Assembly: GCA_963691705.1 (NCBI GenBank)
Contig: OY829541.1
Span: forward strand, 46,393,661 to 46,457,660
Reading direction: 5' to 3'
Origin: Viola odorata
Taxonomy: Eukaryota; Streptophyta; Magnoliopsida; Malpighiales; Violaceae
DNA: 64,000 nt
The notes below the pieces were generated by a model, which had not been told where the DNA came from, did no database searches, and saw nothing but the letters and a program-made list of their open reading frames with translations. A program made the translations under genes and the position numbers. Each line of letters begins with the position of its first letter. The first letter of the stretch is position 1. Of the stretch, positions 1 through 64,000 are shown piece after piece.

Positions 1-125
1 ATTTTGACAACAAAATGTTGATGGCTCGAACTGAAATCTTTTTGCACCACAATAGTTACAACTAGGGACATCCTTTAACGTATGTAGAGGTGAAATAGAT
101 GGTTCAACTACTATATGTCCTGCAT

Positions 126-227
126 ATTAAAATAAATAAAAGATTTATTATATAGTTTAGTATTAGTCACTTCAAATTAAAATAAATAAAAGATTTATTA
201 TATAGTTTAGTATTAGTCACTCCGAAT
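126..227. repeat. Tandem duplication, 51-bp unit, two copies
   Basis: The block beginning ATTAAAATAAATAAAAG and ending TTAGTATTAGTCACT occurs twice head to tail at a spacing of 51 bases with almost no differences, so the duplication is recent or well conserved. It holds no coding signal. Confidence 0.85.
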
Positions 228-248
228 AATTTTAAACATTGAATCTAA

Positions 249-460
249 TTATTAATTTTTAAAATATTAATTAATCACATAAGCTTTAAGCAACCAATTT
301 GGCTCTCTTCTTTTAACATTTGACCATCAAATCAAACATCTAATCAAATTATTAATTTTAAAATATTAATTAATCACATACCTTGATATTCATAAAAAAA
401 TGATTGAACTTTAAGCAACCAATTTCGTTCTCTTCTTTTAACATTTGGCACCATCAAACC
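249..460. repeat. Diverged direct repeat, about 100-bp unit, two copies
   Basis: Two copies share ATTAATTAATCACATA, then CTTTAAGCAACCAATTT, then CTCTTCTTTTAACATTTG and ACCATCAAA in the same order. The second copy carries a short insertion (CCTTGATATTCATAAAAAAATG) between the first two blocks. It is non-coding. Confidence 0.75.
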
Positions 461-1535
461 ATTGGTCGCTTTTTTTTTGTAGACATATTTTCCTACAATT
501 GAAATAAATTTAAAACATGAATTTGTAAGTAAGTGGTAATTTAAGTAATTTATTGAATAGTGTATGAAATTGTATAAATATACATATATGGATCGAATTG
601 AGTTTTAATCTTTAAAGAAAAATTTATTAGTAGTTATTTTTTTAAGTAATTTACTTAATCTTGGTATCCTCCTAAATTCAGGAAAAAAGTTTACAAAACT
701 TTTAAGTGTCCTCTTCCTCCTTGATTAGTATCCATCTTCCTAGATTATAATCAAGCTTACGGAAATGCTCATGGGATCTATTAAATGAAGACTCACACCA
801 TTGAAGCTAAAGGCAGCAGGAATGATGAAACTAGAAGCATGACGGTGCATAACCATAATAAGTTTAACTAATCCACTCATAATTATAAGGTGCAATGAGG
901 GAAACAACATGAAGGCCTCGAAAGAGGACACCACACTAAATCAAGATTGATTGATGGTAACAGGCACAACACCGCTCAATTTTTCATCTTCAACCTACTG
1001 GTTTAAATATCAATCAGAAAAAAGATAATGATGATGGTTCAAACAATTTCTACAATCATAAATACATACACTTTCATATAATAAATATATAATTCATACC
1101 CCAATCAATACATTGGAGTTAAATATAAATATACAAAATCGAAGGCTAAGGGCGATACCAGAAAAACCACGCTCACTGCGAAAATAAATTTTATGGTGAT
1201 GGTTAGAAATAGATTACTGCGATGCTAAAGATCCAATTGCAGGACAAAGACAACCTCCTCGTTCGAGCAAGTTCCCTTCTTCATTTTTCCGAATTCTTAG
1301 TTAATCGGTCTGCTGTTAAAAGGGTTTCTTCCAAAATTGATAATGATCGGTTCTTTATTGACTTTAGATGCTTTTGTTCTGCTGTTGCGTACCCATTAGA
1401 TACAGCTTGGAAGTTTTTTTTTTATACATAATTTTCCCGTTCTGGGTTTTCTCCTTTGCTTGTTTCAATTGTCCCTTCTCGAAATTTCTCATGTTTTGTA
1501 ATTTTGTTGGCTATGCTTTGTAGTTTAGGGTTTAG

Positions 1536-1644
1536 TAGGTAGGTTAATTAATTAAATAAGTGATTGAGTAATAGATTTATTCAATTTTAATAGGTAGGTT
1601 AATTAATTAAATAAGTATTGAGTAATAGATTTATTCAATTTTAA
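1536..1644. repeat. Tandem duplication, 54-55-bp unit, two copies
   Basis: The unit starts TAGGTAGGTTAATTAATT and ends TTTATTCAATTTTAA. The copies at 1536-1590 and 1591-1644 differ by one inserted base, and a third partial copy (TAGGTAGGTAA) follows. Confidence 0.85.
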
Positions 1645-3920
1645 TAGGTAGGTAATTTTAAAAATTAAAAGTCTATTACACTTTTAAGTTTTTTAATAAT
1701 TTAAGAGTATAATAGTAATTTAAAGAAATAAGCCCCTTCGTGCTTTTTATATAGTATAGATATATATAAATACCATTCACAACTATTAAAATAAAAAGTA
1801 AGTCTTAATTATATTTCTAAGTATGATGCAATTAAATGTTAATTTTAAATTCATTTTAGTATTATAAATACTTTTATCAATTTTAATTTACGTTAATCGT
1901 CTCTTTGGCACTAATTTTTTTTTAAAATTATGATAAAGAAAAGATGGACACAAGATTACGATGAGTCAATACGTATAGTGTGGGTGTCAGTCGTGTGTAA
2001 TTGTCGAAAATGAATTCGACACGAAATATAATATAAAAATAAAATATTACGTACTTTTATAATCTTTACCCTCATTAACTTAAGGATACATGTGGTTTAC
2101 TACGCAAACGGAATCTAATAAAAAAAATCAGAACAAAAAGAAGGAGCGTCTCAAATATTTGTCACTTTAACTATTTCTTCAAAACTGGCCGCTAAAATCT
2201 GGACGGTAAAATGGCAACGTATACCAATCAGTAGAAGAAGACGAAGAGCATGCAGCTGAGCTGAACCTAAAATTGTCATGTAGTGGCAATTGCCATGAAA
2301 CTTTTTAGAAAGACTGCTTTGCTTTTGCTTTTCAGGCCCACAACAGAACATGAAGCTGTCACTTCTTTGGCCAATAAATCAACAACTAACCCCAATTTAC
2401 GCTTACAATCAGATAACATTAGTACATTTCCTTATAAAAAATATAGATATTATTTATTTATAGTATAGTATAATTTAGCTCAAATTCTAAATTTAAAAAA
2501 AATATATAAATACATCACAAATATCTATTATTTGATATCTTTTCCTATAAAAAAATGTAACAATATATTATTATCTATGAGATTTTCTTGATTGTTTTAT
2601 TCTCTTTTCTTGTTATTTTGGGGGCAAATTTTGTTTTATGCTAAAGAGGATGGCAATGTGTCAAACCTAACAATTTCGCCGCCCAATCTCGCTTCGGACG
2701 CTGAGAATAACGAGGAAGAGAATTTACGCCTCATGAGCCGAATTTTCTACCAAACAAGACGAAAAGAACAATGAGCCGAAGAAATTGGAAAACATAGATT
2801 GTGAGTCTGATATGTATTGTGTCAATATCGATCGAGTATTAAATATCATGCTCTGACCATCGTCAATTTGGACCGATTGAACACAACAGGTAATTCCCAC
2901 GATTTGCAAGGTGGGAGGCAGGGAGTACAAAGGTTATTTATTAGGTAATTTTGCAACTCTTATTGTCGCAGAAAATTAAACTTTTGCTTTACATACACGT
3001 TTACAATAATAAAAAGGATCAAGCATGCATAGTTTTAACAACCCAATTAAACTCTAGTCAATTATTGTGGATTATGAGTGCGAAAAAGGAAAAAGAAAGT
3101 AATCATATCATGATATATGAATGATTTATACATATAGTTCAAGAAGTGGATCTAGCGATAACATGCTCACATGTGCACAACTTTTACGAACTAAAAATTA
3201 TATTTAGTGCGCATAAAGTTGTAATTTAACTGGTTAATACATGGCGTTTTTATGACGTAAATTAAGAGTTTAATCTTTTATATTTATAATAATAATTAAT
3301 ACTATAACTCATATTTTCAATTAAAAAAAGGGCACTTTCAATTTTTAGCTTCTTTAATTAGTGAAGATATCAATATTAATTTTGGTTTAGTGATATAAAA
3401 TTATTTATTTTTAATCTATATTTCTGATTGGAGCTTGAAAAGTGAAGAAAATAATATTGCAAGAGTAAGAACGATGTTTTCTTAGACTGATAATTTGATG
3501 TAGGAGCGAGCGATAGAGAGGAAAAGAAAAGGGGTTGTCAAACTTGAGTTTGATTAGACACTGCAGGCCGGCACTAGGGGCAGACTTTTGGTGTCACGCT
3601 CTCCCTCCGTGTTCGTGAGGGGCCAGTTCTTTTTTATATAGGGTCCCCTACAAGTGTAGGGTATCCCTTTGGTTTTGAGGTCTGTTCTCTATACCTCTAC
3701 TCTACACAACGGTTGTTTTTCGGCTGTAGCGGTTCTGTTACTTTTGTACAAGGTTATTTATTCTTCTTTTACAAATGTACTGTAGTAGGCTATTTGTCCT
3801 CATTAATTTTACACACAAAATATATAGATTTGTCAGTAATTTTTTTCTTTTTTTTATGTCAAGCATCAGGATTCGGTCGGAAGACTCGTAACATACATAG
3901 AATGGAACGAATATCTATTA

Positions 3921-4170
3921 CTCCCTTTGGTGAAAATTAAACGTTTTTTACAATTTGTGCACACATCTCAAAGAGGCCGGATGACTCACTATTTGACCTC
4001 GAAAAATTCCGTACTTTTTTTTCGAACGTACGTGCATCCTTAACGTACGTTCGAATGCACGTACGTTCGAAAAAAAGTACGGAATTTTTCGGGGTCAAAT
4101 AGTGAGTCATCCGACCTCTTCGAAATGCGTGCGTAAATAGTAAACGACGTTTAATTTACACCGAAGTGAG
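3921..4170. mobile_element. Stowaway-type MITE (Tc1/mariner superfamily)
   Basis: The 250-bp element is flanked by TA on both sides. Its terminal inverted repeats match at about 20 of 24 positions (CTCCCTTTGGTGAAAATTAAACG against the complement of CGTTTAATTTACACCGAAGTGAG). Nearly the whole element is palindromic and would fold into a long hairpin, with GGTCAAATAGTGAGTCATCC mirrored in both arms. It has no coding capacity. The internal sequence is shared with the MITE at 25519-25734, so the two belong to one family. Confidence 0.9.
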
Positions 4171-4630
4171 TACCTTTCTCTACACTTATTGTAATTAATT
4201 TTTAATGCCAAATGTTAGCACTATAAAAGGTTTAGATATAATTTCTTTTTGGTCTTCGTCCTCTCCCTCCCAATCTTTCATTTTGAAAAATTAAATAGAT
4301 CAAAATTGCAACTTTGGGGAAATATATAAAGTTTAAATTGCAAGTTTTAAAATTATAGGATCGAAATGAATTTTTGTAGAAACTGTGGGGGTGTTTGGTA
4401 TCAAATCATGTATGAGTTCAATTCATTTCATTAATAGAGTTCAATTAGAATTCTATTAATGAATAAACTCTAGTGATTGGTATAACAATATAAAATTGAA
4501 AGAATTCAATTGAATTGAAATCAACACATTGTTTGGTATGGCTAAGAAATGATTTCTTTTTATTTATTTGACCATTATACCCCTAAATTAAAATTTACCC
4601 ATAAAATAAATAATGGGTTGAGTTATGGGG

Positions 4631-4855
4631 GGTGATGATTGAAATCATGTACACCACCATGAATATTTTCTGCCATTAAAAAAATATATCAACGAAAGAT
4701 TTATGAGTCATGGGGTGATGAATAAAATCATGAATACCACAATGAACATTTTCTGCCATTACAAAAGATATACCAATGAAAGGTTCATGGGTTGAGTCAT
4801 GGTGTGATGAATAAAATCATGAATACCACCACAAATATTTTCTGCCATTATGGTC
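4631..4855. repeat. Three diverged tandem copies, about 85-95-bp unit
   Basis: The motif GTGATGAATAAAATCATGAATACCACCA followed by AATATTTTCTGCCATTA recurs three times (near 4631, 4724 and 4804) with substitutions. It lies inside the left arm of the Harbinger-like element and is probably a subterminal repeat of it. Confidence 0.7.
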
Positions 4856-5037
4856 CATCACACCAAAACATGTTAGCAAACGTTGTTTCATGTTATAGAC
4901 ACAACCTCATCTAACAACTGAAAATCATCTTAAACTTAAATCTACACATAAAAATATGATCAAAAGCAATATCAGTATCTGATTGCAACTACTTTACCAA
5001 CACTACTGCCCTCAAGATTCAAAACTGCTTTAAGAAC

Positions 5038-5415
5038 TTAATGGAAGTGACGACTAACAGTCTCTCCCGAGCGACGGAAGAAAAAATTTGCTGAATGGGT
5101 CCTTGATTGACCACTTATCGTGTATAGAAACTTAGCTACTTGTTCTTCAACAAAAGAGAATTTAGTATCTCTTAAGAGGTTCTTGTCTCGAAGAATTAAA
5201 ACTAGTTCTATAAATGTATCAAACCCCATGCGTAGTACACAACGAGCATTGTTATTCCTTTGTAACTCCATCATCAACTCCCTACATACTGCTTTTCTAT
5301 GTGCTCTAGGTCTACTAATTGGCCTATCTATGTAATTAGCATGTTTATAGAGCCATACTAAGTAGCCTGCATAAGCAACTAGAGCAAGTACCATATCATT
5401 TTTAACATTTTTCAT
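5038..5415 (-). pseudogene. PIF/Harbinger transposase, N-terminal fragment
   Basis: The 125-residue frame resembles the N-terminal helical domain of plant HARBI1-like nucleases. Typical features are a CxxxLRM segment (near residue 59), LLRDT, the segment SFVEEQVAKFL and the ending SGETVSRHFH. In this family the DDE nuclease domain should follow. Here a TAA directly follows SRHFH, the same frame continues briefly (VLKAVLNLEGSS), and no nuclease domain is found in the roughly 600 bases left before the element end. It is therefore a truncated, inactive relic. The family call rests on motif recognition, not a search. Confidence 0.7.
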
Positions 5416-5458
5416 AGTACCTACAGTAGCATTAAAAGAAAAACTACATAAAAAATGG

Positions 5459-6360
5459 GCATAATTACAAATTAATTACTTAGTGGGACTAAAGAAAGAG
5501 AAACAATCTCGAATAACAAGATTAAAACGTCAAAATATGCAGGAATTTCCTCTCAACATAGAGGGAAACCACTAGTACCAAATTAATATCTACAGGACCA
5601 TAGAATTGAAGCCATCTTAAAGATGAATTCATTTTTTGAGACGGCACAATAAATTATCAGATATAACGGAAAAAAAGAGAGTAAAGGAACAGTAGTGTGT
5701 GTGCCTTCAGTTGTGAGGACCACTATAGAATATACCATTTTTGACTCACAGATACCTCCCCTTGTAGTCAACAATATCAAGGACCCTAGATCACTTCTCA
5801 GAACAACTGCCTCAAAGATGAGGTATGTTTTCCCCCTAATCTGTAATCTCCAGTCTACAATCTATCATCCTATCCTACCAAGTTCATTACCTCCCATGAT
5901 GTTTGCAGATTTTTTCTGGTCAAGGTTCAAATTCGATGATCATGGGAGATTTTTAAGGTGAATCTTATCCACCATCATGAAAGTCAGCCACTAAAGTTCA
6001 GATTTCTTATTTTAATTCTTCATGAAGAAAGATCAAGCCCCAAATGTCTTAACCAACAATGACTAAATGAACTTCTGTACAACCTAAAAACAGAAATCAA
6101 TTTCCTGCTCCACCACAAATTCAGGCTAAAAAATTATGCTTTGGGCACTACTTTTCAAGTAAAGTTAGCCGCTCAAAAGCGATAAAACTATCATCTCTTG
6201 CACATGTATACAAAGTCCACAATCATTTTCACTACTTATACATGCCGTAGTTAGTGCATAACTTTTGAAATCAAGATTTGAGAACAAAGAGTATAGAGAA
6301 CAAATATCTCCAGAGTGGAGAAGAGTACTCAGAAAATTTTCAAATTTTCTTTGTAATATG
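5459..6360. other. Non-coding arm of the Harbinger-like element
   Basis: I find no supported gene. Short open frames here (for example 5695-5961) show no recognisable domain. The stretch ends abruptly where the truncated LTR begins. Confidence 0.4.
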
Positions 6361-6779
6361 ATAATAAAATCCTAAGGAGATTGGATCAAAATCCAATTCA
6401 AAAATAGTTTTTATCTCCTAAATTATTTCAAGGAAAAAGTAATTCAAATAGGAAATATATTCTTCAAAGGAAACCTTTTAGAAGCAGCAGCAGAAGCGCG
6501 CGTCCTTCCTCTCATCATGGGCCCAAGCCCATCGACTTAATTTCGTTGATTATTCTGGCTCATTGACGAAGTGATTTTTGCCTGGCTCTTCCCCAGGTCT
6601 GGGAAAAAGACTGTTTTATCAACTTTGCTCTAAACAATTACTTTTCAGCTCCTTTTCTTCTATTTAATTCCTTGATCTGTATTCTGTAAAAAGGAGTAGA
6701 AAAGCCAAGAATTAGCAGTATCATCATCCTAAAAAGAGTAGAAATGATGATGAAATAATGACAATTAACGCTCCAATCA
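6361..6779 (-). repeat. Truncated 3' LTR of the minus-strand element
   Basis: This aligns without gaps to 26668-27086 with roughly 20 differences in 419 positions counted by eye. On the minus strand it begins TGATTGGAGCG. The homology stops at 6361, where the right LTR continues for another 1.2 kb, so this copy is deleted at its far end. Confidence 0.85.
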
Positions 6780-7784
6780 AATCCCCCACACTAACCTATG
6801 CTTGCCCTCAAGCATACCCATCAAACAAAACAAAACAAAACAAAACAAATAAATATCAAGACTCCAGAGTTCTTCTTTCAGCCATACACCTCACCACTGA
6901 AATTAACTAGACACTTCAATCACCAAATCAATGTTAGACTATCAAGGACCGATCAATACCCTAAACATACCCTATCCAAATGGTATCGAGACATCCAACA
7001 CTAAGTCTTAAGCAATAATTGAGGGACAAAACATCGCTACAGACTTGATCCTACCGCAGTGCAATTCCATCTACATATGAATTTAGACCATTGTGCTATT
7101 TGTTGATACCCGAATTTTGACGCCATTTTTAATTGATTTTAGCATTTCTGTTATTTACTTAATTTACTGTCATTTTTAGTTAATTTGTTGTCGTTAGCAT
7201 TTTTAAAATTTTCATCGCGTTTTAGCATCGTCATTATCATCGTCAGCGTTCGAAATAACATTTTTAATTTTTCGTCACGTATTTTCATTATTATTATCAT
7301 TATTATTTTTAGCCTTAAAAATCACATTTTTAATTATCCGGAAGTAATTTGCTAGTTTTTTCTTCGTTTTAGGTCATCTCATGATTTTTAGGATTTTTAG
7401 TATTTTAGCGCATTTTTTAGTATTTTTAATTTTTATTATTATTTTCGTTCGAGCTTTTATTGGACCCGAGTAAGTTCGCTCGGACAATAGCTTGAATTTG
7501 AAATGTTTTCCATCAACTAGTTGCTAGCTTTTTTTCCGTTCACAACGGTCTACAATGTTTCGTGTAATTTTCGGCGTAACGTCATTATTTTTCCGTTCGA
7601 ACGTTTCACGTTTTTTAATGAGAAAATAAACGCGTATAACGAAAAATTCTCGTCATTCGCTGTAGACGGTTAAACCCGTCGTATTTTTCTCTACGCGCTG
7701 GTACCTTCGGCTCGAAAATTCGGAACGTTTGCTCGCCGGAATCGGCTCGAGGCCATTTAAATAAGGTAAAAGGCAATTTGATCA

Positions 7785-7832
7785 CAACCGTTGATCTGGT
7801 CAACCAAGAAACGTCAACCAGATCAACGGTTG
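7785..7832. promoter_or_regulatory. 16-bp perfect hairpin carrying TTGAC (W-box) cores
   Basis: CAACCGTTGATCTGGT (7785-7800) and ACCAGATCAACGGTTG (7817-7832) are perfect reverse complements around a 16-base spacer. The block contains several TTGAC cores on both strands (GGTCAACC, CGTCAACC, GGTTGACA), the core bound by WRKY factors. It lies about 200 bp upstream of the LTR TATA box. The 3' LTR keeps the structure at 21484-21531 with one stem change. Binding by WRKY proteins is inference. Confidence 0.6.
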
Positions 7833-8038
7833 ACAATTAAATGTGCATGGTGCACATGAACAGGCCGAAGAGCCTGCAGCGGAGTAGGCCACTAAATTAC
7901 CTGCTCCCATCGCTTCCTAGCTCGAGCTCGTCGCTTCCTGTCCTGTTCAGCCATCATCACGCCTCCCCTAGCCCCGCCAGCGCACGCTCACGGCCACCAC
8001 GCGCAGCCCTCGTCCTCCCGACCACGCGATCTCAAGCC

Positions 8039-8046
8039 TATAAAAG
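8039..8046 (+). promoter_or_regulatory. TATA box of the 5' LTR
   Basis: TATAAAAG lies in GC-rich sequence and is followed by a pyrimidine-rich stretch (GGCCCCTCCCTCTC). The identical motif is at 21739-21746 in the 3' LTR. It is the best candidate for the retrotransposon promoter, so U3 would be about 0.95 kb and R-U5 about 2.3 kb. Confidence 0.7.
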
Positions 8047-8739
8047 GCCCCTCCCTCTCAACGTAAAAGGGGTACCAATTTTGCAAGAGAAAGCTCTGCC
8101 CCTCCTCCCTCTTAACTGATAGCTCATGTAGAGCATCAGTTGCCAAGTTCCAAGCTTTTCTAGTAAGCTTTTTCAAACTTTCTTTTCTTTCATTTTTATG
8201 CATTTTTCTTCTTTAATTCGTTTGGCTTGATTTTGAGTAGATAAATTACTTGTTTTTATGCCATTAATTCATGTGCATGATGTAGATTAAATACCAATTT
8301 TCAATTTAAGATATCGTTAGCTAGATTGTGTGAATTAATTAGTTTTCGATAATTAACGGTTTCGTCGTTTGTTCAAAATTAAACTCCGTACGGTTTTTGC
8401 TAAAATTCGAGGTTAGTACGGTCGGGAAGCCATCGAGGAGACGAGCGTCTCGGTATGAAGATTTTTTGAAACAGTCACCTGTGGCCGGAGCTTGGCCGCC
8501 GGCGACCAAGGGAGAAGACAATGAATAGTTCCCCTTTGGCCTATTCAACGTATGAAAGGTGATGGGCTTGGCCCATCACCATCCTTTCATTTTTTTATGG
8601 GCCAGGCACTATTCCTGGCCCATTTCCTTGGCATTTTTTTCAATTTGGGCCCAGTCCATTGTCATTTTTCTCTCTCGTAATCGTGTTTTTTTCGTAAAAT
8701 ATTTGTATGCTTCGTATGATTATTTTTCGTACTAACACT

Positions 8740-9530
8740 TTAATTTTCTGTACCAATCAACTGTTTACATTATTCGCACTTTAATTTTCCGCAATTTACT
8801 TTCGGTAATTTAAATTCAATTTACCGCCTACATGGTCGGTCGCAAAAATCAACTACTTATTTTTGCAAATATCAACTGTTTAAATTCGTCGCACTTTAAA
8901 TTCCCGCAATTTACTTTCGGCAATTTAAATTCAATCATTCATTTTACCGCCTACATGGTCGGTCACATTTTAATTTTCATAAATATTCAACTGCTTTAAT
9001 TTTTCGCAAGCTGCTGGAAATTCTTCCGCAATTTATCAACTGTTTTATTTTCTGCAATATCAACTATTTTATTTTCTGCAATATCAACTGTTTTAATTTT
9101 CTGCAATATCAACTGCTTTAATTTTCTGCAATATCAATTGCTTTAATTTTCTGCAGTATCAATCATTAAAATTTCTGCAAATCGTCAACTATTTTAAATT
9201 TTTTTGTAAATCATCAACTGCTGTTTATTTTTCTGCAAATTATCAACTCAGCATTTAATTTTCGTATGCGTTAAATCAATCATTTCTCGCATGCAATCAA
9301 CTCAGCATTTAATTTTCGTATGCGTTAAATCAATCATTTCTCGCATGCAATCAACTCAGCATTTAAATTTTGTATGCGTCAAATCCATCATTTCTCGCAT
9401 GCAATCAACTGTCATCCTTTAATTTCCTGCACTTATCAAAATCAGCTTTTAATTCTCGTATGCGTTAAATCCATCATTTCTCGCATGCAATCAACTGTCA
9501 TTATTTAAATTTTCGCACTCATAAAATTGC
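8740..9530. repeat. LTR minisatellite, about 26-bp unit (ATCAACTG..TTTAATTTTCTGCAAT)
   Basis: Many diverged copies of ATCAACTGCTTTAATTTTCTGCAAT run through this stretch, followed by about 55-bp units containing CATTTCTCGCATGCAATCAACT (four or five copies to 9500). The two unit types grade into each other. The 3' LTR has the same array with extra copies. Confidence 0.8.
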
Positions 9531-10371
9531 TTATTTATTTTTTGAGCTATCACTAACACTCTAATTTTGTAGGTTTTAATTTCAAGCTTCGCTCGAAAGT
9601 ACGCCTTTCATTCCTTTTTATTTATTCAACGCTTTTCGTAAATATCAATCGTACGCATGATATATAGAATTGCTAGAACTAAAATCAACTCACATGAACA
9701 ACGTGTTTAAAGATTTGCTTAAAATGCCATGTTCATATGATTTTAAATTCTCGCTTATATTGACTGCATGTACATGGGGACTTTCTGTCCCACATCAATT
9801 TATCATTTCAAAAACCTTTCATTTAATTTGTACTCTGCTAAGCTATCCATGATAGAATCACGTAGTAATTAATTTAATCATGCATTGGCCCGATGATGAC
9901 ATAGAGGGCGCTCATTCAGTCTTACGAAAAATTCAGTCCCATCACTACGGTCAGGAATAATCGATTGGTTCAACGATCAATTATTCCTGAACGGTCCCGA
10001 TTGTGGAAAAGAGTAAAGTGACGATTCCTCTGAGGGCCCCCTTTTCAAAACGCACTTTTATCAAACACCTTTTTAAACACCTCTCTTATCAACCGGTAAC
10101 CATTTTCGGATGTGACTCGGGTGCCTAACTCCTTCCCGAGACCATAATACGACCCCGAACCTTTGTCTGGGGTTCAGACCCCTTTTTTGTGCCTTTAGTT
10201 TTTATTTATTTTATTTTATTTTATGCCATGACGATTAAGGTTCCTTAAACCTAGCAACCAAATTAGGGTGGCGACTTCATTGCATGTTGCAAGGCGTCTG
10301 TTTACGCTGAGCATCGTAAGGTCTCAAGTTCGTTGCACACTCGCGAATTTTTAAATTTTTGGGGCACGATA
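9531..10371. other. U5-like part of the 5' LTR, no gene
   Basis: I find no protein-coding signal here. The segment from about 10090 on (GACTCGGGTGCCTAAC, CCCCGAACC, TTATGCCATGACG, GGTGGCGACTTCATTGCATG) is also present, inverted, in the solo LTR at 27310-29621. It is thus the most conserved LTR part across two families in the window. Confidence 0.6.
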
Positions 10372-10374
10372 GTT

Positions 10375-10392
10375 TGGCGACTTCACTGGGGA
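10375..10392 (+). promoter_or_regulatory. Putative primer-binding site
   Basis: TGGCGACTTCACTGGGGA begins 4 bases after the LTR end and starts with TGG, as expected for complementarity to a tRNA CCA end. I did not assign the tRNA. Confidence 0.7.
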
Positions 10393-10910
10393 CAGTAGGG
10401 TCGGAGCCGATTTTATCTTTTAGAGAGGTGTTTTATTTGTTTATTTATTTATTTGCTTTGATCAATTGCTGGTCTGTTCATTTATTTGCTTTATCAATTG
10501 TCATATGCATTTCATAACGCCCTACACCCAGGGGACAATTACCAAATTAGGAGGGTAGTAGTGACGCCCTAGGACACATGTCCTGGGTAGTGTTCACCAA
10601 TCCCAACTCGGATGAACCCCTAAAGCTAGTCGAAAGGTTACACAATTTCGCAAGAAATCGGGACACTGGACGATACTTTAGGGACCTTTTCATGGTATCA
10701 TCCGGGAACCATTCAAGCTAGTTATAAATGTCAGAATCAGAGCCCCAGCACGTGCATCATGATTATACCTGTTTGTCGTGGATCTATTTGTCTTGTTGGC
10801 ATATTGACGTGATTTTTCTGTTATACGAACTGCAGATTTCTTACACGTGCAGGTTACTTTGCATTTAAAATTTTATTGTTGTCCCACAGTACCCATTTTG
10901 CTCATTCAAT

Positions 10911-11078
10911 ATGTCAGTACCTACACTATTTTCAGTTGATATTTTTGGGGAACGAAGGTTCAACGATCAGGCACTTCAAAGCCGAATTACCACTTTAGAG
11001 GCCGAGTTAGAAGTGCAAAAATGGGAGATGGCTTCGATGGAATACCTTTGGCAGGAGCATGAGAACTCTGACGTCTAG
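10911..11078 (+). CDS. Short leader ORF, probable original gag N-terminus
   Basis: A 55-codon ORF starting ATGTCAGTACC and ending TAG. The product begins MSVPTLFSVDIFGER and continues with a heptad-like stretch (LQSRITTLEAELEVQ) of the kind seen at the N-terminus of Tat-type Gag. The next gag ORF starts 800 bases further on and also opens with a coiled coil, so either this ORF was separated from gag by an insertion or it is an upstream coiled-coil ORF. Expression is not shown. Confidence 0.45.
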   Translation: MSVPTLFSVDIFGERRFNDQALQSRITTLEAELEVQKWEMASMEYLWQEHENSDV

Positions 11079-11871
11079 GGTTGATACCTTCAGGGGGAGA
11101 CTCGAATATCAGCAAACCTTCATTTTTCTCATGTAACTAGGATCCCTGATTTCATCTATTCTAGCCATTTGTTTTTGATGAATTTAGGTAGTTGGCAAGT
11201 TTACCATATTTTGTAAACACTTTTTAATAAAGTCGTACTCTTTCGGATATTTATTAAAATGCCTCAACTTTCCATGTCAATTATCCATCCAACACGACTT
11301 AAAAGACCATCGCAAAAAGAAAAAGAGAAAATCCCTCCGGATAAACACTATCGTTTCACCAAAAAATACGAAAAAAGCCATATCAAATATCCGAAACATC
11401 TGAGTACTGTTCACTCATGGCCTTGTCCTCTCAGCTTATCACGAGAAACTCTAAAATCATAGCTTAGATCGTCATCCCTCCCCTTGGTTGGGTTCACCAG
11501 GCATCAGGCCCTGCGTCATTTGCGAGCATAGTGTAAAAGAGATCTTCCTAGCATGACGGCATTGGTTGCCCCTGTTGATTTGGGTTTCGCAGATAGCATC
11601 TCAGATTGCTCCATATCGTTGGAATGAATAGAGGCTTCCTTCGCATATCATCCACAACCAGGAGATCACGCCTCTCCAAACGCCCTAAAAATACCAAGTG
11701 AAAGTGTGGCCGGAAAGCGAATGAGCAAACGTGGAGGCCTCGGGATTGCACATCACCTGTGTATGAGTACTTACTATTTTCTGTGTTTTTCCCTTTTTCA
11801 GGTTCACGATAGCTCCTCGGAAGCACGCTAATCCGCACAGGCTCCCTGTAACTAGACTTCAAAAATGAAAA
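11079..11871. other. Non-coding stretch between leader ORF and gag
   Basis: No coding signal on either strand that I can support. The minus-strand frame at 11548-11883 has no family features. The stretch may be an insertion or an intron-like segment of the element leader. Confidence 0.4.
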
Positions 11872-13515
11872 ATGACTGAACATGCTAAGGATGATGAAGT
11901 ACTAACGGCTAAAATCGCAGAGTTAGAGGAGCAAGTTAGGATTACTACAGAAAGGGCCGCCAAGGCCGAAAAGGAAAGAGATGAAGCTGTCACCGAACTA
12001 CCACCGGGTTTTTATCCCACTCAAATAGGAGGACCTCCCTCTTCGCTCGTCGTCGCAGGACCTTCTATACCTCCACCACTTTCTGGCCCTGAGGGCCAGT
12101 GGAGATGGATTAGTCCCTTCACTATACCCACCACTGCAAATCCTATGGTTAAGGCGGGCGAAGAGATTGTCGCGTCACTTCAGCACCTTTCAACCAACCC
12201 TGCCGTGGACTCCAGCAAGAGCCAGTCCCACCTAGAGACCTCGTATCTCCCTCCCATTCCTCCAAGTACAGTTCCCGGACCTGTGGGAACTCAGCTTCTT
12301 GCTTTCAACCCAGCACCACCTCAGTTCTCTTCGGAACCTCTGCTACGCTTCGGTTCTAACCCCATCAGGGCTGAGCAACCGAATAGTGACCGACTAAATC
12401 TGCTCGAGGAAAGACTCCGAGCGATTGAAGGGGCTGATCCATTTGACCCTACTGGTCCCGCTGATATGTGTATGGTCCCCGGGATCGTTATACCACCAAA
12501 GTACAAGATCCCTGACTTCGAAAAATATATTGGGGTAGAGTGCCCAAAGACCCACCTCAGAGCATACTGTAATAAGATGGCAGAGATGATCCACAATGAG
12601 TCATTGTTGATTCATCTATTCCGAGAAAGCTTGACCAAGCACGCCCTAACTTGGTATATGGGTCTGGACAGAGCCAGGATCAGGACATAGAGAGACCTGT
12701 CCGATGCCTTCTACAGACAATATAAATTCAACATGGAGGTAGCGCCCGACCGCGCTGACCTGCAAAATCTGGAAAAGAAAGTCGGCGAGTCTGTGAAGAC
12801 CTATGCTCAGAGATGGAGAGAGTTGGCTTCTAGAATCTCTCTACCCTTAAGCGACAAGGAACTCTTGTCTATCTTCTTGCACACATTCAAAGCTCCTTAC
12901 TACACCTACCTGATCTCGAGCCCTTCCAATAGCTTCTCTAACATGGTCCTAATTGTCGAAAGAGTCGAGCAAGGGATTAAGTCCGGACGAATCACGCCTT
13001 TGGCACCAGAGTCTACGCTAGAGAATGCGTCTGTTGTAAAAAGAGATGTTGGATTTGTTACTCCCCAAGCTAATCACGGGCAACCGTTTCCACCACCTCC
13101 GCCTTATTTATCACCATCGCCCTACCCTTCGCCATCACTATATCAACCCACTTACTTTCCTTTCACTTCGCCACCCATTGCTAATATCGCGCCTCAAAAT
13201 CCTACACATTTCTCACCGCCTCCAGTACAAACATCACAACCCCTGCAACCCAAGCCATATAACCCACCAAAGGACTCAAATAACCAAAACACGACCAACA
13301 ATCGATGGAACAGGGAGCAAATGCCTCCTCTTCCTCTTCCCGCGGGAGAAATCTACAAACATCTCCTGGCGGCTGGACAGATCGTGCCAGTTCCAGCTCA
13401 GCCTCAAATGCCTCCTTACCCGAAATGGTATGATCTCAACGCAAGGTGCGAGTATCACGCCGGAGCCCCATGTCACACTCTGGAAAATTGCTTCGCATTC
13501 AAAGCAAAAGTCCAT
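11872..13515 (+). pseudogene. Gag polyprotein of the Tat/Ogre-type element
   Basis: One reading frame runs from ATG at 11872 to about 13515, broken by a TAG at 12688-12690 (in RIRT*RDL, where the family usually has W, so TGG>TAG). Residues 1-45 form a coiled coil. A proline-rich linker follows, then the Ty3-type capsid domain (from KYKIPDFEKYIG, with THLRAYC and YAQRWREL), a second proline-rich stretch and one CCHC-like knuckle (CEYHAGAPCHTLENC near 13446-13490). Gag would package the RNA. After the knuckle the coding frame shifts to the protease frame (around 13500-13515), by a one-base change or programmed frameshifting. Confidence 0.85.
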
Positions 13516-15082
13516 CAATGTCATCGAGGACAACTCTCCAGCACCATATTCCTTCGAATATGTGGCCCAAACAGGGGATGCAGCCACGACCCCACGCAAA
13601 GTAGTGTTCACATTAGCTGTGAATACTCCTAGCCGAGACTTACACGCGGTCTCATTCAACTACGGATACACGGTGGTCACCACCCCTCCTGCAGTCACAC
13701 CAACCAGACTCGCTATCAACAAAACCTCTCATATCGGGGGCATGACCCGCACCGGAAGATGTTACATCTCGGAGGAAGTAGAGAAGCAACGACAAGCCAA
13801 AGGGAAAAATCCTGTGATCCGCGAAGAGACGGTAGAAGAGGCGCAAGGTTTGAGCAAACCTGTAACCGAGGACGAGACAGTTGAGTTCCTCAAGATCATG
13901 AAGCAGAGCGAGTTCAGTATCATCGAACAGCTAAAGAAAACCCCAGCTCGCATTTCCATCATGGAGCTGATCCTTACTTCAGAGCCTCATCGCCAAGCTC
14001 TCTTAAAAGTCTTGAAGCAAGCCTTCGTGACTAAGGATATCACCACAGAAGGAGTGGAAAACCTCGTCGGAAGAATTCAAGCCCTAAGCAGCATTTCCTT
14101 CTCCGAAGGAGAGATCGACCCCTCGGGAAGAGATCACAACAAGGCCCTATACATTACGGTAGAATATAAGGGACACGTCATAGCAAAGGCCCTAATCGAC
14201 AATGGGTCCGCACTTAATGTCATGCCCAGGCATGTCCTTGAACAACTGCCGATCGACTTTTCTCACACGAAGCCTAGTGGAATGATGGCTAGGGCTTTCG
14301 ATGGCACCGCTCGAGAGATCATCGGGAACTTTGAGTTGGATATGGTCATCAGGCCCCACACTTTCGCCTTGACGTTCCAGATCATAGAAATCCAACCCGC
14401 TTATAGCATGCTTCTAGGACGGCCTTGGATCCATTCAGTGGGAGTCGTCCCCTCTTCCCTGCATCAGTGCCTCAAATACATCAAGGACAATGCCCTCGTC
14501 ACAATAAAGGCAGAAGAAGCCTTGATCTTGGCCAAGCATGCATCTGTGCCATACATCAAAACTGCTGAAGCCTTGGAGAGTTCTTTCCAAGCCTTCAAAA
14601 TTGTCAACGCGGATTGGATCGAGGAAGGATCCCCCGTTTGCGAAGCCTCAAAATCTGAGATAGCCGAAACAACCACTAAGTCAATACTAGAGGGAAACTT
14701 CCAATGGGGAAAATGGCTCGGGGCCGAGTTACAAGGATCAAAAGGTTGGGCACCTCCGAAGAGCTTCGGAGACCGCTTTGGGTTAGGGTACCAACCCAGC
14801 AAGGCCGATTTCGCCAAGATCGCCCAAGAAAAGAAAAAAAAGCAGCTGGCTAAGCTATTTGGACATTCTGCGCTAGAAGGCAAGATGCCAATCCCCCATA
14901 TCAGAACCGCGTTCCCCTTCGCGGCCGAAACCATTAATGGAAGTCCGATCAGGGTATCGGACCTCCGTATTTGCACTCTGGGTGAAGAAGAGCCGTCGCC
15001 TAGTTCAGTCATTTTTGAAAAGAAGTCAGGGGAGTCTGTGTCCAACTGGACCATCACCATGCTTCCGGATGTCCCTCCGTAA
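13516..15082 (+). pseudogene. Aspartic protease and downstream linker of the Tat/Ogre-type element
   Basis: Plus-strand frame 2, open through the stop at 15080-15082. From about INVIEDNSPAPYSFEY it reads as retrotransposon polyprotein. Its protease core has ALIDNGSALNVM near 14190 (D as the catalytic residue in place of the usual DTG context) and YSMLLGRPWIHSVG near 14405. After the protease comes GLGYQPSKADFAKIAQEKKKKQ, the G-patch-like linker typical of Tat/Ogre elements. The same frame is open upstream to 13046, but there it overlaps gag and reads as noise. No usable start exists, so it would need frameshifting from gag. It ends before any RT domain. Confidence 0.85.
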
Positions 15083-15332
15083 TTACTCCTTTTTGAAAAA
15101 AATATATATGTTTGCACGTTTTCTTACGAAAATATTTTTGTGGGGACTCATGTTCCCCTTTGTTAAAAATCAATATATATGCAATTTTCATTTTTAGGCA
15201 TCTCTTCTTTTCGCATTTTTAATTTCAGGATAAATATTAGTTCGGATTGTCTTGATAAAACCTATGTCTTTATGGTAGAAGAAATCGTCATCGCGACCGA
15301 AGACAAGGCCGAAATCTCCAGCGAATTGGCCC

Positions 15333-16136
15333 TTGGCCCGTTTACTAGCAAGTTCGGAAAAGGAAATAACCCCTCATCGGGAGGAATTGGAAGAAGTAAA
15401 TTTAGGGGCAAGCAATGAGAATCAGAAGCTGGTTAAGATCGGAACCACCCTAGACACGACTCAGAGAGAAAGGTTGATCTCTCTCCTAAAAAACTACTCG
15501 GACGTATTCGCATGGTCATACGTCGATATGCCAGGTATTGATCCTGGGATAGTCAAGCATCGTATCCCATTGAAACCTGAGTTTAAACCTGTCAAACAAA
15601 AGCTTGAAGAAAATCATCCAAAAATAGTAGTCACTCGCAAAGACTGGCATGACATGCTTCCTTTCGTACTGTATGCTTATCGGATAACAACTCGGACGTC
15701 CACAGGGGCAACTCCTTACTCATTAGTTTACGGTATGGAAGCCGTCATCCCTCTGGAGGTAGAAATCCCTTCTCTCAGAATCCTAGCAGAGTCCGAAGTA
15801 GAAGAATCGGATTGGGCAAGAGTGAGGTACGAGCAGTTGAACCTCCTTCCCGAAAAGCACTTGGCCACTATCTGCCATGCACAACTGTATCAGCAAAGGA
15901 TGGCCAGCACTTATAACAAGAAAGTGCGACCTCGTAAGTTCAAGACTAGGGATTTATTGTTGAAGAAAATTCTCCCTCATCAGGAGGTTAGTCAAGGAAA
16001 GTGGGCCCCAAGGTACGAGGGCCCTTATCTAGTTAAAAGTGCATTCTCGGGGGGTGCCCTGATGCTAACCAACATGGACGGAGATGATCTACCAAGACCG
16101 GTAAATGTCGATGATGTCAAGATGTACTTCGCTTGA
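15333..16136 (+). pseudogene. Chimeric remnant: start of RT region fused to integrase C-terminus
   Basis: The first part (NYSDVFAWSYVDMPGIDPGIV.. KPVKQKL) is the conserved lead-in to a Tat-type reverse transcriptase. Directly after KQKL (about 15604) the frame reads KDWHDMLPFVLYAYR and STGATPYSLVYGMEAVIP, the end of the integrase core and its C-terminal domain, through GPYLVKSAFSGGALML to the stop. The RT palm, both RNase H domains and the integrase D,D,E core that should lie between are gone. The frame stays open across the join. A fusion transcript is possible, but no known enzyme activity would remain. Confidence 0.88.
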
Positions 16137-18143
16137 AGCGCCACGGGCCTTACATCCGGCCGAACCAAAGACATAGGGTTTTATCTTGACAATGCCACTC
16201 AAATGTTTATCCTGAAATTAATAAAATAAGTTTTCTCAGGAGATGCTTGTTGTTTTAAAAACTTTCTTTCATTTTTTCTCAAAAATCGTGAGATGACAAA
16301 ATGAGGCATGGCATAGATGGCTCCTAGGAGTAGTTCGAGCCATAAGGCACGACGCTTAGACTAACGCCACTAATCAATCTTAAGGTTTTGCAGAGACATA
16401 TTGTCTCATCTCGTCATCGCGATAGAACCAGGGGGTTCCGCTCGTAGCAGCTCTTGAATTCCCGCAGCAGGCTACCTTCAAGAGCGAATCAGAAAAGATT
16501 TTAAGACAAACCATCACAATCTAGAGCGAAATGTCTTTTCCTCGCAGTACTACCAGCACAACCGGCATCGCAAACAACCGGTCTCAAAGGACCGAACACT
16601 AGACCAAAGTCACAAAGGCCATTCCATGCCGGCCGAGCCGTCGAAATGCTAATAATAACTCCTGGAAAAAGCACGACAAAACGTTGTCCTCCTAGGACCA
16701 TCATCAATATGCTTAATGCGGTCTTGTTCAAGAAGTTTCCCAACATCCGCACCATGATCAACACGGTGAAGATCAATCCTTCAATCGAGGGACAACCGGA
16801 CTGCAAGTATCACCCACGCCAAGGCAAGAGCTGCGACAAAGCATCTAAAGCAAAGCTATGATCAACCAACATCCGATGCAAGTCACACCGCAATGACCCA
16901 CGGATAGCCCGCCCAAAAGAGAGAGCTTAAAACTTATCAATCACATTACTTTTGCTAAAAATTGTCTTGCATTTACTCCTCATTGGTTCTCGCCATGTCT
17001 TTTTCAGGGACTGGGTCGCCCCATTCATTGCCTGCATAAGAACGGTAAGCATACGCCCTTGCAGCCTCGCTGCACATTTCGGAGACAGAGGGTTTTCCCT
17101 TTTATCCCCGAGCAATCACGAAGCCAATCAACGAAGGTCCGGCAAGGACCGGTAAGCAAACAGACAGAATGCGGATCTCATCCTCACTCCGACTTGGATC
17201 GGCGGTCCCCGCAAAGCAGCTGAAAAAGAAACCAATCAAAGCAAAGCATTCTTGAACGTGGGACCACACCGCAGGCACCCTCGAAAAAAAAAACCAGGCT
17301 AAGGAAAGGGAGAATCCCTGAACTTATGTCATTTTTGTCTTTAAGTCAATCTTTCTCTTCTACTCCGTTGTTCCCTCTTCATTTTGCAGGGATGCGAATC
17401 ATCCCATTGTCATCCGCATGAAGCTCGTGGAAGACGCCCTTGCAGCCCCGTTGCACACTTCAGGGAGTCCATCTTTCTCCCCCTTTCATTAAATTTGTTT
17501 TCATTCCTGCTCGCTTTTATAACTTTAAGTCGAGTACGGTCGTCTGGCCCACTGGGGGCAACTTTAGGTTCTCGTTAGAACCTTGCAAATAATTCGTCCC
17601 CCACATCCTAGCAATCAAACCATCAATCAATCAAAAATCAAAAATCAATCAAAATCCCTTTTTAGCCCGGCTAAAACAAAACCATACTACTCTCATAAGC
17701 ATTTTCATGCATTGCATAGGTCGGGAATGTTCAATCCCTCTGTTAAATAAAGCATCCATCTAAATTACATGCCATGCATGATATTACTTGTTTGCTCTTA
17801 TATCCGCAGTTTGCTTCGACGTAAGCAGTCATAGACAAATCCCGGTAAGCATTTTCGAGCCATCGCGCCTTATCCTTCATGAGTGTAAGAGCCTGACTAG
17901 GTACTAGTTGAGTTCGCATAATATCCAGGGTACATGCACAATTAGACATGGGATAGCTATAAAATGACGTGGGACTTTTACGATCTTCTCCGTTTTTTTT
18001 CTCCGTTTCTTCCCTCTTTCCACCATATGCCATCACTCCTACCAAAACCTTCACTATCACTCATACCCCAGGAGCCAAGGAGCAGTCTCAGCTAAGATTT
18101 CCAGCCGGAAATAAAAGCACGCCAAGTTCAAGTACACGACGAA

Positions 18144-19556
18144 GGAGATAGAAAAGGTCACCGGAAGATCGCTGGGGACTATCACCAAAGAAAGGCCAAA
18201 AACCCAAATGTGAAGGTCGAAGCCTTAAGCCAGAACGAGAAGAGATCAAGACAAAGGTTGTGCTTACTCTGCTCCGATGCATTTCAAATCAAATCAAAAA
18301 GGGGGGGGGGATAGAGAAAAAAAGAAAAGAGAAAAAAAATGAAAAAAATTAAATAAAAAAAAAGAAAAGAAAAGAAAAAAGGAGAGAGGGGAAAAGGAAA
18401 AAAGAAAAGAGAGAAATGCTTAGAGACATTCGAAGAATACAAACAATCGAAGAGCCAAGGCAAGCACAGCCCGGGGACAACTAAACTCGAGAAAACTCGA
18501 AGAAAACATTCCCCAGTAAAGACTCGAGAAAAAGGGCCCAAGGCCAACTCGAGAAATCTCAAAGCAAGCATCCCTAGTAAGGACTCGAAAAGAAAAGGGC
18601 CCAACGCCAACTCAAGTAGCAAGTCGCAAAAAGAACAGCGACGACACTCCCTAGTGAAGACTCGAGCAAAGGCCCCCTAGCCGAACGGAAAGCCCCCCCA
18701 GTAAGGATCCCAGAGCTCACGCACTCTGTCGAGAAAGCATCCCCTGCAAAAGGCGAAAGAACTCGCGTACCTCGCCCTCATCAGGGCCAATCGACGAAGC
18801 ATCGTTCATCAAAAACCTTCCAACTCATCAAAAATCAAGAACGAGAAGAGATCAAGACAAAGGAGATAGAAAAGGTCACCGGAAGATCGCTGGGGACTAT
18901 CACCAAAGAAAGGCCAAAAACCCAAATGTGAAGGTCGAAGCCTTAAGCCAGAACGAGAAGAGATCAAGACAAAGGTTGTGCTTACTCTGCTCCGATGCAT
19001 TTCAAATCAAATCAAAAAGGGGGGGGGGGGATAGAGAAAAAAAGAAAAGAGAAAAAAAATGAAAAAAAAATGAAAAAAAAGAAAAGAAAAGAAAAAAGGA
19101 GAGAGGGGAAAAGGAAAAAAGAAAAGAGAGAAATGCTTAGAGACATTCGAAGAATACAAACAATCAAAGAGCCAAGGCAAGCATAGCCCGGGGACAACTA
19201 AACTCGAGAAAACTCGAAGAAAACATTCCCCAGTAAAGACTCGAGAAAAAGGGCCCAAGGCCAACTCGAGAAATCTCAAAGCAAGCATCCCTAGTAAGGA
19301 CTCGAAAAGAAAAAGGCCCAACGCCAACTCAAGTAGCAAGTCGCAAAAAGAACAGTGACGACACTCCCTAGTGAAGACTCGAGCAAAGGGCCCCTGGCCG
19401 AACGGAAAGCCCCCCCAGCAAGGATCCCAGAGCTCACGCACTCTGTCGAGAAAGCATCCCCAGCAAAAGGCGAAAGAACTCGCGTACCTCGCCCTCATCA
19501 GGGCCAATCGACGAAGCATCATTCATCAAAAACCTTCCAACTCATCAAAAATCAAG
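18144..19556. repeat. Tandem duplication of about 0.7 kb, two copies
   Basis: The segment starting GGAGATAGAAAAGGTCACCGG at 18143 recurs at 18860 and runs to AAAAATCAAG near 19555, with few differences apart from the length of a G run and an A-rich tract. Each copy contains GGGGGGGGGG followed by about 120 bases of A/G-rich sequence, then CTCGAGAAA-type motifs repeated every few tens of bases. The near identity suggests duplication after or shortly before insertion. Confidence 0.9.
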
Positions 19557-19904
19557 CACATATTTTCCAAAACCAGCTTCCTTCCGGACATTTCATGTCC
19601 TTTCATTCTTTTCCGTAAAAGTCCTATCGATTATTTGAATGCCCATGCATGTGCATCTTCATTTGAAGTCTATTCACTCGGATTGACATTGCGAATTGGA
19701 AATTATATATCATGTTAGTTGCATCTTTATGAGCGTAAAACACTTAACCTTGTTTCAGAGCGTGAGTGTAAACACTAATATCAGGTGAGGATTGCTTACG
19801 GCTGCAAATCGTGGGAAAGTCTTGTCCTTGAGGTCGTTACCTCCTGAGCAGGATGCAGATGCATTCTAGGTTCGTATCAAGGCCGCTGGTAACAAAAGTA
19901 TTTC

Positions 19905-20680
19905 TCTCCTCCTAGAGTGATCATTTGTATTTTTTCTCCTCCTAGAGTGACATCATACATTCCCTCCTCCCAGAGTGATAACATCTACGTTTCATCCTCC
20001 TAAAGTGATGATTAGTTTATTTCTGCACCTCGCGTCTTCTCCTACGCGATTAACGTCATTTAAATTTCCGCATTTTATATTTCCTCCTCCTAGAGTGATA
20101 GCTTTATATTTCCTCCTCCTAGAGTGACAACTTTATATTTCCTCCTCCTAGAGTGACAGCTTAGAGTGACAGCACGTATTTCCTCCTCCTAGAGTGATAA
20201 CTTTATATTTCCTCCTCATAGAGTGACAGCTTTATATTTCCTCCTCCTAGAGTGACAACTTTATATTTCCTCCTCCTAGAGTGACAACACGTATTTCCTC
20301 CTCCTAGAGTGACATCATTTACATAATTCTACATTTCTGCATAATTATTATCTCCTCCTAGAGTGACATCATTAGGACAAATCATTCGTGTTTCTGCGGA
20401 TCGCGCATTATCCTCCCAAAGCAACGTCAGTTACATGTTAAAACGCTCACGCCCCCTGTGGAGCCGTCATTTACATTTTCGTAAAATTATCTTCCACTCC
20501 TGCCAGAGTAGTTGTCATTTACGTCTTCCGCAACTTATTTTCTCAATGTCCGAGTAGATCTAAGTTCATACCTTTGCAGGACATCCGATCAAAACCTTTC
20601 TCCTCCCAGAGTGACATCACCGACTACCTCCTCCTAGAGTGACAGCTACAACGTATCTCCTCCCAGAGTGACCTCTACTG
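19905..20680. repeat. Minisatellite, unit about 25-30 bp (TTTCCTCCTCCTAGAGTGACA)
   Basis: The core CTCCTCCTAGAGTGA(C/T) recurs about twenty times. In the densest part (20075-20320) it sits at near-regular spacing with the linker ACTTTATATTTC; spacing is irregular at the edges. It lies just upstream of the polypurine tract. There are no diverse spacers of equal length, so it is not a CRISPR array. Confidence 0.9.
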
Positions 20681-20765
20681 CTTATTAAGACATGCGGTGT
20701 CGCCAAATTTCGGATATGTAGGGGTAATCGTCTTTACTGCTTATCAAATACTTCGATAAGACAGT

Positions 20766-20775
20766 AAAGAGGGGG
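20766..20775 (+). promoter_or_regulatory. Polypurine tract of the Tat/Ogre-type element
   Basis: AAAGAGGGGG, followed by CAAC, lies directly before the 3' LTR start TGTTGATACCC at 20780. This is the expected plus-strand priming site. Confidence 0.8.
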
Positions 20776-20779
20776 CAAC

Positions 20780-23700
20780 TGTTGATACCCGAATTTTGAC
20801 GCCATTTTTAATTGATTTTAGCATTTCTGTTATTTAGTTAATTTACTGTCATTTTTAGTTAATTTGTTGTCGTTAGAATTTATAAAATTTTCATCGCGTT
20901 TTAGCATCGTCATTATCATTGTCAGCGTTCGAAATAGCATTTTTAATTTTTCGTCACGTATTTTTATTATTATTATCATTATTATTTTTAACCTTAAAAA
21001 TCACATTTTCAACCTTAAAAATCACATTTTTAACTATCCGGTAGTAATTTGTTAGTTTTTTCTTCGTTTTAGGTCATCTCATGATTTTTAGGATTTTTAG
21101 TATTTTAGCGCATTTTTTAGTATTTTTATTTTTTATTATTATTTTCATTCGAGCTTTTATTGGACCCGAGTAAGTTCGCTCGGACAATAGCTTGAATTTG
21201 AAATATTTTCCATCAACTAGTTGCTAGCTTTTTTTCCGTTCACATCGGTCTACAGCGTTTCGTGTAATTTTCGGCGTAACGTCATTATTTTTCCGTTCGA
21301 ACGTTTCATATTTTTGAATGAGAAAATAAACGCGTTAAACGAAAAATTCTCGTCATTCGCTGTAGACGGTTAAACCCGTCGTATTTTTCTCTACGCGCTG
21401 GTACCTTCGGCTCGAAAAGTCAGAACGTTTGCTCGCCGGAATCGGCTCGAGGCCATTTAAATAAGGTAAAAGGCAATTTGATCACAACCGTTGATCTGGT
21501 CAACCAAGAAAAGTCAACCAGGTCAACGGTTGACAATCAAATGTGCATGGTGCACATGAACAGGCCGAAGAGCATGCAGCGGAGCAGGCCACTGAATTAC
21601 CTGCTCTCATCGCTTCTTAGCTCGAGCCCGTCGCTTCCTGTCCCGTTCAGCCATCATCACGCCTCCCCTAGCCCCGCCAGCGCACGCTCACGGCCACCAC
21701 GCGTAACCCTCGCCCTCCCGACCACGCGATCTCAAGCCTATAAAAGGCCCCTCCCTCTCAACGTAAAAGGGGTACCAATTTTGCAAGAGAAAGCTCTGCC
21801 CCTCCTCCCTCTTAACTGATAGCTCATGTAGAGCATCAGTTGCCAAGTTCCAAGCTTTTCCACTAAGCTTTTTCAAACTTTCTTTTCTTTCATTTTTATG
21901 CATTTTTCTTCTTTAATTCGTTTGGCTTGATTTTGAGTAGATAAATTACTTGTTTGTATGCCATTAATTCATGTGCATGATGTAGATTAAATACCCGTTT
22001 TCTATTTAAGAAATCGTTAGCTAGATCGTGTGAATTAATTAGTTTTGGATAATTAACGGTTTCGTCGTTTGTTCAAAATTAAACTCCGTACGGTTTTTGC
22101 TAAAATTCGAGGTTAGTATGGTCGGGAAGCCGTCGAGGAGACGAGGGACTCGGTATGAAGATTTTTTGAAATAGTCACCTGTGGCCGGAGCTTGGCCGCC
22201 GACAGTGGCGCCGACGACCAAGGGAGAAGACAATGAATAGAGCCCCTTTGGCCTATTCAACGTATGAAAGGTGATGGGTTTTGCCCATCACCATCCTTTC
22301 ATTTTTTTATAGGCCAGGCACTATTCCTGGCCCATTTCCTTGGCATTTTTTTCAATTTGGGCCTAGTCCATTGTCATTTTTCTCTCTCGTAATCGTGTTT
22401 TTTTTGTAAAATATTTGTATGCTTCGTATGATTATTTTTCGTACTAACACTTTAATTTTCTGTACCTATCAACTGTTTACATTATTCGCACTTTAATTTT
22501 CCGCAATTTACTTTCGACAATTTTAATTCAATTTACCGCCTACATGGTCGGTCGTAAAAATCAACTGCTTATTTTCTTCAAATATCAACTGTTTACATTA
22601 TTCGCACTTTAATTTTAAGCAATTTACTTTCGGGAATTTAAATTCAATTTACCGCCTACATGGTCGGTCGCAAAAATCAACTACTTATTTTCTGCAAATA
22701 TCAACTGTTTAAATTTGTCGCACTTTAAATTCTCGCAATTTACTTTCGGCAATTTAAATTCAATCATTCATTTTACTGCCTACATGGTCGGTCGCATTTT
22801 AATTTTCGTAAATATTCAACTGCTTTAATTTTTCGTAAGCTGCTGGAAATTCTTCCGCAATTTATCAACTGTTTTATTTTCTGCAATATCAACTATTTTA
22901 TTTCCTGCAGTATCAACTATTTTATTTTCTGCAATATCAACTGTTTTAATTTTCTGCAATATCAACTGCTTTAATTTTCTACAATATCAATTGCTTTAAT
23001 TTTATGCAGTATCAATCATTAAAATTTCTGCAAATTGTCAACTGTTTTAAATTTTTTTGTAAATCATCAACTGCTGTTTATTTTTCTGCAAATTATCAAC
23101 TCAGCATTTTATTTTCGTATGCGTTAAATCAATCATTTCTCGCATGCAATCAACTCAGCATTTAATTTTCGTGTGCGTTAAATCAATCATTTCTCGCATG
23201 CAATCAACTCAGCATTTAAATTTTGTATGCGTCAAATCCATCATTTCTCGCATGCAATCAACTGTCATCCTTTAATTTCCTGCACTTATCAAAATCAGCT
23301 TTTAATTCTCGTATGCGTTAAATCCATCATTTCTCGCATGCAATCAACTGTCATTATTTAAATTTTCGCACTCATAAAATTGCTTATTTATTTTTTGAGC
23401 TATCACTAACACTCTAATTTTGTAGGTTTTAATTTCAAGCTTCGCTCGAAAGTACGCCTTTCGTTCCTTTTTATTTATTCAACATTTTTCGTAAATATCA
23501 ATCGTACGCATGATATATAGAATTGCTAGAACTAAAATCAACTCACATGAACAACGTGTTTAAAGATTTGCTTAAAATGCCATGTTCATATGATTTTAAA
23601 TTCTTGCTTGTATTGACTGCATGTACATGGGGACTTTCGATCCCACTTGAATTTATCATTTCAAAAACCTTTCATTTAATTTGTACTCTGCTACGCTATC

Positions 23701-24225
23701 CATGATAGAATCACGTAGTAATTAATTTAATCATGCATTGGCCCGATGATGACATAGAGGGTGCTCATTCAGTCTTACGGAAAATTCAGTCCCATCACTA
23801 CGGTCAAGAATAATCGATCGGTTCAACGATCAATTATTCCTGAACGGTCCCGATTGTGGAAAAGACTAAAGTGACGATTCCTCTGAGGGCCCCCTTTTTA
23901 AAACGCACTTTTATCAAACACCTTTTTAAACACCTCTCTTATCAACCGGTAACCGTTTTCAGATGTGACTCGGGTGCCTAACACCTTCCCGAGACCATAA
24001 TACGACCCCGAACCTGTCTGGGGGGGTTCAGACCCCTTTTTTGTGCCTTTAGTTTTTATTTATTTTATTTTATTTTATGCCATGACGATTAAGGTTCCCT
24101 AAACCTAGCAACCAAATTAGGGTGGCGACTTCATTGCATGTTGCAAGGCGTTTGTTTACGCTGAGCATCGTAAGGTCTCAAGTTCGTTGCACACTCGCGA
24201 ATTTTTAAATTTTTGGGGCGCGACA
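20780..24225 (+). repeat. 3' LTR of the Tat/Ogre-type element
   Basis: This 3446-bp LTR begins TGTTGATACCCGAATTTTGACG and ends GGCGCGACA, followed by the target duplication CTATT. It matches the 5' LTR closely along its length. It is 175 bp longer, mainly from an extra stretch with another copy of TACCGCCTACATGGTCGGTCG (around 22540-22670) and one extra 26-bp unit. TATA box at 21739-21746, hairpin at 21484-21531. Confidence 0.95.
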
Positions 24226-25485
24226 CTATTTATTGTCATTTTAATGGTAGATTTTTCATTCTTTATTGACTTTAACCACTGTCAATTTCTTACCCTTTTA
24301 ATTTTTAATTTTTTTGCAGGCAGCATTAATTTCCATTTCTTAGCAGTGTTTGTTCTTTTTGGGCACTCTAACTCCTAGAACTTTCACTTTTGCTAGTTTC
24401 AGCTCTACCTTCATGACATTCCAGCACTTTAAATATTACACATTCAACCAGATGGGAACTAAGCACTTTCTCAAATCCAATGCAGCTCCCTAATTATATT
24501 TCAGACTCTACTAGATGTCTTATAGACCATATGGATAGTTAATGTTCTGAGTACATTAGGATATATGCCTCTTAGGCATTGATCATGTTATGCTCATTCA
24601 CTTCCTTGGTACTAAAGCATTGATTTGACCAAACAAGTGTCTAAAATATATTTTCAGTAGTGAACTACACGGCCTAAGTTGGAAACTGGGGCTGATGTAC
24701 ACAACAAGACAAACCGACTACCTAAAATAATGCAGTAAAAAGAAAAAAAAACAAAAATCATGCGAAAATCAGATCTAAAACAGACAAAAAATTGAAAACA
24801 GACAAAACACAATAAAAAATAAAAAACTAACTCCACATGACTTAATTGACTCCATAGCACATAGACAGAACAAACAAACACAAACAAATCATAAAAATTC
24901 CTCCCCCACACTTAAAGGACACATTGTCCTCAATGTGTAAGTTTGGGAAGACTAAAACAGACTCACGAATAAAGAAAGAATATAAATCATAGAAAAGGAA
25001 TTATGGGACCTGAGAAAATCAAGGTCGCGGTGGGGCTGGTGGGTTCTCAAGAAGCAACATTAGCAGCCTCCTGCTGAGAGTCGTGGCGTGCTTCTGTTCT
25101 TCCGATTCCTACTCCTGGACTCTTATCCCAAGTATGGGATAGATAAGGCCTGGTTGGGGTCTAACTGTTTGACCTGGGAAAGAGTCAGGTCTGATTATTC
25201 CTACTCACTCTCTGCACCTGCCAAAGAAAATCAAATACTCCATTAGAATTCTCCAAATGATGGTCTTATTGAAAATTTATTTAACTAAAAATTTAAAAAT
25301 GAAATGCATGGGTTGCCTCCCATGTAGCGCCCCTGTTTATTGTCTTAGACTCGACATTACTTGTTCAATCGTCAATAGGTGGGATGTGAATTGTATGGAA
25401 TTAATTGAGAACAAGAGGACCTGGTCATAAAATAAAGAAATTAAAATTAGTACCGATGAAATCCCCGGCAACGACGCCAAAGTTT
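24226..25485 (-). other. Internal region of the minus-strand LTR element
   Basis: No pol or gag frame is visible on either strand. The minus-strand complement of 25462-25482 (TTTGGCGTCGTTGCCGGGGA) is the primer-binding site, lying just inside the right LTR. Around 24900-24945 a second GTGTGGGGGAGG purine tract occurs on the minus strand next to ACACATTGAGGACAATGTG, so this part may contain a fragment of another element end. Confidence 0.6.
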
Positions 25486-27086
25486 GATGGTTGTCGAAAC
25501 CAACAAAAATAAATACTACTCCCTCCGTCCTTTAAATATTGACGTTTACTGTTCATGCACGCATATCGAGGAAACCAAATGACGCACTATTTGACCTCAA
25601 AAAATTCCGTACTTTTTTTATAACGTACGTCCGAGGAAAAATTCAAAATTTTTTGAGGTCAAATAGTGCGTCATCCAACCTCTTCGATATGCGTGCACAA
25701 ATAGTAGGAGTCAAACATTAAAGGACAGAGGGAGTACAATTCACCATGCACAAATATAAATTAAACTGCAGCAAGTGGTAAAAAGAGATCGTTCCACAGA
25801 TATTTCATGACTAAATTAATTCTTGTTCAATGACCAAATTCGTAACCGTGGTAAATACCAATAAAAGGGTTGTTCGTATTGCAATTAATTAAACAAATAA
25901 AAGAAACGAAAACAATAAATAGATGAAGATTGATTAAACTCAAGCGACAAGCAATTCCCGATAAAGACTCTAATCAAACCATGATTCATTCAATTGATCA
26001 TTAAAGCAAGCATTTTTAAAACCAATTTTCATAGAAAGGCTATAGAAATCAGAGACACTCTAGACTTCCTACTCTCCTCCTACTCAAAATTACCAAAGAG
26101 ACACTCTATTGAAAATTCCTAATCGCCTTAACAATTCTAAGAGACACTCTATAGAATTTAATTAAGTGATTGATGAACACACAGGGAGAGACCTTTCACA
26201 AACCTAGGAGAGAGACACTTTACTCCTATAAGTAAGATTCTACTCCTTTTTCTAATCAACTCGCAAATCAATTAGTTGCCTTCGGATTCCTGGTAACAAT
26301 GTAGACTCCAAAACTACCAAGGAAGACTGTAACTAAACATGTTTGGCTTTAAATTGATCAGGTTTAAAATAAACACGAAGAGTTTTGATCGTAAATCAAA
26401 AAGAGTAAAAATACAAAAATTGGAATTTAATAAGAACATATTTGATCTCACAAAAGAAAAATCATGGCTCGATGGTCTTTACTAGGAATCAAATAGATTA
26501 GCTACGACAAGACATAATTAAATTGCAAGAGGAATAAGCATAAAATGGAATTAATTAATTAAAGTGTAAGAAAAGAAAGTTGCAGCGTCAACAATGGCAG
26601 AAGCAAAAATAAGGAAGAAGAGATTCCCCTCTGCTGCGTATCCAGCCCCTTAATAACAATCCTAACCATAATAAAATCCTAAGGAGATTGGATCAAAATC
26701 CAATTCAAAAATAATCTTTATCTCCTAAATTAATTCAAGGAAAAAGTAATTCAAATGGGAAACATATTCTTCAAAGGAAACCTTCTAGAAGCAGCAGCAG
26801 AAGCGCGCGTCCTTCCTCTCATCATGGGCCCAAACCCATCGACTTAATTTCGTTGACTATTCTGGCTCATTGACGAAGTAATTTTTGCCTTGCTCTTCCC
26901 TAGGTCTGGGAAAGAGACTTTTTCATCAACTTTGCTCTAAACAACTGCTTTTCAGCTCCTTTTCTTCTATTTAATTCCTTGATCTGTATTCTGTAAAAAA
27001 GAGTAGAAAAGCCAAGAATTAGCAGTATCACCATTCTAAAAAGAGTAGAAAGGATGATGAAATAATGACAATTAACGCTCCAATCA
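25486..27086 (-). repeat. 5' LTR of the minus-strand element (full length)
   Basis: About 1.6 kb. On the minus strand it starts TGATTGGAGCGTTAATTGTC and ends CGACAACCATCA, just before the primer-binding site. A Stowaway MITE (25519-25734) has inserted near its end. Only the first 419 bp (minus strand) have a counterpart in the left LTR. Confidence 0.75.
25519..25734. mobile_element. Stowaway-type MITE inside an LTR
   Basis: The 216-bp element is flanked by TA. Its terminal inverted repeats are CTCCCTCCGTCCTTTAA and TTAAAGGACAGAGGGAG. The interior is palindromic with GACGCACTATTTGACCTCAAAAAATT mirrored in both arms, the same internal sequence as the MITE at 3921-4170. It inserted after the host LTR element. 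Confidence 0.93.
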
Positions 27087-27309
27087 ATGGACAATTAGAA
27101 AAACCAAGTAATATGCTTTGTAATTTTTCAAATTTTCCTAATTCCTTAAGCTAAAAGCCATAACGTTTTCTTTCTAAAAATCTCAAATTTTCCTAATTCC
27201 TTAAGCTAAATTATCATCAATTAAATAGACAAAAACCTTAATACTCATAACAAGCAACCGTATCCCATATCAACATTTCAGCATAAGATTGACACTTCCA
27301 AACTATCAC

Positions 27310-29621
27310 TGTCGCACCCCTTTTTTGGATTTTATCCTAATGCGAGGGTTTGGGACAAGTTGTGAGACGAAATTGGACCCATCTCACATTATACAATGAA
27401 GTCACCACCCAAATTTATTTCTAGATTTAGGGAACCTAAAGTCATGGCATAAAAGAATAAATAAATAAATAAAACTAAGGCGAAAAGGGTCTGAACCCGA
27501 GAATAGTGGTTCGGGGTCGATTTATGGACTCGGGAAGGTGTTAGGCACCCGAGTCACATCTTAAAAAAGGTTACCGGATAAAAGAGGTGTTTAAATCATG
27601 TTTGGAAAAATAAAAAGTCCTAAATTATGTGATCATGCCCAATGGATAAAAATTCTAACAATCTTAAATATTCATGTAAACATGCATATGTACGGAAAAA
27701 GCGTGAATAAATAAAAGGGTGAGAAACGTTTACTTGATAAAGGGTACGGGCGACTATACCCTTTTTGGTTGAGTTTATTTTGGCACGAAGAGAGGATAAC
27801 GTTGAACGATTGAATATTTGCCAATTGCTGCACGCGAGCGAAAATAAAATAATTAATTTGGATGAACAATTATCTAAGCATACATAGCGGGCGAAAATAA
27901 ACGAGCATACAAGCATACAAGAAATAAATAAACAGTACGAGTGCAGAAATAAATAAACAGTACACGTGCATGAAAAATAAATAAACAGTATAAGTGTGCG
28001 AGAAATAAATAAATAGTACAAGTACGAAAAAAATAAAAAATAAAAAGCAGTCGGGAAAAAAAATGGGCTCGGCCCACTGGGCTGAGAATGGGCCCACCAG
28101 GCTGGGCCTAAGATAGCAGACCAGCCCAGCTGGGCTGGTCATTTTCCTCCATGAGCAGCCCACTCTCTTCCTCCTTTTGGGCTGTGCGCCGCCCTTCCAT
28201 CTCCTTTCTTTCCTTTTGGGCTTGGCCAAGACAAACCCATTTCCTTTCCCGCTTGGGCCAAAGCCGCCTTGGCCCATCCTTTCCTTCTTATGGGCCGACC
28301 GGCCCATCTATGAACCCTCTCATTCTTTCTTTGCCCAGCAGCCCCATTTTTCTTTTCCTTCTCTATTTTCCCTTTCTTTTTCCTTTAGCTAACGCAACCT
28401 CACTTTCTTCTCCTCTTCTCTATTTTCTTTCCCTTTTTTTTTCTCCTTGTCGTAGACCTTCCCCTTCCTCTCTTTCCCTTTTATTTTCTTTTTCTTTGGT
28501 TTGGATTGGATAGTGATTAGGTGATTTGGGTTATGGCTGGGCGGCTTGTGTTTGGCAGTGACGACGAGGTATTTGGCAACGACGGTGGGGATGGGTGATT
28601 CGGAGGCGGCGGTGGTGCGGTTTGGTGGCGGCGGCTGTGCGATTTGGTGGCAGCGATGGTGCGGTTTGGCGTGGTGTGGCTGGCGGTTTGGTGTGGCAGT
28701 GGTGCGATTTAGTTGTGCCGGTAGTGGTTGCGAGGCTTGAATTCGGCAGCGACGGTTTGGTTTTAATTTAAATTGGTTGTTTGGTTTTAATGGATTGAAC
28801 TTAATTAATTTTTTTTGGATTGGGGGTTTGGTTTGATAATTGGTTGGATTTAATTTGGTAATTGGTTGGGTTTAATTTGGTAGGGGGGGGTTTGTTTGGA
28901 GGGCTGGATTGAAATTGGTCTTTGCAGGATCGTCCCCCCCCCCCCTCTTTTGAATTGGAAATCCTTGGCTATTTATAGAGGGGCAGTGGGTGACTAAGGT
29001 GATGGCAGTGGGTGTGAGGGAAATTAATTGATGATGGGAGTTGGACGAGGAAGGTGAAGAAAGATGGAAATGGCTATGTTTTTAGGCAGATAGGCGAGGG
29101 TGAGGTGAATTAATTGGTGATGAGAGTGGGTGTGAGGGAAAGATGATAAGTGTTTATTTTATTCGGTTCGAGCTGGTGGTACAGGCAATTTCGCTTGAAA
29201 ATGGATAAAAACTTGAACCAAAAATGTTAGGACATAAGATAAAATAAACTGAAATAATTAACATACAATGAATGACGAAATCACGGTATGGCTCGATAAA
29301 AGTTCGAACGTAAAAATTGCTAAAAATAAAAGTTGAGCGAAATGCAAAGAGATAGTGCGAGTTAGAAAAATAATAAAAAGTAAGTAGCTAATGAATGAAA
29401 TTGTTCGACCCTTTGTTTCGAAAATTTGACTCGGGAACCGATACGGGTTCGAACGGAAAAAGTAATAAAAAATGCAAAAAGGTACGAAATAAAATTTAAA
29501 CGATATGAAGCGCAAAAACAAACATCAGATTGATGAAAATAAACAGGTGTATGATTTTTGAAAAATTGATGATAAAAATGCGACAAATGAAAAATTTTAA
29601 ATCCAAAATCGGGTAGCAACA
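27310..29621 (-). mobile_element. Solo LTR of a Tat/Ogre-related retrotransposon
   Basis: A 2312-bp block flanked by a perfect 5-bp duplication, ATCAC (27305-27309 and 29622-29626). On the minus strand it starts TGTTGCTACCCGATTTTGG and ends GGGGTGCGACA, like the LTR at 7101 (TGTTGATACCCGAATTTTGACG ... GCGACA). The inverted complement of GACTCGGGTGCCTAAC, CCCCGAACC and TTATGCCATGAC is at 27420-27560. No internal region or second LTR is present, so it is a recombination product. It contains an imperfect tandem array (AGAAATAAATAAACAGTAC, 27915-28025), many GGCCCA motifs (28060-28310) and a G/C homopolymer pair (28880-28945). ORFs inside it are not genes. Confidence 0.92.
28119..28140. promoter_or_regulatory. 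22-bp perfect palindrome within a GGCCCA-rich stretch
   Basis: GACCAGCCCAG followed by its exact complement CTGGGCTGGTC, with no spacer. It sits among repeated TGGGCC/GGCCCA motifs (site II type, bound by TCP factors in plants) in the solo LTR. A regulatory role is inference. Confidence 0.45.
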
Positions 29622-30451
29622 ATCACCAACACTTTCACCAAATCCCAAAAGATAGGTATTCATAATTTATCCTACTGCTCTTTGCAACAAGAAGCACTGA
29701 CTGATTTTGGAGTACTACTGACAATGCATTGTTGCAGGCCATTAAAAGATAATTTATCAAACAAGGTGTAAATACTCCTAGGCCAATGTGAATCCGGTAG
29801 GTATAAATACTCATGAGATTTAGTTAACAAATTATGGTTGAGGATAAAAGAAAGAAAACCTCAATTTCATACAAATTGGAGAACTCGGTAAAAGAACAAA
29901 AAAATTCCTAATCTAACATCTTCAATAAATCATAATTCAACGTGTAGAGACCAAATTTAACAACACATCAAAACACGAGAAGTCAAAATTGGAGATGTCC
30001 AGTTCAAAAATTCAAAAACGATAATCAAAAATAAAAAATTATAAGAAAACACGTGAAGAACAATAAGGTAGTAGGAATGGAACCTGTTGAAGTTGTTCTC
30101 TATAAGTTGAGAGATTAGAAGCAAGCTTTGTCTCTCGCGATCTCTTCTCTCTCGTGTTCTCTTTCATCGCCGCTGCGGTGTTCTCTTCTCTCTCGCGTTC
30201 TCTCTCGTTGTACAGGCAAAGGGTTGTTTTAGACGGAGGGTAATTTTGTAATAGTATAATTAATAATTTAAAAACTGATTGAACTCCTCAGCAATCTCAC
30301 CCATTTGTGCAAGAATTCCCACATTCTTTAATTTTTCAGATTCAATTCACAAAAAATTGAATTCTCTTTTAAAGCATCATAACAATCACAAAATTTGTCA
30401 TGATTTCAGTTACAATGAACTGAATTCATGTGTGAATTCTATACCAAACAC
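29622..30451. other. Right arm of the Harbinger-like element, non-coding
   Basis: No gene recognised. CTCTCGCGTTCTCT-type pyrimidine repeats at 30130-30210 look like a 5' untranslated region read on the minus strand. The stretch ends at ATACCAAACAC, the inverted partner of the left end at 4391. Confidence 0.4.
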
Positions 30452-31449
30452 TCTCTATAAGATCGTTTAAGGACCTAACCTTTTTATTTTTATTGGTATC
30501 GATTTTTGGAATAAGTTATAAAATCACGTTTGTAAATTAAAGAATTAAGCCATGCTTCTTTACTAAAATTAGGAAAAGATTTTTTGTTGTGAAATGGCAA
30601 CAGAAATGTGTGTGGTCCATTGGAATAGTTTTGGGAGAGAGTGATATCGATATGTGTTAAACATGATGATTTTGATTTCCTCTAGGGTGCCTATCATGCT
30701 CCTAACTAAGTTTGCCCATGATTCATTTGAAAAATAGAAAAAATAATGGAGGCGGGTGACGTGTCAAAGGGGTTGCGAACTTGAATCAGGGGCTCTGTCA
30801 TTTGATGTTTTGAAGTGCCAATATATGTTTCTGACATGGCTTGTTGCTGCTCAAAGGACTGATGATCTGAGGCTGAGCATTCAAAACGTGGTCATGACTC
30901 ATGAGGCCAAAAATCCATCACTAAATGCACAATGCAGCAGATTGTTGAGAGCCTGAGAGTCTGCGACTTGTCATCAATGGCTCGCTTTTAAATTTAGTGC
31001 TGCAAAATCCATCAAATGATTACACCACTCCCCTCCCCGCGTCATGTCCTATTCTTCTTCAATATTTAGCGTCGTCAACTTAGCCCCCACCAAAAACAGA
31101 AAAAAGAAAAATAAGAAAAAAAATTAATTCTTTTAATCCATTGATTTTAGAATTAGTTCTATTTTATTTTAAGAATCATTTGACCTTAAAATTATTAACG
31201 TGTATAAAATAAAAAAAATAAACTTGTTAAATATTTTTTTTAAATAAAACAAATAAAATGAGATATTAAATAATGTATCACTCTTAGTCTAGTGTCAAAG
31301 TGTCTTCCCTTGTGCCACCGGATTAGGGTTTGAATCTCATGACCTGCAAAAACTTTTGGAGGTTACGTAACACCCGTGGTTGTGAAGAGGTGGGTTATGC
31401 AGGTTTCGGTGTCAGTTGGAGATGTTGTGGGCGAATACGACGTGGAGTA
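30452..31449. other. Intergenic, no supported gene
   Basis: AT-rich flanks around a short GC-richer patch (30740-30960) with a 66-residue open frame. It has no recognised domain, no start context of note and no splice partners that I could assign. Confidence 0.4.
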
Positions 31450-31457
31450 ATTCTAAT

Positions 31458-31983
31458 TAGGGATGGCAATTGGGCGGGCATGGAGCGGGTAAGCACTATC
31501 CATACCCGCACCCGTAAATTTACGGGTAATCCATACCCGCATCCATATCCATATGGAGCGGGTAAAGAAAAGATAATTTTACTCGCGGATAACCCGCGAA
31601 TACCCGCGGATACCCGTATATTTGGTTAAAATTTAAATTTCAATCAAATTAATATATAAAAAAATAAATCTAATTTAATAACAATACCACACAATAATAC
31701 GGATATTATACGAGAAAAGAAAAGACTAAAGAGGGGCTTTTTTTTAGGGTTGGTATATATATTTCTTGCGGGTATTATTGTGGATATCCATACCCGCACT
31801 TTGCGGATATTTCGTGCGGGTATTGGAGCGGATAAGCACTATCCATACCCACATCCATACCCACATTTTGCGGGTGCGGGTATATCCATACCCATAAAAT
31901 ACCCACAATATACGGATAATACCCATCCACAATTGCGGATATTGGGCGGATATCCATATCCGCGGGCGAGATTGCCATCCCTA
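31458..31983. mobile_element. hAT-type MITE with perfect 8-bp target duplication
   Basis: The 526-bp element has terminal inverted repeats TAGGGATGGCAAT / ATTGCCATCCCTA and is flanked by ATTCTAAT on both sides (31450-31457 and 31984-31991). The interior is a mesh of direct and inverted CCATACCCGC / GCGGGTATGG motifs. It has no transposase. An 8-bp duplication and TAGGG-type ends are the hAT signature. Confidence 0.93.
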
Positions 31984-32084
31984 ATTCTAATCGGAGGTCT
32001 GTATAATTGTTTTGGGGTTTGATTTGGCACATGTTTTCGGGCCTTCCTCTTGGGCCAACAATCTATTGACCATAACTATGCTTG

Positions 32085-32350
32085 TTTAGGAAATGTCCGG
32101 TTCTGATGGGTCTGGAACGGACTGAACCAGACAGTTCGGTCCGGTTCCAATCCGGTTCCGTTTTTTAATATAATTAATTAAATCCAACAAGCCCAGCCCA
32201 ACCCATCACCAGTAGCGGCCCAAGAAGCAGGCCAGCTCCAACAGCTCTCCCCAAAACCTGTTGTAAAGGAATGCGTGGGAGGGGATTCGAACCCCCTTCC
32301 TTTAGCTTAAAAATAAAATTTTTAACCACTGAAACAAAGGAAAACTTTAA
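32085..32350. repeat. Dispersed repeat fragment with CCGGTTC and GGATTCGAACCC motifs
   Basis: It contains several CGGTCCGGTTCC-type motifs (32090-32160) and then GGGGATTCGAACCCCCTTCC with TTAACCACTGAAACAAAGG (32278-32341). A similar pair of blocks in the opposite order lies at 42235-42500 on the other side of the large mariner element. It probably belongs to a non-autonomous DNA transposon family; the borders are not resolved. Confidence 0.4.
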
Positions 32351-32738
32351 TAAATATTGCATATATATATATATTTGGAATATGAGTTTGTCATACATTT
32401 ATAAATAAAACTCTTATAATATATATTTTTCTATTGACAAGATTTGAATTTGAACCATATTTAATTTATTAAAAAATATAATAAATTAATATTTTAAAAA
32501 ATCATGCTACATATCATTAATTGTCATTAAATATTACAAGAATATAAGTTACACTTCTCGATTTATTCATAACGTTATTTATCAAGAATAAATAACTTGT
32601 GGGAGCCAAAGTTAGTTTTTAATTTTTTGTACGATGTGTCAAGATTAATATCATCTTTCAATTAACTATTTTCAATTGATCTATAATGTAATATATAAAA
32701 CCACGACTCCTAGAGAGTTTTTTTCTCTTAATTAAATA

Positions 32739-32769
32739 CTCCCTCCGGGGCAAAACAAACGTCGTTTTG
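32739..32769. repeat. Left terminal inverted repeat of the giant mariner element
   Basis: CTCCCTCCGGGGCAAAACAA then ACGTCGTTTTG. It matches the inverted right end (41902-41932) at about 25 of 31 positions, mismatches mostly single. The leading CTCCCTC is shared with Stowaway MITEs in this window. Confidence 0.85.
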
Positions 32770-33245
32770 CCGTAGGGCACGTGGCTTAAGAAAATGATTG
32801 CTGGGGAGAAAACGAGGCATTTTTTGACCAAACTACCCCTAGCTGACCTTCCTATTTACTCCTGGACTGTGGCTTCATTCTGACCCAGATGGCTTGAAGC
32901 CGGGCTTGGCAATTTGGGCCAAGTGCTTCTCGGTTGGGTTGGGTTTGGTCTTGGCAGAAACGACTGCGTGTTGAGGGAAATATGTAAGACATCGACTCCA
33001 AATATCCAAGCTCCCCCCATTTCCAATCTTCCCCAAATTCCCAAATGCTGCAAAAGTTTAAACCATTCCCGCACAAAATGGGAACGAAATTTGGGCACAA
33101 TTTTAATTGCCCGCAATTTTGAAAGCAATTTATGTTTAATTTTGTAAAGTCCTTCAATCCCTACCTCTGTTTGCCCTCCCTCCCTACCTCTGTTTGCCCT
33201 CCCAAACCCTAAAAAACCTCTCTTCAAAGAAATTTGCATAAATCA

Positions 33246-34840
33246 ATGGAGATTGGGGATTTTAACCCTTTCGCTGACCTTCGCGGAGACCCTAACATCC
33301 CTGCTTATGTAGGACACTTACTCCAATGCGGCGACAACCAACCTTTCTCAGATGACGGAGAGGAGGAGTTCGTGGATCCCCGAAATGACGAGGGCGGAGA
33401 TGACGAGGACATTCCAGACTTAAACTTAGAGCCTCAGCCGGAAAGTGAAGATGAAGGTCATCCATATTTAAGTTGATAACTATTTTCGTGTATGATCATA
33501 GATAAATTCTGTTTTCATTTTCCTAAGTATGTTTGTGTGTGTCAGGTGCAGGACAACATTTAGGCAAGCGACGGCACAGAGAAATCGGCGACGATGACAG
33601 GGTTGCGGCATATGAGATGCTGTTGCGGAAGAGTGAGGACGGCAAGCTTGGCCGACGAGCAACAAGTGAGGTCGCTGCAGCCTTCAACATTTCAATTCGA
33701 TCTGTCCAGAGGTTGTGGAAATGGGGCCGAGAGTCTATGAATCACAATGTCAGCCGCCTCAGAGTGAACAATACTGGGAGGAAAAGGGTAGACTTTGATT
33801 GGCAGGCAATCCGGGAGATTCCTCTGAGGAAGAGGACCACTATGAGGAATCTCTCCACAGCACTAAAAGTGTCCAGGAAACGTTTGTCATATGCCATGAA
33901 GAGTGGAGAGGTCAGGCGGCATTCTAATGCCATCAAGCCTATTTTGACTTAGGCTAATCGACAAAAACGGATTGAGTTCTGCCTCTCAATGCTGGATCCA
34001 CATTCACCTCCTGCTGACCAGAGCTTCCAAGATATGGCCAATGTGGTGCACATTGACGAGAAGTGGTTTCACATGACAAAGAAGACACAAACATACTACT
34101 TGTTGGCAGACGAGGATGATCTAGTAAGAAAACTTAAATCCACTAATTTCATTCCAAAAATTATGTTTCTAGCAGCTGTAGCTAAGCCTAGGTATATGCA
34201 TGATGGTAGATGCACTTTTGATGGAAAATTAGGTATATTTCCTTTGGTAGATGAAGTCTGTGCTGTTAGGTCTAGTGTAAACAGACTGGCAGGGTCAATG
34301 GAATTGAAGCCAATTGAAAAGATAGATAGGGATGTCATTAGGAAATTCATGATTGATAAGGTTTTGCCTTCAATTAGGGCTAAGTGGCCTGTAGAGAACA
34401 TTGGAGATCCAATCATTATCCAATAGGATAATGCCAAGACTCATATCCTGCCTCATGATGAATTCTTTTCAGCTGCTACCTCTCTGGGATTGAATGTTAT
34501 ACTGTCATGTCAACCCCCTAACTCTCCTTATCTTAATGTCCTTGATCTTGGGTTCTTTAGGGCTATACAATCTCTCCAAGAACAGGAATGTGCTAGGTCT
34601 GTGGCAGAATTGGTTGCAGCCGTACATAAGAGTTTTATTGAGTTTCCTGATATCAAGTGTAATTATATATTTCTCATTCTTCAGTCCTGTATTGTTGAAA
34701 TTCTGAAACTTTTGGGGGATAACACCTATAAAATCCCTCACATGAGTAAGGAGTCCTTGGAAAGGCAAGGGCTGCTCCGTCTAGTCCTATCATGTGACTC
34801 CTTAATCATTGCAAATGCAAGGGCTCATCTACTCCCATAG
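33246..34840 (+). pseudogene. Mariner-like transposase (plant DDD type), two exons, two in-frame TAG codons
   Basis: Exon 1 is 33246-33456 and exon 2 33546-34840, with a GT..AG intron that keeps the frame; about 501 residues, normal for plant mariner transposases. Residues 1-70 are acidic and end in PDLNLEPQPESEDE. Residues about 72-200 hold two helix-turn-helix units (VAAAFNISIRSVQRLWK; LSTALKVSRKRL). The catalytic triad is intact: D241 in HIDEKWF, D365 in DNAKTH, D404 in NVLDLGFF, the last spacing close to the plant DD39D type. TAG at 33950-33952 and 34424-34426 interrupt the frame; the second replaces the Q before DNA, a CAG>TAG change. Otherwise the frame is intact, so inactivation is recent or depends on readthrough. 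Confidence 0.9.
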
Positions 34841-36046
34841 CCTGTAAGTACTCTTACTTAATCATTTTGTTTTTGTTATTTGTGTGGTTATGGATCTGCT
34901 GTGATTAATTTGCTATTACATGCTTGCAGGAATACATGAGGATTTCAGCCGTAGTTTGTGGTAGACAGTGGAAAGGGATTTTTGGTTGTGCATTAGAAGT
35001 AATTATATAATTGACCCATATTTTGGGTAATGATGATGATCACATTATCCATCAATCTTAGTGTTTGCATTTGCAGTCAGCAGTAAATAGCAACTTTTTG
35101 TGCAGTATATAGGTTGTACAGGTCGTATACCATGATGCAATGATCAGTATAGATCATTTACTTGGGCAGTAGTTGATGTATAGGTGAACACTGTCATAGT
35201 CTAGACCTGTATCATGGATTTTGTTAACTGGAAATACTACTACGATGTATTTTCTGGGTTTACAATGCATTTTCTGGGCAGTGGTTGAATGTATAATTTA
35301 TGCACTGTATGATGATGATCATGATGATTATATAGACCAAATTCTATAATGATAATGTATGAAATTTTTATTGTTCTATGATGATGTTGATGATGACGAT
35401 GATGATCATGTTGCTCAATTTTCTTGCAGAGTCCACCCCAATGAAACCAGCTGAAAGGCAAGAGGCTTATGATCATCTACTTCATGCCCAGGTTGTGAGT
35501 GAGCACAACCTGTTGCCGACTTTTACCCCATTTCATAGATCTGTCCATGTTGTGGTTGGATATTTATTGGTTTGCCTTGTGTGATGTATTGTTATCTTAA
35601 TGAGGTAGGCCATGAGCTTGGCCTACCTCTGTCGCTTAAACGTTAATTCAGGGCTTGACCCCGAGCTTGGCCTAGGGCTTGGCCAACACTGAAGCTCCCA
35701 ATCGAATAAGTAAACAATCTTTATTTTTATTTAATTAAATAAAATTAAAGATTAACGGATCAATTCTCGGTGGAAACGTCTCACTCTTTCAAATTCAAAT
35801 TGAGGTTTTTCCTTCCCAATACACCACAGAGAATCAAAAGGTCACAATTGCCATAACCGACACCAATTGAACGGCGTCTGACCCGTAACGGTGATTAGGC
35901 AGTTGGGAATTCGTTGTTATTCAAACCGTATACTTTCCCTTGACCGGTGCATCCAGCATATCAACCTTTCCCATTATCCTTCCTCCTTTCTTCTTCATTT
36001 TTCCTTTTGTTTAGCCTGTTACGTTTCTTGTCGCCGCCTATCAACA
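34841..36046 (+). other. Non-coding stretch after the transposase, with splice-like signals
   Basis: A donor-like CTGTAAGT at 34844-34851 is followed by acceptor-like TGCTTGCAG before 34930, and another TTCTTGCAG ends near 35429, so the transposase transcript may have spliced 3' untranslated exons. An ORF at 35378-35584 begins in a GAT/ATG microsatellite and is not convincing. GAGCTTGGCCTA-type words recur at 35610-35690. Confidence 0.45.
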
Positions 36047-36403
36047 ATGAATCGTGAAGACAAAAGAACGATGTTAGAAGTATACGGCGTCACCAGCAGA
36101 ACCCTCCAACGTGACACTGGGTTGTTGGACACCACTATCACCTCTACGGAGACCGAACTTGAGCGGATTGAGGACATGATTGAGGATCTCAAACATCGCA
36201 AGGATCAAATCTTCGCGGATGACTACATGGCGTTCAAGACAGTAAATACAATGTCTGACTGCATTACTCATCTCTCTCTTGCTGCTGCAAAACTGGAGCA
36301 GAAGGTCTCTGCACTGCGGGTGGCCCGAGATGCTGTGAACAAGGGCAGGACTGAGATGAATAGGTTTGCTAATGCCATGCCTGGGATCCCCACTAATGAG
36401 TAG
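36047..36403 (+). CDS. Small coiled-coil protein, cargo gene of the giant mariner element
   Basis: 118 residues starting MNREDKRTMLEVYG and ending FANAMPGIPTNE. Residues about 25-60 and 75-105 are highly charged with leucine and isoleucine at heptad spacing (ERIEDMIEDLKHRKDQIF; LSLAAAKLEQKVSALRVARD), so an elongated helical or dimerising protein is likely. There is no signal peptide or membrane segment. I do not recognise the family. It has a paralogue on the opposite strand of the same element (39936-39553) with the same length, layout and C-terminal FANA(M/I)PGIPT motif. That two copies were kept, and this one is fully open, argues that it is a real gene of the element. Function is unknown; a partner of the element's other proteins is only a guess. 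Confidence 0.7.
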   Translation: MNREDKRTMLEVYGVTSRTLQRDTGLLDTTITSTETELERIEDMIEDLKHRKDQIFADDYMAFKTVNTMSDCITHLSLAAAKLEQKVSALRVARDAVNKGRTEMNRFANAMPGIPTNE

Positions 36404-36787
36404 ATTGTGTTTCTTTAATTTCCCTATATTGTGCCTTTGTTTCTTACTCTTTTATCCAGTGTACTTGAACTTTTTAATGTGCAATTTATTTTCCGCGAAG
36501 TATTGGGTTTTTAGTGAAAATGTTGTATGGTGGCTTCGGTTTATTCCTTGTTTCGGATGTTACTTTTTCAATGTGTTAAAAGATGAAATTGTCTAGGCCT
36601 AGCTAGTGGCCTTGACAGGTGCTTGGCCCCAAACATCCATACTCTAACAAAAATGCGCATAAAATATTTATCAACACAACATGTCGCGAATAATCAGGTC
36701 ATCATTAGCATCAAATAAAAGACAGAAAACAATAGTTTCATCAGACAAAGTCATTCGTAATATTAAAAAAGAGACATCCTTCCCGGT

Positions 36788-39001
36788 TTAGCTTTCCTTA
36801 ACAGGGGGGGGGTGTGTGTGTGGGACTGATGAAGTGAGAGCTGCCTTATCGGGGGGGGGGGGGGGGGGAGGAGGGGTTGGGACTAATGAGGTGGATTTGA
36901 GATCATTCAACAAATGCCTCAGGATTCCTGAGACCACTTTGTCAAGGCTTTTAATACTGTCAGTGATATTCCACAAGCACGCGGCTATTTTTTTATAGCT
37001 TTCGGCTAGATTTACAATGTCACCATTTAGGGTTGAGATAAGTTGATGTTGTTGCGAGAGCTGGTCCTGGTAGCCATTGATGATCTGCTGCATGTTTAGC
37101 TGGCTTTCCATCATGTTGCGTGCCCAGGATGGTGGGGAGCTTGAGGATGAGGGTTGCTCAGTGCTGCCAGCTTGGCCTCTGGAAGCATCTTGGGCTCTCC
37201 TTACGGCTTGGCCGATCCCATCTTCTGGTATTTCATCATTAACAATTGATCGGATGAAGTGTCTTCCATCATACTTCTTCCCCCAAATGTGTTCCTCCAC
37301 ATCTGTGAATCCAACATTGTAATGAACATAACCATCTACCAAATGGAAGTACCCCATTTGGTCAAAGGCTCTCATATCAAGTACTTTAACATCACAGAAT
37401 TTATGGAGATCAGTAGGATGAAGATGTAAGCTTGTAGAAGTCACAACTAGCTTGGTTATCAAGGATCCCAGAATCATCTTACCCCCCTGATGGTATGCAT
37501 GCAGTTGCCTGGCTAGCCAATATGCTAGGTTCACCCTCTTCTTATGCACCATGCACCACAACAAGAACAACTCAAGTCTGGACAAATTCCCAGACACAAT
37601 AGTTTTCCCAGCGAGGTTAAAGGTCAGTGCTCTGTGGATCATCCTAAGGGTTGGGTCTCTAATTTGGTGTGCCTTGGAGTGTTTGTCGAATGAAGCCGTA
37701 GGGTCTCCAGTCAACTCTTGATATGCGGCCGCGAAATCATAATCTTTGGGATAATCAGACACTGCATTCAAATGATTAGGGGATAGCAATTCATCCGCAT
37801 TCACAAATCCAAGCATCAAATTGAACTCATTTATTGACTTATGGTTCCAAACACCACACAATTGGAAGTTAACAACGTTAGGAGCATCAAAATCCAGTCT
37901 ATTTCTTCCCCTAATGGACAGACTCTTATGGTCGAACCAAAATGTGGTATGGAATTCTAAACAAAGCTCAGAATAAGCAGCATCCAACACCAGCAGTAGG
38001 CATTACCAACCAATATTTTGCATATAAGTTTTAATTCTGTCACCAACTCCTAAGGGGTCTAGAGAATCAAAATCAAACGTTGCATACGGAGTGATATCAC
38101 AAGTAAGTTTTTCCACTAGTTTGGCTTTGAGGTCTAAAGTATCAAACCTCAACCAACCTCTCAAATATTCAAGTGGGGGTACCTTGGTGGGCTTGGCCGT
38201 TAGATTGGCCAAGACTTCATCCTCTGCATCCTCAGTCAAATCTTCTATGTCAGCATCGGGGTCTACCTCTTTTTCCTTCAGTGGCCGCTCTCCTTGTGAT
38301 TTGGTGGAGGCTTTAGAGCTTTGCCCTTTCTTCATAGCAATCGGCTTAACCCCAGCGGGTTGCTTATTTGGAGGAGTACCGGTGGCCTCGGCTTGTGATT
38401 TGGTGGAGGCTTTAGAGGTTTGCCCTTTCTTCATATGAACCTGCTTTTTCCCAGAGGGGAGCTTATTTGGAGGACTTCCGGTGGGCACCCCTTGTGATTT
38501 GGTGGAGGTTTTAAAGCTTTGCCGTGTCGTGCGTTTATCGACCGCCCCTGCTGCCTCCTAAATCTCCATCTCCGTCACAAGCTTCCTAGGGTTTGCCCTG
38601 ACGACTTTCTTGATAGCAACCTGCTTCGCCCGGGGGCGCTTGAATGCAGAACGAAAGCTTACATTGCCATCGCAACTTGAGGATATTTTTCTTCTGGTCC
38701 TCCTCTCTATTCTGCCATCAACTTCTGGTACTGGTCTCTTCAGTTTCATTTTGGCCCCCTCACCCGCGTCTGTGTCACTCAACTCAATCGCTCTGTCTTT
38801 CCCCTTCACGCTCTCCTCTGACCTAGAGTTTTCATCTCCTGCACACTCATCCTTATTGAAGATTGCCGCTTGTTCAGCGTCTATTTCTCTGATGACTGCA
38901 TCAATCAGTTGTTTAACCCGTCCTTGTGCTGACGGCCCTGCCGAAACTGGTTCGGTCGCGGACGGCGGGGTGTCATGAGGGTCGCTTGAGTTGCTGGCCA
39001 T
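36788..39001 (-). pseudogene. Large nuclear-type protein resembling plant transposon protein / Athila ORF1 families
   Basis: One minus-strand frame runs from ATG at 39001 to the stop at 36788, 737 codons, interrupted only by TAG at 38558-38560 and TAA at 38003-38005. The N-terminus is acidic, then strongly basic (KLKRPVPEVDGRIERRTRRK; AFKRPRAKQ), probable nuclear-localisation signals. Three tandem linker repeats of about 33 residues follow (STKSQ..TG.PPNK.P.G.K..MKKGQ.S). The C-terminal half carries a folded domain with GKTIVSGNLSRLELFLLWCM and VNLAYWLARQLHAYHQGGKM, which resembles the plant 'putative transposon protein' and Athila ORF1 type. It ends with a Q-rich coiled stretch and PTPPPPPPPPP, encoded by a G homopolymer at 36851-36868. 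Function unknown. No LTR accompanies it, so it appears to belong to the mariner element. Confidence 0.65.
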
Positions 39002-39552
39002 GGGATCAGGGTTTGTTTGAAAAGTGAGAGGTAAAAGTGGAAGTAATGGGAAGTTGATGCGGTTTAGAGTGGGTTTATTTAATGAAGAAGATGAAGTGGG
39101 TTTTGGCCCTTTTGGGAGTAGTATTTGCCAAAACATGAAAAGACTGGGTCGCTTCTGGCTAGGCCTGGCAAATTCCAAAATTTCACACATTGAATAATTC
39201 CACAAAATGATTATTCCATATGGCCATCTTCTTCACTGGCAGTGGATGGTAGGCCTCTTTCCATTGTGATTGATGTTGCATTTCATCCATGCTTTTGGTT
39301 AAATGCTTCTCTAGATAATGATCATCTTAGATGAGCTTTACTCTATTTTAATGATAATTGTTTCAATTCTTTGTACTTATCAGTCGTTGGTGTTTTAGTT
39401 ACACTGAACTTCTATAATGCTTGCCGGATAATGCACTGGAAATTATACACACACAGAAGTGAGGAATTATGTGACATGAAAAAGAGACGGTGCTTTTATT
39501 TATTGATAACAACCCAAGGACATACCACTCGGGTGGATTACAAACACCCTAA
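39002..39552. other. Intergenic between cargo genes
   Basis: The minus-strand frame of the large gene stays open upstream to 39205 but without a better start than 39001. At 39222-39243 the minus strand repeats an 18-base segment also found in the acidic-protein gene (encoding ASEEDGH at 41250), possibly a small duplication. No gene is supported. Confidence 0.4.
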
Positions 39553-39936
39553 CTACTCAGACCCAGATTCATCATCGATTGTTGGGATGCCTGGAATGGC
39601 ATTAGCAAAGAGATTCAATTGAGCAAGAGCAAGCCTTGCACTATTAAGAGCCAGGTTGAGCCCTTCTCTCTTTTGGTTAAGGTGAGCAATGGAGAGGTTA
39701 AGATGGTTGATAGCCTCGTTGTATGACTTGATTGCAGTCAGTGCCAACCCCTCATGCTCAGCATCTTCGTATACCTCATCCTTCCTAGCCTTCATGTCCT
39801 CCAACAACTCATTATACTCTTTCATGTCCTGGTTGGTCTAAAGAATCCTGTTCTCCAGCTGCACGATGTCCATGTCCAGATGACCTGAGTAGCGACCTGT
39901 AGCATTGTGGATCTCTTCCTTCCTCTCACGATCCAT
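39553..39936 (-). pseudogene. Paralogous coiled-coil protein with one in-frame TAG
   Basis: The frame from ATG at 39936 to the stop at 39553 codes for 127 residues starting MDRERKEEIHNATGR and ending FANAIPGIPTIDDESGSE. TAG at 39838-39840 (ENRIL*TNQDMKE) breaks it after residue 32, most simply CAG>TAG. An ATG at 39825 could give a 90-residue N-terminally shortened product. The middle is charged and heptad-like (YNELLEDMKARKDEVYED; LNLSIAHLNQKREGLNLAL). The layout matches the 118-residue protein at 36047-36403, so both derive from one ancestor and now lie in opposite orientation inside the same transposon. Confidence 0.65.
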
Positions 39937-41022
39937 TATTCTCAACCTGCACAGAGAAAGCTTAAAAGAGCAAAGGAGATAAGCAGTAAACAACAGAAGA
40001 GAAGAGACAGTTTAGGGATGAAGCATATTAGGTTAAAGTATGGTGGTATTTATAGGAGCCTCAGTAGGGTTACCTGAGGTTATGTGATAAGGTGCATTAA
40101 AGGAAAAGAGTCTGTCAACCAAACAGTCGATATGGTCAAACTGTCATGCAACACACAAACCAAACCATTGCATCCAAACCAAACCAGTTATGAAAAATAC
40201 ACACAAACTGCATTATACCATTACTCTAACCATTGCATCACTTTGAGAATGTTAAAGGTTGACTCTAGTAGTAATTGGGAATCCAACTACAAGTCTACAA
40301 TGTGCAGAGTTGGGGAACTGTTATCTAGGCCAATCCCCTGCACTAGCTCAGGTATAGATCATTGAATGGTCCAATCGGCAACAGGGTCTTGGGGAACTGT
40401 TATTGAAAATACATCAATTCCCAACAATTATTTCCAAGTTGACCTTGCATCAATAGGCATTCATAATTATCATTCCAGGTGCCTCTACTTGCAACATCCA
40501 AGCAATCAAAGCACAGAAGAAGAAGGTTTCTAAACAAGGAATAACAAGTATCCTAACACAAGTGATGCACCTCAGAGCAAATGAAACAGAGTCCGTACTC
40601 AATGTAGTTGCTTTTGCTCATGCAATTCCATATGCAAACCAAACCAACAATTCAGAACTCATAAAAGTGGAACAGATTAAAAGAACAGGGCAGCAAAGCA
40701 ACTGGATCCAACAGCCTAAAATAGGGACAATTGAAGAAAAACATCAGACAACCTTAATGGGAACACAATGAGATAGCCAATACAAATTCATTAACTAGAG
40801 GAATAATATACATCATCAGTTGGACACCATTCCTAAAATGGATCACAACGGTTGCCCATCCTAAATCCACCATCCTACTACTACCATAAACACCCTACTA
40901 CATTGCAGAAAGTGGCCATCCAAACAGAAAATAACATTCAGTCTACCAGGAACACTAATATAGCAAAAACTGGTCATCCAAAAGTCAACACACTTATGTC
41001 TACAACCAACAACCTAATATAT
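39937..41022. other. Non-coding stretch inside the giant mariner element
   Basis: AC-rich sequence with many CCAAACC-type words and no supported gene on either strand. AGTTGGGGAACTGTTAT-like words occur twice (near 40310 and 40390), suggesting a small local duplication. Confidence 0.45.
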
Positions 41023-41607
41023 TCAGTAGTAATCAGGGAGAAGAATACGCAACATTTTGATGAAGCTCTCTTCGTGGAAAGGGTGCTCATCTTTAGGGCG
41101 AAACATACCTCGGATTGGCAACTTATTGAGATCGAAATCCATATCCACCTTCACTTCAGATGTATGCATTAAATCCTCAGTGGTAGGTAGATTTAAATCG
41201 GGAATTTTATACTTCTTTGGACGCCCATGATTAAAGCCGAGATGCCCATCTTCTTCACTGGCAAGAGAGCATGAAACCTCCTCCGCTTCCAAAACACTCA
41301 CACGGGCGGCCATTTCTTCCTCGGACACAAGCATCATCTCTTCAAACACGACATCGTCTTCACTCTCGTAGGTATCTGGCACAATCACATCCATTTCACA
41401 GATTACATCCGCCGCAACAGCCACCGGCCAGACATCATCTCCAACCGCCGCCTCCGCGACTGCATCACCTTCGACCTCCGCCACCGCGGCGACATCATCC
41501 TCAACCCCAGGGACTCCAATTGAATATGGAACGAACATACCCATAACCGGATCAAATTGCATGCAACTATCATCCTGGGAATCATCCCAGAAATCAACAC
41601 CCTCCAT
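41023..41607 (-). CDS. Acidic protein with DLNLP-type motifs, cargo gene at the right end
   Basis: An uninterrupted 194-residue ORF starting MEGVDFWDDSQDD about 325 bases inside the right end and reading inward, mirroring the transposase at the left end. Residues 1-125 are very acidic and alanine/valine-rich. Residues 128-134 (GRPKKYK) are a basic patch resembling an AT-hook core. Then come IPDLNLP (136-141) and FDLNKLP (158-164), which match the DLNxxP and LxLxL forms of the plant EAR repression motif. Exon 1 of the transposase has a similar IPDLNLEP, so the two may share an ancestral N-terminal exon. I do not recognise a known family. A nuclear, transcription-related or DNA-end-binding role would be inference only. 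Confidence 0.65.
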   Translation of the reverse strand: MEGVDFWDDSQDDSCMQFDPVMGMFVPYSIGVPGVEDDVAAVAEVEGDAVAEAAVGDDVWPVAVAADVICEMDVIVPDTYESEDDVVFEEMMLVSEEEMAARVSVLEAEEVSCSLASEEDGHLGFNHGRPKKYKIPDLNLPTTEDLMHTSEVKVDMDFDLNKLPIRGMFRPKDEHPFHEESFIKMLRILLPDYY

Positions 41608-41901
41608 TTGGAAAATTATAAATTAAAACTACAGATTTGCAAAGAAATAAAAACTGAAATTGAAGATTGAATTTTGGGATTCTGCCCTTCTTCGTGGAGG
41701 ACGGTATAAATAGGGAAAAGTTTCCGTTCCCCCAAAAATTTGAGATTCAAACTCAAAATTGAGGTATAAGGAGTCAGTAGTCGAAGCCGAAGCCGACCTC
41801 CGAGTCGTCGTCGTCGTCACCAGCAGCGGCAAGGGGCACCCTCGTCTTCTCCAGCCTGGGGAGTCGCCCACGACATTTGTTGGGGACATGCTTTTGGGGC
41901 G

Positions 41902-41932
41902 TAGAACGACTTTTGTTCCGCCCCAGAGGGAG
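41902..41932. repeat. Right terminal inverted repeat of the giant mariner element
   Basis: Ends TTCCGCCCCAGAGGGAG followed by the TA duplication. The complement starts CTCCCTCTGGGGCGGAACAA, matching the left end. Confidence 0.85.
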
Positions 41933-42234
41933 TATCTTATTATTTTTTTTTAAATCCAATTATACAAACACACATGTTTTATTTGATACTTTTACGACTT
42001 ATTTGGTTGCCCGTAATGAACCATAAGAAATGTGAATGGATTCAATGGAGGTAGGGAGTGAGAATTATGGAGTATGTCTTAATGTGTTTAGTATCCTACT
42101 ACTAGAAATGAGAATAAAAAAGTTTGAATGACTCATTATTTTGATTTGGTATGAATGACAAAGATTAAGAAAATGAAAGTAAATTTCGTGAAATTAAACT
42201 ATTTACACCTGGAAAATAATTTTGAGGGGAAGGG

Positions 42235-42510
42235 GAAGGGGATTTGAACCCCCCTTCCCTTTAGAGAGGGAACCTAACCTTTTACCACTGAGATAAAGTA
42301 TTAACTTGATATAAATATGCGTATATAAATATTTATATATATAAATATATATAAAAAATTTCGGTTCTCCCGATTCTACGGTTTGGTTTAGGGGTTTTGA
42401 CAGTGGCAGAACCGGACAGAACTGAAATTTTCAGTTCGGTCCGGTTCGGTACAAAATACTCCGATTCCGATTCCGATTCGATTTTCAGTTCAATCCGGTT
42501 TTCTTACACC
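42235..42510. repeat. Dispersed repeat fragment, counterpart of 32085-32350
   Basis: It carries GGGGATTTGAACCCC and ACCTTTTACCACTGAGATAAAG, then an AT microsatellite (42315-42355), then CGGTCCGGTTCGG and TTCCGATTCCGATT words, ending CTTACACCCCTA. The complement of that end (TAGGGGTGTAAG) resembles a hAT terminus. The same word set occurs left of the giant mariner element. Confidence 0.4.
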
Positions 42511-42866
42511 CCTACTAATTGGAGTGATGGATCAGTGGGATTCACTTTCAACCTTAATATTATATTAAAATTAATGAATGAATAGTTTGGAGCTAGCAAT
42601 TAATGATAATATGATTAATTTATTCTTTGGTTACCGTCACAATCTCAGGTCCTAGAACTAGAATTGGAGTTCCCAAGAACATTTTTCAAAATAAAAAAAT
42701 AAATTCAAAACAGAAGCATGTGATGAGATCGTTGTTGTTTCAGTTGTTCTACAGCAAAGTCCAAACCAAATACCACTCGAGGGGAAGGCAAGAGCAGAGA
42801 GATTCCCGGAAGAACCATGCGTGGGCTTAAATTAATCCACCCTATTAATTTAATTAATTAGCCCCT

Positions 42867-42902
42867 TAATCACTAATCACTAATCACTAATCACTAATCA
42901 CC
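42867..42902. repeat. Heptamer microsatellite (TAATCAC)n
   Basis: Five consecutive copies of TAATCAC, followed shortly by CCAGTT repeated three times (42907-42925). It is not the plant telomere repeat. Confidence 0.85.
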
Positions 42903-43758
42903 CATTTCCAGTTCCAGTTCCAGTTCCACCCAATAAACAACGTACATGACAACTCATCACCTCTATATTATTTTATTTTTATCTCACTAAACTCACCTCA
43001 AATAAAGGAAAATAAAGGAAAAAAGACAAAGCCAAAGCTATGCGGACGCTTAATTACAAAAAAGAAGAGAGGTAATCAATGGTCAAGATCTACCCTTCTT
43101 TTGGAAGCTAAGATCTGGTCCATCCAATTCTACACATATATCAGCTTTTCTATAGACGCCTAAAAAATGACGTGTCGATGCATTCTCCAGTCTCCGTGCC
43201 CGGTGCCACAATGAGGTGTGTTCATCTGTTCGGTTATTTCAGAAATATTCCAAAATTTTAAAAATTTGGAAATGAGAAAATACTATTTCAATTTACAATC
43301 TAACCCTGACTTAAAAAGAATTACAATCTAACCCATTATCACCAAAACATTTCATGCATTATCTGTTTATATTTACTGTCAACTCCAGTGGTAGACCAAG
43401 TATTGAAGTAAAAAATTATTTATTTGCAAATTAATGCCTTTGCCATTACATCCGTACACTGTTAAAAAGCTAAGTCTCATCTCATCTGACGGTCTTGATT
43501 AAGATGCAACGTGCAGTTGCTTTTCTATGACTTTGTTAAACATTTTCCTCACTCACTTGTTTGATAGATGAGATCATGGCCGTCGAAACTGAATAATATA
43601 GCTTCTGTTCATGTCAATGATACTATACTACTGCCACTTCCTCTCCCACTGAACTGATAGCGAGTCAAATTATGATTGGACGGCCATGATGTCATCATAA
43701 TAAAAAAAATTCACATCAGATCATTCCATTTCCTCCACTCATTATTTTCATCTCTTAC

Positions 43759-43761
<3 letters not shown>

Positions 43762-43791
<30 letters not shown>
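43762..43791. repeat. CT dinucleotide tract upstream of TIR1
   Basis: About fifteen CT units lie roughly 620 bases upstream of the TIR1 start codon. Long CT/GA tracts are common in promoters and 5' leaders of plant genes. Whether it lies in the transcript is not visible here. Confidence 0.8.
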
Positions 43792-43793
<2 letters not shown>

Positions 43794-44412
43794 GCCCTCG
43801 TTTTCCGATCCCTCAGATCAAGCCGTGCAACGCGAGATCATGAGATTCCCTCCCCCACCTCCCCATCCTACTGCTACACATCACCGCAGTTTATCTCTAC
43901 CCCTCATGAGAAATTGACAATAAATTGTGCCACGTCAACCTCCATTTCCATCTTCTCTCTCCTAAGTTCATACACAGCACCACACCCGATTCCTGCGGCT
44001 CCGGTTCGTCGCAAACGGATAAGATATCAATTTCTTCCCGCACCGCTCATCGAACGGCCACCATTCACTCCTTCACCACGTGTCATAATCACATTCCCAC
44101 GAGCACACTCTCTCTCCTCTTTAACCATGGTTAAAAAACATAATCCACCACTCTCACAAACATAAAACCCCTCCCCTCCTTATGCTCACCTCGATCGTTC
44201 TCTCTCTTTCCAGCTAATAAGCTCATTCTTCTTTTCTTCTTAGATCTAACTATTAATAATTAATAATATTAATAATAATAATAACAGTAACAGCGGCAAT
44301 TAACGAGTGTAACAACTGAAACGACGTTGCTTCCTTATCCCCGCTGAAGATTCTTGTTGCTATTATTGTTAAATCATCATCATCTTCTTCTTCTTACTCA
44401 TAGTAGTAATAA

Positions 44413-47375
44413 ATGTTGAAGAAATCAATGATGGATAATTTGTTCCCTGAAGAAGTTTTGGAGCATGTTTTTTCGTTCATACAGAGCGATAAGGACAGGA
44501 ACGCGGTATCAATGGTGTGCAAGTCGTGGTATGAGCTGGAAAGGTGGTGCAGGAGGAGGATTTTTGTCGGTAACTGTTACGCGGCGAGTCCGGCAATGGT
44601 TGTGAGGAGGTTTCCGGAGGTGAGATCGGTGTCATTGAAAGGGAAACCGCACTTTGCAGACTTCAATCTGGTGCCTGATGGCTGGGGAGGTTATGTTTAC
44701 CCGTGGATCGTGGCGATGGCCACGGCGTATCCTTGGTTGGAGGAGATCAGGTTGAAGAGAATGGTGGTTACGGATGAGGCATTGGAGCTTATAGCTAATT
44801 CGTTTAAGAATTTTAAGGTTCTGGTGCTCTCCTCCTGTGAAGGCTTCTCCACTGATGGCCTCGCTGCCATTGCTGCTAATTGCAGGTTCGGCTTAGTTGT
44901 TGTGCTTGTTGATGCTCTTGTAGTTTCATTTTGAAGCCTTTTTTGTGGGGGTATTTAAACGGTAAATTTTTATAAACAAATGAGAATGGAGCTTCAGTTG
45001 TTTCTAGTTGTTTGTGTGAATGTGAGGATGTATGTGTTTATGCAGAGGTCTGGTTTGTAGCTTTTGTGACTAGATTCGGAAATGTCAAGTTTTTTGTTTT
45101 CTTGTTTTGATTGGTTTGATTCTTGAGTAATGTTTTTCTTTGTAGTGGATCCGGATGTACTTGTTACTTGGAAGGATAGTTGTGTGGGAAATCTAGTTTA
45201 GATTGTGTGGTTCCTTCTTTTTCTTTTACCTCCTTATGCTAATTTGTTTGTTGTGGTGGTGGAGCGTGATGTGAGGCTATTTTCTGGGATTTTTGGATTC
45301 TTGCATCTCTCTACATTGAGGGCTTCTTTTGGATTCATTAACTAGATTCTCTTTTCGTTACCTTTTTTCTCTTTACATACTATTTGATAGATCTTTTTTC
45401 TTTAAGCTTTTTGACAGTGGGTGTATTCTCATTATGTTGTTGTTTAAAGACCCCTAGTGTTTTAGTTAAGGATAATTGGAGTTCAGGATTTTGCACAATG
45501 AGGATTCTTATCCTTAGAGTGGGAAAAAAACATCTTTTTCCCTTTCCAAAGGGACTTGACTTGAGGGATCAAACAACTAGATGATTAGTTTTTTCTTTTC
45601 TTAGAAGCATTTTAAGGGTAAAGTGATTTCATTATGGCGGTCTAATCATTTTTAATGATTTTCCTAATATGCTAGCTATGAACTACTAATTTTAATCAAC
45701 ATTCCATTTTTTACTAGTTTTTGTCTTTTCCATAAACCGAATTGGGGACCCGTACGAAAATTCTTCTATTTGAAAGTTAGTATATTTGTCTTTCCTCCGC
45801 GTCCTTAACAAGTTGAGCAATTTGTCTGCAGGAATTTGAGGGAGCTGGATTTGAAGGAGAGTGAGGTGGATGATCCTAATGGGCATTGGTTGAGCCATTT
45901 TCCTGATTCATTCACATCATTGGTCTCTCTTAACATTTCGTGCTTAGGGTCTGAGGTTTGTTTCTCTGCCCTGGAGCGCTTGGTGGGTCGGTGCCCAAAT
46001 TTAAGGATCCTTCGGCTCAATCGTGCTGTGCCCCTTGATAAGCTTGCCACACTGCTTCGGCGGGCTCCACAGTTAATTGAATTGGGTACTGGTACCTACT
46101 CAGGTGATCTGCGTCCTGATGACTTTTCAAACCTTTCTCTAGCTTTTGCTGGGTGCAAGGAACTGAGGAGTCTATCTGGGTTTTGGGATGTGGTCCCTTC
46201 CCACCTTCCTGCTGTTTACCCTGTTTGCTCTGGGCTAACAACATTAAATTTGAGCTATGCTAATGCACAAAGCCCCGATCTTCTTAAGCTTGTGAGTCAA
46301 TGCCAGAGTTTACAGCGCTTATGGGTATGTTTTACCTTTTGAATTTTATTTAATGTGTTTTTTATTAGCAAGCAGTGTGATTTTACATTTTAATTACTTA
46401 AGTTGTGATTTTTCCTACTGATGTGGCAATTTGTGGTATTATATTTTGTACCATGACTATGACTACAATAATATTTATGAAGGCATTTTACTTCCTAGTT
46501 TTCTTGTTGCATCAGGTCCTGGTCTCAAATTTCTTTTATTGTTAGTGCTTTAGCTAACAGAGGGCATTATCTTCCAGGTATTGGATTATATTGAAGACAT
46601 TGGTCTAGAAACTCTTGCAGCTTGTTGCAAGGATCTGCGAGAATTAAGGGTGTTTCCATCTGACCCATACGGTGCAGAAGCAAATGTTGCCTTGACGGAA
46701 AGGGGACTTGTTTCTGTTTCAGAGGGCTGTCCGAAGCTGCAATCAGTTCTGTACTTTTGCCGTCAAATGACTAATGCTGCTTTGCTTACAATTGCCAGGA
46801 ACCGTCCAAACTTGACTCGCTTTCGTCTTTGCATTATTGAGCCTCAAACCCCTGATTATTCGACTCTCCAGCCTCTTGATTTGGGTTTTGGAGCCATTGT
46901 TGAGCACTGCAAAGATCTCAAGCGCCTGTCACTCTCAGGTCTTCTCACTGATCGTGTGTTTGAGTACATTGGAACTTATGCCCAAAGGCTAGAGATGCTG
47001 TCTGTGGCTTTTGCTGGAGAGAGTGATCTTGGTCTGCATCATGTATTGTCTGGGTGTGAGAACCTACGAAAACTAGAGATTAGGGACTGTCCCTTTGGGG
47101 ACAAGGCACTTTTGGCCAATGCTCCAAAGCTGGAGACAATGCGATCCCTTTGGATGTCTTCATGCTCAGTGAGTTTTGGAGCATGTAAGCTGCTTGGTCA
47201 GAAGATGCCCAGGCTCAATGTTGAAGTCATAGATGAGCAGGGACCTCCAGTTTCGAGGCCGGAAAACTGCCCTGTTGAGAAACTTTACATTTATCGGACC
47301 ATGGCTGGGCCTAGGTTTGACATGCCGGGGTATGTTTGGACAATGGATGAAGAGTCTATGGCCAGGCTTTCTTGA
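44413..47375 (+). CDS. TIR1: TIR1-type auxin receptor F-box protein
   Basis: Three exons: 44413-44885, 45832-46324 and 46578-47375, all with GT/AG introns and joined in frame to 587 residues (family about 590). The protein is the substrate-recognition subunit of a nuclear SCF ubiquitin ligase. It binds auxin together with Aux/IAA repressors and sends them for degradation. The F-box is at residues 11-45 ([25 protein letters not shown]), the rest being leucine-rich repeats. Residues matching the auxin/inositol-phosphate site are visible: H80 in [10 protein letters not shown]405 in TRFRLCI and S440 in RLSLSG. The miR393 site is in exon 3. LDKDRN-like F-box wording, [17 protein letters not shown] and AGPRFDMPG favour TIR1/AFB1 over AFB2/3. 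All key regions are intact. The C-terminus (MARLS) is a few residues shorter than usual, where TGA interrupts. Confidence 0.95.
44886..45831 (+). other. Intron 1 of the TIR1-type gene
   Basis: 946 bases between TGCAG|GTTCGG and TCTGCAG|GAATTTG, T-rich, splitting an Arg codon (AG|G). No element or second gene recognised in it. Intron 2 (46325-46577) is 253 bases. Confidence 0.85.
47134..47154 (+). promoter_or_regulatory. miR393 target site in TIR1 exon 3
   Basis: CAATGCGATCCCTTTGGA (47137-47154) is perfectly complementary to the 5' 18 bases of plant miR393. Only the positions pairing with the miRNA 3' end differ. It encodes TMRSLW in the conserved [10 protein letters not shown] segment. In plants miR393 cuts TIR1/AFB mRNAs here, limiting auxin response. 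Confidence 0.93.
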
Positions 47376-49157
47376 GAGATGTCTGCATTCGCACCAAGTC
47401 TCTGCATCAGGTCTCACAACAGTTGTGAGTAGATCTAGCAGGTACATACTCTTATGCTACACAGTGATTCAAATTTTTAATTCACTGTAGCTTGATATAA
47501 TAATCTCAGGCTTGATTGATGTGAGCAGAGGGTATTATCGAGGCTGAAGAGCTCGATTGCCATTCATTTTATAGTTGGCCGAGCTGTTTTGGAAGCCGCC
47601 TAGTGATGAATAAAGAGATTTTGAAACTTTTATGCTCGTACGTAGTATGTACTACTGATCAGAGATGTTTAATTCGGGAGTAGTAGTCACCTTGTACAAC
47701 TATCGCGAACTTGTGATGTTTATTATGCATTTTACATTCAAGTTTTGGGGATATAAAAACTATTTGTGCACTCATTTTATGTCATTGATAAACTTGGACA
47801 CCAATAAAATCTCAGATTCGTGCATGGTGACTTGGTGAGTGATATTTGCACAATAATGCCTTTGAATTTTGTTTCTTTACTTTTCCTTATTCCTTATTTT
47901 CTTTGTTTGCTTTTTTGTTTTTGACCTGAGGTCACCGCTTTATCTTAGTACTTACAGTCTTTGGAATAATAATGAGGTTTTATTTTTTATCAGAAAATAA
48001 TGAGTTGCATTGCCAAAATTTACACTTTAAAATGCAATCATGTAGTACTAGTTCTTACTTTTAGTATTGTGTTGACATGATGGTGGTCATAATAAGCATT
48101 TACCCTGACGAGCTTTTTTTGAGGTTCCAGGGCTCTAATCATGAATGCTCCAATTGATGCATATTTTGAGCCTAAATCACTCTCTTTTGTCTTCTTGTCA
48201 TCGAGATCATAAATATTTGGTCTCAGCTTTTTAATTTAAAACAACTATTTACTTCAAAGTTCGAAATTGAAATTTTAGAATGTTAGTGAGTCCTAAATCT
48301 AACTACGGTGCGTCCTTTTACTTTATTGGTGTTAGTATTTGTTCATGTGTGCGACCATTTTTTACGATACTTTGACAAGAAGGTCATGGAATCAATGTAA
48401 GTTTTTGATTCAAGTAGGTTGGATTAAAATGTTCTATCATTCCCAAAATAAAATAAGATACATTTGACATTGCTGTGTGATAGTGACTAGTGAACTTTGA
48501 ATTTCTCGTCACCAACACCGATACCGTCACCGAATTCTTCCGATTTCAGAACTTATTTTCAAAATATTGATAAAGCCACAGCAACATTTTTTTTTCCAAT
48601 ACGAGAGAGCTTAAAAAGTACATTGACACTTTTCTTCATTTTTGTAATAAATAAATGAGTTTTTTTTTCATAGACTAACATAGAACTCCAACATTTACTC
48701 TAAGTTGGGAATAGAATTTAAGCTACTACAAAATTGTACGTTAGAACATGGATTGATACCTTTCCTCGGTCAAAGATATAATATTTCATTTGAAATTGTG
48801 AACTGAAGACACAAGTTGTTAATGGGATTTGACTTCTCATTTATCTATTCTAGTTCTAAGGACCGCACCAAGATGAGCAATACAGCACAGTAATTCAAGT
48901 GTTTCTTTTTTAACAGGTAGATGCGAAAAAACAACCACCAATTCAAGTGTTGAAGAGTGGAAATTAAAGAGTGAGTTTAGATTGTGCGGAAAAGGAGAGA
49001 GAGTGAAAGTTTAGAGTTACGCATTACTACTAAGTTGGTTCTTCTTCAATTTTGAGTAGTGATCTCCCGTCAAAGGCTTGAAACTACTGGAGCAACGAAT
49101 GGTCGGAAATATGTGGCTATTAATTAGCCCAATTATGGTTATTGGCAAACAAATTGT
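47376..49157. other. TIR1 3' flank, no gene
   Basis: A polyadenylation-type AATAAA is at 47609-47614, about 235 bases after the stop. Beyond it lies T-rich sequence without a supportable gene or repeat. Confidence 0.5.
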
Positions 49158-49159
49158 TA

Positions 49160-49439
49160 CTCCTTCCGTCCTTTTTTAGTTGTCGTTTTTAAAAAAATGG
49201 TTGTTCCTATTTAGTTATTGTATTCTAATTTTTAAGATCATTTTTTTTATAATCAATAACAAAATTAACCCTAAATTAATCACTTTTTAGAGAAAAATTA
49301 AAAAGAAACTGATTGATAATTAATAAGAATAGTTTAATAAAATATTATATAATAATTATAATATAAAAAATAACAATTAAAAAAAGAGAGAGGAAATATA
49401 ATTTATGTAAAATGACACTAGATATTTAGAAGGAGGGAG
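49160..49439. mobile_element. Stowaway-type MITE between TIR1 and the NAC gene
   Basis: The 280-bp AT-rich element has TA on both sides. Its ends are CTCCTTCCGTCCTTTTTTAG and, complemented, CTCCCTCCTTCTAAATATCTAG; both arms continue into GT(C/G)TCATTTT/GTCGTTTT. The inverted repeats are imperfect and the interior differs from the 3921 and 25519 family. Confidence 0.75.
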
Positions 49440-49441
49440 TA

Positions 49442-50975
49442 TAGTTGAGTACTAGTCAATAAAATAAAGTAAAGCAGGGAGCAGGAGCAGGTCTCCTCTG
49501 TCTACTCTTGTTGGTGGCCTCACTCACGAATGAATGGTAACTTTCACTCTTTTTTGGGGGTTTTTCTTTTCTTCTTTGCTTCAGATTGATGAGCCTCGAC
49601 TGGTGTGCCACGTGATAGATTCGGCAACACAGGTTCATGTCCATTGTCCACCACAACTTTGCTATTTCCACGTTCTCTTTCCTTCCATTTCTTCCCACAA
49701 AAGGTCACAACCATCTCCCTCACCCACCAATCACAACCCAAACAGTAAGCATTACTACTAATAAAAGTTAGATAGTCATTGAGGTAGTTTAACATGTTAC
49801 ATGTAGCATTGTGTGTATACCTTGTGGTGAAAGTGACTCCTAATAGTGATTTGAAGGAGAAGTTTGTCACCCGGGCGATAAAGGTGGAGTATAATTGTTG
49901 AATCCTAGCACTAGGATGATTCTTATATAGTGTGATGTCAAATATTCCTGACGGAAGTGATCTAGAGCTTCTAGCTTTGCTAGGTCTGACTTGGAGACTA
50001 ATTTCTGGACATGTCATTTTATTTCCCATTTTGGTGATTTGGAGAAATTACGAGAAATTAAAAGAATACCGTCTCACTTATAGAGGCCTTTATTGCTTCA
50101 ATGTTCTGACGGTGCAATTTCAGTTTTTAAGAATTGTTTTTGGAGTGAGGGTGAAAACTCTTTAAGATTTGTCTTTTAAAATTGATTTTAATTAGTTCAG
50201 TAGTGTCTTGTACTCCTCTACATTTTTTAAAAAAAAAAATTTAAATAGGCTGAAAAATTTATTAAAATAATGTTATGAAGAACATGACCCAGAATTACAA
50301 AAGCAGCTGCAGCAAAACAGAAGGCAATTATCAACTTATCTCTGGACGTCTAAACTGAATAACACAACGAAGGCTACTGCAAAACCATCTCTGACAACAT
50401 CACGACTACCAAGCTACCTGAACGCATATAAAATCTCAGAAGAAGTAATGACATTTTAAACCTTGCGTTCGAACAAATAAACTAATTAGACCTCTGTTAA
50501 CTTTTTATCATTTTCCCTATTTTGTTTCTTGAAATTATATGGTTTTAGATTTTTTTGGGTTAATAATATTTTGGACCTTGAGCAATGTGATACGTTTCTG
50601 TCGTTAATTAAATGATAGCGTGAGTTTTTCCTTCCAAGTTTTTTATTATTTTTTCTTACTATGTAGTACGACACGTTATTTTCCAAAAGCATAAAAAATA
50701 ATAAAATAGCATGCAGGACGTATTACGTGGAAAAAATAATAATATTAAAAGGTAATTTTTTTATGTACCTATCTATACGTATATATTTATTTATTTATTT
50801 TAATTAGGGTTTCTCGGCAAAAGTTAATTAATAATTAAAAATTATGTAAGGAAGTCGCCATGTTTTAGGGCAACTGGAAACTTAGGGCAAAAGAGAGAAA
50901 TTAATGACTAAAATTTACAACTGCCATCTATATCTAATTCCGCCGACAAAAAATTAGAAAGGTGATCGAGCATTA
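49442..50975. other. Intergenic upstream of the NAC gene
   Basis: No supported gene. The ORFs (49544-50029 minus, 49932-50165 plus) lack recognisable domains. The last 800 bases are AT-rich promoter-type sequence. Confidence 0.45.
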
Positions 50976-50977
50976 TC

Positions 50978-50984
50978 TATATAA
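50978..50984 (+). promoter_or_regulatory. TATA box of the NAC gene
   Basis: TATATAA lies 74 bases upstream of the NAC start codon, in the context TATCTATATAAGATC, with pyrimidine-rich leader sequence following. The position implies a very short 5' leader. Confidence 0.65.
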
Positions 50985-51057
50985 GATCAATAGCCGTCTT
51001 TTTGCTGCAAGTTTCCCATCTTTTTCTTCTCTGCTGATTTGTTTCTAAGTTTCAACC

Positions 51058-52761
51058 ATGAGAACTCCCGGTTACTACTTTCTTCCCGATGAGAAAGAGC
51101 TCGTCTTGTATCTTCAAAAGAAAGTTAGAGGAGACGATGATGGTCAAATAGTGCCAGAGATTGATATCTATGGTGATAAAAAACCGTGGGAATTGTTCGA
51201 TAGGGATGTGAAAAAAGATTACTACGTGTTCACCAAATTGAAAAAGAAGAGCAAAGGCGCTCGTAGAATCGATAGAACAGCCGGTTCCGGAACATGGAAA
51301 GAGCGGCAAACGAAAGATAAAGACAAGAATAATATTCAGTGGACTAGAAAAGATTTTTTTTTGGAACAGGAGAAGAAGAAGACAGAACCTTCTCATGGCA
51401 GTTGTGGTAACGGGCACTGGATCATGTACGAATATTCACTACCCGTGGATGGTGGTAAGGTATGCATATGCGCATATATTTCGTGTTTTTTTTATCGATC
51501 GATTGTCCGGTGTCGTTCTTGCATGTTTTTGGTTTATGCGAGTAATATATTTTCTTTTATTTATATATTGATTGATACGATCGTTTATTTATTTATTAGG
51601 ACCGAAGTCCATTCGATCAATTCTTTTCTTTTCAATCTTGTTTAATTAGCAGTAGTATGATCAATGAATTAGATGATGTTTCCATGTTTTCTTTAAATTT
51701 CAGGTATACTCTCTCTCCAGATTAAAGATTTATCAATTCTTTTTTTTTTAATCTTATTTTCGTTTCCTATTACCATAAGGATTAGGGTTTTTGTCAATCC
51801 AATGCTATTCTATCCTTTTTAATGTATTTTTATGTGCCACATGTTAATTTTCTTCCTCTTCACGTTTCAGCCCAATGACTACGTGATCTGTAAAATCAAG
51901 AACAAGTATGCTTCCGAAGTGGATTATGGGCCAGATGGGCTGGAAGGCATCGGACGCTTCTTGGCCCAAATTAGATTCCTGGACCAACAAGCTGTGGAAA
52001 ACCAAGACAAAGCAGTTAACAGTTGCAACAAAAGAAAGTTGCATGCAGAGGAAGAAGGACAGCAACAACTGCAAAAGAAGAAGCGGACAAGTAACAACTA
52101 CAGTCTTCAGCGTAGCAATCACGAGACGAACTCTTACTTAGCTCCTCCGAAGGACCCAGTTGTGACGATACAGTTTGCAGAACAAGTTCAGCAGCAGTCT
52201 GAAATGCAATCAAGCAGCAACTATAATCTTGGGTGGGGCAATGGCGACTCGAACACTCTCTTACCTCCTCTGGTGGATCCAGTCGTGACACTGATGTCAA
52301 CGGAAGAATGTCTTTAGCAGTTAGAAATGCAAACAACCAGCAATGGCAACACAAACTTTTGTTCAGCTCCTCCTGTGGAACCAATCGCAACGCTAATGGG
52401 CAACGTGAACTTTTTCTCATCTCCAGCAACAGTTCCATTCGCATCTCCAGTGTTTGCAGAAGAAGATCAACAACAGCTAAAGATGCAGACAAGCAACAGC
52501 AGCAGCTACAGCTTTCAGAGCGGAAATGGTGAGGGGAACTTTTCCGTTGCTCCTCCAATGGATCCAACAGCGACACCAATGCTTGCAGCGGAGCAGCCTT
52601 TTGTGCCTGGTTTCATGGAACAATTGGGTGCAATTCTCCCATCTCTTCGGGCAGAAAATGAACAGCTAACAGAAAGCACCTCTGCTACTTACTATCAGCA
52701 GACGTTCGATGACCTGCCGGAGTTCTACTTCACAGACCCTCAGAATCCCAACAACACTTGA
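51058..52761 (+). CDS. Divergent NAC-domain transcription factor with repetitive, TAG-interrupted C-terminus
   Basis: Exon 1 is 51058-51459 and exon 2 starts at 51871 after a GT..AG intron (phase 0). The N-terminus follows NAC subdomains A to E: PGYYFLPDEKELVLYL, EIDIYGDKKPWELF, DYYVFTKLKKK, GHWIMYEYSLP and, in exon 2, DYVICKIKNKYASE. Such proteins are nuclear plant transcription factors. The C-terminal part consists of about four diverged repeats of some 40 residues (QQL.MQ.SN..YSF..GN.E.N..LAPP.DPV.T). A TAG at 52315-52317 stops the frame after 282 residues, in the third repeat. The same frame is then open for 147 more codons to 52761, and an upstream CAG at that place would restore the repeat pattern. 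It is either a truncated but functional allele or a young pseudogene. No specific NAC subgroup assigned. Confidence 0.85.
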
Positions 52762-52944
52762 TGGAAAGTTACTGAAACCATGCAGAATCCTTGTATACAT
52801 TCTTTTGTTTGAATTTCAAGCTGTAACAATTCATGCATCTTTTGATGGAAAGTTTTGGTGGTTTGTCGTGCATAGGTGTGATGTTGATTTAGGTTGAATT
52901 TTCAGTAATACTATAGCTAATTTGAGTTTGTAATGCAAAATGAA

Positions 52945-52950
52945 AATAAA
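52945..52950 (+). terminator. Polyadenylation signal of the NAC gene
   Basis: AATAAA about 185 bases after the last in-frame stop, preceded by TTGTAATGC. Confidence 0.5.
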
Positions 52951-53930
52951 TAGTCTTTGATTAAAGAAAAGGAATTTGGTATTGATGGCACAATTCTGCT
53001 ATTTCACCATGACTCCTACCTTAAGTTATATTGATATTTCTTCACTTTAATAGAACCCATTTAAATTAAAATATATGGGTTTAATTAGGTTTGGGTATTG
53101 GGTACCTAATTAAACCCAAACCAACCTTATGCCTCTCCTTCTCTTCTCTCTCATCTTTTTTATTTTTCTTTTTTAAACAAATTTAATTTTCTTACTCTAT
53201 ATAATGAACAAAATAAATTAAAAACTACAACAACGTAATCTCTATCTCAAGATGAGTAATTCTATATCAACTTTTCTTATTTTTTTAATCTTTTAAAAAT
53301 GAATTTTATACTTTTCATGAGATCACTCATGGTTTTTTTCTTCAAAGTATGAAAAAATCATGACCATGTACCATTTAAAATTATTTAAATATACTTTGAA
53401 TTAATTTAGAAATTTCATAAGTATTCTTATAATTAATATTAAATCAATAGTAATAGTGTGGTCAATTATAATGGATGGCTATTATTAAATTAGTGTAAAT
53501 AAATGCTAATTAAACACAAAATGAAATAAAGCAACTATTGGTAGCTAAGTAAGTTGCTGGAGTATTCTTTGTGGCAAGTGGCGAACGAAATTTAAAAAAC
53601 AATTTTTTTAGTTTATGAAAAACTTGAAAATAAACAAATTAGGTGTTTATAAAGTTGAAAAAAAAACTTGAAAAAAAAAACTAATGATGTTTTGTGATTA
53701 TTATGAAAAAAATTGAAATGATTAAATTCAATATCCTTAATTATTTTTTTTATGCAAATAGAGAGGTTTAGTTGATTTAAATTGGGGGAGTGGAGGGAAA
53801 TGAAATTTTGTTGTTTAAAGTCTAATTTTTTTCAGAAATATTTGGCAAAAAATATTAAATTTTTTGATGTTTTGATGTAAATTGTGGCTCGAAATGAATT
53901 TTTTGGTTTTTTTTATGTAAACCTTTCAGC
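52951..53930. other. AT-rich intergenic, no gene
   Basis: A-rich and T-rich sequence with one near-palindrome (GGGTTTAATTAGG ... CCTAATTAAACCC, 53080-53117). No ORF of note. Confidence 0.5.
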
Positions 53931-54130
53931 CTAAATGGTCAAACCTGAGACTAAACAATAAAACTCGAGACTAAGTGGTCAAACTCGAGCCTAAACGGTC
54001 AAACCCGAGCTTAAATGATAAAACCCGAGCCTAAATGGTCAAATCCGAGCTTAAACGATAAAATCCGAGCCTAAACGATAAAACTTGAGCTTAAATGGTC
54101 AAACCCGAGCCTAAACGATAAAACCAACAT
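53930..54130. repeat. Minisatellite, 20-bp unit (AAACCCGAGCCTAAATGGTC)
   Basis: About ten head-to-tail copies of a 20-base unit. Variants alternate ATGGTC and ACGATA, and CCTAAA and CTTAAA, suggesting a two-unit higher-order pattern in part of the array. It is non-coding. Confidence 0.9.
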
Positions 54131-54234
54131 ACACAATCAAAATCGAGTCACATAGTCAGATTTTGTCAAAATCTACATTTTTTTTAGTCAAACATGATAT
54201 TTTTAATCTTACTTAATAAAAAATAATATTTATT

Positions 54235-54395
54235 GAATAAGTATGATTTAAATGGGTATAAATGGGTGGGTATGATTTAAATGGATGGGTACCCATTTAA
54301 AACATTATATGGATAATAAATGGGTATGATACCCATACCCACATATACCGATTTAATCCTTACCCATACCCACCCATTTGCCACCCTTACTTCTG
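54235..54395. repeat. TGGGTATG / CATACCCA-rich block, possible hAT MITE end
   Basis: Interleaved direct and inverted TGGGTATGAT and CATACCCATT words, ending ACCCATTTGCCACCCTTA. The complement of that end (TAAGGGTGGCAAATGGGT) resembles hAT termini and the element at 31458. The partner end was not found. Confidence 0.4.
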
Positions 54396-54659
54396 AATAA
54401 CCGTTGTTTTTTCCTGTTTTCTGACAGAAGAAATCAGAGATGACGAGGTAGAGATTTCCTAAGATGAATTTCCTACCACCGTTAGATCTTCTGATAAGAA
54501 ATTTTTCCAAATCATGAGGTTGCATTGCCTAAGCTTCACTCTGCATCAACATGAGCCATTTTGTCATTTTTTTCTCTTTTTTTCTGGATACTATTTTGGT
54601 TCTTACACTTTTTATTTACTGCACCTTAATTTTGTTTTTTTGTTACTAATTCTTTTTTA

Positions 54660-55339
54660 TTCCCCTGGCTTGATACGATCCTAGTCGCGTAGGATGTGTA
54701 ACGAGTAATTTTTTATCTAGTTCTAGGCTTGGATTTCAATTTGCGGAATATAAACTCAACAAGTACGAGCTTAGACCTGAGGAACCTGTGTCAACCAACC
54801 TAATCGATTTCAAATGAGGTTCTTGATTTGATCCCGCGACCTATATTCAACTTGTGAATATCAACCTTGGGCGACGACTCAATGGAATGGATTTTCGGGT
54901 TTTACTTGCTATCATAATCGAGTATCCGGACTCAATGAGGGATAAGGTTCACGAAGAACAATTGAGAAAACTCTCGGGTTTTTATTTCAAGATAACGTAA
55001 CCAAATAATGAAGAAGGTGGCTCCTTTAAATAGGAGAAACCCTAAAATCCTTACAATAGGAATCCTTTCCTTAATAGAATTTCTATAATTAATTAAATAG
55101 CTAACTTAATTAAATAGAAATTAAATAGCTAACTTAATTAAAAAGAAGTCAAACTAAGTTGATTAGGTCAAAATAGCTAATTAAAAGCAAGGGAATTTGG
55201 AGTTTCCAAGTTGGAAACAATGCAGGCGCCAACCTTGACTTCGGCGCTGGCGGCATACCGCCTGGTGGCTAGCGACGTGCCATTAGCCACTACCCAAATC
55301 CCAACCAAAAGCAGCCCTTGGCGGCATGCTGCTAAGGGC
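54660..55339 (-). repeat. Probable LTR remnant downstream of the integrase pseudogene
   Basis: On the minus strand this lies just after the integrase stop, where a 3' LTR is expected, and contains a TATA-like TATTTAAAGG (complement of 55024-55034). The LTR ends were not resolved. Confidence 0.4.
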
Positions 55340-56497
55340 TTAGCGCATGCCGCTAAACACTGCCCCAAAATCCAAATTTTGGGCCGAAATGAGCGAAACG
55401 AGTCGCGGCTCTTTCTCGCTTAGTACATCTTCCTCGATGAGTGTTTCACACTGTAATTCTTTGTAAATCAGATGTGATAACTTTGCTTGCAACTCCTTGC
55501 TCCTCGCACGAGTAATTGGCCCGGTGGGTGGCAACGGTATGGGGTTCGCATCATTCCCTCTCCCTTCAAAAGGATTCGCCCTCGAATCCGTACCAGCATC
55601 ATCAGCATCAGCCGCCGCAGCATCATCAGCATCATCACCTACATCAAACAACGTTAAATCAGAAACGTTGAAAGTGGCACTCACAGAACCATACGCACCT
55701 GGCAAGTCAATTTTGTAGGCATTATTGTTGATCTTCTCGATGATCTGAAATGGATCGTCGCCTCTATCTGACATCTTGCCACGACGATGGGTTGGAAACC
55801 GTTCCCGGCGTAAGTGTAGCCACACCCAATCACCCACATTGAAGGATACTATCTTCCTTCCTTCATTTCTCTTGTTCGTCAACTTCTCATTCATTCGCTC
55901 TATGTTGTGTTTGGCCTTCTCGTGTAGCTTCTTCACCAGTTCTGCTTTCTTTGCTCCATCTAAGCTAGAAACATCACTTACAGGCAAAGGGATCAAATCC
56001 AACGGTGTCATAGGATTAAAACCATACACAAGTTCAAATGGTGAAAAGTGAGTAGTAGAATGAATGGAACGATTTTAAGCAAATTCAATAAATGGTAGAC
56101 ACTCTACCCATGTAGACACATGCTTACGCAATAGAGAACCCAAGGTTCGGTTCACTACCTCTGTTTGACCGTCAGTTTGTGGATGATAAGACGTAGAATA
56201 AAGAAATTTTGTACCAAGTCTCTTCCACAAAATGCGCCAAAAGTGGCTCAGGAACTTACTATCCCTATCACTAACAATAGATAACGGTATACCATGCAAA
56301 CGTACAACTTCTTTAAAGAACAAATCAGCAATAGCAGTAGCATCATGAGTAGTAGCACATGGAATAAAATGGGCCATCTTAGAAAATCTATCCACGACTA
56401 CAAAAATACTATCCCTCCTATGCCTAGATTTAGGTAAGCCTACAACAAAATCCATGGACAGGTCGGTCCAAGGGTGGGAAGGGACAGGTAATGGCAT
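55340..56497 (-). pseudogene. Ty3/Gypsy integrase fragment (chromovirus-like)
   Basis: Two pieces in the same minus-strand frame, joined by a TAA in ..PFIEFA*NRSIHS. The first holds the integrase core: [13 protein letters not shown] and [15 protein letters not shown] with the first acidic residue, [12 protein letters not shown], and [16 protein letters not shown] with the third. The second holds the C-terminal domain: SVGDWVWLHLRRERFP-like and GDDPFQIIEKINNNAYKIDLP (GPY/F-type), then an acidic linker and ITRARSKELQAKL. The zinc-binding N-terminus, RT and RNase H are missing upstream of 56497, where the sequence changes abruptly to an LTR-like repeat. Dead relic. Confidence 0.9.
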
Positions 56498-56504
56498 GTA
56501 CTCG

Positions 56505-57978
56505 CCATGACTGGTGATTACGAGTCGAAGGCATCAAATTTAGTTGTATAAAATATACAAAATGAGGGGTAGGAATATAACTTATCACTCGTCCACAAGG
56601 GACTCATAGATCGTGATAAGAGGTTCGTCCACAGAGATCTTGTTGGGATTTTGTAACCTTGACTCGACTTCCTCGTCACTAGAGTTGAGGGGTTTTGTTT
56701 CTGCAATTAAGATAAACAAAGCATAAAAGAGAACTAGCAACAATTAAATAAAAAGAAGCAATCTTAGGCAGAAGGAGATCTTAGCTAAGATTGCAGATTG
56801 AGGTTGGTTGTGAACTATCGTGAGGTAACTCCTGGTAAGGGTGAATTCGTGAGTGCACTCCTTGTTTAATCGATCATCGACCTTAGATTTTCTCCTTCTC
56901 TCTCATAACTCTGCTATAGATTGGGAGAAACCCCTTTCCAATCATACTCTCCTCCTTTTGAAATCACTTGGAGGGAACCCCCTTTCCTAGTGATCCTAGT
57001 CAGTGGACACCTTGCTGGTTAAAGGGTATCCAATTGGCTGCTGGCTTGAGGCACATGCGTTTTCTCAATGGCGTAGGGAAAGACAGAGTCTAGGCCAAGC
57101 TACTCCCAACTCGGAGCCCTAGATTGTCAGTCTGGTTAGGCCTATATCGATCCAAGTCCATTAACCTCCGCGAGGCTAGCTGCCTACTTGCGTCACTCCG
57201 GTTTCGCTCGTCCCCTTTGTGTCTGGCTACAAATTCATAGTCTTGCCTAAGATTGATCAAGTCTTAACCTAGACGGGAACCGGTTTGTTAAAACAGAACT
57301 TGAATTAATTACGAAAGAGAGGATAATAAGAACAATCAGTCTCACGAATCACAAGTACGCTCACCCAACCCCTACCAAGAATTTAGTGTTTAGCTACTAG
57401 ACATAATAATTAAGAAGGCAAAGAAATAATTGAAGAACATGAATTAAAATTAAAATCTATGATATTCAAAACTGAATTATCACAGAGCAAAATGTTTACA
57501 AGAACCAGAAGTTGGAAGAAGGAAGATCCCCTAATTGACAGCCTTCCCTAACCTTTAACAAGGTTAGAGTCCCCACCAATCACGTTCTTTTCCAAATTCC
57601 AAACTTCAAAAAGCTAAAAGATAGGGATAAAATCCCAATTGTTCAAATTCGAAATGAAATAAAATAAGATACTAAAAGATTGTTTTTGTTCAAATCGGAT
57701 TACAACCAAGAGTCAATCCTAAGGACGCAACAACTAGCTGGCTTCTCAATCTGAACGCGTCTTCCTTGAATCCATGACCAACACGCCTCTATCTCTGAAA
57801 TCTTTGCCAAGCCTGCGGCCAAGATTGCCACTTTATTGCTCAAGGTATACGTTTCCTTCATTTCTTCTCTTGCCCAAGACTTCCTTCAAAAGATAGCAAA
57901 TTGACGTGAAAGAGATTGTTTTTACCCTAAACAAGGTAGTTTAAGATGGTAAAAACACATAGAAATAAACGTCAATCA
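56505..57978 (-). repeat. LTR-like block related to the 6361-27086 element family
   Basis: On the minus strand it starts TGATTGACGTTTATTTC, close to the TGATTGGAGCGTTAATTG start of the other family. Outside it lies a sequence matching that family's internal end (AAGCATACTGGACTC, CTTGCCCCCAAGCATAC against CTTGCCCTCAAGCATAC at 6802). No gene inside. It seems to have truncated the integrase gene at 56497. Confidence 0.55.
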
Positions 57979-58735
57979 AACCTCACCACACTTGAACAAT
58001 GCTTGCCCCCAAGCATACTGGACTCTTAACTAAGAAAAAGAAACGAAAGACTCAAAACAAAGAAAAACAAACAATGACAAATTTCTGGACAGACTGCCCT
58101 TAACCAGTTCCTTTACACCTCTATACCTATGACAGTCAGCATATTTCTCAATGGATCCCAACCATTATGAACAAGGTCTATTCAACACCCCAAACATCCG
58201 AATTCCACATGACCATAACATCTTTGCATTCCACAACAGACTCAACAAGACAAGGCATCCACCTACTTGGGTATTCTCCCCTTAATTCAACTGCTCAACA
58301 TCATCATTCAATTACCTTGTCTGAAAATTTTCTATGCCAGTACTGCTATAAGTTTCTTGAATATTAATGCTTAGTGAGACAGAAATATTAAGACAAATAC
58401 ACAAATATATATATTTTTCTTACTCTTGCTGAAAGTTTCTTGAGTATTTCCACTTGGTGAGGCAGAAATATCAAGACATTTTATTTCATCATTTTTTTCT
58501 ATTTTTTTTAAGAGCATGCAATTTACTGGGCATAAACGTAGTTCTCTGCATTAGTGCAATTCAGCACAACACAAGGCAACAAACTTCGTTATCCACTTAG
58601 CAGTTTTCCTTAAGGGGATATTAAAAATATTTGGTGGAAGCTTGCCTATTTGTTAAGTCTGTTACACAATGCTAGACCTTATGATCATGTACAAGATGGA
58701 TGCTTAATGGATACCAGGACCCGTACCCTTACTAG
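57979..58735 (-). other. Internal fragment of the same minus-strand LTR element, no gene
   Basis: It begins with AACCTCACCACACTTGAACAATGCTTGCCCCCAAG (polypurine side on the minus strand). It continues as non-coding sequence with a short direct repeat (GTGAGACAGAAATATTAAGAC / GTGAGGCAGAAATATCAAGAC at 58373 and 58457). It stops at the start of the next element. Confidence 0.5.
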
Positions 58736-58943
58736 TGATAACAATTAAGGCAACCCCTAGGGTATTATCGTCCTTGTACCGGTGTAAAGGCAGGAATCCT
58801 ACCGCGTCTGCCAGGGGTCAGCCGCAGAAGGTTGACGCCCCTCAGTCGGCAAGGAACCCAGGGATGGTCGACATCAGCCGGGGGGGGGGGTCTCACGCGT
58901 CCTCTATCCACACGCACGACGTTATCCCATCCCAGGACAACCA

Positions 58944-59000
58944 CGACGTCACTCAAGGCTACCGCCCATGACGTCACTTGAAGCTACAACCATGACGTCA
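58944..59000. promoter_or_regulatory. Cluster of three GACGTCA elements (two full TGACGTCA palindromes)
   Basis: CGACGTCA at 58944-58951, TGACGTCA at 58969-58976 and at 58993-59000, spaced 24-25 bases within a diverged tandem repeat (ATGACGTCACTTGAAGCTACAACC). These are TGA/CRE-type bZIP sites, 60-115 bases upstream of the TATA box. Activity is inference. Confidence 0.65.
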
Positions 59001-59059
59001 CTTGAGGTGTTATCTCCCTCGATAACGCCTCCCCCTAGTGGTAACTCCTTCGCGTGGCC

Positions 59060-59067
59060 TATAAATA
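59060..59067 (+). promoter_or_regulatory. TATA box of the Tat/Retand-type LTR
   Basis: TATAAATA in the context GTGGCCTATAAATACCCC, a strong plant TATA box correctly placed in the putative LTR. Confidence 0.75.
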
Positions 59068-59312
59068 CCCCACCATTTGAAACACAAGGTAAGCCTAAGA
59101 TAGCTACTGGAACCTCTGCTATTTTGAACAACCATACTAACTTAAGCATCGGAGTGTTTATGCTAGAGCCCCTCCTCCGGCGCTTTGCAGGTACATCTGA
59201 CGGTAACTACAGTGACTCTGAACGGCCATACTCCTACCCGATCCTCCAGAACTCCGAATCTTATCAAAGTGGTGCTTTCATTGAGAGCTTTGGTTGGTTA
59301 AGTGAGCATCCT

Positions 59313-59328
59313 TGGTAGCCAAGCTCCG
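59313..59328 (+). promoter_or_regulatory. Candidate primer-binding site
   Basis: TGGTAGCCAAGCTCCG begins 4 bases after the putative LTR end. The tRNA is not assigned. Confidence 0.4.
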
Positions 59329-59778
59329 TTTTTCTTGGAAGATCGGACCAACCATGACTTCTGACTCGGAGTCCACTCCACCTCCATCTTCTAGCATTCC
59401 CTTTGCGATCCGTAGGTGACTTTTTCCTTTGGCCACTGCTGATGATTCTACTATAATGCAGGAAATCATTCGGGAGTTTTCAGATCTCTCCTTTAGGTCA
59501 GTAGGAGGAACGTCTTCCTCCTAGATAAACATTCCTCTGTCTCAGATGGGGGGATCCAGTTCTTATACCCCTCCTTCTAGGGGACTCGCGCTTGACGGGG
59601 TAAGCAATCCCCTCGCGAGCAAAATATCTGCCTTCGTGCTCGGCTGGATTACTTGACTGAACTGGCTGCGAGGATCACATCAGATGCTTCTGGGTCAAGT
59701 ATTCCTCCCCAGGTTATTTTTACACCATCTATTGTCGCCGAGCGACCCTTATCGCCCTTATAACATAGAACTATTCCG
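59329..59778. other. Leader of the Tat/Retand-type element, no gene
   Basis: About 450 bases between primer site and gag, with stops in all plus-strand frames. It may include the decayed gag start. Confidence 0.45.
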
Positions 59779-61899
59779 TTGACTATGACTGCGACGAATA
59801 CCCCAATTAGCCTTGTGCGACTTGATCAGGGACAAATAGAGTCTTACGTGCCGCAAGTGCCACAATTTCCCATCCCCCAAGGAGAAAGACGGCTCGACGA
59901 ATATAGAGACCGTTGGGACGGTCGACGAAAAGAAGCGAATAGGAATGTATCCCTTGAACGTAGTGAGAGATCCAGCAGCAGGAAACATCGAACCCGCTCG
60001 CCTAGGAGTTGCAACCAGTCCCCACGGAGACATCACACTCTAGATCCGCGTAATCGGAGGCGTCATTTGGAAGTGTCACCCCTTCGCCACACGCATGAAA
60101 TCCTTGACGACACTTCAGGTCACCCGTTTAGCCATCGCGTGAGGCATCATAGGGTCAGCCAACATGTGAAACTTCCTACAGAATCCTACGATGGTACCAA
60201 AGATCCCATTTCTCACCTCACCAAGGTGAAGGACTTTGTACAATTTCAGACCCATAGCGATGCAGCCTTGTGTCAAATATTTGTCATGACGTTGTCAGGG
60301 GTTGCCCGCCTCTGGTTTGAAGGTCTTCCCGACGGATCTATTAACAGCTTCCCACAGTTGGAATCAAAGTTTTGAAGTCGATTCAGCACTGCGGTCCCCA
60401 TCAGGAAATCTGCCGCGGCCTTATTCGATATACACTGAAAGCCTCAGGAATCTTTGAGAGATTTCCTTAGTCGTTTCGACTTGAAAATGTCGTTAACGCC
60501 TGGCATTATCGTCGACTTCGCCATAGAAGCCTTGAAGCGGAACTGTCGTTATGGGAAACTAAGAGACATGTTGATGGTGGACCCCCTGGTGACTTTGGAT
60601 GCGTCAAGGCTGAAAGCCCATAACTACGCAAGAATGGAAGAAGAAGAAAATAGGGACAGAGCCCGGAACGTGTTACAAGACGCACCTCAAGTCCCTAACG
60701 CTCCTACCACCACCACTTCGGAGGATCACTTTATTGACGAATAGGCACAACGAAAAGATCACATTCCTAAGGCCTCCAATCGGCGAAGAGGCAACTCCTC
60801 AAAAGGAAAGTCTGGCAATTCCCCTACTCGACGGCAGGGAGATCCTCCCAAGGGCCGAATTTATGACCCGGACCTCTCTTCCCTCATTTTATCAAGAGCG
60901 GAAATATTAGCGATTGTGGAACAACGGAATCTACCCATTCGTTACCCAGCCCCTGTTAAGCCTGGGGTAATCATGGGAGGAAGAGAAAATGCCTTTTGCA
61001 AGTTTCACAAAGCTAAGGGACACTCTACAAAAGTGTGCAGAAAATTGAAGCTGGCGATAGAACGCCTAGTAGAGGAAGGTTATCTCGGAGAATTCGCTAC
61101 TAAGACCAGAGAAGAAGCTAAGAACAATCCCATGGACAGAGCTGCTGATAACAGACCAGCGCCCCCTCGCGTTCCTGGGAATAACGCCGCCCCCGCCAGA
61201 AGAGGTAGAGAGACACTCATGGTGGATGATGACGAGGTCCCTATCATCAATATCATAGCCGGAGGCACCCCCTACCTAGATGAACCAGCACAGTTAACAC
61301 CCACGATGGGAGACAAGCGGAAGCGGGAGGGCGCGATAATGAAAAGCAAAGCGATAAACGCTTTGGATAGGATAATGTTGTCTTTTTCTGAAGAAGACGA
61401 GAAATGCGTCGTTTACCCACATAATGATGGTTTAGTGGTCACACCTGTTATCGCTAATCACGGGGTTAGAAGAACCCTCATGGACAATGGAAGCGCCGTG
61501 AATTTATTTTCATTGGAAGCCTATAATCTTATGAAGCGCCCCGATAGCGAGCTGACGCCCTACAAGAAGCCAATAATTGGGGTGGATGGGGTCCCAATCC
61601 CAGTGACCGGGGTAACCACCTTGCCCATGTACTTCAGAGAGGATTCCTCCAAGCGATCGTAGGAGCTGCTATTCCTGGTCGTAGACCTAAATCTGCCCTA
61701 TAACGCTATTCTTGGGAGACCTTTCCACAACCGCTTCAGAGCGGCGATATCGCAAAAACATTTGAGGATGAAATATCCCTCCTGGGATGGAGTAGTCTTA
61801 ATAAAAGGCAATCAGAAATTGGCGGTCGAGTGTTACCTCCTCATGACTCGGAAGAGTTGTGATAGGTATGTGTGCGTAACGGTGGACCCGTATGAGTAG
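59779..61899 (+). pseudogene. Gag-protease of the Tat/Retand-type element
   Basis: Plus frame 1. An arginine-rich stretch (SRKHRTRSPRSCNQSPRRHH) precedes the capsid domain (VKLPTESYDGTKDPISHL, ARLWFEGLPDGSINSF, LRDFLSRFDLKM). A knuckle-like CKFHKAKGHSTKVC is near 60990-61040. The protease has TLMDNGSAVNLF near 61475 and AILGRPFHNRF near 61705. In-frame stops at 60376, 60436, 60742 and 61660 break the gene; several fit CGA>TGA or CAG>TAG. It would make the particle and process the polyprotein if intact. Confidence 0.85.
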
Positions 61900-61976
61900 A
61901 ATGACGAGAAGCGCACCCAACCTGTGGATAAGATGATACCGGTGCCGGTTAACGGGATAGATATCTTAGCCTAGTA

Positions 61977-63200
61977 GAAAACCTCCAACTGGCTCGACTG
62001 TTGAACAAATACAAATGAGAATTCTCATGGAAGCCCGCGGACATGCTCGGTATTTTGCGAGAGGTAGCGGAACATCGGCTCAATGTTGACCCCAGTGTCA
62101 AGTCGATTCAACAAAAATGACAAGCGTTTTCCCCAGAGAAAGCGTTGGCCGTCGATAAGGAAGTGACAAAGCTCCTGGGCGCAGGATTCATCTGAGAAGT
62201 TCAATACCCAACCTGGCTAGCTAACCTACTTCTTGTTTCAAAGCCCAACGGGGATTGACGTATGTGCATCGAATTTACTAACCTGAACGATGCTTTTCCC
62301 AAAGATTGCTACCCGCTTCCTCGAATTGATCAGCTGGTCAATCAGACTGCCGGGTACGCCTATCTAAGCTCGCTAGATGCCAATTCGGGGTATCATCAAA
62401 TCCCCATGGCCGTTGAGGATGAGGAAAAGACCGCTTTTATCACACCAAAAGCCACTTACTGCTACACAACAATGCCGTTTGGGTTAAAGAACGCGGGAGC
62501 AACCTTTCAACGAATGGCAAATAAAGTCTTCGAAAAACAGATCGGAAAGAATATGGAGGCCTACGTCGACGACAGACTGGTCAAAAACTGAAGCTTCAAG
62601 GGCCACTTGAACCACTTGGAAGAAGTCTTCAGCGTGATGAGAAAGTATAGAATGAAGTTGAATCCTCATAAATGCATGTTTGCGTTTCAGACGGGAAAAT
62701 TCTTGGGTTATGTGGTCAGCCGAAAAGGCATCCAGCCCAACCCTTCGAAGGTCAAAGCTATCCAGGATATGATATCTCCTCGAACCGTCAAAGAGGTGCA
62801 AAGGCTAACAGGGCGTGTTATCACCCTAGGACGGTTTATCTCCAAGCAGGGCGAGAGATGCCTCCCATTTTTTAAGGTCATACGCAAGAATGCCCCTTTC
62901 GGGTGGACGGTGGAATGCGAGGAAGCATTTACGAGCCTAAAAGCCTACTTATCGTCCGATCTAGTGTTGACAAGGCCTGAACAAGGAGACACCTTGTATT
63001 TATATCTCGGCGTCGCTGACGAAGTGGTTAGTGCCGTCCTCGTTCGAGACGACAACAACCTGCACTACCCTGTCTACTTTGTGAGTCATGTTTTGAAAGA
63101 TGCCGAGCTGCGATATGCTCGCATCGAGAAAATAGCCAGCGCAGGCCAGAAGGAAAATGAACAGGTATTTCCAGGCTCATCCTGTTATCGTGTTTACTGA
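61977..63200 (+). pseudogene. Reverse transcriptase and first RNase H of the Tat/Retand-type element
   Basis: Plus frame 3, from SWKPADMLGILREV on. The RT core is readable: FTNLNDAFPKDCYPLPRID, LSSLDANSGYHQI, TMPFGLKNAGATFQRM and the catalytic AYVDDRLV. After GRFISKQGERCLPFFKVI comes the first RNase H (SLKAYLSSDLVLTRPEQ, YLGVADEVVSAVLV, PVYFVSHVL, AELRYARIEK). TGA codons at 62016, 62118, 62193, 62256 and 62589 sit where the family has W or R, all consistent with single transitions. After about 63150 the frame is lost. Not functional. Confidence 0.88.
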
Positions 63201-63281
63201 TCAACCTTTGAAAAGGATATTTCGAAAACCTGAGTCTTCGGGAAGAATGCTAATTTGGGCCATTGAACTTGAGCACCGTCC

Positions 63282-63935
63282 GTGAAATCCCAAATTCTAG
63301 CAGACTTCATAGAGGAGTGTACCTTCACGGAAAACCCTCTGACGGATTTAACCGAAGAGGAAAAGGATAACCTAGACCTCCCATTCCCTGAAACCTACAC
63401 TGATTTGTGGGTCATCCACGTGGATGGGGCCAAGAACCAAGAATCCGCTGGAGCGGGGATCTTCATGATCGGACCACGTGACATACATATACGATACACC
63501 ATCAGGATTCTACAGTTGTTATCTAATAACGTGGCAGAATACGAGGCACTATTGGCTGGGCTTAGGATCGGAAGAAACTTCTCCAGCAAGGTTATACATG
63601 ATACAGGAATGATGGGAGACTTGCAATTAAAGATTTGTGGAGATTCCAAGTTGATAATAGACCAAGTCTTGGGACACACCCAGGCTAGAGAGCCTATCAT
63701 GGTGCGATATCTCGCTAAGGTGAAGCGTAAATTGTTGGAAATAAAGAAAAGTGGCATGCGAGTCAGCTTCGAGCACATCCCTCGAGAGGATAACGCTGAA
63801 GCAGACAACCTTGCCAAACTTGCGGCGAACCCGGAAGCACCCATACCTAAGGGTGTATACTATCGAGAAATATCAGTAGCTTCCTTCATGGAAGAGCAGG
63901 CGTCACTTTGCGTTGAAGAAGTCGAAAACGACTAG
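63282..63935 (+). pseudogene. Second (archaeal-type) RNase H of the Tat/Retand-type element
   Basis: 217 codons open, the best preserved part of pol. It shows the four acidic positions of an RNase H fold: D in WVIHVDGAKNQ, E in NNVAEYEALLAG, D in CGDSKLIIDQVLG and D in EDNAEADNLAKLA. This extra RNase H, placed between the first RNase H and integrase, is the known mark of Tat-lineage elements and is thought to aid processing of the RNA-DNA hybrid. The frame is shifted relative to the preceding sequence around 63200-63280, and the ORF ends in TAG at 63933-63935 before integrase. Confidence 0.85.
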
Positions 63936-64000
63936 CGAATCCCCGTAATAAAATATTTGAAACATGGAGAGTTACCTGCAGATAACGCTGAGAAAAAGAA

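What the first reader, a model, noticed from the sequence alone, without database searches (positions are those of the whole stretch)
32739..41932. A 9.2 kb mariner-like transposon carrying four extra genes
TA-flanked inverted ends and a plant mariner transposase define the element. It is about two to three times the usual plant size and contains four genes besides the transposase, in convergent layout (transposase and coiled-coil gene to the right; large gene, paralogue and acidic gene to the left). A mariner element with its own accessory gene set would be a new type in plants. No nested element ends were seen that would explain the extra genes away.
Basis: partly seen in the sequence, partly recalled or inferred. 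Interest (0 to 1): 0.88.

Follow-up and report, generated by a model that had tools for sequence, protein, structure and literature searches.

The report
Plant mariner transposon with extra genes
A 9.2-kilobase cut-and-paste jumping gene of a plant carries four further genes besides its transposase, other copies in the same genome carry the same set, and one gene type (a small coiled-coil protein) also sits beside the transposase of more distant relatives, suggesting that some plant mariners are multi-gene elements.

Summary
Window 32739-41932 is a plant mariner-like element (MLE): 28-bp inverted ends (24/28) flanked by TA, a DUF7769/DD39D-type transposase and four further genes. The window copy is dead (stops in transposase, large gene and second coiled-coil gene). 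Of 24 other loci fetched from the same 699-Mb genome by left-end similarity, 8 hold all five genes (a lower bound); TA flanks both ends in 13 of 13 loci whose two ends could be read. Each gene is open in some copy, though no fetched copy has all five open. Unexpectedly, the coiled-coil gene type is not private to this family: in a 60-62% transposase group, 14 of 17 have a CC2-like gene 1.3-1.7 kb downstream on the same strand (random placement 0.12 of 36). The large gene is a very distant PF20167 relative; the acidic gene and transposase exon 1 carry EAR-type DLN motifs. Best reading: a multi-gene MLE lineage with an old transposase-plus-coiled-coil core and added genes. What the accessory proteins do is inferred. 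My open-licence paper searches listed no such element.

The parts
32737..32738 (.). TA, left target-site copy
   Evidence: read in sequence; TA also flanks both ends in 13 of 13 other loci whose two ends could be read (10 of them also)
32739..32766 (+). left terminal inverted repeat, 28 bp
   Evidence: 24/28 match with right end
33246..33456 (+). transposase exon 1, acidic, with DLNLEP (EAR-type) motif
   Evidence: open frame in the window; splice donor read in sequence, its surroundings alike in copies
33546..34840 (+). transposase exon 2: DUF7769 helix-turn-helix and DD39D-type catalytic domain; two in-frame stops in this copy (33950-33952, 34424-34426)
   Evidence: (PF24964, 1.5e-18)
36047..36403 (+). 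CC1, coiled-coil gene, 118 aa, open here
   Evidence: same-strand position downstream of transposase recurs
36788..39001 (-). LG, large gene (709 aa in copy L019): basic N-terminal part with 33-aa repeat, PF20167-like core, proline-rich end; two in-frame stops in this copy
   Evidence: PF20167 in 8 of 10 core sequences, best E 4.7e-6; L019 at 21-23 bits, below the curated cut-off of 45
39553..39936 (-). CC2, paralogue of CC1, 127 aa; one in-frame stop in this copy
   Evidence: L019 version predicted as a two-helix hairpin, pLDDT 88
41023..41607 (-). AC, acidic gene (194 aa here, 244 aa in L019), with DLNLP and DLNKLP motifs; a 50-aa repeat of variable number in other copies; open here
41905..41932 (-). 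right terminal inverted repeat, 28 bp
41933..41934 (.). TA, right target-site copy

Best explanation
A broken copy of a multi-gene, formerly autonomous plant mariner-like transposon family. Shown: the unit between the two ends lies at several different TA sites with its five genes; in this family and in most of its 75-88% relatives a CC1 gene follows the transposase on the same strand, mostly 1.0-1.8 kb downstream; in a 60-62% group of MLE transposases a CC2-like gene does so; this family also holds LG, a second CC and AC on the other strand. Inferred: the DD39D-type transposase excises and inserts the unit at TA; the CC protein, predicted as a helical hairpin, is a regular partner of the transposase (scaffold or regulator of the transposition complex; about 0.5); LG and AC are nuclear regulatory proteins that act on expression or silencing of the element, AC and exon 1 through EAR-type motifs that would bind TOPLESS co-repressors (about 0.3). 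Shorter copies with the same ends and no transposase were probably moved in trans.
For: Whole-unit mobility: 8 of 24 fetched loci hold all five genes; TA on both sides in 13 of 13 readable loci. Diverged loci L029-L032 keep the same ends and order, partly deleted. Each gene is open in some copy. Constraint: dN/dS 0.55 (0.43-0.71) transposase exon 2 and 0.68 (0.55-0.84) LG, both below all five wrong frames. CC1 against CC2: 34% protein identity, synonymous sites saturated (pS 0.76, pN 0.46). CC partner: CC1-like gene on the same strand in 14/15, 31/44 and 4/19 transposases of the bands 89-100, 75-88 and 64-68%; CC2-like gene on the same strand in 14/17 of the band 60-62%; random placement 0.12 of 36, maximum 3 in 1000. 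DLNxxP in 23 of 60 N-terminal extensions of plant MLE transposases, shuffled mean 0.2.
Against: dN/dS is weak for the small genes: CC1 0.58 (0.33-1.02) with a wrong frame at 0.50; CC2 0.64 (0.37-1.24) with a wrong frame at 0.39; AC 0.57 (0.40-0.84) with a wrong frame at 0.63; exon 1 1.08; AC is 1.00 among younger copies. No fetched copy has all five genes open, and none of the diverged loci L027-L032 has all five complete. 15 of 19 transposases of the 64-68% band and 3 of 17 of the 60-62% band have no listed CC match (lists stop at 150). The DNA of those other families was not read, so their ends are unknown. The other EAR form, LxLxL, is not enriched (2 of 60, shuffled 2.7). No LG homologue was found by word-based protein search. 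Whether LG occurs in other MLE families is unknown: that search did not complete. No transcript, protein or activity data.
Confidence: 0.62

Rival explanations
1. Origin by fusion: two MLE units joined tail to tail. The left half is end - EAR exon - catalytic exon - CC1; the right half, read on the other strand, is end - AC (a leftover EAR-type first exon) - [catalytic exon lost] - CC2 - LG, so that two outer ends now move both.
For: CC2 is closer to the CC genes of the 60-62% MLE group (55-58%) than to CC1 (34%), so CC1 and CC2 are not a recent duplication within this family. AC lies next to the right end as exon 1 lies next to the left end, and both hold IPDLNL.
Against: No remnant of a second catalytic exon (tblastn of the transposase finds only the left copy in the window), no inner end-like sequence above shuffles, and AC has no alignable similarity to the 120 listed plant MLE transposases.
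Confidence: 0.3
2. The extra genes are passengers: host genes or gene fragments captured by chance (Pack-type capture), carried but not used.
For: Pack-Mariner elements exist in rice and maize (PMC8903248, passages); dN/dS of the small genes is not clearly separated from wrong-frame controls, and AC is 1.00 among younger copies.
Against: The gene set recurs in 8 of 24 loci and, with deletions, in loci 77-78% alike in the left-end probe; a CC gene also follows transposases of another MLE group; LG dN/dS 0.55-0.84 is below its wrong frames (point value 0.68 against 0.79-0.94); Pack-type elements are non-autonomous, this family has its own transposase.
Confidence: 0.15
3. LG and its neighbours are the remains of an LTR retrotransposon (an Athila-like extra ORF) that inserted into an MLE and was then carried along.
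For: LG core resembles PF20167, a domain with partial similarity to an Athila extra ORF in sunflower (PMC11728184, passages).
Against: No LTR-like long direct repeat in 31000-44000 and no gag or pol family in the ten frames scanned; L019 scores below the Pfam cut-off; LG pieces are also in the diverged loci L027, L029 and L030.
Confidence: 0.1
4. A separate transposon with its own ends and target duplication is nested in an ordinary MLE.
For: A 22-bp repeat with 21 identical bases at 39220 and 41242 brackets about 2 kb.
Against: That repeat lies inside the AC frame and upstream of LG, so it does not bracket the four genes; no inner end-like sequence of this type above shuffles (the repeat search missed even the outer ends and is no test); no copy with a clean empty site among 24 loci.
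Confidence: 0.03

Closest known systems
Plant mariner-like elements (DD39D; Soymar1, Vulmar1, Osmar, recalled) and their Stowaway MITEs
   Same: TA target, CTCCCTCC-type ends, N-terminal exon plus catalytic exon, DUF7769, DD39D spacing; transposases about 45-54% identical among the 120 listed database relatives
   Different: 9.2 kb instead of about 3.5-4 kb (recalled), four further genes, convergent layout
VANDAL / Hiun MULEs of Arabidopsis with the anti-silencing protein VANC (PMC5735166, abstract, introduction)
   Same: a cut-and-paste plant element that keeps extra genes besides its transposase
   Different: other superfamily; no VANC-type domain (DUF1985, recalled) among the Pfam matches; no non-coding k-mer above shuffles
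Extra ORFs of plant LTR retrotransposons (Athila PF20167, Retand Transposase 28; PMC11728184 and PMC11963269, passages)
   Same: LG core resembles PF20167; unknown function; opposite strand to the main gene, as in Retand
   Different: element class; LG of L019 stays below the PF20167 cut-off
Pack-Mariner (PMC8903248, passages)
   Same: mariner ends enclosing non-transposase genes
   Different: those are non-autonomous with host gene fragments; here a family with its own transposase and complete, shared genes

Membership tests
Plant mariner-like element (DD39D) | TA target-site duplication | tested here: met
   window and 13 of 13 other loci whose two ends could be read, of 24 fetched
Plant mariner-like element (DD39D) | short terminal inverted repeats of CTCCCTCC type (consensus recalled) | tested here: met
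   28 bp, 24 identical
Plant mariner-like element (DD39D) | transposase with DDD triad, 39 residues between second and third | tested here: met
   D-123-D-39-D in L021; of 5 database relatives looked at, 39 in 3, not readable by the pattern in 2. Catalysis itself not tested
Plant mariner-like element (DD39D) | DUF7769 / similarity to other plant MLE transposases | tested here: met
   1920 proteins at E <= 0.001 among 7989 scored, best 54% identity
Plant mariner-like element (DD39D) | intron between exon 1 and catalytic exon | tested here: inconclusive
   GT donor and AG acceptor surroundings recur in copies; no transcript
Plant mariner-like element (DD39D) | transposase as the only gene (usual, not defining) | tested here: not met
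   four more genes
PF20167 Transposase_32 | score above curated cut-off of 45 bits | tested here: not met
   20.2 bits window piece, 21.0 and 23.3 bits L019 whole and core; 8 of 10 members match at E <= 0.1, best E 4.7e-6, bits of the best not printed
Pack-TYPE transposon | non-autonomous, encloses host gene fragments | tested here: not met
   transposase exon 2 is open in L016, L017, L018 and L021, exon 1 as well in L017; a source of the extra genes in the host was not tested
EAR-motif protein (AC, transposase exon 1) | DLNx(x)P or LxLxL pattern | tested here: met
   DLNLEP in exon 1; DLNLP and DLNKLP in AC; binding to TOPLESS not testable here

The most novel reading that the evidence does not exclude
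Many plant mariners are two-component transposons: a transposase gene and, 1-2 kb downstream on the same strand, a gene for a small coiled-coil hairpin protein that has been kept for as long as the transposase lineages have existed and is needed for transposition or for escape from silencing; the 9.2-kb family is an expanded member that has combined the coiled-coil genes of two lineages with a PF20167-like protein and an EAR-motif protein.
Probability: 0.42. Interest if true: 0.83.

Novelty: new variant of a known kind. Interest (0 to 1): 0.72.

Why it matters
Plant mariners and their Stowaway MITEs are widespread DNA transposons of plants and are usually treated as single-gene elements (recalled). 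A conserved partner gene would change how autonomous copies are recognised, could explain why transposase-only assays miss activity, and would offer a testable system of transposon-encoded regulators in a superfamily for which my paper searches listed none. The DLN motifs at the N-terminus of many plant MLE transposases give a direct, testable link to the TOPLESS co-repressor.

Tried and rejected
Nested transposon or LTR element inside: no inner end-like sequence above shuffles, no LTR-like repeat, no gag or pol family in ten frames. LG homologues in the large protein set: none at E <= 0.001 for the whole protein (7994 candidates scored) or the core (3038 candidates); that search needs shared 5-residue words, so distant relatives can be missed; the set does hold plants. 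Structure of the LG core: pLDDT 32, not used. Fold search of the CC model: 673 matches with E <= 10, none at E <= 0.001, generic helical hairpins. Transposase against solved structures: no match at E <= 1. Repeated non-coding motif as in VANDAL: no k-mer count above the maximum of 100 shuffles. AC as a transposase N-terminus by sequence: no alignment to 120 relatives. A paper on rice DLN proteins counts non-transposon proteins (PMC6479872, one passage).

None of the listed titles and abstract openings describes a plant mariner with accessory genes; only open-licence papers are held, so this is no proof of absence. A review of giant transposons (PMC6431247) and one of plant gene capture (PMC13317346) hold the word mariner 0 times in the main text.
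Full report
What is there. Window 32739-41932 starts and ends with a 28-bp inverted repeat (24 of 28 identical) between TA dinucleotides at 32737-32738 and 41933-41934. On the + strand lie transposase exon 1 (33246-33456), exon 2 (33546-34840) and a coiled-coil gene, CC1 (36047-36403). On the - strand lie an acidic gene, AC (41023-41607), a second coiled-coil gene, CC2 (39553-39936), and a large gene, LG (36788-39001). Exon 2 has DUF7769 and, in copy L021, a D-123-D-39-D spacing. The window copy cannot be autonomous: two in-frame stops each in transposase and LG, one in CC2; CC1 and AC are open.

The family. The window lies in a 699-Mb, 26-contig genome without a name; a TIR1/AFB-like F-box gene nearby (named from recall) and the plant MLE transposase say plant. 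Left- and right-end probes gave 40 and 41 listed matches out of 332 and 377 candidates. 23 of 40 left ends have a right end on the same strand within 45 kb; 9 pairs, the window included, are 9.09-9.44 kb apart. I fetched 24 further loci chosen by left-end similarity (20, 4). 21 of 24 hold transposase; 3 (L023, L024, L026) do not, and L026 is a 1.9-kb derivative with both ends. LG covers at least 70% in 13 of 24. All five genes are present in 8 of 24: L010, L012, L015, L017, L019, L020, L021, L025 (in one search CC1 and CC2 match each other, so CC1 was checked). This is a lower bound, because in L011, L013, L014, L018 and L022 the right end listed lies beyond the fetched 10 kb. TA flanks both ends in 13 of 13 loci whose two ends could be read, with otherwise different flanks in the 10 shown. 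The eight nearly complete rows (window, L010, L012, L017, L019, L020, L021, L025) share 93.3-98.5% identity. The more diverged loci L029-L032 (77-78% in the left-end probe, 76-89% in the matches) have the same ends and order but are incomplete: L029 and L032 lack CC1, L031 has half of it; LG covers 72, 43, 17 and 0%.

Are the extra genes used? Each gene is open somewhere: transposase exon 2 in L016, L017, L018 and L021; LG in L019; CC1, CC2 and AC in many. No fetched copy is open in all five; L017 fails only in LG and L019 only in the transposase. dN/dS with 95% codon bootstrap, from 13 of the 25 copies (window and 12 loci; 9-13 rows per gene after dropping coverage under 25%): transposase exon 2 0.55 (0.43-0.71), LG 0.68 (0.55-0.84), AC 0.57 (0.40-0.84), CC1 0.58 (0.33-1.02), CC2 0.64 (0.37-1.24), exon 1 1.08 (0.52-2.45). 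Wrong frames of the same alignments gave 0.39-1.26: lowest 0.67 for exon 2, 0.79 for LG, 0.63 for AC, 0.50 for CC1, 0.39 for CC2. So constraint is visible for transposase and LG, suggestive for AC, and not demonstrated for the short CC genes in this way; among younger copies AC is 1.00. CC1 and CC2 are 34% identical over 119 columns with synonymous sites saturated (pS 0.76, pN 0.46), which speaks for long retention of coding function. AlphaFold2 gives CC2 as a two-helix hairpin (pLDDT 88, pTM 0.72, 16 sequences).

The unexpected part. The transposase protein found 95 listed places at 60-100% identity (2195 candidates). CC2 and CC1 each found 150 listed places, the limit, out of 5886 and 5338 first-look candidates, which are not confirmed matches. 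Pairing by position: band 89-100%, CC1 same strand in 14 of 15 and CC2 opposite strand in 15 of 15; band 75-88%, CC1 same strand in 31 of 44 (29 of them 1.16-1.80 kb downstream) and CC2 opposite strand in 27 of 44, either in 37; band 64-68%, CC1-like (37-40% identity) same strand in 4 of 19 and CC2 in 0; band 60-62%, CC2-like (55-58%) same strand, 1.29-1.69 kb downstream, in 14 of 17 and CC1 in 0. Random placement of the CC2 list gives a mean of 0.12 of 36 (maximum 3 in 1000 runs) for the two lower bands. Five convergent CC1/CC2 pairs at 69-76% identity point to older members; one belongs to a listed 79% transposase. Hence a coiled-coil gene downstream of the transposase is shared by several MLE groups here, and CC2 is nearer to the genes of another MLE group than to CC1.

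LG and AC. LG core matches PF20167 in 8 of 10 sequences, best E 4.7e-6, but L019 scores 21-23 bits against a cut-off of 45, so it is not filed there. PF20167 has partial similarity to an Athila extra ORF (PMC11728184, passages). No LG homologue was found by word-based search of 5.8 billion proteins, although the transposase found 1920, many of the 120 listed from named plants. AC and exon 1 hold DLN motifs of the EAR type (DLNx(x)P as defined in the abstract opening of PMC9956375, seen). Of the 120 listed transposase relatives, 60 have an N-terminal extension of 30 or more residues; 23 of these have DLNxxP (mean of 200 shuffles 0.2, maximum 2) and 35 have DLN (3.7, maximum 10), while the other EAR form LxLxL is not enriched (2 against 2.7). 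This is a pattern, not a shown function.

How it probably works. Shown: the unit lies as a whole at several TA sites. From established knowledge of the superfamily: such a transposase cuts and pastes between its ends, and short copies with the same ends are moved in trans. Inferred: CC acts with the transposase; LG and AC act on expression or silencing. An origin by tail-to-tail fusion of two MLE units fits the mirror-like order (end, EAR-type exon..., CC on each strand) and the affinity of CC2, but no second catalytic exon and no inner end above shuffles was found, and AC does not align with transposases.

Novelty. Searches of open-licence papers (listings) showed no plant mariner with accessory genes. 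I rate it a new variant of a known kind.

Noticed in passing
proteins P0002-P0121; window 33246-33456: N-terminal extensions of plant MLE transposases are rich in DLN / DLNxxP motifs (23 of 60 with DLNxxP, shuffled mean 0.2; LxLxL not enriched), the EAR-type pattern that recruits TOPLESS co-repressors.
   Followed up: partly
39220-39241 and 41242-41263: 22-bp repeat with 21 identical bases; one copy in the AC frame, the other upstream of LG. Unexplained, perhaps filler from repair.
   Followed up: no
38287-38528 and AC in L019, L020: 33-aa (99-nt) repeats in LG and a 50-aa repeat of variable number in AC (194 aa in the window, 244 in L019, 294 in L020).
   Followed up: partly
44413-47375: TIR1/AFB-like F-box and leucine-rich-repeat gene (named from recall), start 2.5 kb from the right end of the element; the element may sit in its upstream region.
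   Followed up: no
G000 left-end matches ending at query 338 or 405; L026: Several matches end at the same internal points (4 at 338, 8 at 405 of 40 listed); L026 is a 1.9-kb derivative with both ends, perhaps of a young MITE-like family.
   Followed up: no
G000:C3:50232247-50251470: Three right ends on the same strand within 20 kb, suggesting local duplication of a copy.
   Followed up: no
11872-16136, 55340-56497, 59779-63935: gag-, integrase- and RNase-H-like frames of Ty3/gypsy-type retrotransposons (judged by eye, not searched).
   Followed up: no
32114-32300 and 42200-42447: The two flanks hold similar short stretches in the same orientation (repeat D9 and a GATTCGAACCCC-like motif), so the element may sit between two copies of a small repeat.
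   Followed up: no
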